A stretch of DNA of 38,914 bases, taken from a virus. The stretch lies in the IMG/VR virus record IMGVR_UViG_3300030329_003664, positions 1 to 38,914 of that record; one strand, given 5' to 3'. Under the pieces are notes generated by a model, which ran no database searches, was not told the origin of the DNA, and was given only the letters and a program-made list of their open reading frames with translations. The translations under genes and the position numbers were made by a program. Positions 1 through 38,914 of this stretch are shown here, in pieces. Numbering within the stretch: position 1 is the stretch's first letter; each line of letters opens with the position of its first letter.

Positions 1-1099
1 GAGTTTTTGTAGCTACATCTAGACTAAAAGTATTTCCATATTGTGAAATAAAATCAACAGCACCTTGTGTTGTGTAGTAAGTACTATCTTGTCTACCAAA
101 CAATAATGACTGTTCAATATCCCACTTATGTTCAATTAACTTTTCTTTCCAGATTCTTGCCCACTCATTACCTTCATACTTAAGCACAGTAGCTCTATCA
201 GTGTTATTCATAACAGCTGAAGTTTTCCATATCTGTGTCTGTCCATAATTGGTACTGTAAGGCTGATCTTCCCAAGTTTCTGGATAACCAGATCCCGCAG
301 CATGAGCTGTACCTATCACTGTAGTCTTAAAAGCTTCCATATATTCCATGGATTTTGTGACTGTAGTTTTAGTAGCATCATATGCTAATCCAGCTGCAGA
401 AGGACTATCTGCTGAAGTATCATCACTTCCTGAAACTGCATCCATAAAGAATACTGCGCTTCCAGAACCTTTGATACATGTTGCATTCACAACAGCTTTA
501 TTAACACCTGTAGCTGCCGCTGTAGAACTTTCAGGAAGAGTTGTTAAGTCAACTGAGTTAACTTTCCAAATTGTATATCCTGATGTAGTTCCTGAATCAG
601 CTAGTGCTTCAGTTGATGCATGTGGTATCTTGATTATCTGGCCAGGTATGAAGAATTTAGGCTGTGTGCCCTCATCTCCCTCAGCATATGTTACTGTTTG
701 ACCATAAATATTCTGAAGATTACCATCATTATGATAATCACAGAAAAATGAAAAGGTATACACATTCCCTGCAGCTGGTGTCCCTGATGTTGCAGGTGCA
801 GTTGCTGGTACTCCGATCGCAGCAGTGCTGAAATCACTCATATATGCATATCTTTTTGAATACGAACCTCTTTTTTCAGTAAACTTAAAAGTAGGATCGT
901 CTGTTGGTTTTTTTGAAACCATGCTCACAAATCGAAAGAATGGATCTTGTGCTAACGCAAGTTCTGTTACTCTATCACCGAAGTTATACTTTCTTCTAAG
1001 AGCACCAGTATTATACGTACTAGCAGCTGCTCCAGCTAACGAATTGAGACCTTGGCCACTATAATTGGAATTTCCAACTATATTTGTCTTATCTGCCAT
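1..1099 (-). CDS. Major capsid protein, 3' end cut by window edge
   Basis: The frame stays open from an ATG at 1099 to the left edge, giving 366 residues with no stop. The N-terminus reads MADKTNIVGNSNYSGQGLNS. It is followed by a basic YNFGDRV-type segment and an aromatic FFRFVSMVSKKPTDDP stretch, which I associate with phage major capsid N-arms. The middle is rich in Ala, Thr, Gly and Ser, as capsid shells often are. The start has a GGAGATAGAC ribosome-binding site on the minus strand. It is the last gene I can see after terminase, portal and scaffold, which is the classical place for the capsid gene. The family assignment rests mainly on this position and on overall character. A decoration or tail protein is possible but less likely. 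Confidence 0.7.
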   Translation of the reverse strand, partial: MADKTNIVGNSNYSGQGLNSLAGAAASTYNTGALRRKYNFGDRVTELALAQDPFFRFVSMVSKKPTDDPTFKFTEKRGSYSKRYAYMSDFSTAAIGVPATAPATSGTPAAGNVYTFSFFCDYHNDGNLQNIYGQTVTYAEGDEGTQPKFFIPGQIIKIPHASTEALADSGTTSGYTIWKVNSVDLTTLPESSTAAATGVNKAVVNATCIKGSGSAVFFMDAVSGSDDTSADSPSAAGLAYDATKTTVTKSMEYMEAFKTTVIGTAHAAGSGYPETWEDQPYSTNYGQTQIWKTSAVMNNTDRATVLKYEGNEWARIWKEKLIEHKWDIEQSLLFGRQDSTYYTTQGAVDFISQYGNTFSLDVATKT

Positions 1100-1163
1100 A
1101 GTCTATCTCCTTAACTATTTAATTAAGTTTGAATAGACCTTTAAAACTATTTTAAATGTTTAT

Positions 1164-2078
1164 CTATCCAAACAAGTTATCAACGCCACCATCAAGACCT
1201 AACAATCCTTCAAATACATCATCATCTGGATTCTTTTTATCACCTTGAGAGTTAGCTCCACTGGCACTTGTTGGCATCTCACGAACATTCTTCATCTGAT
1301 TTAGCATATCATTCCGAGCAGCAGTAGCTGTGTTAGCTGCAACCTGATCTCTATTTAAAAGATAATTAACATCTTCTAAAGTTAAGATATGATTTTTAGC
1401 TTTATCTACAAACTCTGCATATTGCTCATCTGACATATTGTGCTTTTCTTTAAATTCTTGCTCTTCTCGTTGCTTTGTAAGCTGTTGTTGGTATGCTTGA
1501 GCATTTCTTTTTTCTCCCTCAAGAACATTTCCAACTCTTGCTTGAACAAGTCTATCTACATGAGCATTCATTAACTTTGCACTATCAGAATCAGGTTCAG
1601 TTACAGCTTCGTTCGCATCAAACATAAAATCATCATCTATTCCTAGTTGTTCTTTTATAGTCTTGCTGGGAGCTCCACCATTAACTAAATATTCTCTGAC
1701 ATGATCAACAAGACCACTATCATTTTTCATTGCTTCAAGAACAGGAACAAATGGTTTTAATTCGTTCATCTCTTCTCTTAGCTTAACAGCTTCACGACTA
1801 CTATCTTTGTAGCGTTTTTGCCAGTCCGTGCTGTCATTTGACTGTACCGTATTATTGGAGCCACCTTCAGACATTTGTTGGGTTACCTCAGGCTGAGCCA
1901 TATCGGGGCCAATGTCCTCGTGGGATACCTCATTCGGATCTACTATTCCACTATTTACTGAATCTTCTAAAGCATCAAAAAAGCCTTCAGAGCCAGACAT
2001 AGCACTCTCTGCAGATTCAAAAGAATCCTCAGACATACCTATCTCTGGGTTACTTACTGCATTTTCTTCCTTAGACAT
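1164..2078 (-). CDS. Probable capsid scaffolding protein
   Basis: This 304-aa protein is strongly acidic and Ser/Asp/Glu-rich in its first 90 residues. It then becomes charged and predicted helical (about residues 85-280), with many Gln, Glu and Lys residues in coiled-coil-like spacing. The tail ends DDDVFEGLLGLDGGVDNLFG, a short hydrophobic C-terminus. Scaffolds commonly have this plan: acidic, helical, with a small capsid-binding tail. It lies between the portal (37 bases upstream) and the capsid gene (64 bases downstream), the standard scaffold position. There is no catalytic motif to suggest a fused protease. Function is inferred from composition and gene order, with no residue-level signature. 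Confidence 0.7.
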   Translation of the reverse strand: MSKEENAVSNPEIGMSEDSFESAESAMSGSEGFFDALEDSVNSGIVDPNEVSHEDIGPDMAQPEVTQQMSEGGSNNTVQSNDSTDWQKRYKDSSREAVKLREEMNELKPFVPVLEAMKNDSGLVDHVREYLVNGGAPSKTIKEQLGIDDDFMFDANEAVTEPDSDSAKLMNAHVDRLVQARVGNVLEGEKRNAQAYQQQLTKQREEQEFKEKHNMSDEQYAEFVDKAKNHILTLEDVNYLLNRDQVAANTATAARNDMLNQMKNVREMPTSASGANSQGDKKNPDDDVFEGLLGLDGGVDNLFG

Positions 2079-2115
2079 AACATCTCCTTATTTAGTTGTT
2101 ATTCTTCAATGTAGT

Positions 2116-4410
2116 TTACTCAGAAGATTCCTTCTTTTCCAAATCATTTTTTGCTTTTTCAGCATCCATATTCATTCTTTGGCCTTGAGTAGCTACGTTA
2201 TTTGCCATTACGTTCCTCAGTAATTTTTGCTTACCCTCAGTTTCAATATACTCTTTGTTAATACCAGACTTAACTTCTTCCTTCTTTTTATTTATTTCAA
2301 TTTCAGCCTGATTAACTTTCATCTTAATACCAGCTTGTACTAACTGTCTCTCTAGAGTTTCGATAGTACCCTCTTTATCTTTTAGTGCTTCTTGTAGCTG
2401 GCCAAGTTGACCTTGTAACTGAGAATATAAACTTTTTCTCTTAACAATATTTTCTTTATTCTTTATATCTGTCTCTGCAAGTAAAGCTATATCATCTATA
2501 ACTCCCAATTGCATTAATTGTTTTAATTCTTCTAAGTATGCCCATCTATTAACAGGTAAAGTAGAACCAGATATTATTCTTACATCGTATTTAATAGTTG
2601 TAATATCCATAGATTTCCCAATAGCTTCTCCCATATCATTATATATAGGAATATTAATTTCTGATTCTCTTTGCTCTTGAATAGCTGATGGTTGTATAAT
2701 TCTAAACCTTTTATTAGCTGTGTAAACTGCTTGAGCAAATTGCAATATAACATTACCTAGTTGTTTTAATGCAGGCTCAATAGAAGTATTCATCCATTGT
2801 TTAATTCTTCTAGTTCCATATTCATCTAATGCCAACATCCCTCTATATGTTTCTGAAGCTCCACCAGAATCACCCATCATAGAACTATATATTCCAGCCA
2901 AATACTCCATATCACTTTTACCTTGCTGAACTATTTGAAAGAACGCAGAAGATAAAGGAGCTGGCATAACAGGTGTAGGTTTCTCTACTCCAGGTCTGAT
3001 AGGAAGTAATGCTCCAGGAGCAGATGAATACTTTTCCCATGTATCTGAATCTATAGATCCTTCTTCATACATCCATCTTAAAGAAGAACCTAATGATGCA
3101 TTATGAACCATAATTTGATGAGCTTTATTAATTTCTTGCTGCTTTCCAATTAACGGACCAACTGCACTTAATGGATATGGAGTCCCTGTCCATTTATAAT
3201 GAAATGGTATTAAAGGATATTCCTTTACAGATCCAGGTAATATATTCTCCAGTAATACTTTATCACCCACCATAACTGTCTGTTTTACCCTAGTATCATA
3301 AAACTGAACTTGATCAACTATATTTTCAGCGATATCCTTATTTTCAAGAAGTATTTTAAATTCTTTTTCAGATACAACTACATTCTCAATCTTAGAAGCC
3401 TCATTCTGAAGTTGACTTATAGTTTGCTGTTGGAATGCTTGAAGTTGTTGCTCCATCATCTTTTGTTCTTTTTCTAACTCAAGTTGCATTCTTTCTGGAA
3501 GCATATTCCCACTCTCAACTGCTTGTTGTAGTTGCATTTGAGTTTCTTTGAAAGCTACTTCCATTTCTGCCTGCATTTCTTGAGCTGCTACTTGAGCTTG
3601 CTGCTGTATTCTTTGAATAGTTTCTGGATCAGGAGGTATTCTATAAAAAACATTCATATATGATACTTTTACTTTTTCATATATTTCAAAATATTCTGCT
3701 AATACATCCTGCTCACCATCAGCTTTTATAGCTAGATTAGCTTGTTCAGTACTATCATTATATGCAAATAATTTCTGCTCATCATCTCCCATAGATCTAG
3801 TAGACCAACTTCTTTGCATTTGCTCATCTGAAGATGCCTGATTAATCTTTCTTTTGTGAGCAGGGAATAATTTAATTAAATGGTTTTTAGGTAATACTTT
3901 TCTAATCATTACATAAGCTGCATCTCTAAATAACATATCTCTTGATTTTGGATCAATATATATATCAAATGGTTCTGGTTGCTGCAATACAACTTCTCCC
4001 ATACCATTATCCATATCTTTATCAACAGATACAAGCAAATATCCAATACCTTTAGTAACCGAATCATTAATAGTATTTCCATACAATGTATTACCATCCG
4101 ATAACTGCCAAATATAATCACACAAATCAGATAATACAGCTGCTACAGTGGTATCACTACCTTCTACTCCAACAGCTTGCCATCTAGGATTCTGTGCAGT
4201 AGCATAAAAATTTAACATTTCAACAACAGGAAGTATTCTATTTATAACAAAAGTAGGCATACCTTGATCTTCCAAAGCATTCTTTTCTTCCTGAGTTAAT
4301 TGTTCATCATGAGCAAAATCATATCCTTTCTGATTTACATGCTCCCATTGCTTTCTAGTCCATGTATTTGAAAGATTATATAATTGTCTTACTCTATCAG
4401 CTTTCTTCAT
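2116..4410 (-). CDS. Portal protein
   Basis: This 764-aa protein should form the dodecameric ring at the capsid vertex through which DNA enters and leaves. The N-terminal part has a portal-like order: a charged helix, then PTFVINRILPVVEMLNFY, the NPRW turn, and a DYIWQLSDGNTLYGNTINDS segment followed by GIGYLLVSVD. This is similar in plan to P22-type podovirus portals. Residues of about 262-340 form a Gln/Met/Glu-rich insertion that looks like a long coiled coil. A second charged coiled-coil region covers about 660-764. The length matches the larger podovirus portals (roughly 700-800 aa). The start overlaps the stop of the preceding 71-aa gene (ATGA), so translation is probably coupled. The scaffold gene follows directly. 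Confidence 0.85.
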   Translation of the reverse strand: MKKADRVRQLYNLSNTWTRKQWEHVNQKGYDFAHDEQLTQEEKNALEDQGMPTFVINRILPVVEMLNFYATAQNPRWQAVGVEGSDTTVAAVLSDLCDYIWQLSDGNTLYGNTINDSVTKGIGYLLVSVDKDMDNGMGEVVLQQPEPFDIYIDPKSRDMLFRDAAYVMIRKVLPKNHLIKLFPAHKRKINQASSDEQMQRSWSTRSMGDDEQKLFAYNDSTEQANLAIKADGEQDVLAEYFEIYEKVKVSYMNVFYRIPPDPETIQRIQQQAQVAAQEMQAEMEVAFKETQMQLQQAVESGNMLPERMQLELEKEQKMMEQQLQAFQQQTISQLQNEASKIENVVVSEKEFKILLENKDIAENIVDQVQFYDTRVKQTVMVGDKVLLENILPGSVKEYPLIPFHYKWTGTPYPLSAVGPLIGKQQEINKAHQIMVHNASLGSSLRWMYEEGSIDSDTWEKYSSAPGALLPIRPGVEKPTPVMPAPLSSAFFQIVQQGKSDMEYLAGIYSSMMGDSGGASETYRGMLALDEYGTRRIKQWMNTSIEPALKQLGNVILQFAQAVYTANKRFRIIQPSAIQEQRESEINIPIYNDMGEAIGKSMDITTIKYDVRIISGSTLPVNRWAYLEELKQLMQLGVIDDIALLAETDIKNKENIVKRKSLYSQLQGQLGQLQEALKDKEGTIETLERQLVQAGIKMKVNQAEIEINKKKEEVKSGINKEYIETEGKQKLLRNVMANNVATQGQRMNMDAEKAKNDLEKKESSE

Positions 4411-4622
4411 TCACCTGTCCATTCACTCTTTGCGAGCTCTGTTAGTATTTCGCTGTGTGTGTACGTTGTTAATCCATCAAAACAAGAAGGTGTATCACCA
4501 TCCCATTTTAATAATGTTTTAGTGCCATCTATAGATAACCGTCCAGGTTTACATGCACGATTCATTTCATTTGTTATATCTGAAGTATTAATAATTAAAT
4601 ATGTTCTCAAACTCCAATCCAT
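4407..4622 (-). CDS. Small hypothetical protein coupled to portal
   Basis: This 71-aa protein begins MDWSLRTYLIINTSDITNEM. It is read with TAATG overlap at its start (stop of the LamG gene) and ATGA overlap at its end (start of the portal). It has no membrane segment and no motif I recognise. It contains WDGDTPSCFDGLTTYTHSEIL, a compact mixed stretch typical of a small folded domain. Because it is sealed between two structural genes by coupled start and stop codons, a small virion or assembly role is likely. Confidence 0.7.
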   Translation of the reverse strand: MDWSLRTYLIINTSDITNEMNRACKPGRLSIDGTKTLLKWDGDTPSCFDGLTTYTHSEILTELAKSEWTGE

Positions 4623-5761
4623 TAATAACTCCCTTTACTGACTATTAGTGGGTCTCCAATTGAGAATCCTGGATTACCTAGAACTTCTCGAACAGATATA
4701 TCGCTAAGAGAGCCTATAAATTCATCTCCGTCACCTTTTCCTGCAAATTGAAAATTCGCTGACCCAGCACATTTACCAAATTCTACATAAGTTCCAACTG
4801 CACTTCTATAAGGCAATGTTTGTCCTCCTAGCCACATTCTAACAGAGCCTGAAGTATAATCTGATATAGTATATTCTACTCTATAAGTTCTTTGAGCATC
4901 TGCGTCATTAGTTAAAAGATTAAGTTTTAATATTTCCTGTCCATTGGTCGCACTAGTTGCAGTAGCCTTTCCTCCCGATACAGCCCAATTAGTATCTATA
5001 GTCCAATAACTCGCATTATCAAAACTTGGGTCTCCAATCAATTCTGGTCCTAATCCTGAATTTGCTGCATCTGATATAAGAGTAACACTTGTACCTACTT
5101 CGTCATTTGGGTCATCACCCATTCTCCACCAACTAACTAAATTTCCAGAACATATTCCATTTTTATGGTCATAGGGTTCTCTACTATTATACATTGTAGC
5201 TATTTCAGAAGCAGATAAAGCTTTATTATAATATGCTATATCTCCTATATCCCCTATCATAGGAACAGTAGTTGGATTTCCACTCGCATCATTCGCATAA
5301 TAAGCTCCTAAATATAAATCTACTGCATTGGTTGTATCTATATCTGGGACAGAAGTTTTTGTTCCATCTAATACTCCATTAAAATACACATGTTCATTAG
5401 TATTATCCTTATCAAATACTTGAGCACCATGACACCATGTATTTTCAATATAAGTTGTAGCACCGCTTTTTGTCATAAAATTTGTACCATCAGCTACTAC
5501 AGCTGAAATTTGTGAACTTCCATTAAGCGTCATACTGTATCCAGTTCTATTACTAGAATCTTCATTATCGGTTTTAGCATAAATACCTCTTGTTGTTATA
5601 TCAGTATATGACTTAAACCATACAACTACAGAGAACGGTTCACTTATAAGATTCGCATGATGAGGTATCCGTATCAAGTCTCCAGAACCATCAAATGCGA
5701 CAGCTTTTTCATCTATAAAACCACCACCACCTAATACAGATACTCTTCTATTAGTAAACAT
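4622..5761 (-). CDS. LamG/concanavalin-like jelly-roll virion protein
   Basis: This 379-aa protein has a clear LamG-like N-terminal domain at about residues 20-195. It starts AVAFDGSGDLIRIPHHANL, continues with PFSVVVWFKSYTD and VYFNGVLDGTKTS, and ends with IGDIGDIAYYNKALSASEIA, the usual closing strand and 'ALSA.EI..MYN' tail of LamG_3 modules. The C-terminal part (about 240-370) begins ELIGDPSFDNASYWTIDTNW and looks like a second beta-sandwich of the carbohydrate-binding CBM4/9 type. Such tandem sandwiches in phages usually sit on head fibres, decoration proteins or receptor-binding fibres. It lies between a probable decoration gene and the portal, with TAATG overlaps on both sides. Binding to a surface glycan is inferred. 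Confidence 0.75.
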   Translation of the reverse strand: MFTNRRVSVLGGGGFIDEKAVAFDGSGDLIRIPHHANLISEPFSVVVWFKSYTDITTRGIYAKTDNEDSSNRTGYSMTLNGSSQISAVVADGTNFMTKSGATTYIENTWCHGAQVFDKDNTNEHVYFNGVLDGTKTSVPDIDTTNAVDLYLGAYYANDASGNPTTVPMIGDIGDIAYYNKALSASEIATMYNSREPYDHKNGICSGNLVSWWRMGDDPNDEVGTSVTLISDAANSGLGPELIGDPSFDNASYWTIDTNWAVSGGKATATSATNGQEILKLNLLTNDADAQRTYRVEYTISDYTSGSVRMWLGGQTLPYRSAVGTYVEFGKCAGSANFQFAGKGDGDEFIGSLSDISVREVLGNPGFSIGDPLIVSKGSY

Positions 5762-6285
5762 TAATCTTTCATTACTCCAATTCTAGCTCTCAGTTTATCT
5801 GTATCACTAGGAGTAAAGCCTGCCCCACTTCTATTTATTACATGTAGATATAAACTAGTAGTTCCAGCCGCAGCTTTTACAACTAATCCTATATTAGTTT
5901 TAGAAGCCATTTCACTGCCTGAACTTGGTTTTAATGTACTCCAATTAGTAACTGTTGTTGAACCTAATAAATTAGACCTAATATCTGCATCAGAGAATGC
6001 TATGTCATTTCCTTCATCAGTTCCAGCTGCTGTATTTAATTGAGCAAATATAAATTCTAATGCAGGACTTTCTAATGAATCATCTTCATTCATAACGCAT
6101 ATTGATTGTATAACAGCAGTTCCACCAGGGACTGCTACTGCATTTTCAATCTCTAAAGCACTACTTACAATATGATTATCATCTATAGTTTCTGCATCCG
6201 TAGTTAAAGTGATATCAAGAACATCGATATCCATTTTGTTGAGTTTTTCTTGTACCGTATACTTCTTGGTATCTGTTTGTGCCAT
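5761..6285 (-). CDS. Probable virion decoration protein
   Basis: This 174-aa protein has alternating hydrophobic and polar residues suggesting beta-strands, for example VPGGTAVIQSICVMNEDDS and GTTSLYLHVINRSGAG. Small residues are abundant, and it has no Cys pairs, membrane segment or catalytic motif. The start is well supported by AAAGGAG seven bases upstream. Its stop overlaps the start of the LamG gene (TAATG), so the two are translationally coupled and probably made in matched amounts. I do not recognise the family. A head decoration or fibre-base role is inferred only from location and beta-rich character. Confidence 0.65.
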   Translation of the reverse strand: MAQTDTKKYTVQEKLNKMDIDVLDITLTTDAETIDDNHIVSSALEIENAVAVPGGTAVIQSICVMNEDDSLESPALEFIFAQLNTAAGTDEGNDIAFSDADIRSNLLGSTTVTNWSTLKPSSGSEMASKTNIGLVVKAAAGTTSLYLHVINRSGAGFTPSDTDKLRARIGVMKD

Positions 6286-6336
6286 TTTATTCTCCTTTCG
6301 AGTTGTGCTTTAAGGACTTGGTTGTCCGTGAATGCA

Positions 6337-6729
6337 CTATTTTATTAATTCAAAGTGGGGGAAGTCATCGAACTTGTTATCCTGAACTTCAAAATCACGA
6401 TCCCAGTCTCCTCCCCAACGTATTTCTATTCCCATTTGATTTGCTATGCCTATAACAAAACCAGCAAATAATGTCATTCTTTCTCTGTCTGTCCAATCTA
6501 TCGGATAAGGGACGCAATCAACAGCCCTAGAAGGACTAGCATTATGCCTGCCTCTAGGATATTTGACTTTAGTTTTTCCTTCATCGAACAGCTTATTTTG
6601 CCTATTTTTGCTCCTATGTCCTTCAAGTATTGAACAATCCACATATTTGATTACCTCATTAAATAATAGTTGTAAGTCTTTTTCACAAGTTGCTAATCTA
6701 TCTTTTGATCGTTTACCAAATCTCGGCAT
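6337..6729 (-). CDS. Endolysin, M15-type peptidoglycan peptidase
   Basis: This 130-aa zinc peptidase should cut peptide stems in the host wall to release progeny. The M15/VanY-like signature is intact. It has LEGHRSKNRQNKLFDEGKT (residues 35-53), then RHNASPSRAVDCVPYPIDW with His62 and Asp71 as zinc ligands. A WGGDWD turn follows at 105-110, and DDFPHFEL provides Asp122 and His125. The length equals that of single-domain phage L-alanyl-D-glutamate or D-Ala-D-Ala peptidases. There is no signal peptide, so a holin is needed; I could not identify one nearby. The ATG overlaps the stop of the upstream basic protein (TAATG). The enzyme class is secure, but the exact bond cut is not. Confidence 0.9.
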   Translation of the reverse strand: MPRFGKRSKDRLATCEKDLQLLFNEVIKYVDCSILEGHRSKNRQNKLFDEGKTKVKYPRGRHNASPSRAVDCVPYPIDWTDRERMTLFAGFVIGIANQMGIEIRWGGDWDRDFEVQDNKFDDFPHFELIK

Positions 6730-7205
6730 TATTTACCTTCCACATATCCGCCTTTGGAATATGTCTTTACAGAATCACCAACCTTGCCACCTTGCTTGTA
6801 AGTTCTATCTCTTTTTTGCTGACGTAATTTTTCAGATTTCTTTTTTAAATGCTTTGTTCTAGCTTTTCTGATAGGATTTGGATCTCTAATATCTCCATGA
6901 GCCATCATATGTTCGTGATGAGCATCTTTATATGACATACCTTTTTTCATTCTTTTTGCTATATAACTTGCACGTTTTTTATCATATCTTTCTTTAGCTT
7001 TACCTGTTCGAGTATAAGTAGTCTTACCTTTTGCTTTTCTTTTTTGATAAGCTTCTCTACCAGCAGTATCGCCTTTCTTTGAAAGCTTTCGATATCTTCC
7101 CTCTACCTTGTCCATCTTGGCATAATGTTTTAATAATTCTTTTTCTCTTTCCGTATCAGCATCTAAATAAATTTCTCGCCTAATCATCTTTCTTGATTTT
7201 GCCAT
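6729..7205 (-). CDS. Highly basic Lys/Arg-rich protein with GGYVEGK tail
   Basis: This 158-aa protein is extremely rich in Lys and Arg, with helical stretches such as SEKLRQQKRDRTYKQGGKVG. Its last 20 residues (GGKVGDSVKTYSKGGYVEGK) are almost the same as the end of the next upstream protein. The composition suggests DNA or RNA binding, perhaps as a packaged condensing protein. It lies between the terminase-linked basic gene and the endolysin, within a tight late operon. I know of small Lys/Gly-rich 'KKGG' proteins in environmental phages, but they have no assigned function. No enzymatic motif is visible. Confidence 0.7.
   Translation of the reverse strand: MAKSRKMIRREIYLDADTEREKELLKHYAKMDKVEGRYRKLSKKGDTAGREAYQKRKAKGKTTYTRTGKAKERYDKKRASYIAKRMKKGMSYKDAHHEHMMAHGDIRDPNPIRKARTKHLKKKSEKLRQQKRDRTYKQGGKVGDSVKTYSKGGYVEGK
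6732..6791 (-). repeat. Direct repeat copy A encoding shared C-terminal tail
   Basis: Sixty bases encode GGKVGDSVKTYSKGGYVEGK, the end of the 158-aa basic protein. They match 7211-7270 with two amino-acid changes and several silent or near-silent base changes. The stretch AATCACCAACCTTGCCACC is identical in both copies. Confidence 0.85.
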
Positions 7206-7207
7206 AA

Positions 7208-7867
7208 CTATTTTCCCTCCACATATCCACCAGAGGAATATGTTTTAATTGAATCACCAACCTTGCCACCTTTAGCGGATTTATAAGCAGGTTCTTTAGT
7301 TTTCATTTTATCCATTTTTTTATGAAGTCTTCGTTCTTTATGTTTTCTAACTTTAGCACCTAAAGTCTTTTTATAAGCTTCTCCATGTTTCTTTTTGCCA
7401 CGTTTTAAAATATCTAAACCTTTAGTAGTAGCATCAAACTCCTGAGCATCTATAAAACGATCCTTATTTACATCTGGTCCCTTCATTCCCTCTTTTTTTG
7501 ACCAGTGTCCAGTTTTCTTTAAATGCTTTTTTAATTCTTGTGTTGTCTTTTTTGCAACATATTTCTGTTCTTTCTTATAATCTTTAGCGGCTATTTTACG
7601 AGCTTTCTTCCACTTCTTATCATATTTTTTGCTCCACTTTTTATGCTTAGGGCCACCAGACTCCTCAGATGCCAATCCGCCCTTCTTATACTTACCCATA
7701 GGTAGTTTCCCCTCTTTATTTATCTTGTCAAGTTTATCCTTTCCGATCTTCTTGACACTAGATTTTTTAATTATATATTCACCACCCTCAGCCTCTAAAA
7801 GAATCCCGCCATTTTTATGTGAAGGACCTTTTAGTTTCCCAGGCTTCATTTTTTTAGACTTTCTCAT
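7208..7867 (-). CDS. Basic virion-type protein with EF-hand-like loop
   Basis: The ATG at 7867 overlaps the terminase stop as ATGA, so I prefer this 219-aa start over a TTG 12 bases upstream. Residues 14-50 carry GPSHKNGGILLEAEGGEYII followed by a Lys-rich continuation. This is a module I have seen in many environmental phage proteins, where it is usually unexplained. The middle is Lys-rich and helical. Residues 132-143 (DVNKDRFIDAQE) match an EF-hand calcium loop, with Asp1, Asn3, Asp5, Ile8, Asp9 and Glu12. The protein ends with the same 20-residue tail as its downstream neighbour. Its position directly after the terminase and its charge suggest a DNA-associated virion protein. This is inference. 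Confidence 0.7.
   Translation of the reverse strand: MRKSKKMKPGKLKGPSHKNGGILLEAEGGEYIIKKSSVKKIGKDKLDKINKEGKLPMGKYKKGGLASEESGGPKHKKWSKKYDKKWKKARKIAAKDYKKEQKYVAKKTTQELKKHLKKTGHWSKKEGMKGPDVNKDRFIDAQEFDATTKGLDILKRGKKKHGEAYKKTLGAKVRKHKERRLHKKMDKMKTKEPAYKSAKGGKVGDSIKTYSSGGYVEGK
7211..7270 (-). repeat. Direct repeat copy B encoding shared C-terminal tail
   Basis: Sixty bases encode GGKVGDSIKTYSSGGYVEGK, the end of the 219-aa basic protein. The match to copy A stops where the Lys-rich bodies of the two proteins begin. This suggests a duplicated tail module or selection on a short functional peptide. Confidence 0.85.
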
Positions 7868-9417
7868 GCGGTTACCCAACTCCTTGGTTTCTTTTTCTTT
7901 TTATACCATTCGCCTTTTTTCTGATCCATATCTTGAGGCGGATGTGAATATTTACATGCATAAGCTAACGCATCTATAGTATCATCATGCGCCATCCTTG
8001 GTCCAAATGTAATGATTTCTCGATGTAATTCATAATGATTTTTTTTCAAATGTATTTGCCCGACTGCAAATCTCTGTGCAAGTATCTCTTGAATCCTATC
8101 TCTTTTACTCATTCTATTGCCTGGAGGTTCAGGTTTAAAACTTACATCAAATATATTCCTTCTTCTCATTTCAGAATAAATAGCTTGAAATACAGGCTTA
8201 CTCATAGTAGTATCTTCTATTGTAAACATACTAGGATTATAAAATTCATTTAATTCAAATATATAATCTACAATACCCTTCTTACCTGTTCCTGGGATTC
8301 CCAATACTGGTAATGTTCTATTACGAACATAATCTAATACATATATATTATTATCAGGAGTAACTGCAATAGTAATTAATACGCTAAAGTCACTATTTCT
8401 TCTAGCACTATCGGTCGCTGGATCAACGCCAATAAATATATTACATGGCTTTGGATCATCCCCATCAGGAATAATAAACGTTAAACCACTATCTTTATCT
8501 TTTGTAAATGTACCATCCCAGAATTTAATATGATCTCTAGTAAATAATGAGTCCTCTTCACTCTGTACCTCCATCATATACTCTTGATAGAACTTATGTG
8601 GAGTTCCACTATCTGCATAGAATTTCTTTTTACGTTCCATCTCCTTGTGACCAAACCATGATGGCCACAAAGGAGTCCCATCTTCTTGCAACGCTTTATA
8701 TGTGATTACTTTCCAAGAATAATCTTTTTTCTCTTTTAAAGCCTGGTCATATCCAACAAGTATCTTTTGAATAAAAGAATCAAAATGCACGGGCGTACCA
8801 TTTATTCTTAATCTTCCAGTCTTCGGTTCCAGGGCGGGAAAAACCACTGCAGTAACGAGGTTCGCAATCTTGGCCCTACTCTCTGGAGTAACTGTGTTAT
8901 TTTCGTCTTCAAAATCATCAAGGACAATAAGATCATAACGCTTATGTAACTTAGCACCACCACGAATCCCAGACAGATTACTTTTGGAAATGAGTTTACA
9001 GTTGTTTTTGAGTTCAATATCATCTTCAGTCCACTTCCTTCCTTTTAGGTCTCCAAAATAATACTTAATTTTTTCATTATATTCAAGGTGATATTTAATA
9101 TAATCCAAATTAGGAACAGATATTTTACTAGATGCAGCTACCCAACCATAGAATAAAGGTTCATCTGCAAAACAAAAATCATGCATAATACTACATTTAG
9201 TTAATACTGTTTTACCATGACCTCTAGGTAGAATGACTGCTAACTGCCTATAACTATGATCATTAAGTGCATCACACACTTCATAATGAAAAAAAGGAGA
9301 CTCGCTCCTCATAAAATCATCTGGCAAGAATAATTTACCAAATGCTATTAAATCTGTATATGCTAATCTTAATTCTTCCTCAGCTTCAGAAATATTTCGA
9401 CTATTTATATTAGCCAT
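7864..9417 (-). CDS. terL: Terminase large subunit (packaging ATPase-nuclease)
   Basis: This 517-aa motor protein drives DNA into the prohead and cuts it. The ATPase domain has Walker A PRGHGKT (residues 64-70) and Walker B YDLIVLDDFED (161-171). The RNase H-like nuclease domain starts at FIGVDPATD (Asp332), with SMFTIEDTT (Glu401) and MAHDDTIDALAYA (Asp478/479 and Asp482) completing the acidic metal site. Length and order are normal for the family. The C-terminus is Lys-rich. The ATG overlaps the stop of a 35-aa gene (TAATG), and the stop overlaps the next start (ATGA). A TerS-like gene lies three genes upstream. Confidence 0.96.
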   Translation of the reverse strand: MANINSRNISEAEEELRLAYTDLIAFGKLFLPDDFMRSESPFFHYEVCDALNDHSYRQLAVILPRGHGKTVLTKCSIMHDFCFADEPLFYGWVAASSKISVPNLDYIKYHLEYNEKIKYYFGDLKGRKWTEDDIELKNNCKLISKSNLSGIRGGAKLHKRYDLIVLDDFEDENNTVTPESRAKIANLVTAVVFPALEPKTGRLRINGTPVHFDSFIQKILVGYDQALKEKKDYSWKVITYKALQEDGTPLWPSWFGHKEMERKKKFYADSGTPHKFYQEYMMEVQSEEDSLFTRDHIKFWDGTFTKDKDSGLTFIIPDGDDPKPCNIFIGVDPATDSARRNSDFSVLITIAVTPDNNIYVLDYVRNRTLPVLGIPGTGKKGIVDYIFELNEFYNPSMFTIEDTTMSKPVFQAIYSEMRRRNIFDVSFKPEPPGNRMSKRDRIQEILAQRFAVGQIHLKKNHYELHREIITFGPRMAHDDTIDALAYACKYSHPPQDMDQKKGEWYKKKKKPRSWVTA

Positions 9418-9524
9418 TATTCAAATGAAAGCATATCGTCAACTACGTCATCTACTATCTTGCCACTACCATAATATCCATGTTTTTTAAATTGATCATA
9501 TTTATATCTACTTCCTTTTGCCAC
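9417..9524 (-). CDS. Tiny hypothetical protein upstream of terL
   Basis: This 35-aa frame starts with GTG at 9524, one base after the preceding stop, and ends in a TAATG overlap with terL. It reads MAKGSRYKYDQFKKHGYYGS then an acidic tail, DDVVDDMLSFE. It fills an otherwise empty 108-base gap. The coupled arrangement matches all neighbouring joints, which is the main reason to accept it. A weak GAAGG ribosome-binding site precedes it. Function unknown. Confidence 0.6.
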   Translation of the reverse strand: MAKGSRYKYDQFKKHGYYGSGKIVDDVVDDMLSFE

Positions 9525-9525
9525 A

Positions 9526-9840
9526 CTAAATACCTTCTTTCTTAGCTACTTTATTTACAGCCCTTAGATTTTTTAAAATATATTTTTTTTCCATATTAGT
9601 ATGTTCTTTAAGCTCACCTCTTTTTTTAGCTTCTTCATATGCATCCGTAGGATTTAATTTAACCCTCTCTAATGTTTCCACTCCAGTGTCGTAATTAAAA
9701 AAAACAGTAGGCCATGTATAATATATACCATCAATCTCTCTAAAAACTAAAAATCCATCATCCTTGGTCTCATGCTCAAAATCATAAGATCCTGCAGGGA
9801 TCATGCTATCCATAATATTATCTTCAATTCTATTTGTCAT
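9526..9840 (-). CDS. Hypothetical protein in packaging cluster
   Basis: This 104-aa protein uses the ATG at 9840 (MTNRIEDNIMDSMIPAGSYD). An in-frame extension to 9906 would overlap the upstream gene by 56 bases and lacks a convincing ribosome-binding site. The middle reads FLVFREIDGIYYTWPTVFFN, a beta-rich stretch. The last 30 residues are Lys-rich and helical. No known family is recognised. It may act in packaging or head completion, given its place between the terminase subunits. Confidence 0.65.
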   Translation of the reverse strand: MTNRIEDNIMDSMIPAGSYDFEHETKDDGFLVFREIDGIYYTWPTVFFNYDTGVETLERVKLNPTDAYEEAKKRGELKEHTNMEKKYILKNLRAVNKVAKKEGI

Positions 9841-9850
9841 AAATTCTTTT

Positions 9851-10225
9851 TTACTTACCTTGCCACCAACCTCTAATTCCACTTGCTGCTTTAGAAAAAG
9901 GATCATCTGCTTGACCTACTTCGTACCAATACATCTCTATATCATCATTTGTATTTAATTGCCATCTATGAATAGCTCCGTCAGTAATTGGACCACGCAT
10001 ACCATCTACTAAATGTGGTTCTAAGTATCCAAGTTCTACTAATCTTATTTGGGCTTTATGAACATCTTCAGGAGTTGCATTATTATCTATCATTCTAGTT
10101 ACCTTATTAAAAATAACTGATGTATCTACATCCCACTCTGTTTCTTTTGCTGCTTTTGATCCTCTAGGAAGAGTTGTAGAATAATATGTTCTAAAATCCA
10201 TATCTCCTATTCTTTCATTTGCCAT
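9851..10225 (-). CDS. Protein with peptidoglycan-binding-like domain
   Basis: This 124-aa protein contains AQIRLVELGYLEPHLVDGMR then GPITDGAIHRWQLN (about residues 58-92). This follows the PG_binding_1 pattern of 'lQ..L..lGy....vDG..Gp.T..Ai..fQ'. Such helical repeats bind cell-wall peptidoglycan and are often fused to lysis enzymes, but here there is no catalytic domain. The C-terminus is Trp-rich (GIRGWWQGK). It overlaps the TerS-like gene by 11 bases. It could be a virion wall-binding factor or a cofactor for the stand-alone endolysin encoded downstream. The domain call is fairly sure; the role is inferred. Confidence 0.7.
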   Translation of the reverse strand: MANERIGDMDFRTYYSTTLPRGSKAAKETEWDVDTSVIFNKVTRMIDNNATPEDVHKAQIRLVELGYLEPHLVDGMRGPITDGAIHRWQLNTNDDIEMYWYEVGQADDPFSKAASGIRGWWQGK

Positions 10226-10949
10226 CCGATAATTCCTTTCTCTCTACACTTTTCAATTGCTCTTTACTGAAGCCCTGGAATACTGCTCCTGATACCTGCT
10301 GCACACTTGTTTTAGTCTTATCCTCTAGATCTAATATGTCGGATAACTTGAATAATGCTTTCAACTTCGTATCATCCTTCTGAGCAGTCTGAGCAAGAAT
10401 CTTTATGCCTTCAAGCACACCCTTAGGATCAATACCCAGTTCTTCCATGATAGGCTTCAATTCTTCTTTCATAGCAGTTTTTATCCTTTCTGTTCTAATT
10501 AACTGGGCTGCTTTAATATTAGCATACCTAGGATTATTAGTAGGAAAGACCTTCATGTATGCTTCTTTAGGGTCCATTCCCTTAGCCAAATTTAATACAA
10601 ATAATTCTTCTTTACTATTAAGTTTTTTCCTAACCTCTACTGATTCCTCAGGACTGAGAGTCCCACCAAGAGAATAAATGTTATTTCTTTTAGAAGTGTC
10701 AAGCTTATTTCTCTTATTAACAAGAAAGGTGCCTGTGCAAGTACCTATATAATCTACTTGACGCACCTTACCCTTCGACTTCAACATAATACCCTTTCTA
10801 AGTATCTGAATAATACAACCATCATCGGCTAACACCCAGTCGCCTATTTGGCCATCTCTCCAGTCTCTTAAATAGTGTATATCTTGAGGCAGTTCATCAG
10901 CATTATCAAATACTGTATGTTCTATTTTATTTACTTTATATGTTCTCAT
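10215..10949 (-). CDS. terS: Probable terminase small subunit
   Basis: The 244-aa start at ATG 10949 has GGAG ten bases upstream; a TTG nine bases earlier is too close to that site. Residues of about 90-200 look like Terminase_2-type TerS: SKEELFVLNLAKGMDPKEAY then MKVFPTNNPRYANIKAAQLI, a helix-turn-helix-like order, then a helical oligomerisation part (ELGIDPKGVLEGIKILAQTA). The first 85 residues form an extra beta-rich domain (WVLADDGCIIQILRKG) not typical of TerS. TerS recognises phage DNA and loads it onto TerL. Position in the packaging cluster agrees. Confidence 0.7.
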   Translation of the reverse strand: MRTYKVNKIEHTVFDNADELPQDIHYLRDWRDGQIGDWVLADDGCIIQILRKGIMLKSKGKVRQVDYIGTCTGTFLVNKRNKLDTSKRNNIYSLGGTLSPEESVEVRKKLNSKEELFVLNLAKGMDPKEAYMKVFPTNNPRYANIKAAQLIRTERIKTAMKEELKPIMEELGIDPKGVLEGIKILAQTAQKDDTKLKALFKLSDILDLEDKTKTSVQQVSGAVFQGFSKEQLKSVERKELSDGK

Positions 10950-10981
10950 TACAGTCAAACTCCGTCAGGATGTTTGGATTT

Positions 10982-11164
10982 CTAAGTGATGCCCATTGTT
11001 CCATCTAAAAGATAATCAGCAAGTTCATCCTCTAATTCATACTCTTTATCATCAATAGTTAATGTAGCCTTAGAGTTTTCTATATATTCTTGTATATATT
11101 TTATCTCTTCTGATATAGGATCGTATCCAATTTTAAGTACATACTCTTTTACATCTTTTGCCAT
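10982..11164 (-). CDS. Small acidic hypothetical protein, first of leftward operon
   Basis: This 60-aa acidic protein ends in ELEDELADYLLDGTMGIT. It has a strong AAGGAG site before its ATG. It is the first gene read leftward from the divergent control region, so it heads the packaging and head operon. Its size and the TIDDKEYELEDELADYLLDG pattern suggest a small folded domain. I recognise no family. Confidence 0.75.
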   Translation of the reverse strand: MAKDVKEYVLKIGYDPISEEIKYIQEYIENSKATLTIDDKEYELEDELADYLLDGTMGIT

Positions 11165-11270
11165 ACAATCTCCTTAGTTTAATGTGTAGTTCCCCCCTGA
11201 TTAGCAAAAACCCATTTTTTTCTCTTAACCTTACACTTCCTTAAAGCCAGTAATTTCTCCCATACTCTAA

Positions 11271-11279
11271 TTTATAGCA
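11271..11279 (-). promoter_or_regulatory. Candidate leftward extended -10 promoter
   Basis: On the minus strand this reads TGCTATAAA, an extended -10 box (TGn + TATAAA). It lies about 100 bases upstream of the first leftward gene. No good -35 hexamer is seen, which extended -10 promoters can tolerate. Confidence 0.35.
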
Positions 11280-11536
11280 AGGCAATTTGTACCAGTTGTA
11301 GGGGAAATCTCTTGATCCTATATGGAGAGCAACCCCACGTCTAACCCCCACAGCAGAACGATTCGCACGGGTACTGTTTGGGTGATAATCTTACGATTAC
11401 TGATAGGTTAATATATATTAAAAAGTAGTACGATGCAAGAAGGTTTCAAAATTATAGCATTTTATCGTGTGGTGTTATTATATAAGGTACCCCCCTACCG
11501 TGGGATTTTCACTATCGTATTTTCGTTATTTTTGAT

Positions 11537-11564
11537 TTGATTTTTTTTGGTTTGTTTTGATAAT
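11537..11564 (+). promoter_or_regulatory. Candidate rightward sigma70-like promoter
   Basis: TTGATT (11537-11542) and GATAAT (11559-11564) are separated by 16 bases, close to consensus -35 and -10 boxes. A T-tract fills the spacer. Transcription would begin near 11571, leaving a short leader with AAGGAG before the ATG at 11591. Confidence 0.45.
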
Positions 11565-11590
11565 AATTAATTAATTCAAGGAGAAATACA

Positions 11591-11941
11591 ATGGGAGTAG
11601 TAATAAATAAAGGTAGGACTTGGACTCAAAGACTAAGAATGAATGGTGATGCTGCTGAGATTGATACTAGTAATGATGTTGATCTAGCTGTCAAGGCTAA
11701 TGTGATTAGGGCTTTGAATAATGGTGATATGGAGACTGTAGTTAATCTACAATCTATTGCTGGTTCCTTTACTGAAAAAGGTAATCAAGCTGCTGTTAAG
11801 GTTGGCACTACTACTATCACTGAGTTGACTGATGCTAATGGTGTGGTTCATGAAGTAGAAGATAACCCTTCATTGGTTAGTACTTATATTGCTAGTGGTA
11901 TGACTATTACTGGTACTAAGTCAATTGATATTATGAGATAA
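11591..11941 (+). CDS. First rightward early protein, unknown
   Basis: This 116-aa protein is rich in Val, Thr, Asn and Ala with alternating residues (for example AAVKVGTTTITELTDANGVV), suggesting a beta-rich fold. It has no Cys, membrane segment or catalytic motif. The start has CAAGGAG eight bases upstream. It has its own promoter candidate upstream and a good terminator immediately downstream, so it is probably a stand-alone transcript. Codon use looks more GC-balanced (GCTGCT, GGTGAT) than the small genes that follow, which could mean high expression. I do not recognise the family. The DNA-end-proximal position suggests an early host-interaction or structural role. Confidence 0.8.
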   Translation: MGVVINKGRTWTQRLRMNGDAAEIDTSNDVDLAVKANVIRALNNGDMETVVNLQSIAGSFTEKGNQAAVKVGTTTITELTDANGVVHEVEDNPSLVSTYIASGMTITGTKSIDIMR

Positions 11942-11947
11942 GTAATT

Positions 11948-11969
11948 GGGGGATTAATTTCCCCCTTTT
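11948..11969 (+). terminator. Rho-independent terminator after first early gene
   Basis: GGGGGA (11948-11953) pairs with TCCCCC (11960-11965) around a six-base loop and is followed by TTTT, then ATTT. It starts six bases after the stop at 11941. Confidence 0.85.
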
Positions 11970-12048
11970 ATTTAATTTATTGTTATTTATTGTAAGTAAT
12001 GATATAACACATGCCGACTACATACTAAATTAGGCGTACATCACATAT

Positions 12049-12054
12049 TATAAT
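12049..12054 (+). promoter_or_regulatory. Candidate -10 box before structured leader
   Basis: TATAAT is a perfect -10 hexamer. No good -35 is seen at the expected distance. Transcription from it would start near 12061, just before the first hairpin of the leader that follows. Confidence 0.4.
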
Positions 12055-12060
12055 ATAAAC

Positions 12061-12251
12061 TTATACCAAACTAAGACTTGGTAAATATTTGCAAACTCTT
12101 AGGCTTGATCAGCTTAAGTGCACCAAGGAGCTATGCATTCTAACGGGTGTGAGGCTTAATGGGTAGGTAAGGTTGTGGTCTAGACATCACGTAATCCAAT
12201 GTGTCCTTACCTTTTAGAATTAACAATAAAATTAACAAAAAGGAGTTGACA
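12061..12251 (+). ncRNA. Structured 5' leader with alternative hairpins
   Basis: This gene-free leader can form several stems. TACCAA 12064-12069 pairs with TTGGTA 12078-12083. CTTAGGCT 12098-12105 pairs with AGCTTAAG 12111-12118 (one G-U) around loop TGATC. GGTAAGG 12166-12172 pairs with CCTTACC 12205-12211 and is followed by TTTT. CTTGGT 12077-12082 can instead pair with ACCAAG 12122-12127, which excludes the first hairpin. The last stem plus T-run resembles an intrinsic terminator about 40 bases before the next start, so attenuation is possible. The stems were found by eye. Confidence 0.5.
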
Positions 12252-12488
12252 ATGCAAATTAAAGATAGATTAGTACAAATAAGAAATGTTCAATATAATA
12301 CTAGAAATATAGTATCATTCTATAAATATCAGAATCCTGCTACAAAGAAATTCTTTATAGTTCTTACTCTTGTAGCTGCAACTGATACAGGGAGTAATGT
12401 ATTTAATGTATTATATGATAATGAGAAGCAAAGAGATAATAGTTATAACTCTATATTAGATGCTTTTGGTAGTTGGTCTGATATGTAA
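12252..12488 (+). CDS. Small hypothetical early protein
   Basis: The ATG at 12252 follows AAAAAGGAG by six bases; a longer frame to 12201 uses a GTG inside the leader stem and is unlikely. The 78-aa product reads MQIKDRLVQIRNVQYNTRNI and continues with KFFIVLTLVAATDTGSNVFN. It looks like a small beta-alpha domain, with no membrane segment long enough to count. The preceding leader may regulate it. The next gene begins 22 bases after its stop with the same ribosome-binding-site pattern. Function unknown. Confidence 0.75.
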   Translation: MQIKDRLVQIRNVQYNTRNIVSFYKYQNPATKKFFIVLTLVAATDTGSNVFNVLYDNEKQRDNSYNSILDAFGSWSDM

Positions 12489-12509
12489 TTAACAACAAAG
12501 GAGTTGATG

Positions 12510-12692
12510 ATGGTATTAAACAAAGAAGATGTAAAGATAGTAAAGGTTATGACAGCTAAACGAAATAGATTAGCCAATAGACTAAACTATCGAAGAAGAC
12601 AAAGGATCTTAAAACAAGCTGCTTATGGATGCTGGTGGATTGAAGAGTATTTCAGTCAAGATGCTAAATACAAAACAAGGAGTGCCAAATGA
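12510..12692 (+). CDS. Small basic hypothetical protein
   Basis: The ATG at 12510 stands six bases after AAAGGAG, the same spacing as the preceding gene; earlier TTG and ATG codons are too close to the site. The 60-aa product is Arg/Lys-rich in the middle (RLANRLNYRRRQRILKQAAY) and aromatic later (GCWWIEEYF), which suggests nucleic-acid binding. Its TGA overlaps the next ATG (ATGA). Confidence 0.7.
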   Translation: MVLNKEDVKIVKVMTAKRNRLANRLNYRRRQRILKQAAYGCWWIEEYFSQDAKYKTRSAK

Positions 12693-12835
12693 TAGAGTTT
12701 CTAGTAATGTTTTTTGGACCAATTATATTGATAATAGGTAGTATAATGATGTTTCCTAGGTTATTGCCTAGAGATGATGATGGTGATTCACAAGCAATAC
12801 ATAGTAAAGTAAAAAAAGAAAAGGAGAGATTATGA
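12689..12835 (+). CDS. Small single-span membrane protein
   Basis: This 48-aa frame begins in an ATGA overlap and ends in an overlap with the next gene. Residues 4-23 (FLVMFFGPIILIIGSIMMFP) form one clear membrane span, followed by an acidic then basic cytoplasmic tail. Too small to assign; an early membrane-acting or holin-like role is possible. Confidence 0.6.
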   Translation: MIEFLVMFFGPIILIIGSIMMFPRLLPRDDDGDSQAIHSKVKKEKERL

Positions 12836-13119
12836 AAGTAAAGTTTACAAAAGTAAATGAAGATTGGGTTGAGATAGAATTAGATGATTTGATGTTACAA
12901 TTCGCTAAAGCTATTATTAATTTATTGAATCCTTTGTATATATATGAAGAGAGGCCTCATTTATACTCTAATGATTATGAAGAATCAGTTGAAGTAAAGC
13001 TTGAAGGTATTGATGATCATATAGCATATGATGATGTGCAACAGTTTCTAGATATATTTGAAGATACTTATGAAAAATATGGCAATAAACTTCTTGAAGC
13101 TAAGAATGATGTAAAATAA
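12832..13119 (+). CDS. Acidic small early protein
   Basis: This 95-aa acidic protein begins MKVKFTKVNEDWVEIELDDL. It has a helical FAKAIINLLNPLY segment and an acidic C-terminal half (DDVQQFLDIFEDTYEKYGNK). The AAAAGGAG site lies inside the previous gene, and the genes overlap by four bases. The strong negative charge could mimic DNA or bind a basic host partner, but no family is recognised. Confidence 0.75.
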   Translation: MKVKFTKVNEDWVEIELDDLMLQFAKAIINLLNPLYIYEERPHLYSNDYEESVEVKLEGIDDHIAYDDVQQFLDIFEDTYEKYGNKLLEAKNDVK

Positions 13120-13138
13120 ATAATTGTCAACCCAACGA

Positions 13139-13196
13139 GTGAGCCCTACCAGATACAGAGGTGTAAAAACCAGAAGTTGCTGTGGGGCAAACTCAC
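13139..13196 (+). ncRNA. Small structured leader hairpin
   Basis: GTGAG 13139-13143 pairs with CTCAC 13192-13196. The stem continues as CCCTAC 13144-13149 with GTGGGG 13182-13187 (one G-U), around an inner GGT/ACC hairpin (13160-13162, 13169-13171). The ribosome-binding site AAAGGAG of the next gene follows seven bases later. It sits in an 95-base gap. It may be a translational control element. Confidence 0.5.
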
Positions 13197-13214
13197 CAAT
13201 TAAAGGAGAATAAA

Positions 13215-13736
13215 ATGGGCTATGATTTACATGGAGTTAATCCAAAAGAGTATGATAAAAAAGACTATCCTATGCTAACTAAATGGGAACATAAAAGTTG
13301 GGATGAACGTAGGGAAGAAATGCCTGAAGATGAAGAAGATCAATATTGGTCAGAGATGAGTAAGAGAGATAAATCGACTGGTGCATATTTTAGATCAAAT
13401 GTATGGTGGTGGCGACAATTATGGAACTTTACTTGTCAAATATGTGATGATGTGATGGATACATGGCAAATAGATGCTGGTCACGGTAATGATGGTATTG
13501 AAATAGATGAAGAAACATGTGCTGAAATGGTTCCTCTCATGAAAGAAGCTATTAAAGATGGCACAGCAGCTAAGTATGAAGAAGATGTCACAGAGTATAT
13601 TGATAGTGTTGAAAAGGACAAGAATGGATGGCCTAAAGATGAAGAACAAGTCTGGGCTAATTATCCATTTAGTAAAGAGTTCTTTGAAGAGTTCACTACC
13701 TTCGTAGAAAGAAGTGGTGGATTCACAATAGATTAA
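13215..13736 (+). CDS. MGYDLHG-type conserved phage protein
   Basis: The ATG at 13215 follows AAAGGAG by six bases; a GTG extension to 13182 would begin inside the leader stem. The 173-aa product opens MGYDLHGVNPKE and has a Trp-rich core, YFRSNVWWWRQLWNFTCQIC. This matches the 'MGYD..G.NP ... YFR.NVW.WRPL' phage family that I know only as uncharacterised. It is strongly acidic, with helical parts at both ends. Two Cys in CQIC could bind metal but there is no second pair. It lies between two structured RNA regions. Confidence 0.8.
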   Translation: MGYDLHGVNPKEYDKKDYPMLTKWEHKSWDERREEMPEDEEDQYWSEMSKRDKSTGAYFRSNVWWWRQLWNFTCQICDDVMDTWQIDAGHGNDGIEIDEETCAEMVPLMKEAIKDGTAAKYEEDVTEYIDSVEKDKNGWPKDEEQVWANYPFSKEFFEEFTTFVERSGGFTID

Positions 13737-13742
13737 ACTTAG

Positions 13743-14195
13743 TCCAACCTGAAATTCTTTTCATTAAGTATCAGGGTATGGATTATCACGTGGGGGAGTT
13801 TCCGAGTTGATCCAGGAATCGATCAGAGTATCAACGGGCAGACTCCCAAAGTTTGATGCAATCATGTCAGTCACGGACTTTACAGCAATGTAAGTATGTC
13901 TAAGAGAACCTGTATGGCGTTTCATAGTCTAGATTAAATACGCGTCGCTATGGAATTGCATTGATTGCATCATTAATTTAGCTAAAATCCCTACGCTAGT
14001 CCAATAAGTAGCTACTAAATGCAGGTATAAGAACTAGCATTGGTCCTGTCAAGTGTAGGGTGAAAATTAGGTAGTGCCAGGGACAGTTGTCTGAAGGTGT
14101 TATCTTGTCGAAAAGGAATAAGGTGGATATTGACAGGCGAGTAGTCGTTCAAACCGAAAGGGAGTTAGCACTACTAACGAGGGTCAAGCCACCTT
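13743..14195 (+). ncRNA. Large structured non-coding RNA candidate
   Basis: No credible frame exists in this 490-base gap, yet long complementary segments abound. P1: TCCA 13743-13746/TGGA 13779-13782 with CCTGA/TCAGG inside. P2: GGGAGT 13794-13799/ACTCCC 13842-13847 with TTGAT/ATCAA inside. P3: TGATGCAATCA 13854-13864/TGATTGCATCA 13962-13972, enclosing TTACA-GCAA-TGTAA and CATAG/CTATG hairpins. P4: CCCTACGCT 13989-13997/AGTGTAGGG 14052-14060. P5: GTAGTGC 14071-14077/GCACTAC 14168-14174. P6: AAGGTGG 14120-14126/CCACCTT 14189-14195. P5 and P6 cross, so a pseudoknot is possible. Two GNRA-type tetraloops (GCAA, GAAA) are present. Hand count gives about 41% G+C over 13741-14160, above most neighbouring genes. 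It does not match tRNA, tmRNA or the group I core as I know them. Confidence 0.7.
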
Positions 14196-14235
14196 TATTT
14201 CTATATCTATAAATATCAACATAAGGAGTAAAACG

Positions 14236-14547
14236 ATGGAATTATTAACTAAATCAATAAAAAAAGAAGCAGAGAAACAATTTGAGAATGGTAGTGATTT
14301 TAGCCAGAAAGTAGTAGCTAAGTTCTTTGATCCTGTTGGTAGTTGGACATGGTATTTAATGAATAAAGATCCAGAATCAGGATATTGCTGGGGTATTGTA
14401 GATGGAATGGCTGTTGAAATGGGGTCATTTATGATAGAAGAACTTGAAGAGTATACAGGACATTTTGGACTAGGTATTGAAAGAGATACATCATTTAAAC
14501 CAGTTGAAGCTAAGATTGTATGGGAGAAATTAAATGCGCGCAACTGA
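14236..14547 (+). CDS. DUF2958 family protein
   Basis: This 103-aa protein fits DUF2958: KVVAKFFDPVGSWTWYLMNK (residues 25-44), then the acidic DP.SGYCWGIVDGMAVEMGSF, then ELEEYTGHFGLGIERDTSF near 75-95. The family is short and common on plasmids and phages, without a known biochemical role. The start has TAAGGAG eight bases upstream. It follows the large RNA element directly and overlaps the next gene by 14 bases. Confidence 0.85.
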   Translation: MELLTKSIKKEAEKQFENGSDFSQKVVAKFFDPVGSWTWYLMNKDPESGYCWGIVDGMAVEMGSFMIEELEEYTGHFGLGIERDTSFKPVEAKIVWEKLNARN

Positions 14548-14698
14548 GTTTATAGATTATATCACTAGAACAGATGTTCATTTAGGTAGGAATGTAAAAC
14601 CTGAAGAATATACTCATATAACTATAAGAATGATTCATAAACGACAACGGTATGAATATCAAAAACAAAGGAGAAAAGATGAATGTAATAACTATTGA
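14534..14698 (+). CDS. Small basic hypothetical protein
   Basis: This 54-aa frame (MRATEFIDYITRTDVHLGRN) starts 14 bases before the preceding stop and ends 20 bases into the next gene. The C-terminal half is basic (HKRQRYEYQKQRRKDEC). It fills the space between two supported genes. There is no clear ribosome-binding site beyond GGGAG inside the previous gene. Confidence 0.5.
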   Translation: MRATEFIDYITRTDVHLGRNVKPEEYTHITIRMIHKRQRYEYQKQRRKDECNNY

Positions 14699-14945
14699 AA
14701 AAGATGTACCAATACCTGATCCTATACATCAACATAATCAAGGTAAGTATAAATTTATGCGTAATCTAGAAGTAGGTGATAGCTTTGTTATAAATGGAAA
14801 CACACCTGATTATGATGCAGCTAGAGTTAGATCTTATGTTTATTCTAATAAAACAGCTGCAAGATATGGAATGAGATTTTCAATCAGAACATTAGAAGGC
14901 CCTTGTAAGAAACCTACAGCTATTAGAGTGTGGAGAGTTAAATAA
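14679..14945 (+). CDS. Conserved small phage protein with GDSF and RVWR motifs
   Basis: The ATG at 14679 has AAAGGAG six bases upstream; the in-frame ATG at 14652 lacks a site. The 88-aa protein contains NLEVGDSFVINGN (about 29-41) and ends with TAIRVWRVK. This is the 'GDSF ... a..yg.kf..R ... vRVWR' pattern of small proteins widespread in phage early regions. They resemble regulators, but I know no proven role. It is moderately basic and looks like a small alpha-beta fold. Confidence 0.8.
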   Translation: MNVITIEKDVPIPDPIHQHNQGKYKFMRNLEVGDSFVINGNTPDYDAARVRSYVYSNKTAARYGMRFSIRTLEGPCKKPTAIRVWRVK

Positions 14946-14946
14946 T

Positions 14947-15087
14947 ATGAATATGGTATATGAAGTTTTATTCATATTAAATGATATACTTAACATTATA
15001 GTAAAGTGTGTAGCCTTAATGGCTATGCACTGCTATATAATTAGAGGAGTAACAAATGAAAAAAGATTACACAAAGATATGGAATAA
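14947..15087 (+). CDS. Possible small hydrophobic protein
   Basis: This 46-aa frame (MNMVYEVLFILNDILNIIVK) is hydrophobic for its first 34 residues and overlaps the next gene by 32 bases. The ribosome-binding site is weak (GAGAG). It may instead be spacer, but it fits the pattern of tiny membrane proteins nearby. Confidence 0.4.
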   Translation: MNMVYEVLFILNDILNIIVKCVALMAMHCYIIRGVTNEKRLHKDME

Positions 15088-15313
15088 ACAAGCTAAGAAA
15101 GTATTGCTAGGTAAGAAAATAGTACAAGTTAAATATGTTGATAGCGAAGAAGCTAATAAATATATGTGGGGATCTAGACCTATATCATTTACACTTGATG
15201 ACAATACTAGACTTATTGTTATGCGTGATGATGAAGGTAATGATGGTGGTGCATTATGTTATTTAAATGATAATGTAGATGATGTATTGCCTGTATTGAG
15301 TCTGGAGGATTAA
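15056..15313 (+). CDS. Hypothetical early protein
   Basis: This 85-aa protein has GAGGAG seven bases before its ATG. It contains KVLLGKKIVQVKYVDSEEAN and ISFTLDDNTRLIVMRDDEGN, alternating strands with acidic turns, like a small beta-barrel. The stop overlaps the next ATG (TAATG). No family recognised. Confidence 0.75.
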   Translation: MKKDYTKIWNKQAKKVLLGKKIVQVKYVDSEEANKYMWGSRPISFTLDDNTRLIVMRDDEGNDGGALCYLNDNVDDVLPVLSLED

Positions 15314-15417
15314 TGGAATATATATTAGTAACAGCCTGTGCAATAGCTTTATTATATACATTTTATTTGAGATATAAAGAAACAATAACTAAAGATTGGA
15401 GTGATCATGAGTTGTGA
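15313..15417 (+). CDS. Tiny membrane protein
   Basis: This 34-aa product (MEYILVTACAIALLYTFYLR) has one membrane span at residues 3-19 and a charged tail. It begins in a TAATG overlap with CTGGAGG upstream and overlaps the zinc-ribbon-like gene by 11 bases. Its compact coupling supports it as a real gene. Confidence 0.6.
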   Translation: MEYILVTACAIALLYTFYLRYKETITKDWSDHEL

Positions 15418-15667
15418 AAAATGTGGATATGTAGTCTGTGCATGTAAACCTGTGGTTAACGACCCTATAAAGAAAGAACCATATGGCGAATGTCCTGAAT
15501 GTGGATGTAGAGAGATAGATGTATATGTTATTGCAGATTATAATAGTACTATAGATTCTATTAACTGTGAAGGACATGTTGAATGGGAATATTCAGATTG
15601 CATAGATGATATGTATTGTCGAGATTGTGGTTATGAATTTAGAAACGCAAAGGAGGTTAAAGAATGA
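15407..15667 (+). CDS. Cys-rich zinc-ribbon-like protein
   Basis: The ATG at 15407 stands five bases after GGAG. The 86-aa product has four CxxC or CxC pairs: CEKC at 3-6, CAC at 11-13, CPECGC near 28-33 and CRDC near 71-74. This suggests one or two zinc-binding ribbons. Such proteins commonly bind nucleic acid or a host transcription factor. The body between the pairs is acidic. It is coupled to genes on both sides. Specific function unknown. Confidence 0.75.
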   Translation: MSCEKCGYVVCACKPVVNDPIKKEPYGECPECGCREIDVYVIADYNSTIDSINCEGHVEWEYSDCIDDMYCRDCGYEFRNAKEVKE

Positions 15668-15834
15668 GTCAAAGATTGTTTGCAGCATTTAGAAATCACG
15701 CACATTTGCAAGATAGTTTTAATAATATCTATAACAAATTGCCTAGAGATGACGCATTTGATTTGGTTTTATTTGTAGGAATGTTAGAATCAACTCATGC
15801 AGAAGGATTTATCGATGAAAAGGAGGATAAGTAG
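15664..15834 (+). CDS. Small hypothetical protein
   Basis: This 56-aa protein (MSQRLFAAFRNHAHLQDSFN) is predicted mostly helical. It starts four bases before the preceding stop and has AAGGAGG about seven bases upstream. Its stop directly abuts the next ATG. No family recognised. Confidence 0.65.
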   Translation: MSQRLFAAFRNHAHLQDSFNNIYNKLPRDDAFDLVLFVGMLESTHAEGFIDEKEDK

Positions 15835-15933
15835 ATGAGTGATGCAGTGTCAATACCAATTGCTACAATTATATTTATACTTATAGTGGGTGGTTTTATA
15901 ATAGCAGTACATAAACATGGGGAGTGGTTTTAA
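15835..15933 (+). CDS. Tiny membrane protein
   Basis: This 32-aa product has one membrane span (IPIATIIFILIVGGFIIAV) and a short charged tail (HKHGEWF). The ribosome-binding site AAGGAGG is strong. It is the second of three consecutive membrane micro-proteins. Confidence 0.65.
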   Translation: MSDAVSIPIATIIFILIVGGFIIAVHKHGEWF

Positions 15934-15934
15934 T

Positions 15935-16048
15935 ATGATATTACATGATTTATTACTATCGATTTTAGGGTTATTAATACTGTTAACATTTATAACACTT
16001 AAATATGGATGGAAAGACGACAAGGAGGATTCAGATGGGGAAGATTAG
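15935..16048 (+). CDS. Tiny membrane protein with acidic tail
   Basis: This 37-aa product (MILHDLLLSILGLLILLTFI) has one strong membrane span and an acidic C-terminus (KDDKEDSDGED). It starts two bases after the preceding stop and overlaps the next start by 14 bases. Confidence 0.6.
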   Translation: MILHDLLLSILGLLILLTFITLKYGWKDDKEDSDGED

Positions 16049-16214
16049 AGATGCAGCTGAAGACTGGCTGCAAGATCATGGTTATGAACTAGGATATAAT
16101 TGGGATAACATTCCAAAGATAACTGAATGGAATAATATTAAACTTAACAAAATAAAAGCGAGGGTATATTATGGAAAAGATGGAGCTAGAAGTAACACAA
16201 AAACACGCCTTTGA
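16035..16214 (+). CDS. Small hypothetical protein
   Basis: The ATG at 16035 lies five bases after AAGGAGG; an in-frame start at 16005 would sit upstream of that site. The 59-aa product begins MGKIRDAAEDWLQDHGYELG, a helical segment, and ends basic (KDGARSNTKTRL). It overlaps the next gene by 44 bases. Confidence 0.65.
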   Translation: MGKIRDAAEDWLQDHGYELGYNWDNIPKITEWNNIKLNKIKARVYYGKDGARSNTKTRL

Positions 16215-16503
16215 TGGGCAACCAGAGAAAAGTGATTGTTGTGCTATAGCTATGGCACTTAAAGAAACATATTATCCTGAAGAACATATTAAAGTCCAAG
16301 TAAATTCAGATGGATCAGTAGATGTGTATACTTATGATTATATGAGTGAAAATAAAGAAGATTTATGTACTTTATATCCTGAAAATAGCGATGAAGAAGA
16401 TCGCATAGTTAGCTTTATTGGAAATTATGATGACATATGGGATACTGAAGAAGATTATCTCTGGGAGTTCCCATACAATTTCAAGTTCACAAGGAAAGTA
16501 TAA
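16171..16503 (+). CDS. Acidic hypothetical early protein
   Basis: This 110-aa acidic protein contains EKSDCCAIAMALKETYYPEE then EHIKVQVNSDGSVDVYTYDY, with later runs such as SDEEDRIVSFIGNYDDIWDT. It begins inside the preceding gene after GAGGG and ends in a TAATG overlap. The adjacent CC pair alone does not define a metal site. It could be an anti-host DNA-mimic-like protein, but that is only suggested by charge. Confidence 0.7.
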   Translation: MEKMELEVTQKHAFDGQPEKSDCCAIAMALKETYYPEEHIKVQVNSDGSVDVYTYDYMSENKEDLCTLYPENSDEEDRIVSFIGNYDDIWDTEEDYLWEFPYNFKFTRKV

Positions 16504-16784
16504 TGAATAAGGAAGATATGATTAGAATGATAGAGTCTGGTGAGAAATTGCCAGACTACTGTCATGAAGAGTTTGATAATATTATATTTTGTACAATTAA
16601 ATCTAAGGAGGAGAAGGATGTCAAAGTTCACAACAGATTATCTAGACGAATATTCACGAGCTATGGTAGGTCACGAAGAATGGGCATATCTAGATTGCAT
16701 GGAAGCAGAAGAACAATTAGACGTAATTCGAAGTTACAACATAGACAGAAGATACATAGTCGTAGTGTTTCAAAGGAGGAATAA
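16503..16784 (+). CDS. Hypothetical protein with Arg-rich overlapping C-terminus
   Basis: This 93-aa protein starts in a TAATG overlap. The first 40 residues (MNKEDMIRMIESGEKLPDYC ...) look normal. From about residue 40 it is read in a second frame over the whole next gene, giving an Arg/Ser-rich basic tail (RRMGISRLHGSRRTIRRNSK). The tail may be a by-product of the overlap rather than a selected domain. A short indel in the assembly could also explain the extension. Confidence 0.55.
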   Translation: MNKEDMIRMIESGEKLPDYCHEEFDNIIFCTIKSKEEKDVKVHNRLSRRIFTSYGRSRRMGISRLHGSRRTIRRNSKLQHRQKIHSRSVSKEE

Positions 16785-16791
16785 TGAGTAA
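16618..16791 (+). CDS. Small acidic protein nested in frame overlap
   Basis: This 57-aa protein (MSKFTTDYLDEYSRAMVGHE) starts after a strong AAGGAGG/GAGAAGG site inside the preceding gene. It shares 167 bases with it in another frame. It reads as a well-formed helical then beta protein (IDRRYIVVVFQRRNNE). Its codon pattern looks more natural than the overlapping frame. Confidence 0.65.
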   Translation: MSKFTTDYLDEYSRAMVGHEEWAYLDCMEAEEQLDVIRSYNIDRRYIVVVFQRRNNE

Positions 16792-16969
16792 AAATGTATT
16801 AACAGTAGTTAAAAATTATGTTGAAGAAAGAATGCAACAAATAGATGAGCTTGGTGATCATTTTATGAAGATGGATATGTATGATGATGTAAGGCAAGCA
16901 GATATTGAAGGTCGTGGGAATGAATTGGTGAAAATCTATGAAATTTTACGAGGAAGTATCAGTAATTAA
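16784..16969 (+). CDS. Small helical hypothetical protein
   Basis: This 61-aa protein (MSKNVLTVVKNYVEERMQQI) is predicted helical and acidic. AAGGAGG stands six bases upstream. It is the last gene before a terminator, so it closes the first early operon. No family recognised. Confidence 0.75.
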   Translation: MSKNVLTVVKNYVEERMQQIDELGDHFMKMDMYDDVRQADIEGRGNELVKIYEILRGSISN

Positions 16970-17013
16970 TCGTATATTATGAGGTCGCAATAATCTACTA
17001 AAACATAAGAAAC

Positions 17014-17035
17014 GGGGGGCTTTTGTCCCCTTTTT
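17014..17035 (+). terminator. Rho-independent terminator before erf
   Basis: GGGG at 17014-17017 pairs with CCCC at 17027-17030 around a GGCTTTTGT loop, followed by TTTTT. It separates the small-gene operon from the replication operon. Confidence 0.75.
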
Positions 17036-17055
17036 CTACCAACAAAGGAGTTAAC

Positions 17056-17550
17056 ATGGAAGATAATAAAGAGGCCGTGGAGCCTATAGTAGAAGAAACT
17101 ATACAACCTGAGTCTTGGAAGTCTGATAAAATAAATGAGCTTGCAACTGCACTAGCATTAGCTCAATCTGAAATGGATGGTGCTGCTAAAAAAAGTACTA
17201 ACCCATTCTTTAATTCAGGATATGCTGACTTACATGAAGTAATAAGCTCATCCTTTCCATATCTAAATAAAAATGGATTATCAGTTGTTCAAGGAAATGA
17301 AATCATTCCTGGTGCAGTATGTGTCACAACTACATTGGTACATAAATCAGGTCAATGGATTCGATCAAAAATCAAAGTACCAATGCCTAAAATAGATGCT
17401 CAAGGCATAGGAACAGCTACAACATATGGCAGAAGATATGGACTAGCTGCTATGGTAGGTATCGCACAAAAGGATGATGATGGAAATTCTATTTCTAATG
17501 CTAATCCTAACAGTAAAGTAGATAAATTTAACGCAAACAGAAACAAATAA
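17056..17550 (+). CDS. erf: Erf-family single-strand annealing protein
   Basis: The ATG at 17056 has AAAGGAG six bases upstream; a TTG extension lies inside the terminator. The 164-aa protein has the Erf core. FFNSGYADLHEVISSSFPYL (about residues 51-70) is followed by NGLSVVQ, and IGTATTYGRRYGLAAMVGIA (116-135) precedes the acidic QKDDDGN. It should anneal complementary single strands for recombination and end repair. It sits next to an SSB-like gene and a primase-helicase, the usual recombination and replication setting. Its length fits a short Erf without an extended C-terminal domain. Confidence 0.88.
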   Translation: MEDNKEAVEPIVEETIQPESWKSDKINELATALALAQSEMDGAAKKSTNPFFNSGYADLHEVISSSFPYLNKNGLSVVQGNEIIPGAVCVTTTLVHKSGQWIRSKIKVPMPKIDAQGIGTATTYGRRYGLAAMVGIAQKDDDGNSISNANPNSKVDKFNANRNK

Positions 17551-17559
17551 GGAGTAAAT

Positions 17560-18102
17560 ATGGCTATAAAAACTATATCACACAGCACGGGTAAAGGTAC
17601 TTGGTCAGAAGGATGGCATACTTTGACTATAGGCAGTGCAGAATATGGAGATTGGAATGGAAAGAGATTCTTAGATGTATTATTTGAAGGATATCCTGAG
17701 ACATTTAATCTTAGAGTATATGAAGGAATCAACAATGAAACTAGAGAAGAATTTGCTATATCTAAGTTCTTTAAAATGGCAAATGCTGGAATCATTGATG
17801 TTATTGCATCTCCAGATGGAAAGAAAGCTATCCAATATGATGATGAAGCTGACGGATTAGTAGGTAAAGTTGTCAATGTATTGTTTGTAAAAGAAGAAAG
17901 AAATGACAAAACATTTATGAAGCCTTTTAATCAAATTGCACCAATAGCACAAGATGGTGATGTGATATCATATTCAGAAGATGATGTTAATTTCTGGAAG
18001 AAAGTATCAGAAGAGAATCATGCCAAATACACATCTAAAAGTTCTACTACATCTAATACCTCCAGCCATACGAATAACGCTGAACCCAGCGTTCCATTTT
18101 AG
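17560..18102 (+). CDS. SSB-like single-stranded DNA-binding protein
   Basis: This 180-aa protein has a beta-rich body consistent with an OB fold (WHTLTIGSAEYGDWNGKRFL, VVNVLFVKEERND). It then has a Ser/Thr/Asn-rich disordered linker (about 155-172) and ends EPSVPF. Bacterial and phage SSBs end in an acidic tip with PF, so the plan of fold, linker and PF tip is matched, although the tip here is weakly acidic. It resembles the DUF669-like proteins often found beside Erf. It would protect template strands and recruit partners. A hairpin follows the gene. Confidence 0.75.
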   Translation: MAIKTISHSTGKGTWSEGWHTLTIGSAEYGDWNGKRFLDVLFEGYPETFNLRVYEGINNETREEFAISKFFKMANAGIIDVIASPDGKKAIQYDDEADGLVGKVVNVLFVKEERNDKTFMKPFNQIAPIAQDGDVISYSEDDVNFWKKVSEENHAKYTSKSSTTSNTSSHTNNAEPSVPF

Positions 18103-18117
18103 GTATTAGGTGACAAT

Positions 18118-18156
18118 AAAGGGGGTGTAACCCATTCGCATACGTGCATCCCCTTT
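18118..18156 (+). promoter_or_regulatory. Twelve-pair hairpin between ssb and next gene
   Basis: AAAGGGGGTGTA (18118-18129) pairs with TGCATCCCCTTT-side bases 18145-18156, with two G-T pairs. The loop can hold GCATACGTGC, and GGGT/ACCC offers a competing small hairpin. There is no T-run, so it may be an attenuator or RNA-stability element rather than a terminator. Confidence 0.55.
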
Positions 18157-18177
18157 AAATTTAAATAGGAGATTATT

Positions 18178-18423
18178 ATGACAGTAAAAGAACATTTGAT
18201 ACTCTTTTTAGATTATCATTTAACAAACAATTCAAGATTCAAAACACATGATATACAAGAATTATCAGTAAGAGGTGAGCAAAAGTTCGGAAGAAGATTA
18301 GGCTCTACAGAAACTTACACAAGACAATTCAGATATCTTAAAAGAGATATGTATACTATAAGTAAATTCAAGTCCCCTAATTCTATGGAAGCAATGTGGG
18401 AAGTTAGGAGAAAGCATGATTAA
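18178..18423 (+). CDS. Winged-helix-like small protein
   Basis: This 81-aa basic protein (TVKEHLILFLDYHLTNNSRF) has three short helices, with a TYTRQFRYLKRDMYTISKFK segment that looks like a recognition helix and wing. It resembles small DNA-binding proteins placed before replication genes, perhaps a loader or regulator. The stop overlaps the primase-helicase start by eight bases, so the two are coupled. The fold is inferred by eye. Confidence 0.7.
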   Translation: MTVKEHLILFLDYHLTNNSRFKTHDIQELSVRGEQKFGRRLGSTETYTRQFRYLKRDMYTISKFKSPNSMEAMWEVRRKHD

Positions 18424-20134
18424 AGAATTTGCTTTTGGTACGCATAACAGACATCATTTTGTAGATGTAAATAAAATGGGAGACTATATGAATATGGCAC
18501 AAGATACATTTATGTCGCTATATGATTATGATGACCATGTAATAGATTATGTTAAAAAGAAAAGGAGCTTGTCAGGATATGACGGTATTATGTATATGCC
18601 TGATGAGTTCATACTAGACGTAGATGGTTCCAATCCTGAGAATGCTTTTGATAAACTACAAGGCTTACTATTATTGCTCGAAGAATTTGATATTCCTAGG
18701 CAAACATATTTTAGTGGCACTGGATTTCATGTCCACATACCTCAAGAAGCATTTAGGTGGAAACCGTGTGATGATTTACATCTTAAAGTAAAAGAAGAGT
18801 TGAAAGAAAAAGGTATATTTGATTTTGCAGATCCTTCTGTGACTGATAAAACTAGGTTAATACGAGTACCTAATACATTAAATAGCAAGTCTAATCTTTG
18901 GAAGGTCCAATTAAATATAATGGGAAATATCAAAGAAATAATGGATTATGCTGTAAGTGCTAAAGAATTGAAAGATTTAGATCACGAATGCGATCCAGTA
19001 TTTGATGTGTTAGAAAGAAAAGTAAAATCTACTAAAGAATATCAGAAAGTATCTTTAGGAAGACAGCCAGACCCAGTCAACTATCCATGTATTCATGGTA
19101 TGCTAGAAGGAACTGGTCAAGGTCAAAGACATCAAGTAGCCTTAAGATTAGCAGCACATTTTAGATGGTTATATCCTGAAGACTTAGTAAGAAATGTTAT
19201 GGAGGCTTGGAGAATCCAAGTAGATAATCCAGAGCATCCGTTTACAGCAAAAGAAATGGATGGTATAATAACAAATTGCTATGTAGGTCATGATGGTGCA
19301 GGATATAGATATGGATGTAGTGATATTATAATGGATGAGTATTGTAAAAATACTTGCAAGTTATATAAATCAAAGAAGTCTCAAACAATGATGGATGCAA
19401 AAACCATGGAAGCAGAGTTTGTAGATTTCTTAGCTTCAAATAGAGAGCCATTAAATCTAGGGAAGTTATATGGTCAAGACTTTCCAATTTATCCAGGAGA
19501 AGTAGTGATAGTTCAAGCTCCACCAAAGTCTATGAAGACTATGTTGTTGCAAAACTGGGTAAACGCATTTAAAAGACCTACCTATTTTATTGAAATGGAA
19601 ATGAGTCCAAGACAGATATGGTCTAGATTTGTTATGATGGAAATGGGATGGAATGATGAGCAATTAAAGAATCATTATGCTGAAATGAGTCAGAGTTTAA
19701 CAGATAAATTTAACTGGCTTACAGTAGAATATGGCTCTTGTTATCCTAATGAGCTTGAGAAAAGACTATCTTTACTAGCAGTTAAACCTGAAATTGTTGT
19801 TGTTGATCACCTTGGACTATTAAGATCCAAGCAAAGAGATAACAATATGAAAGTAGAAGAAGCATCTCAATCATTAATGGAACTAGCTGTTCAACATAAA
19901 GTAATAATATTTGCAGTATCTGAGATAACTAAATCAGCCATGACAGAAGGTATGAATATAGCTTCATCCAGAGGTTCATTTAGAATAGCTTATAATGCAA
20001 ATAAAGTATTATCAATCACTCCATTTAGGAATGAGGATAATGTCATAAAATCTCTTCAAGTAGAATCTACTGCTAACAGAGAAAAGGAATGGTTAAATGT
20101 TAATCTTCCTATAAGCGGAGTTCAAATCCGATGA
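18416..20134 (+). CDS. Primase-helicase fusion protein
   Basis: This 572-aa protein should make primers and unwind DNA at the fork. The N-terminal part is archaeo-eukaryotic primase-like: FILDVDG with Asp68 and Asp70, then YFSGTGFHVHIP (98-109), then TRLIRVPNTLNSKS (146-159). Next comes a Cys region with Cys225, Cys301, Cys310 and Cys314 (CSDIIMDEYCKNTC), which resembles the iron-sulfur part of primase large subunits. The C-terminal part is a RecA/DnaB-like ATPase: variant Walker A APPKSMKT (368-375), IEMEMSPRQ, Walker B VVVDHLGLL (Asp464), and FAVSEITK. The usual glycines of Walker A are absent, leaving only the Lys-Thr pair. The domain assignments are fairly secure. Confidence 0.85.
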   Translation: MIKEFAFGTHNRHHFVDVNKMGDYMNMAQDTFMSLYDYDDHVIDYVKKKRSLSGYDGIMYMPDEFILDVDGSNPENAFDKLQGLLLLLEEFDIPRQTYFSGTGFHVHIPQEAFRWKPCDDLHLKVKEELKEKGIFDFADPSVTDKTRLIRVPNTLNSKSNLWKVQLNIMGNIKEIMDYAVSAKELKDLDHECDPVFDVLERKVKSTKEYQKVSLGRQPDPVNYPCIHGMLEGTGQGQRHQVALRLAAHFRWLYPEDLVRNVMEAWRIQVDNPEHPFTAKEMDGIITNCYVGHDGAGYRYGCSDIIMDEYCKNTCKLYKSKKSQTMMDAKTMEAEFVDFLASNREPLNLGKLYGQDFPIYPGEVVIVQAPPKSMKTMLLQNWVNAFKRPTYFIEMEMSPRQIWSRFVMMEMGWNDEQLKNHYAEMSQSLTDKFNWLTVEYGSCYPNELEKRLSLLAVKPEIVVVDHLGLLRSKQRDNNMKVEEASQSLMELAVQHKVIIFAVSEITKSAMTEGMNIASSRGSFRIAYNANKVLSITPFRNEDNVIKSLQVESTANREKEWLNVNLPISGVQIR

Positions 20135-20232
20135 ATATAATGGGGACAATAACTGGTCCTGTAAGTCCTAACTACGATAATCTTACAGATGCCCTGTTAG
20201 GCAAAGGAATATGTGAGTCCCCATTGTATTAA
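20131..20232 (+). CDS. Tiny hypothetical protein
   Basis: This 33-aa frame (MNIMGTITGPVSPNYDNLTD) starts inside the primase-helicase stop region after GCGGAG and overlaps the next gene by 20 bases. It fills the only gap before that gene. It lacks any motif and is a low-certainty call. Confidence 0.4.
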   Translation: MNIMGTITGPVSPNYDNLTDALLGKGICESPLY

Positions 20233-20398
20233 TTGTAAGTATTTAGATGAAGATAAGTGTACTTACTTCAAAAGGTTTAGAATATCTGAACCTAAAAAAA
20301 TCCCTTGGAATATTGAAGATAAAGGTTGTAAAGTTTACATGCCGAAAACTGATAAGGAGCATCCATTGTTGGATTTAGTACTTGACATATTTAAATGA
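20213..20398 (+). CDS. Four-Cys zinc-finger-like small protein
   Basis: This 61-aa frame opens with GTG (the ATG two bases earlier is stopped at once). It has CINC at 5-8, Cys near 16 and Cys near 40, enough for one zinc site. AAAGGAA lies seven bases before it. The four Cys and acidic body suggest a small zinc-binding domain. The stop overlaps the next ATG (ATGA). Confidence 0.6.
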   Translation: MSPHCINCKYLDEDKCTYFKRFRISEPKKIPWNIEDKGCKVYMPKTDKEHPLLDLVLDIFK

Positions 20399-20646
20399 TA
20401 CTGAAATTCTATATAATAGCTGCATTTTTAACTACAATAGACGAAACCTGGAATATACAAAACCCCAGGCCATTTCCACAAGAAGAATATTACATAGTTA
20501 CTTGGGAAGCGAAAGACTTTTATAGTTATAAAGTACAAGATCAGTGGATTCTTAGGCAATATAGGAAGACAGATGGCTTTATTAAACGAAGAATACGTAA
20601 CAAATACTGGAGGAAGATAGATGGCAGATCCAAGAGAAGAAATTAG
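20395..20646 (+). CDS. Hypothetical protein with hydrophobic N-terminus
   Basis: This 83-aa frame starts in an ATGA overlap. The first 14 residues (MILKFYIIAAFLTT) could be a short anchor. The rest is aromatic and basic (YKVQDQWILRQYRKTDGFIK). The last 26 bases overlap the next gene. No family is recognised. Confidence 0.55.
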   Translation: MILKFYIIAAFLTTIDETWNIQNPRPFPQEEYYIVTWEAKDFYSYKVQDQWILRQYRKTDGFIKRRIRNKYWRKIDGRSKRRN

Positions 20647-20959
20647 AATCAGATACCCTGAAACATTAAAGGAATTTGAAACTATTCAAAAAGAAATGTT
20701 ATATTTGTTTTGTGAAAAACAACTAGACTATGGACCTACTAACATAGGTATGGGTAAAAGTAAACTAGAAGAACCTAAGGATATAAATCTTTCATTAATG
20801 GGATTAGGAACTAGACTTAATGATAAAATATCTAGGTTTTTAAACCTAACAATGCAAGATAGAGAACCAAATAATGAATCTATTGATGATACACTCATTG
20901 ATATAGCTAACTATGCTGTAATGGCATTAATCGTAAGGAGTAAATTATGGGGAAAGTAA
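20621..20959 (+). CDS. Nmad1/DUF1599-type protein
   Basis: This 112-aa protein fits Nmad1 (DUF1599): CEKQLDYGPTNIGMG, then GLGTRLNDKISRFLNL (66-81), then ESIDDTLIDIANYAVMALIV (86-105). The family is all-helical, with acidic residues placed like those of MazG-type NTP pyrophosphatases, and it is linked to nucleotide modification in phages. It may clean the nucleotide pool or supply a modified-base pathway, but no partner modification enzyme is seen here. GGAGG stands seven bases upstream. Confidence 0.8.
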   Translation: MADPREEIRIRYPETLKEFETIQKEMLYLFCEKQLDYGPTNIGMGKSKLEEPKDINLSLMGLGTRLNDKISRFLNLTMQDREPNNESIDDTLIDIANYAVMALIVRSKLWGK

Positions 20960-21213
20960 AAACAAAAGGAGATAAAGTAGTCTTTGAAGATATAGATAAG
21001 GAGATTGAAAAAGCTACACCTAAAAAAGTTAAGAAAACTGAAGAAAAACCTAAAAAAGTTAAGGAAGCTGCTAAAAAAACCAATGAAATGCAAATCAAAG
21101 AGCTCAGAAAAGACTTAGATAAGCTAGGTAACTGGGTAGCTGACATGGATGATGATTTTATGGAGATATCTAAAATGATAGATAGAATGGCTAAAAGGAT
21201 GGGATTAGAATGA
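20947..21213 (+). CDS. Lys-rich coiled-coil protein
   Basis: This 88-aa protein has a Lys/Glu-rich N-terminal half (KKVKKTEEKPKKVKEAAKKT) with a duplicated KKVK motif. The helical half contains QIKELRKDLDKLGNWVADMD and a Met-rich end. It looks like a coiled-coil or oligomeric adapter. It overlaps its neighbours at both ends. Function unknown. Confidence 0.7.
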   Translation: MGKVKTKGDKVVFEDIDKEIEKATPKKVKKTEEKPKKVKEAAKKTNEMQIKELRKDLDKLGNWVADMDDDFMEISKMIDRMAKRMGLE

Positions 21214-21515
21214 GTAAACCTAAAAAAATAACATACAAAGAACTAGCAAGTAGGATCGATTTTATGATAGAAAAATTAATTCAACTTGAAAGAGGACTAG
21301 ATTATGTTCATAGTTTAGCAATTAGTTATATTGAATGCAATGACCACCAAGAAAAACTAAAAGAATTTCTTAAAAAGGAGAGCAAAGATGAACAAGCAGA
21401 CGGAAGTAGCCCTGAGACAGATAGAGGTGATAAATCGGGAGATAAAAGCTCTAGTGAGCAGAGTGACGAATCTGGAAAATCAATTGATGAAGAATGCTGT
21501 AAAGCTAAAACCTAG
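21210..21515 (+). CDS. Coiled-coil protein with acidic Ser-rich tail
   Basis: This 101-aa protein has a helical front (YKELASRIDFMIEKLIQLER). From residue 60 its tail is rich in Ser, Asp, Glu and Lys (SSPETDRGDKSGDKSSSEQS), in a frame that overlaps the next gene for 128 bases. The tail is low-complexity and may be disordered, or it may be only tolerated overlap. It starts in an ATGA overlap. Confidence 0.6.
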   Translation: MSKPKKITYKELASRIDFMIEKLIQLERGLDYVHSLAISYIECNDHQEKLKEFLKKESKDEQADGSSPETDRGDKSGDKSSSEQSDESGKSIDEECCKAKT

Positions 21516-21600
21516 ATACGTTGGTCCTAATATAGATAAAATCTTAAAAGGTGCAGATACTGCAATGATGAAAAGATTAAACAAACGAGGACAAAAATGA
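21388..21600 (+). CDS. Small coiled-coil protein
   Basis: This 70-aa protein (MNKQTEVALRQIEVINREIK) has a regular heptad-like front and a basic end (MMKRLNKRGQK). AAAAGGAG lies six bases upstream. It starts within the preceding gene and ends in an ATGA overlap with the nuclease. Confidence 0.65.
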   Translation: MNKQTEVALRQIEVINREIKALVSRVTNLENQLMKNAVKLKPRYVGPNIDKILKGADTAMMKRLNKRGQK

Positions 21601-21935
21601 AAGCCAAATCAGCTAAAGCTAAAGGTAGAAAATTACAAAACTCTGTAGTAGATAAACTACGAAAAGCATATCCTGAATTAGAAGATGATGATATTAAATC
21701 TCAAATAATGGGAGTGTCTGGAGAAGATATAGTATTCTCACCTTTAGCTAAGCGTCTCATAGGGCTCTCATTTGAGTGCAAAAACCAAGAAAGATTAAAT
21801 TTATGGGACTCATTATCACAAGCAGAAAGTAATTCCGAAAACAGGACACCAGTGCTTGTTTTTAAAAGAAATAGATCTAAAACATATGCAGCAATACCTT
21901 TTGATTTTCTAATAAAATTGTTGTCATCTAACTAG
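21597..21935 (+). CDS. PD-(D/E)XK nuclease, possible Holliday resolvase
   Basis: This 112-aa protein has KAKGRKLQNSVVDKLRKAYP (helix with basic patch), then GVSGEDIVFSPLA with the catalytic Asp, then LSFECKNQERLNLWDSLSQA carrying the ECK triad part, then a late hydrophobic strand PVLVFKRN. This is the PD-(D/E)XK fold in order, with a length like small phage resolvases. It would cut branched DNA from recombination or packaging. Its position at the end of the replication operon fits. Class confident; substrate inferred. Confidence 0.78.
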   Translation: MKAKSAKAKGRKLQNSVVDKLRKAYPELEDDDIKSQIMGVSGEDIVFSPLAKRLIGLSFECKNQERLNLWDSLSQAESNSENRTPVLVFKRNRSKTYAAIPFDFLIKLLSSN

Positions 21936-21947
21936 AAGGAGTAATAA

Positions 21948-22082
21948 ATGAATAGAGTAATAGTTACTAAAGGGAAACCTACGCACAAAAATAGATCATC
22001 AACAGATGATTATTATTTAAAGCAATTAACATATAAAGTTGAGATGCTTATAAAGAAGGTTGATAGACTCTTATGTAAATAA
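21948..22082 (+). CDS. Small basic hypothetical protein, last early gene
   Basis: This 44-aa protein (MNRVIVTKGKPTHKNRSSTD) has AAGGAG seven bases upstream and a short helical end (YKVEMLIKKVDRLLCK). It closes the rightward block just before the convergent hairpin. No family is recognised. Confidence 0.65.
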   Translation: MNRVIVTKGKPTHKNRSSTDDYYLKQLTYKVEMLIKKVDRLLCK

Positions 22083-22095
22083 GATAGCGGGAAAG

Positions 22096-22112
22096 GGAGA
22101 GCTTGTCTCTCC
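22096..22112. terminator. Convergent-unit hairpin
   Basis: GGAGAG (22096-22101) pairs with CTCTCC (22107-22112). An outer GGG 22089 region can pair with CCC near 22118. It stands between convergent genes and could end transcription from both sides, although no U-tract follows on either strand. Confidence 0.5.
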
Positions 22113-22129
22113 TGAGTCCCAAGCTTGCC

Positions 22130-25100
22130 TCATCTAAGAGCCCGAATGTTATCTAAAGCACTAAGAACGTCCCTCTTTTTTGATTCAGTAACACCTGTAA
22201 ATTTCTTTTTTCGTTTTTTCTTTGTTTTAAAACCTAACCATTGATAAAACTCATCACTCCATTTTCTCTGCCATTTACTGGGAAATAATCCAAACTCAAG
22301 AGCACCAGCATCCTTTAATCCCCCTGCCTTTGTAAACATAGTTGAAGTATAATTATATGTTCTTGCAAATTGAGAATTAATCTTAGCCCACCATTCATAA
22401 TTCCTTTGAAGCTCAGGATCTCGAAGTGCTTTTTTAGCTGACAATTCAAATGCATTGCTACCCCACTCTCCATTAAATCCCATTCCTTCTTTTACTTGAG
22501 TAGCAGGATTTTTACCAATGACATCATACAAATTCATCAGTTCTACAGCACTAGCTAAGTATTGAAAGTTTGGACCCAAGAAATATTGTCCACCTTGTCC
22601 ATATGTAGCTTTATCAAGTGCTTCCAAAGCTTCCTTTGATGCTTCACCTTTAAGAAGTTTTTCTCTATTAACAGTCTGCCAATACCACATTGCCTCACCA
22701 GTTTCAAATACATCATTAGGTATAAGTTTTACAAAATTAGTTCTTGCTGCAATAGACCCTCCAACAATCATTGTTTGCAATAGACCAAATCTAAGAGCCC
22801 TCCATACTTCTTGACTTGTAAAGTCTCCAGCACCTAAAGAAATACCAGCTTCCTTTACCCATCTATGCATTAAATTAAACATATTAAATCTATAATGAGA
22901 AAACTGACCAATAGCTGTCTTTGTAAATTGAGTAAGAGCCGCCTCACCCTTCTCTGCTCTAATAATTTTAGCTTTAGCCCACTTAGAGTATTCGAAATGC
23001 AAATCTAATACAGAATTATAAGCAATTTGCGCTGAAGTCTTGTCAATCCAATTTTCTAATACTTCTTCGTGCTTAGCACCATATTTTTCTTGAAAATCTT
23101 TATATGTAACCTGATGATCCTCTCCCTTAGATTCTCTAATTTTAGCTATATCTTTAGGAGATAATACTTTTCTTGCTAGCCAAGTTCTATTAGAATTAGA
23201 AAGATTCATATTAGCCAATGCAAATGCTGTTCTAAAGGTACCAGATCTATTCCAATCCTCTACAAGTTTATGCATAAATCCAAACTTTTTAGCTACATTT
23301 CCTGCTACTGCTGCTACAGGCTCAAGTGTTCTAGTTTCACCACCTCTTGATTGAAGCTCTCCATTTTTATCAACATATAACTGTCTATTATTTAAATAAG
23401 CATCATCTAATGCACCTCTTGATTGCTCACTAACAGTCATTTCAGATTTTGTTAAAGCATCCCAAGCATTTGAGGCTTTACTTTTACCATCGTACCATTG
23501 CAATCCATACTCTCTAAGCCATCTAGTAACCTTAGAAACATTGTCTTTTGCTCCTCCAACTTGCTTATAAAAGTTAGGTGCATCAAACATAGAAGCTTTA
23601 AATCCAAACTCTACAAATTCATACAATCTTTGAGTTCCATTTCTAGCTGCAGAACGAACATTTCCACCCATTAATCTAAAATATGTGAAAGCAGTCATTA
23701 TTCTTTGAACATCATTAACAAGAGTATCTGGTTGTTTTTCTATATTAGATGCTTCTTTCCAAACAGATCGCATAACTTCCAACATTGATTCTGCAGATTC
23801 TGCTATATCTTCTCTACCTTTTTCTCTGGCAGGTTTTAAATGTTCTTTTATAATAGCTTGTGAACCCTTACTAAACGTATCTTTAACATGAGTTTTATAA
23901 TTAAATAAACCAACATCACTAGTATATTTCTTTAAAAAAAAGTATGGGTCATTATCCCATTGCACATCCATTACAGGATTTTTCGGTTTTGCTACATTAA
24001 CAATACTTTCAAACTCACCAATCTCAGCTTCAATTTTTTTATCTAAAGTAAGATTTCCTTCTTCAACTTCATTTCGTATCTTCTTAACAGTTTCCAAAAG
24101 ACCCAATGTATACTTAGTCATATAATGCTTAGAAAATGCAACCTTTCTATCAGGATGAGATTGAGGTTCAGTAGTTAAATCTGGTTTAAATCCTAGTTCT
24201 TTAAACTGTCTATCTTCAATCATATATTTATGATCAATAGTTTTCCCTTCCTGATCAATTCTTTTTTGAAACTCAATGGCTTTTATTAATCCATTAACTC
24301 TATCAATTATAGGTGTAGCCCAGCCTAAATCCTTTGCAGCAGCCATTTGCCTTACTTTCTCTAGCCCTCTTGTTAAGCTTTTAACTCCAGCCGCTCTTAC
24401 AAAATTATAATTCTTTCGTATATCATAAAGAATACTCTTTTGATTACTATCAATAGGTCTTTCTTTCCCTAAATGATCTTTCCATTTAATAGTTTCTATA
24501 TCAACACCCTGTAATACATCGGTTAATATTAAAAAAGCTTGTCCTTGACCTTTCGAATGAAAGTCTGTTAATTCTTGACGATTTTTAACTAATCTTGCAT
24601 TAAGTCGACTTCGTTCCAAAGAACTTTTAGATTGCTTTATAGCTTTTACTAAAAAAGAATATTCATCATTTAATTTTCTTAATCTTTTAGCTCCACCACT
24701 AGAGAAGTTAGACTTTTCAACAATAGATGCACCCATTGTTAGTCCTAAATCTTTAACTTTACTTAACATATCATTAACTTGCCTAGAAGTTTCATTTGTA
24801 TAATTTCTAAAAAAAGAACTTTCGCTTATTATACCATCTTGAAATCTTTTAAGCTCAGGGATATTCTCCATAGCAGCCCTAGGTAAATGAAACTGAGCCC
24901 ATATAGGACCATCTTTCCTAGCTATTAACTTATCAAAATATTTTAACCCTATTTCAAATTTCCTAACATCACTTAAAGTAATAGGTTCGTCAGACAAACT
25001 AAAATCTTTCTTTGTATATTTTAAAAATATATCTTTAAAATTACTGTTAGTATTCCAATTTCCATCTCTAGAATTTTGAAATCTTAATTTATCTGCACCA

Positions 25101-25225
25101 GGATCTGTACCTGTCCAATCACGAGCTACATCTATCATACGCTGACGAACTAATTTCTTAGTCTCAGGAGTCATCTTATCTTCTTTTCTCTTAGCCTTTG
25201 CTCTAAGCCCACATAATAAATTCAT
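22130..25225 (-). CDS. Large internal virion (ejection) protein candidate
   Basis: This 1031-aa protein starts with ATAGGAG well placed upstream. It is mostly helical and charged, with Lys-rich C-terminal parts (WLGFKTKKKRKKKFTGV). Some segments look amphipathic (LRFGLLQTMIVGGSIAARTN, about residues 815-835). There is no signal peptide and no clear catalytic motif. It is the last gene of a late block and follows the 3010-aa gene by eight bases. Very large helical proteins in this place in podovirus-like phages often line the injected DNA path. I do not recognise a family, so the ejection role is inferred from size, charge and position. Confidence 0.65.
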   Translation of the reverse strand: MNLLCGLRAKAKRKEDKMTPETKKLVRQRMIDVARDWTGTDPGADKLRFQNSRDGNWNTNSNFKDIFLKYTKKDFSLSDEPITLSDVRKFEIGLKYFDKLIARKDGPIWAQFHLPRAAMENIPELKRFQDGIISESSFFRNYTNETSRQVNDMLSKVKDLGLTMGASIVEKSNFSSGGAKRLRKLNDEYSFLVKAIKQSKSSLERSRLNARLVKNRQELTDFHSKGQGQAFLILTDVLQGVDIETIKWKDHLGKERPIDSNQKSILYDIRKNYNFVRAAGVKSLTRGLEKVRQMAAAKDLGWATPIIDRVNGLIKAIEFQKRIDQEGKTIDHKYMIEDRQFKELGFKPDLTTEPQSHPDRKVAFSKHYMTKYTLGLLETVKKIRNEVEEGNLTLDKKIEAEIGEFESIVNVAKPKNPVMDVQWDNDPYFFLKKYTSDVGLFNYKTHVKDTFSKGSQAIIKEHLKPAREKGREDIAESAESMLEVMRSVWKEASNIEKQPDTLVNDVQRIMTAFTYFRLMGGNVRSAARNGTQRLYEFVEFGFKASMFDAPNFYKQVGGAKDNVSKVTRWLREYGLQWYDGKSKASNAWDALTKSEMTVSEQSRGALDDAYLNNRQLYVDKNGELQSRGGETRTLEPVAAVAGNVAKKFGFMHKLVEDWNRSGTFRTAFALANMNLSNSNRTWLARKVLSPKDIAKIRESKGEDHQVTYKDFQEKYGAKHEEVLENWIDKTSAQIAYNSVLDLHFEYSKWAKAKIIRAEKGEAALTQFTKTAIGQFSHYRFNMFNLMHRWVKEAGISLGAGDFTSQEVWRALRFGLLQTMIVGGSIAARTNFVKLIPNDVFETGEAMWYWQTVNREKLLKGEASKEALEALDKATYGQGGQYFLGPNFQYLASAVELMNLYDVIGKNPATQVKEGMGFNGEWGSNAFELSAKKALRDPELQRNYEWWAKINSQFARTYNYTSTMFTKAGGLKDAGALEFGLFPSKWQRKWSDEFYQWLGFKTKKKRKKKFTGVTESKKRDVLSALDNIRALR

Positions 25226-25233
25226 TTAATCTC

Positions 25234-28200
25234 CTATTTATAACAATCAAATTCTCGTTCAACTAATTCTTGAGCAGACTCTTTGACAGCTCCTCTTTCT
25301 CCTAAATCTTTTCGTCTAATAGCATCCATTTCACTTATAAATACTTTTCTGGTTCCCCAATTTCGTAATGCTTGAGTTTCATCAAGAACATACTCTTGTC
25401 TACCCCATTGATCAGCCCTTGAAATCCCCACCTTTTCCATTTCTAGCTGAGCTTTATACAGAAGAACAGGATCTACTAGCCCTGGTATATTCCCTGTGGC
25501 ATAGTCTATCATAAGTTTAGCAGCATCTCTAGTATTTTTATTAATAGCATCTTGCCTATCAAATATATCTTGATTTAAATGTCTTTGCCTACCAGCGTAT
25601 CCTTTTAAACTTCCTGGTTCTGTTAACATCCTAGAAGATATTAATTCAATGTCCATATTAGGATTTTTTACAGATACCCAAGCAGCATTCTTACGTATTT
25701 GAATGTCTTCTAAAATTTCACTAGCTATTTCTTTTATTCCTAAATCTCTTCTATATTCTCCTGTTGATATCTCAGCTAGCAAATTCATTAATGGTTCGCT
25801 TAATCCATTTTCATAGAACATATAATCCTTAATAGCTCTCTTAGAACCATTACTAGATATATCTCTAATGCTTATAACTTTATCACTTGTTTGTGGAGTT
25901 AATATTCTCATAATTAAAGCTTTACGAAACATATTTATAGTAGGGTCAATTCCTTCTAAGTCACCTTTAAATAATCCATCAAATAAAATTTGTTTCTTTC
26001 TAGTAGAAGTATCAAAGTAATCCTGTCTAGATTTATTGTCTATACGTTTAAAACTATCTCTCTCAGATAATATTTGACTTAATATACTATTGTATTTATT
26101 ATTGATGTTCTGAGTTTCTTGTTTAGTGCTATAGGATCTTCTCATTCCTGATATTCTATCTGTAACTATAGGAGTTCCTGAAAAAGCTTCATACAATACT
26201 CTTAATCCAGTTTGCTGTTGCCCATCTGCAATAGAAAAACGTCTTCCATTTATAATTACTCTATCTTTATTTGAGATGGCTTTTGTATTAGAACTCCCTG
26301 GCTGTATAACCTCTTTTATCTTTCCATTCTTTCCAACAACAACTAAAGGTTGAGGATCATTATTACGATATCTTCCTTCTGGGAAAAACTTATTTATAAA
26401 TTTTGTTTTAGGTCTATTAGCTTCAATAGGATCGTTTTTACTAAACATATATGATACAGCTTCCTCTAATGTAGATAGCAATTCACTAACTCTGCTTTGC
26501 TGTCTTTTTAAATTACGTATCTTTGTATTAGTATCAATATTTCTATTTCTATATATATTTTCATTAGCTTGAATTTCAATATTAATAGAATCTAATCTTT
26601 TCCTAAGATCTAATATTGTTAATACTCTAGCTTCATCTTTAACATACTCAGTTAAAGCTTCATTAAATAATTTATTCTTCCTTATTACTTGATCAGTTAC
26701 AGAGATGTCTCCTGCAAATCCATTTTCTATCCACTCTACTATCTCGTCTTTGGCAGTATTCCCTCTTTTAACACCCAATTCTTTTAAAGAAACTAAATCA
26801 TTATAAGTATTATACAATTGCTTCATAGCAACATCATACGGATTTCTAGAAGAATCAAAATATCTAGTTGCTGCTGTTAGTCCAGGCTCAATATTAACAA
26901 GATTTCTATCTATCCCCCAATCCTTAGTAATATCAAACGATTTTACATATAAATTATGCCATGCATTACCATAATTCTCAAGAGTTGCTTTCCTTTCTAT
27001 CCCAACATCATCTGCTTCAACGCCTTTGTTATATTTTAAATACCTATTAATAGGATTAATAAGTCTCATTTTAATAGCATCTCTTACTTGAACAAACCTA
27101 TCAGCTTGTAAATCAAATCCATCTACTGAATTAAATTTACCTGGATCTATTCTCCTTCGATATCCTATCTCAAAAATACCATCTGGCCCAAATAAAACTT
27201 GATCTTGTGTTCGTGTTATAGAATTAACTCTTTCCTCAGCAGGTAAGTTTTTATATGCATCAATAAATCTTTTAGCTAATTCTGAAATATTATCAACTGT
27301 TCTAATATATTTACCCTGTTTGGCCAATCGTACTTCAAATGTACTAATACCTTCTATCATCCCAGGAGCATTAAATGTTGCTAATACGCTTTGCTTCCCC
27401 CCGAATATATTAGCTAAATAAGTAACCGTTTGATGCATTTTTATAAATCTACCTCTAGCAGCATTTACTTCAGATAACAACATATCATTACTATAATTTG
27501 CTTCAAATAAATCAGGCCATTTCTGAGAAAGCCATCCACCTCTACTAGGGTCAAACAATCTATTAATTTCACTCGTAGGATTTTTAGAAGAACCTGTGAT
27601 TAACGCAGATAGTTTATTTGTTTCTCTCCAGAACTGACCAGGAGCAGCTACATAATTAAATGATTTATCAAAATCAAAATCTGCATCTTGAGGTTTAATT
27701 GCATCTATAGCATTCATCATACTAACATTACCTGATTTTTCAGGCATATGATATTTACCCTCATACTTACCCATTCTACTTATAACAATATCACCAATCA
27801 TATTTCTAGGCTGTCTTACATTTAACATTCCAACAGATAATGAATTACCATTCATGTCAACTTTAGTTTCTAGGAACTCAGCTATTTCCCATAAATACTT
27901 TCTGTTCCCCTCGCTTCCCATATAAGGATTCATGTCTGCATCTCTTTCTGCATATAGTTTACTTTCTATCTCAAGAGCTTTATCAAAAGCAGCCTTATTA
28001 TCCTTAAGCATTTGCTCTCCATCTTTAGTTTTTCCTTTAGTTATAGGATTTCCACTGTCGATATCTCTCAAATACCCATCTTTGTCAATATGCCTACCTT
28101 CTATCTGAAGAAATCTTTCTCCCTCTATTTCAATTAAATATCCATCAGCAATTCTTTCCCTAACGCCTTTCTCAGGAGTATATTTTATAGTCTGTATTAT

Positions 28201-31200
28201 TACATTATGAGCTACACCAGAAGGCTTCCATTGCTTATTAGCAGCATAATAAGAAGGAACAAACTCTCCGAAAAATTGTGTAACAGGTCTATCTCCTATA
28301 GTACTCCTAATCGTACTTTTTATTTGACCGTTACTAGCTGTCATCACATCTAGTGATCCATCAGGAACTCTTCCTCCTGCAATAGAACCATTATTAATAA
28401 AATAATTTATAAGATTTTCCTCAATTCTTCTTAACGCCCATGGCTCTAGGATCATACCTTCCCTACTTAATATTGCTTGAATACCACTATTAAGAGCAGC
28501 AGGATCACCAGATTCAGACATTGCTCCAAATATCTCTTGTGCTAATTTAGTTCTATAAAATGGATCGGAATACATTTCAGCCATTGAATCTTTATACTTC
28601 GTAATTTTACTTTCTATATCAATCCATTTAGCAATTCCATTATCATGATGCATATGAACTCCAGTATTTGCACCAACAGAAGGATCGTGATTACCCTTCG
28701 ATACAGTTCTTAAACTCAATGCATCTAAGGGTATCTCTTGTATTTGAGGTATATTCAATTTACCTGGTTTCAAAATATGCTCATTCCACGGAATATTTAA
28801 ATCATTTTTATTTGTCGTTGGAGCTAAACCAGTATACATATCCCAAAGATCTTCACCTTTTCTTTCTTTTATTTTATTTATTTTATTAGCTGATTTGAAA
28901 GTAATCATATCTACACCTAATGTGCTAAATAATGCATCTAATACAGGATTATATTTAAATGCAGTTTTATTTAAATCCATTTCTATTCTACCGTAATTAG
29001 GATCACTCTTATCTAAATAGGTTATTTTTGAATGAGAAATAGTGGGTTTTATTCCTCCTGATTTAAAACCAGTAATTTCTCCATTTTTATTAGTAATAAT
29101 CATATCAGGATGCAATCCTACCATAGCTAATGATGCTAAATAAAGTTCTCTAGTAACAAATGTTTCTCCATCTACAATAGATTTTCTTGCTTCTTGATGC
29201 AATCTAATAGTTTCATCATACGCAGCTTTATCAAGAGGATCTTTGGGGTCATTTAACCTCTTCTCTAACTCTAATTCTAATCTAGACAACGAATTAAATA
29301 TATCAAACTCTCCAGGTTTCAATCCCTCCATACTATCATCTATAGATATTTTTTTAATTTTTCTATTCGGATCAAACCAATCCTTAACTTCGGCATATAC
29401 ATTTTGAAATACTTCTGAAGTACTTTCTCTATATAAAATATCTGTCTTTCTAAGATTCTCTGCAGTAGGGATATAACTATTTCTACTCTCATTAAGTTTA
29501 TCATATTTAAAAGTATTCTTTGCAAGGTCATGATCTAAGTTTATATTCCCCTTTCCTTCTATTAACTCGGGAATAAGTCCAGGGTTATTTAAAAGCATCC
29601 TAGTCATCTTTATACCTTTTACTACACTTTCAACATTATTTCCTTCAGCCGATGCGACTGATCTCATATCTGCTAAAAATGCTCGTACTGCATCATACTT
29701 AGGTCCTTGTCTGCCAAAATCACCATCAAATACAGCCTCTAATTGTTTATATAATTCTCCATGCTCACTGAATTGAGTTGCAAGCTCTCGATGAATTGAA
29801 CCTTGACTTCTATCTACTCTAACAGCAATAGATATAGATTCATTGATAGGTATAATTTCGAACATATTCCCAGTAGGAGAATCTTGTTTAGATGGATCAT
29901 ACTTATCTAGGTTATTTTTTCTATAAAATTCAGATTCAATCTTAGAATGATAAATACCATACTGCCCACTTTTCAATTCTTTATTAATAATATTTAAATC
30001 TCTTTGAGTAATATCCCTAATAACTCTTCCATCACGATCATATCCTGTCTTTTCTACTAAGAATATACTGTTTTGATTTGGATCAAGGTACTCTAAAAGG
30101 CCCGTAAACCCTCTATTTGGAACCTTTCCCATGACAGAACTATCTTGTATTAGTCTTCCATTTTTCATGTCTAATTTAAGCGTTTTTACTGCTATCTTAG
30201 AAAAATAATTAGTAGCTATACCAACAATATCAGCATCTACATGAGCATCTGTTTCTCGCTGCTCTATTTTCTTTCTCTCATTTACTGCCTGAGCTCTTTG
30301 TCTCAAAGGTTTTATTATAAAATTATTAAAATTTTCTAAAGTTAATGGGACATCTCCTGCTAATCTATTGATAGCGTCTACAGTATTTCTAATATCAAAT
30401 TTAAGTTTTACATCCTTTATCTCTCTAGTATTCTCCCAATAATCTCTTAAAACAGCCTTGGCAAATTCTTTTATATCAGCAGAGGACCTTGCAGTACTTC
30501 TATCAATATCAAACAATCTATCTAATTCATGCATTGGAATATTGTATTTGCTTGCAAACATTGTAGAGGTTATTTTTAAAGCATTATCAGAAACATCTTT
30601 AGATACTACAGACCTAGAAGAAACTTCATTCCTCACAAAATCTTGTATATTTATTTCATCCCAAGCAATTCTTTGCCTTGAATTTTGGATGTTCTGATCA
30701 ATACGTACTACATTTTCATAAAAATCTATCCTAGAACTACCCTGAGGATTTGTACTGAGACCTCGTAAAATAGTTTCTATATCCGCTCCATTTTTAGCAA
30801 CAGCCCTTAATGTATAAGGATCATGTGAATCCAATGCTCCTTTAATTGTTTCTTTTAAATTTATTAAAGCTGTTCTATCGTCCATAAGAGATGTTAATTC
30901 ATCAGAAGCTCTCTTTTTTCTAGTCGCATCTGGTATCTCATTAAAACCCATTTTTATATAATTAATTCTTGCATTAAATACATCTATCTCATCTTGAATC
31001 ATTTCCTTGTAGATTTTAGAAAAATCCTTAGACATATCAGACAAAGCTATTTCCCCAGAAAATTTAGATTTTAATATAGAATTATACCAATCCATACTTT
31101 CATCAGGTGTTACACCTTCTTTAGCTCTAAATGGATATCCTGCTCTTTGTGCTATACCATATATATTTTCATAATGCTTAAGTGCTTCATCGTACTGTCT

Positions 31201-34200
31201 CTCGCTAATCTTACCCTGTCTACGCAACATTAATAAATTCTCTTGGACAAGAGTAGGGTTAGGTAAACTCATAACCTCTCCCTCACCTTGATAATTAATC
31301 TTTGTATCTTTTTCTAACTCCAGTAAAGAAGCTTTAACGTCAACACCAGCCTCTCTATCTGATATTTCTATCTTATCAAGAGCCTTCATTTTAATCATTC
31401 TTTTCAAATCATTATAAGACTCTATTTGAGATTCAGTTTTCTTTGTAAATATATCACCTAATAAACTTTCCACTGACTCTTTTAATCCAGTAGCCTCTTG
31501 TATGGTAATAAGCTTAGAATCTTTTGCACTAGTCCCTGGATTCAAATCAACAAATATATCATGAAGGTCTTTAAGGAATTGGTTGACTTCGCCAAAAGAA
31601 GCAGCATCTTCACCTTTAGCAATATCAAGTTCAGGTTTCTTCCTAGTTAAGAAATACTTCTCTATACTAGCATATACTTCCCCAGCAGTTTCTCTTGAAA
31701 GACCATGCTCCTTTGACCCTGATAAAAACTCATAAGCAACCTGTCTTTGCTGCAATCTAATAACATCATCATATGCCAAGGTCCAAGATCTATCTCTTAA
31801 TATCAAAGGATCCAGCTCAATGCCCTGTTCTCTCCACTTAGAACCCCAAACATAATCCATCATTCTCTCAGAATAATTATCAAACAATTCTTTTATCTGC
31901 CTCTGCTGTTCACCTGTAATATTTCGATACTCTTCAGGAAGTTTTCCCGACTTTTTAATCCAATTATTTTTTTGTCCTTGTTGAAAGATAGTAGCTATTG
32001 TTTTATTAACAGTTCCATTTCCAAAATCAAGTACATCCATAATATCTGGAATACGAAATTCGCCAGTCAAAGAATCAGGATTAACATCTTGACCAATAGC
32101 TCTATATACTTCTGTTACAAAATCTTGTAGTATTTTAGTAGGAGCTTCTATAGCTTTAATAATTGTCTTTTCTTTAAACTCACGTAAGTGCCTATCTACA
32201 TTTAAAACATCCATTTTATTGCCAGCAAATTCCATACCTGCTACTTGCTTAACAATTTCAAATGCTTGTTCTGGTGTGTATTTATTTAGTCCTACAAATT
32301 CTTTTGTTTCGTTTTCATAAAACTTTAAAATAGTCTTTGCAACTTTGAGTTTTCTATTTAAATGTCCTGCTTCTTCAAAGTTAATCTCTCCATTCCTTAG
32401 CAAATGAGCTATGTTTCTATCAAATGCTGCGCTGAGATCAATCCCATCAGGACTTTCCTTCCCTTCAAAAGGCTTCATAATATTTTCAATTACTCTAAAT
32501 TCTGGAGCATCATCAAACTGTCTTCTAATATTATTATAAACATTTTTATCGGGATCCATATTATTTCTATATGCAGAATTAATAAATTCAATATTATTCT
32601 TATCAATACCATAAGCATTCATAGCTCCCATCATCTTACGAAGCTTATTTTGTTTATAGTTGTAATATTCTGGAATCTTCCCTGTCTGGAATAGCTTTTG
32701 AAAAACACCAGGACTGGCTTCCACTTTAAAACTATGAGGAGCTCTAGTAAAGTAAGCTGCTGTTAATATATTAGCTGCAATTTCTTCTTTTGATTCTCCA
32801 AATGCATTCTTTAATCCCTCAATACCAATTCCATGCTCCTTAAATGAATGATATAATCCAGTAACATTCATTGCCGCTACACCAGCCATCATTCTAGGAA
32901 GAGATGCCAACATATCTTTTCCAAATTCTTTGGAGAATTCGATCGGAGCTTTTTTAATAAATTCCATACGTACATCTGAAAGATATCGCCTCATTGTTCT
33001 AGTGTCAGCATCTGTAGTAGCTTTTATCCACCAATCATCAGGTAATTTAGACCATTTCTTATTTCCTGCTCTAAATAATACATCATCCAAATTCTTTCCT
33101 GACAAATTATGCATTGCTGATATTTGATTTCTTAATTCTTCATTAGTCATATTCTTTAAAGATTTACCACTTTTAAACATATTACGTGTCATTTCCTTAA
33201 ATCGCTTTAAATGATTAGCACTAGTACCACCTCCAAATGGTCCCTTTGCATGCTTTACTATCCCGAATAATGAGAATATTGCAGCTTCATGAAAGGATTT
33301 ACTAAGCCAATCTCCTGTGCCCGAAATCCAATTTAAGTCATATGCCTTATCTCTATCTTTAATATATTGATATTCATGATATCCTGTATTTTCGACTCCA
33401 AGAGATGCTTTAATTCCAGTATCAATAGCACTATGTATTGTACCCATCGCAAATCCAATAGTAGCATCATATCCCATCGCCCCTAATAATAAATGAGCAT
33501 GAGGAGTACCTCTAAAACCTGGAACCTTATTAGCTAGCATTTTTAAAAGAGCCTCAGCACTTTCAGGATTATTTCTAGTTACAATATCAACTGTTCTTTT
33601 AGAAAGACCTTCTAGGATTTCATCGTCAACTATATTTAATGTTTTACCAATATTATTTTTTACAGAACTTCGAAGACTAATATCAATAACTTCTTTGCCA
33701 ATACCTTTATTAATAGCATTTACAACAGATCCTTGAGCAAGTACATCATATGCATCATCTACAATTCCTTTTGCAATATCATCCGTAAATAAATCAGAAA
33801 CAGAATCCATACCTTGTTTAGTAGGGATTGCTGATGCTTCTTCTATTAATTCTTTTGTAGACTTTTTAACTGCAGCTTTTGCCCCAACTCCACCAATCTT
33901 TGAAAGTCCTCTAACACCTAGATTTGCAAGAGCACCACCTGCGATAAATCCTGGAATCATACCTACAGCAGAACCAATCATATATCCTGCTTTACCAGAG
34001 TTAGTCAATTCATCCCAATCTCCCGCAACATCACCAGCAAGAGTTTCCTCCCAAGTATCAGCACGATCTCCATATGTTCCTTCTAAATATACATCATATG
34101 CCCCTAAGGCACCCATTGTAGCTTGCTCTGCAACACCCCAACGTGCTTGACCAAGAAAATCCCACAATGCACTACCTGTAGTAGCTACAGTAGCATCTGG

Positions 34201-34266
34201 TTCTTGTAAATTTTTACTTGATTCTATTTGCTGTAAAGCTAATAACAGCTCTTCATTTGTTGCCAT
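25234..34266 (-). CDS. Giant virion protein with DFDxD polymerase-like motif
   Basis: This 3010-aa protein covers nearly a quarter of the window. The N-terminal region has Gly/Ala hydrophobic stretches (about residues 95-122, 255-290, 450-475) that could enter membranes. Residues 2194-2201 read DADFDFDK, with Asp2196, 2198 and 2200 in a DxDxD arrangement followed by Lys. VRQPRN (2150-2155) lies 44 residues earlier, like the R-P element before the catalytic Asp loop in multisubunit polymerase beta-prime. DMITFKSANK (1786-1795) could provide the barrel-1 lysines. This recalls crAss-like phage virion RNA polymerases and YonO/QDE-1. It is inferred from motif spacing. If right, the protein may enter the cell and transcribe early genes. 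Otherwise it is an ejection protein. Confidence 0.62.
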   Translation of the reverse strand: MATNEELLLALQQIESSKNLQEPDATVATTGSALWDFLGQARWGVAEQATMGALGAYDVYLEGTYGDRADTWEETLAGDVAGDWDELTNSGKAGYMIGSAVGMIPGFIAGGALANLGVRGLSKIGGVGAKAAVKKSTKELIEEASAIPTKQGMDSVSDLFTDDIAKGIVDDAYDVLAQGSVVNAINKGIGKEVIDISLRSSVKNNIGKTLNIVDDEILEGLSKRTVDIVTRNNPESAEALLKMLANKVPGFRGTPHAHLLLGAMGYDATIGFAMGTIHSAIDTGIKASLGVENTGYHEYQYIKDRDKAYDLNWISGTGDWLSKSFHEAAIFSLFGIVKHAKGPFGGGTSANHLKRFKEMTRNMFKSGKSLKNMTNEELRNQISAMHNLSGKNLDDVLFRAGNKKWSKLPDDWWIKATTDADTRTMRRYLSDVRMEFIKKAPIEFSKEFGKDMLASLPRMMAGVAAMNVTGLYHSFKEHGIGIEGLKNAFGESKEEIAANILTAAYFTRAPHSFKVEASPGVFQKLFQTGKIPEYYNYKQNKLRKMMGAMNAYGIDKNNIEFINSAYRNNMDPDKNVYNNIRRQFDDAPEFRVIENIMKPFEGKESPDGIDLSAAFDRNIAHLLRNGEINFEEAGHLNRKLKVAKTILKFYENETKEFVGLNKYTPEQAFEIVKQVAGMEFAGNKMDVLNVDRHLREFKEKTIIKAIEAPTKILQDFVTEVYRAIGQDVNPDSLTGEFRIPDIMDVLDFGNGTVNKTIATIFQQGQKNNWIKKSGKLPEEYRNITGEQQRQIKELFDNYSERMMDYVWGSKWREQGIELDPLILRDRSWTLAYDDVIRLQQRQVAYEFLSGSKEHGLSRETAGEVYASIEKYFLTRKKPELDIAKGEDAASFGEVNQFLKDLHDIFVDLNPGTSAKDSKLITIQEATGLKESVESLLGDIFTKKTESQIESYNDLKRMIKMKALDKIEISDREAGVDVKASLLELEKDTKINYQGEGEVMSLPNPTLVQENLLMLRRQGKISERQYDEALKHYENIYGIAQRAGYPFRAKEGVTPDESMDWYNSILKSKFSGEIALSDMSKDFSKIYKEMIQDEIDVFNARINYIKMGFNEIPDATRKKRASDELTSLMDDRTALINLKETIKGALDSHDPYTLRAVAKNGADIETILRGLSTNPQGSSRIDFYENVVRIDQNIQNSRQRIAWDEINIQDFVRNEVSSRSVVSKDVSDNALKITSTMFASKYNIPMHELDRLFDIDRSTARSSADIKEFAKAVLRDYWENTREIKDVKLKFDIRNTVDAINRLAGDVPLTLENFNNFIIKPLRQRAQAVNERKKIEQRETDAHVDADIVGIATNYFSKIAVKTLKLDMKNGRLIQDSSVMGKVPNRGFTGLLEYLDPNQNSIFLVEKTGYDRDGRVIRDITQRDLNIINKELKSGQYGIYHSKIESEFYRKNNLDKYDPSKQDSPTGNMFEIIPINESISIAVRVDRSQGSIHRELATQFSEHGELYKQLEAVFDGDFGRQGPKYDAVRAFLADMRSVASAEGNNVESVVKGIKMTRMLLNNPGLIPELIEGKGNINLDHDLAKNTFKYDKLNESRNSYIPTAENLRKTDILYRESTSEVFQNVYAEVKDWFDPNRKIKKISIDDSMEGLKPGEFDIFNSLSRLELELEKRLNDPKDPLDKAAYDETIRLHQEARKSIVDGETFVTRELYLASLAMVGLHPDMIITNKNGEITGFKSGGIKPTISHSKITYLDKSDPNYGRIEMDLNKTAFKYNPVLDALFSTLGVDMITFKSANKINKIKERKGEDLWDMYTGLAPTTNKNDLNIPWNEHILKPGKLNIPQIQEIPLDALSLRTVSKGNHDPSVGANTGVHMHHDNGIAKWIDIESKITKYKDSMAEMYSDPFYRTKLAQEIFGAMSESGDPAALNSGIQAILSREGMILEPWALRRIEENLINYFINNGSIAGGRVPDGSLDVMTASNGQIKSTIRSTIGDRPVTQFFGEFVPSYYAANKQWKPSGVAHNVIIQTIKYTPEKGVRERIADGYLIEIEGERFLQIEGRHIDKDGYLRDIDSGNPITKGKTKDGEQMLKDNKAAFDKALEIESKLYAERDADMNPYMGSEGNRKYLWEIAEFLETKVDMNGNSLSVGMLNVRQPRNMIGDIVISRMGKYEGKYHMPEKSGNVSMMNAIDAIKPQDADFDFDKSFNYVAAPGQFWRETNKLSALITGSSKNPTSEINRLFDPSRGGWLSQKWPDLFEANYSNDMLLSEVNAARGRFIKMHQTVTYLANIFGGKQSVLATFNAPGMIEGISTFEVRLAKQGKYIRTVDNISELAKRFIDAYKNLPAEERVNSITRTQDQVLFGPDGIFEIGYRRRIDPGKFNSVDGFDLQADRFVQVRDAIKMRLINPINRYLKYNKGVEADDVGIERKATLENYGNAWHNLYVKSFDITKDWGIDRNLVNIEPGLTAATRYFDSSRNPYDVAMKQLYNTYNDLVSLKELGVKRGNTAKDEIVEWIENGFAGDISVTDQVIRKNKLFNEALTEYVKDEARVLTILDLRKRLDSINIEIQANENIYRNRNIDTNTKIRNLKRQQSRVSELLSTLEEAVSYMFSKNDPIEANRPKTKFINKFFPEGRYRNNDPQPLVVVGKNGKIKEVIQPGSSNTKAISNKDRVIINGRRFSIADGQQQTGLRVLYEAFSGTPIVTDRISGMRRSYSTKQETQNINNKYNSILSQILSERDSFKRIDNKSRQDYFDTSTRKKQILFDGLFKGDLEGIDPTINMFRKALIMRILTPQTSDKVISIRDISSNGSKRAIKDYMFYENGLSEPLMNLLAEISTGEYRRDLGIKEIASEILEDIQIRKNAAWVSVKNPNMDIELISSRMLTEPGSLKGYAGRQRHLNQDIFDRQDAINKNTRDAAKLMIDYATGNIPGLVDPVLLYKAQLEMEKVGISRADQWGRQEYVLDETQALRNWGTRKVFISEMDAIRRKDLGERGAVKESAQELVEREFDCYK

Positions 34267-34278
34267 ATATGTGTATTC

Positions 34279-35292
34279 CTATTTACTTAGAATATCTATT
34301 ATTTCATCTTGAGTAGAGTACCCTCCACGAACAAGTTTCCCTACGATAGAATTATTTAATTGTCTCAGACTTTCAGTTTTTTGTTTATTTAAATTATGAT
34401 ATATATCGTATTCAGTTCTAGTATTTTCTAGCTCATCTAATGCCTTAGTTACTAAAGACAATTTCTCTTGTTGCTCTTTAAGTTCTGCGGGTGGTCCCCA
34501 TGTATCTGTTTCAGGATCAAACATTAAATCTCTCATTTCAATTTTACCAACATTATCATCATCTCTAAATAAGTCTGTCCATCCCAGTGTTCCCTGAAGA
34601 AAAAGATTTGTCATTGGCACAAATGCCCCTGTTGCAATATCTGCAGGAATACCCAAAGGTCCAATCTCTCTAGTTATTGGAAATCCAAATGGATTCCCTA
34701 TCTTACCCAACATTGATCCAAAAAATCCTTCTGCTTCACTAGCCCTTTTTAAAGTCCAGTCATACTGATCTACTATACTATCTGCTGTTGGATCTACCTC
34801 TTCAAGCCACGGTATAACATAATCTCCTGCAAAAAATCTAGATCTCTCACTAAAATCCTGTGTCCTAGCCTCAACAGATGACGTTAGGTCTGCCTTTCGT
34901 TCTCGATATTCTTCAATTTCAGCAGATCTTTTTTCAGATTCTTTTTTCATTTCTTCTATCTGTACATCTGAATATCTTTCTTTTAAACTGTCATAATTAA
35001 GATTTGCTAATTTTATGGTTTCTAACATATCTTTATCAGAAATAGTTTTAGATAATGTATATCCTGGGTCCTCTGGATTACCTTCAAGTAAAGCAGTGGC
35101 CAACATATCTGCATTTACTTTCCCTTGAAGCTCTGGTATCTTTGAAATAATTTCCCTGACAGTACGTTCTTTTCCTCCAACAACATAAACAGTTTCATTA
35201 ATGTATTTATTTTTTGCATCAAAAGTATTCAAGTCTGCAAGTGGACTTAGCAATATTTGTTCTAATTGCGTAAAATCCTTAGGATTACTCAT
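34279..35292 (-). CDS. Probable internal virion protein
   Basis: I prefer ATG 35292, which overlaps the upstream stop by eight bases (337 aa); ATG 35310 would leave only a very close site. The protein is helical and charged at the start (about 100-150) and has hydrophobic Gly/Pro stretches (FGFPITREIGPLGIPADIAT). It ends in another helical part. It shares the operon with the giant protein and is 12 bases from it. It may be a core or ejection partner. Confidence 0.7.
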   Translation of the reverse strand: MSNPKDFTQLEQILLSPLADLNTFDAKNKYINETVYVVGGKERTVREIISKIPELQGKVNADMLATALLEGNPEDPGYTLSKTISDKDMLETIKLANLNYDSLKERYSDVQIEEMKKESEKRSAEIEEYRERKADLTSSVEARTQDFSERSRFFAGDYVIPWLEEVDPTADSIVDQYDWTLKRASEAEGFFGSMLGKIGNPFGFPITREIGPLGIPADIATGAFVPMTNLFLQGTLGWTDLFRDDDNVGKIEMRDLMFDPETDTWGPPAELKEQQEKLSLVTKALDELENTRTEYDIYHNLNKQKTESLRQLNNSIVGKLVRGGYSTQDEIIDILSK

Positions 35293-36667
35293 TATCATCC
35301 CATTCCACATCCTGCAATATATTATTTAAATAGATTTCAGTAGCATTATTATCATCCAAGTCATCTTTAAATACATCGAGAATATTCATATCTACATGCG
35401 AATTAAATTTATTGACAAACTCCTCAAACGTCATACCTGTATATCCAAAATACTTTTTAGCTAATACATCCAACCTTTTCTTCGCATCAGCTGACTTCGT
35501 TTGATAGTTATCATATACAGTTTGAACTAATTCTTCAAGCTTTGAAAAATCTGGAGGAGACTTCCACCCTATGCCAGGTTGATATACACCTTCTGCTTGT
35601 TTATGGATAGAACGATATTCATTAAATATTAATTCAACAAAAGTTTCATTCTCTACAAAATCCATTCCTCTTAGCTCTGCAAGCTCCTTTGCTATTGTAT
35701 TTTTAAGAAATCTAGCATTTTCAGTGTGAGAAGAAACGGACTCATCATCATAATCACCATCTGCATTTTGAGCAACTTCTAAACTAATCCAATATTGATT
35801 ATAACCAGAATCATCTGCAGCATTTGTAAGTCTTTGTTGCATATACTGACTTGCTTCTAATGCTTTTTTCTCAGCAAGATCTGAGGTATCTTTTACTCCT
35901 AGTTTCTCAATTCTAGCTGCCGTGAGCATATCTGATAATTCTGCAGCCTTAAATGCAGCTACATTCTTCCGCATCAAATCTGGCCTTGACTCTATAACTG
36001 ATCTAGCGATATCAGATTTTAATGATTCTGATTTAAATATTCTAGCTTGCTCTTCAGTAAAAGGCTGCGGGACCTGTCCTGTTTGATTAAATACATTTAA
36101 TATCTCTGGGTCATACATTTTTTGATATGTGGAATAACCAAAATCTTCTGCATCCCATACTTCTGGATCACCTCCAGCTGCCTTTCCTAATTCAGGATCT
36201 CCGCCAGTCAATACTGCACTAGCTTTAGATACTTCATCATATAATATATCTTTTAATATCTCATCTTTTCTTTTGTAGATCTCAGTATTCTTCTCCAAAG
36301 CCTCTGCCTTCGCTTCGTAATTACCAGCTTTTATTTTAGACAAAGCTAGTAAAGGACCGATGCCCTCTGTTTTAAACAACTCATTTACTAAATCCATATC
36401 AGCACCTGTCTTCATAAGGGAATCATTGGTTGTTCTGAGATTATTCTTAGCATCAATCATATCTGATTTAGCATCCTTATAATGCATTAAATTTTCAGAA
36501 TACTCTCTGTCGGCCTTCTTTAACTCTTGCTCAGCAACAATTTTCCTATCAAGCATCTTGGCTTGAGTCTCCATTTCCTGTACTTGCAATTTATATCTAA
36601 GCAAAAGAGCAGGAAGCTCTCTCGCAAAAGCAGCCATAGGATGGTCTTTAATTACTATATTTGTCAT
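35285..36667 (-). CDS. Coiled-coil virion protein
   Basis: This 460-aa protein has a long predicted coiled coil at about residues 20-150 (LQVQEMETQAKMLDRKIVAE then many Glu/Lys). The second half is mixed and acidic (QVPQPFTEEQARIFKSESLK) and contains a GLY-aromatic stretch. It has no catalytic motif. It overlaps both neighbours (20 and 8 bases), so it is translated with them. The coiled coil suggests a rod, oligomer or channel component of the internal core. Confidence 0.7.
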   Translation of the reverse strand: MTNIVIKDHPMAAFARELPALLLRYKLQVQEMETQAKMLDRKIVAEQELKKADREYSENLMHYKDAKSDMIDAKNNLRTTNDSLMKTGADMDLVNELFKTEGIGPLLALSKIKAGNYEAKAEALEKNTEIYKRKDEILKDILYDEVSKASAVLTGGDPELGKAAGGDPEVWDAEDFGYSTYQKMYDPEILNVFNQTGQVPQPFTEEQARIFKSESLKSDIARSVIESRPDLMRKNVAAFKAAELSDMLTAARIEKLGVKDTSDLAEKKALEASQYMQQRLTNAADDSGYNQYWISLEVAQNADGDYDDESVSSHTENARFLKNTIAKELAELRGMDFVENETFVELIFNEYRSIHKQAEGVYQPGIGWKSPPDFSKLEELVQTVYDNYQTKSADAKKRLDVLAKKYFGYTGMTFEEFVNKFNSHVDMNILDVFKDDLDDNNATEIYLNNILQDVEWDDNE

Positions 36668-37787
36668 ATTTTTCCTTAATAATATGTGGGATAGACGCTA
36701 ACCCAAACAAAGGGAACAATATGCTATATATCCCTACCATACCAATAGTAGCTAATTTTCCTAAAATTTTATTTTTTCTTGAGTATCCTATTACATAACT
36801 AAGAGGATTAACCCATCCATGATGAATCATGAATCCTAAGTAATTCGGCTTATTTCGCCTTGTATGGTCAATAAAAGCTGTAGTAGTAGTATCTACCACA
36901 TAGCGAACAATATTGCTTTTTTCAACCCATTTTGCTAAGAATCCACCCCATGTGTGATATCCATCCACCCATGTCTTACCTCTATCAGTACCATCATGAT
37001 GTGTATCTCTACACCATTTTACTGCATCCAATTTTTCATTATCACTCCAAGCCCCAGAATCATTTAAAGCAGTAGACACTACACAGATAGCTGCTGGTTG
37101 AAGGAATGAACCTTCACCTCGTTGTAAATTTTCACCACCAAACCAGTTTCCTCCATAATAAGTTCTTTGCCCTGCTTTATCACCTTCCCCATGTCTCAAA
37201 ACACCATCTGAATCATAATACATCCCTTTCTCTGCTGCTGATGTAGACATTCCTTCACCTCGTTCAGCAATCTGAGACCCTAATGCTGTTTGAGCTGCTG
37301 TAAGCTGACTTTCTGCATAATCCCCACGCTGTTTAGCTATATCAGTTTGAACTCCAGACTTCTTTAACGCAGTTGAAGTAAAAAGATTCTGTAATTGACC
37401 TCCTATATTTCCAAGAGCAGATCCTGTTCCTGCAAATCCTGCACTTCCTCTTAATCTTCTATCTTGTTCTACAATGTCAGAAACCTTTGATTGAGCTTCA
37501 ACAGAGAGTCCTCCAGCTCTTTTTTGCAATTCCTCAACAATCCGTCCTTGCTCAGTGTCACTAAATCTCATAAATTGATCTCTATACTCATCTGAAATAC
37601 CAGTTTCCCCATATGTTGCCAACAATGCGTCTAAATCAGTATCACTCATTTGAGCTATCTGCTGTACATCTAAATCTCCAAATGTCGAGACTGCAGATTC
37701 TGCTTCAGCTCTACTCTCTTTTGCTTGTAAATAATTACCTGCATAACCATTATGTGTCCAATTTTGTATTTTACTTATTATATACAT
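36648..37787 (-). CDS. Internal virion protein with Cys pair and membrane-like tail
   Basis: The first 200 residues of this 379-aa protein are helical and Gln/Ala-rich. A conserved-looking module follows: AAICVVSTALNDSGAWSDNE then VKWCRDTHHDG, then GYHTWGGFLAKWV. I have seen this Cys ... Cys ... GY...G pattern at the end of phage virion proteins with roles like T7 gp14. The last 60 residues hold two hydrophobic segments (LATIGMVGIYSILFPLFGLA). Membrane entry during DNA injection is a reasonable guess. AAAGGAAAAG stands before the ATG. Confidence 0.7.
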   Translation of the reverse strand: MYIISKIQNWTHNGYAGNYLQAKESRAEAESAVSTFGDLDVQQIAQMSDTDLDALLATYGETGISDEYRDQFMRFSDTEQGRIVEELQKRAGGLSVEAQSKVSDIVEQDRRLRGSAGFAGTGSALGNIGGQLQNLFTSTALKKSGVQTDIAKQRGDYAESQLTAAQTALGSQIAERGEGMSTSAAEKGMYYDSDGVLRHGEGDKAGQRTYYGGNWFGGENLQRGEGSFLQPAAICVVSTALNDSGAWSDNEKLDAVKWCRDTHHDGTDRGKTWVDGYHTWGGFLAKWVEKSNIVRYVVDTTTTAFIDHTRRNKPNYLGFMIHHGWVNPLSYVIGYSRKNKILGKLATIGMVGIYSILFPLFGLASIPHIIKEKYDKYSN

Positions 37788-37799
37788 ACTCTTTTCCTT

Positions 37800-38474
37800 T
37801 TATTGTTTCTTAAACATATCTACAAGATCACTTGGGGTAAGTCTATCTGCTGGATCTTTTTGATATAACCTACCTTCATCTACAACATCACCAACTTCAA
37901 TTTTGCCAATTACATTACCAGCCTCATCATATCTAACTCCAGTCTGACCTGGCTTTAATGGATTATACTTATATTGTTGTCTTACTTCAGCAAGCTTCTT
38001 AAGTTTATCGGCTTCACTCATATTTTGAAACTTATCTGTGGCTTTAATAGTATCAACAGCTGTATCTCCTGCCTCCTTAGCAATCTTAGCTCCTTTTAAG
38101 GCTTCTCCTGTTCCTGCAGTAACTCCTCCAATAATAGCACTACTTACAGCATCAGTAATCATTTTATTTCTTACATCCCTAGCTTCACCCGCAGTCCATC
38201 TTCCACCCTTTATATCACCTCCAGTTGCTTTAGCTCCAGCTTGGCCCAATAGACTTCCTCCTAAACTTCCAAGACCTGAGACTAGACCAACTCCTAAGGG
38301 TCCAGTAGTTCCCATTAATGCTAATAACGCCAAAGAGCCTAGAGAACCTCCCACTGTACTCCATAAACTTTGCTTGCTACCAGCTTTTTCAATAGCACCT
38401 ATTTCTTTTTGTTTCTCCAGCTCTCTACCACGAGCTATCGTTCTTTGAGTTCTAAATCCAGACATACTTAACAA
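37800..38474 (-). CDS. Gly-rich virion protein with hydrophobic segment
   Basis: This 224-aa protein has a Gly/Leu-rich hydrophobic stretch (SLALLALMGTTGPLGVGLVS, about residues 46-68), then a basic Gly-rich linker, then a helical C-terminus (KLKKLAEVRQQYKYNPL). The pattern resembles small internal virion proteins that insert in membranes. It precedes the 379-aa gene by 12 bases. Role inferred from position. Confidence 0.65.
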   Translation of the reverse strand: MLSMSGFRTQRTIARGRELEKQKEIGAIEKAGSKQSLWSTVGGSLGSLALLALMGTTGPLGVGLVSGLGSLGGSLLGQAGAKATGGDIKGGRWTAGEARDVRNKMITDAVSSAIIGGVTAGTGEALKGAKIAKEAGDTAVDTIKATDKFQNMSEADKLKKLAEVRQQYKYNPLKPGQTGVRYDEAGNVIGKIEVGDVVDEGRLYQKDPADRLTPSDLVDMFKKQ

Positions 38475-38538
38475 TCCTTTTTTTATTATTTTTAGCCAAT
38501 ATAAAATACACTCTTATTAACTATTAAACTAATGAAAA

Positions 38539-38748
38539 TTACTTTTTCTCTTTCTCCTCAGATTCTTTGCTATCTTCTTCTAATTGTTCTAATACTTCGA
38601 TAGCTCCAAGATACTTCAATTTAAGCTCTTGCATCTGTCGAAGAGAATCACTTAATGTTCTTTCTTTTTCTGATACCATTTCAAGCTGCTCTTTCATAGA
38701 TTTTAATTTATCTTCTATCATATCTTCTCCAATATCTATTCTATCCAT
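38539..38748 (-). CDS. Small coiled-coil protein
   Basis: This 69-aa protein is a continuous charged helix (EDKLKSMKEQLEMVSEKERT) with heptad-like Leu/Met spacing. It starts in a TAATG overlap with the cut gene to the right. It may be a chaperone or core adapter. Confidence 0.7.
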   Translation of the reverse strand: MDRIDIGEDMIEDKLKSMKEQLEMVSEKERTLSDSLRQMQELKLKYLGAIEVLEQLEEDSKESEEKEKK

Positions 38749-38914
38749 TATGTTTCTGCCTCTGTATATTCTAAAATTACTTTTGCAGCCATATAGGCAT
38801 TATATGCGGTTCTTGGCTCAACAAAAGCTATTAATATTTGACCATCACTAAAATCTACATCTAAATCAGCAGCAGTTCCTGATAAAGTTAAAGTATGTGC
38901 TCTAGCCTGACTAT
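38748..38914 (-). CDS. Partial hypothetical protein at right edge
   Basis: The frame is open from the right edge to a TAA at 38750-38748, giving 54 residues (SQARAHTLTLSGTAADLDVD then FSDGQILIAFVEPR). The beta-like repeat-free texture suggests a structural protein. Its start lies outside the window. Confidence 0.6.
   Translation of the reverse strand, partial: SQARAHTLTLSGTAADLDVDFSDGQILIAFVEPRTAYNAYMAAKVILEYTEAET

Follow-up and report, generated by a model that had tools for sequence, protein, structure and literature searches.

The locus raises the question of what is encoded by a 3010-aa open reading frame placed in a structural operon of an uncultured marine phage, and how so large a product might leave the capsid. 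The window, which is the whole 38,914-nt stretch of DNA analyzed, carries the giant gene at 25234..34266 on the minus strand, as are all features described here, and the reading frame is genuine with an ATG start. Searches by sequence with the whole giant protein against Pfam, PHROGs and the PDB returned nothing useful. The initial annotation had pointed to a DFDFD string followed by lysine, with an R-x-P element ahead of it and a SANK motif approximately 400 residues ahead, all of which were located in the translation. The DFDFD string, a putative metal-binding triad, occupies residues 2196-2200 (27667..27681) with K2201 next; R2151 and P2153 of the R2151-Q-P2153 element (27808..27816) lie 45 and 43 residues before it, and SANK (residues 1792-1795; 28882..28893) is ahead of it at a distance of 401 residues.

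D2196, D2198 and D2200 are each identical in 44/44 aligned marine proteins, a sample biased for the Asp and Lys motif residues in that many members were found by the peptide PQDAD[FY]D or a Lys motif; the triad is also kept in members found without the Asp peptide, namely the portal-derived L099, L104, G001 and G012, and L128 and L133 with variant flanks. The conservation among homologues that the initial annotation had set as a check was thus observed, and families at about 15% identity keep the triad as DNDGDH, DYDVDK or DFDLDK. Since several homologues have extra D-x-D-x-D strings elsewhere that are unconserved, a lone string of this type is little proof and the weight lies with conservation. 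P2153 is conserved in 44/44 and R2151 in 41/44. Lysines 1791 and 1795 had been singled out earlier; K1795 is Lys in 44/44, but K1791, although present, is Lys in only 17/44. K1767 (28966..28968) is invariant (44/44), and K1740 (29047..29049) is invariant in every homologue where the alignment column is filled (41 Lys, 3 gaps). Judged from conservation, the lysines that matter are 1740, 1767 and 1795, not 1791. The way into marine viral contigs was the portal gene, the peptide patterns of the giant itself being too specific. Relatives of the portal gene are very common in such contigs.

The fold of residues 1540-2520 (26707..29649), which follow an unassigned N-terminal half, was modeled with AlphaFold2 (pLDDT 80.9, pTM 0.83). 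In VIA the core model matched QDE-1 with Z 12.5 over 459 residues and the phi14:2 virion polymerase (6vr4) with Z 10.3 over 626 residues, with 8% identity to 6vr4 in the structural alignment. The best 15 Foldseek matches in the PDB were all QDE-1 or RDR2 with probabilities up to 0.98, every E value above 0.001 (~1e-3) and low TM-scores of about 0.25 for the whole model. The core agrees best in fold with these RNA-silencing polymerases (Z about 12), which are eukaryotic cellular enzymes. Matches to crAss RNAPs were obtained in BFVD, such as cr50_1 at E 9e-10, and the profile aligned with Crassvirales RNAPs at hhalign E 7e-5 compared with 0.5-0.7 for three control alignments. A separate profile run paired the RxP and DFDxDK elements with those of Crassvirales RNAPs, and the Lys blocks also aligned; the Lys and Asp blocks were aligned separately, as a forced long whole-core hhalign put the triad in the wrong place. 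The N4 virion RNA polymerase (vRNAP) gp50 has the T7-type single-subunit polymerase fold, a candidate rejected for the giant on finding that the core matches two-barrel enzymes instead. The initial annotation had proposed a two-barrel RNA polymerase and a fold comparison with such enzymes including that of phi14:2; the fold matches, the invariant triad and the Crassvirales profile match bear this out. The giant is almost certainly a single-chain two-barrel RNA polymerase of putative activity, judging from sequence and model, and the fold match suggests that the conserved lysines sit in a barrel.

The polymerase gene follows genes for a tail-type protein and Cys-free cargo, similar to the phi14:2 gene order. 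Two proteins of cargo or ejection type, 343 aa (34279..35310) and 460 aa (35285..36667), are without Cys; the same operon encodes proteins of 379 aa with 2 Cys (36648..37787) and 224 aa without Cys (37800..38474). The next gene downstream of the giant (22130..25225) encodes a nearly all-helical partner protein of 1031 aa (putative C subunit) for which the BFVD matches were internal core proteins of T7-like phages. Its match to phi14:2 gp076 in BFVD was weak (Foldseek E 0.05), as was that to the Crassvirales C subunit (hhalign E 0.11; controls 0.3-0.8), and a VIA search gave no chain above Z 7.4, a result that is uninformative for a helical protein. In crAss001, gp47, gp49 and gp50 were detected in virions by mass spectrometry (PMC10172136). 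By analogy, the marine polymerase is very probably carried in the virion, that of a phage of short-tailed type, and ejected into the host.

Two other functions were weighed. The giant might be a two-barrel protein that has decayed or been repurposed, is inactive as a polymerase and is retained for ejection or as a scaffold, as could be argued from most of the 3010 residues lying outside the polymerase core; this is very improbable given that the three Asp, K1767 and K1795 are fully invariant across very diverged families, as catalysis would require. A polymerase made after infection and not injected has precedent within the two-barrel superfamily, of which YonO is a non-virion member. The same is true of P23-45 gp64 (PMC10770324). 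Such a role is very improbable for the giant in view of its place in a structural operon beside cargo-type genes, cysteine joints the same as those of Crassvirales virion polymerases described below, and a near absence of Cys common to ejected N4 gp50 (0/3500 aa) and T7 gp15/gp16 (0).

The lineage was evaluated with the head genes and translation start sites. Shine-Dalgarno-like sites precede 52-76% of genes in the marine lineage compared with 9-15% in crAss phages (phi14:2, 3/32; crAss001, 5/34), in agreement with the earlier argument that the host is not of the Bacteroidota; Bacteroidota-type starts without Shine-Dalgarno sites are contradicted by this strong use. The marine TerL HMM matched N4 at 1.6e-12, and none of the phi14:2 and crAss001 proteins scored above noise. 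Since the terminase profile matches N4 and none of the Crassvirales proteins that were searched, the lineage is unexpected for such a polymerase, as had been anticipated. No clear match to Crassvirales was found for the portal and MCP; kinship was looked for by comparing TerL, portal and MCP and was not found, but a remote homology may exist. DNA and protein searches among isolate phages found no relative of the marine lineage. With these results the range of two-barrel virion RNA polymerases would take in a lineage of marine phages that do not look like those of Bacteroidota.

A feature that was not part of the initial annotation is the distribution of cysteine. The sole Cys of the giant is C3008 (25243..25245), third residue from the C-terminus, and the sole Cys of the partner protein is C5 (25211..25213) in a predicted disordered N-terminus. 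Across 102/102 marine gene pairs, representing 58 clusters at 95% identity and 17 at 40%, exactly one Cys is found in the giant, 0-11 residues from its C-terminal end, and exactly one in the protein of about 1000 aa that follows, at residue 3-15. The expected number is about 18 Cys per 3000 aa, and the probability of one or fewer is 2.6e-7 per protein. No open reading frame fusing the giant with its partner was found in the marine sequences.

Facing cysteines are likewise present in Crassvirales at breaks of the chain formed by A, polymerase and C. In phi14:2, Cys1797 of gp078, the last residue, faces Cys3 of the RNAP, and Cys2179 of the 2180-residue RNAP faces Cys3 of gp076; the same is true of crAss001, in which gp47 C2339 faces gp50 C5 and gp50 C2404 faces gp49 C5, and of DAC15, cr106_1 and cr126_1. 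In phages with A joined to RNAP in one polypeptide (Fpv1, cr1_1 and ProJPt-Bp1), or with a fusion of RNAP and C (Rudgehvirus, LMMB and ctbg_1), the Cys pair is found at the remaining break only. The outer chain ends, that is the N-terminus of A and the C-terminus of the C subunit, are without Cys. Gene adjacency does not account for the pairing, since gene A sits on the opposite DNA strand in crAss001, DAC15 and cr106_1. Among 332 adjacent gene pairs in 28 phage stretches, facing terminal cysteines were found in 24, of which 23 are RNAP junctions. Some Crassvirales chains have extra internal Cys, and strict exclusion of Cys is therefore confined to the marine lineage. A further point against the pattern is that crAss002 and cr110_1 conform to it only when their annotated RNAP starts are shifted downstream. 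Disulfides are present in crAss001 virion tails (PMC10172136). No published description of cysteine coupling was found in the open-access literature on terminal cysteines, disulfides and virion polymerases.

The cysteine pattern suggests that the ejected polymerase cargo is probably coupled head to tail by a disulfide. The C-terminal Cys of the giant and the N-terminal Cys of the helical, internal-core-protein-like partner with which it would travel may bond to each other in the mature virion as a disulfide between the two chains; a point against this is that virion assembly takes place in the reducing cytoplasm, so that the bond would have to arise after lysis. The linked chain of about 4000 residues would be threaded through the tail as one unit, and the host cytoplasm would reduce the disulfide and release the enzyme, which would transcribe the first phage genes. 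Stray disulfides would have to be avoided in cargo that has to pass the tail unfolded and traverse the oxidising periplasm; with the remaining chain and adjoining cargo kept Cys-free, no other disulfide would be possible. In Crassvirales the same joint would occur at one or two places (A|RNAP, RNAP|C) set by the chain split. In general form, it appears fairly probable that tailed phages injecting multi-protein RNA polymerases join the polypeptides by one disulfide per joint into a reducible covalent train, using cysteines restricted to the facing ends of giants otherwise poor in Cys. Fusion of the genes would remove the device from that joint, and the marine lineage would share it with Crassvirales, to which its relationship is remote at most.

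A disulfide requires a Cys pair but does not follow from one, and other roles were considered for the terminal cysteines of a virion two-barrel polymerase. They may not be bonded to one another, serving instead as separate attachment points to portal, tail or lipid or in homodimers. Some upstream cargo proteins of Intestiviridae (LMMB, Rudgehvirus and crAss002) have a near-C-terminal Cys where the start of the next protein has none, so that a terminal Cys may serve otherwise. Separate attachment is nonetheless unlikely: the cysteines face one another at breaks, are gone wherever a joint is fused and do not occur at the outer chain ends, and the adjoining marine cargo proteins have no Cys with which to pair. 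The meeting of two cysteines at a protein junction is also what metal binding, or ligation or splicing of the split-intein or native chemical ligation type, might produce. These are extremely improbable, as no conserved His/Cys set is visible at the termini for a metal, Pfam shows no intein domain, and A and RNAP are on opposite strands in crAss001. The split-intein and ligation readings were rejected on the requirement for Cys at a cleaved N-terminus, the Cys here being at residue 3-15 behind an ordinary start codon.

The closest known systems place the proposed disulfide coupling in context. The Crassvirales virion RNAPs (phi14:2 6vr4; crAss001 gp50) resemble the giant as single-chain two-barrel enzymes with a Lys block followed by RxP...DxDxD, and share with the marine phage the operon order of tail, small cargo, polymerase and C protein as well as facing terminal cysteines at polypeptide breaks. 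Unlike Crassvirales, with genomes of about 100 kb, the marine lineage has genomes of about 50 kb, the N4-matching terminase profile, strong Shine-Dalgarno use and strict Cys exclusion. The same two-piece layout is found in Azobacteroides phage ProJPt-Bp1 (gp17/gp16) and Flavobacterium phage Fpv1 (gp33/gp34), in which a giant of 3481 or 4401 aa carries the triad, with a Cys at one of its two final residues, and is followed by a C protein with Cys3; these differ in being Bacteroidota phages of about 90-100 kb with a longer C protein and one extra Cys per C protein, and gp17 of ProJPt-Bp1 has four. Thermus phage P23-45 gp96 likewise has a two-barrel virion RNAP inside a giant structural protein almost or entirely devoid of Cys, but in this long-tailed phage the RNAP is N-terminal and fused to the tape measure protein and, with zero Cys, there is no such joint. 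N4 vRNAP gp50 (Schitoviridae), from a phage with a terminase like that of the marine phage, is also an injected, Cys-free polymerase of about 3500 aa encoded in an ejection operon; it differs in being one chain without cysteine coupling.

The Cys pattern offers a simple, testable answer to how the several giant unfolded cargo proteins of short-tailed phages may leave the capsid in fixed order and ratio and meet in the host, the facing cysteines being suggestive of a breakable sulphur bond between the giant and the next protein that would serve ordered delivery. If true, such coupling should appear as a defined covalent bond in the virions of crAss001 and phi14:2, both of which are available in laboratories. 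The facing-Cys signature also shows the order of the chain and allows gene starts to be corrected.

The 3010-aa ORF described in the initial annotation is present on the minus strand (25234-34266), and the motifs DFDFD2196-2200 followed by Lys, RQP2151-2153 and SANK (within FKSANK1790-1795) show the spacings reported there. Family, PDB-sequence and isolate-phage searches with this giant protein returned no useful match. The route to relatives of the 38.9-kb IMG/VR virus record was the portal gene (2116-4410), for which the best 80 related loci of at least 598 IMG/VR matches were 68-84% identical. The phage group of this portal is very common, and isolate phages yielded almost no match to the gene. 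Genomes of relatives measure about 50-54 kb, and the window is probably a fragment of one. Genomes of the portal-related loci encode giant homologues with 41-45% identity, remote ones about 16-21%, and a core-alignment scan yielded 44 loci. Invariant in the 44-sequence alignment are, among others, G1717, K1767, K1795, G1937, G2000, P2153, D2188, D2196, D2198, D2200 and D2336, and K1740 is Lys in every filled position of its column. The proposed Asp triad is conserved among homologues; of the two lysines singled out with it, K1795 is invariant and K1791 variable. The triad region in remote families reads DNDGDH, DYDVDK or DFDLDK, which are variants of the RNA-polymerase motif.

An AlphaFold2 model of residues 1540-2520, built with 40 homologues, had a pLDDT of 80.9 and a pTM of 0.83. 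The top fifteen Foldseek matches in the PDB were QDE-1 and RDR2; the largest subunits of cellular RNA polymerases ranked next, and no match was as good as E 0.001. VIA-align gave Z 12.5 over 459 residues with QDE-1, and Z 10.3 with the phi14:2 virion polymerase (6vr4) over 626 residues, the longest alignment. Matches among predicted viral structures included Crassvirales polymerases (cr50_1, E 9e-10) and close relatives at E 1e-25. Profile comparison with ten Crassvirales polymerases gave E 7e-5, where three unrelated alignments scored 0.5-0.7, and in block alignments with these polymerases both the Lys block and RxP...DFDxDK superposed. The fold matches, profile comparison and block alignments together indicate with high confidence that the giant is a two-barrel RNA polymerase, as originally suggested. 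As an enzyme it is a divergent new addition to the two-barrel virion polymerases, a group that also contains the crAss-like enzymes and the tape-fused enzyme of P23-45 (PMC10770324). The A0A516... entries of BFVD, a set of predicted viral proteins, are the nearest structural relatives of both the core and the next protein downstream; hence, the marine lineage is already present in public protein sets.

From the terminase the genes run through portal, scaffold, capsid and tail genes to a 0.8-1.4-kaa tail-type protein; behind it lie two to four small cargo proteins, then the giant and finally a protein of 870-1050 aa, an arrangement similar to that of phi14:2. The terminase profile matched N4 at 1.6e-12 and found no match among the Crassvirales proteins searched. 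Shine-Dalgarno-like sites are present upstream of 52-76% of the marine genes and of 61% of N4 genes, whereas the values for phi14:2 and crAss001 are 9% and 15%. These results agree with the earlier proposals that the host probably lies outside the Bacteroidota and that the polymerase module resides in an unexpected lineage. The tail block also encodes a protein of 256-263 aa (17967-18746 in relative L149, with equivalents in the other eight) that is very conserved, carries the motif VTPDKHFPxHD and by eye appears phosphoesterase-like; phi14:2 tail genes likewise include a metallophosphoesterase, although a profile search between the two gave no link.

The sole Cys of the giants lies at the extreme C-terminus in 44/44 aligned sequences, and that of the next protein at the extreme N-terminus. 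Facing single cysteines were found in all 102 giant-partner pairs without exception (which form 58 clusters at 95% identity and 17 at 40%), 0-11 residues from the C-terminal end of the giant and at partner positions 3-15. Other long proteins of the marine genomes average 0.6% Cys, from which about 18 would be expected per giant. The protein immediately upstream of the giant is Cys-free in 10/10 genomes, the whole cargo block contains 9 Cys in 15,755 residues, and the known ejected proteins N4 gp50, T7 gp15 and T7 gp16 likewise have none. T7 gp14 (7729-8319 in T7 stretch L166) has one Cys, at residue 2.

An independent test of the pattern was run in CRASSVIRALES. In phi14:2 the sole Cys of gp078 is the last residue, the RNAP has Cys 3 and 2179 of 2180, and the sole Cys of gp076 is residue 3; this pattern recurs, with some extra internal Cys, in crAss001, DAC15, cr106_1 and cr126_1. 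Where A and RNAP are fused (Fpv1, cr1_1, ProJPt-Bp1) the Cys pair is at the remaining RNAP/C break, the 4401-aa fusion of Fpv1 having Cys 4400 only, and where RNAP and C are fused (Rudgehvirus, LMMB, ctbg_1) it is at the A/RNAP break. For crAss002 and cr110_1 the expected RNAP Cys is present if translation begins later than annotated: in crAss002 (L173:13151) an in-frame start about 32 residues further on reads MSC, regaining the N-terminal Cys, and the Cys of cr110_1 (L241:13436) is at residue 17. Both annotated start codons look too early. Among 332 adjacent same-strand gene pairs from 28 phage stretches, facing terminal Cys occurred in 24, of which 23 were polymerase-chain junctions. Since gene A is on the opposite strand in crAss001, DAC15 and cr106_1, gene adjacency, overlap or frameshifting is excluded as the source of the pattern. 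An upstream cargo protein of Intestiviridae has a single Cys near the C-terminus (L172:2539-5124, 860/861; L171:490-2763, 747/757; L173:2456-4129, 550/557) and the protein that follows has no Cys near its start, the C-terminal Cys possibly serving a homodimer or another partner.

The simplest reading of the pattern is that disulfide coupling would join two or three polypeptides into one covalent chain. The disulfide would form after lysis, the coupled polypeptides would thread as one chain, and cytoplasmic reduction would release them. Tail and portal-vertex proteins of mature crAss001 virions contain disulfides, and the virion also carries gp47, gp49 and gp50, whose exit requires at least partial unfolding (PMC10172136). 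Residues 1-16 of the partner have low confidence in the AlphaFold model, compatible with a flexible coupling. No description of such coupling was found in the open-access literature searched and, if confirmed, it would be a new device. In its predicted fold the partner is similar to internal core proteins of T7-like phages; its similarity to phi14:2 gp076 is weak. Residues about 90-128 of the giant, close to its N-terminus, form a conserved Gly-rich hydrophobic stretch that is possibly membrane-active; W84, G94 and G98 are kept in 9/10.
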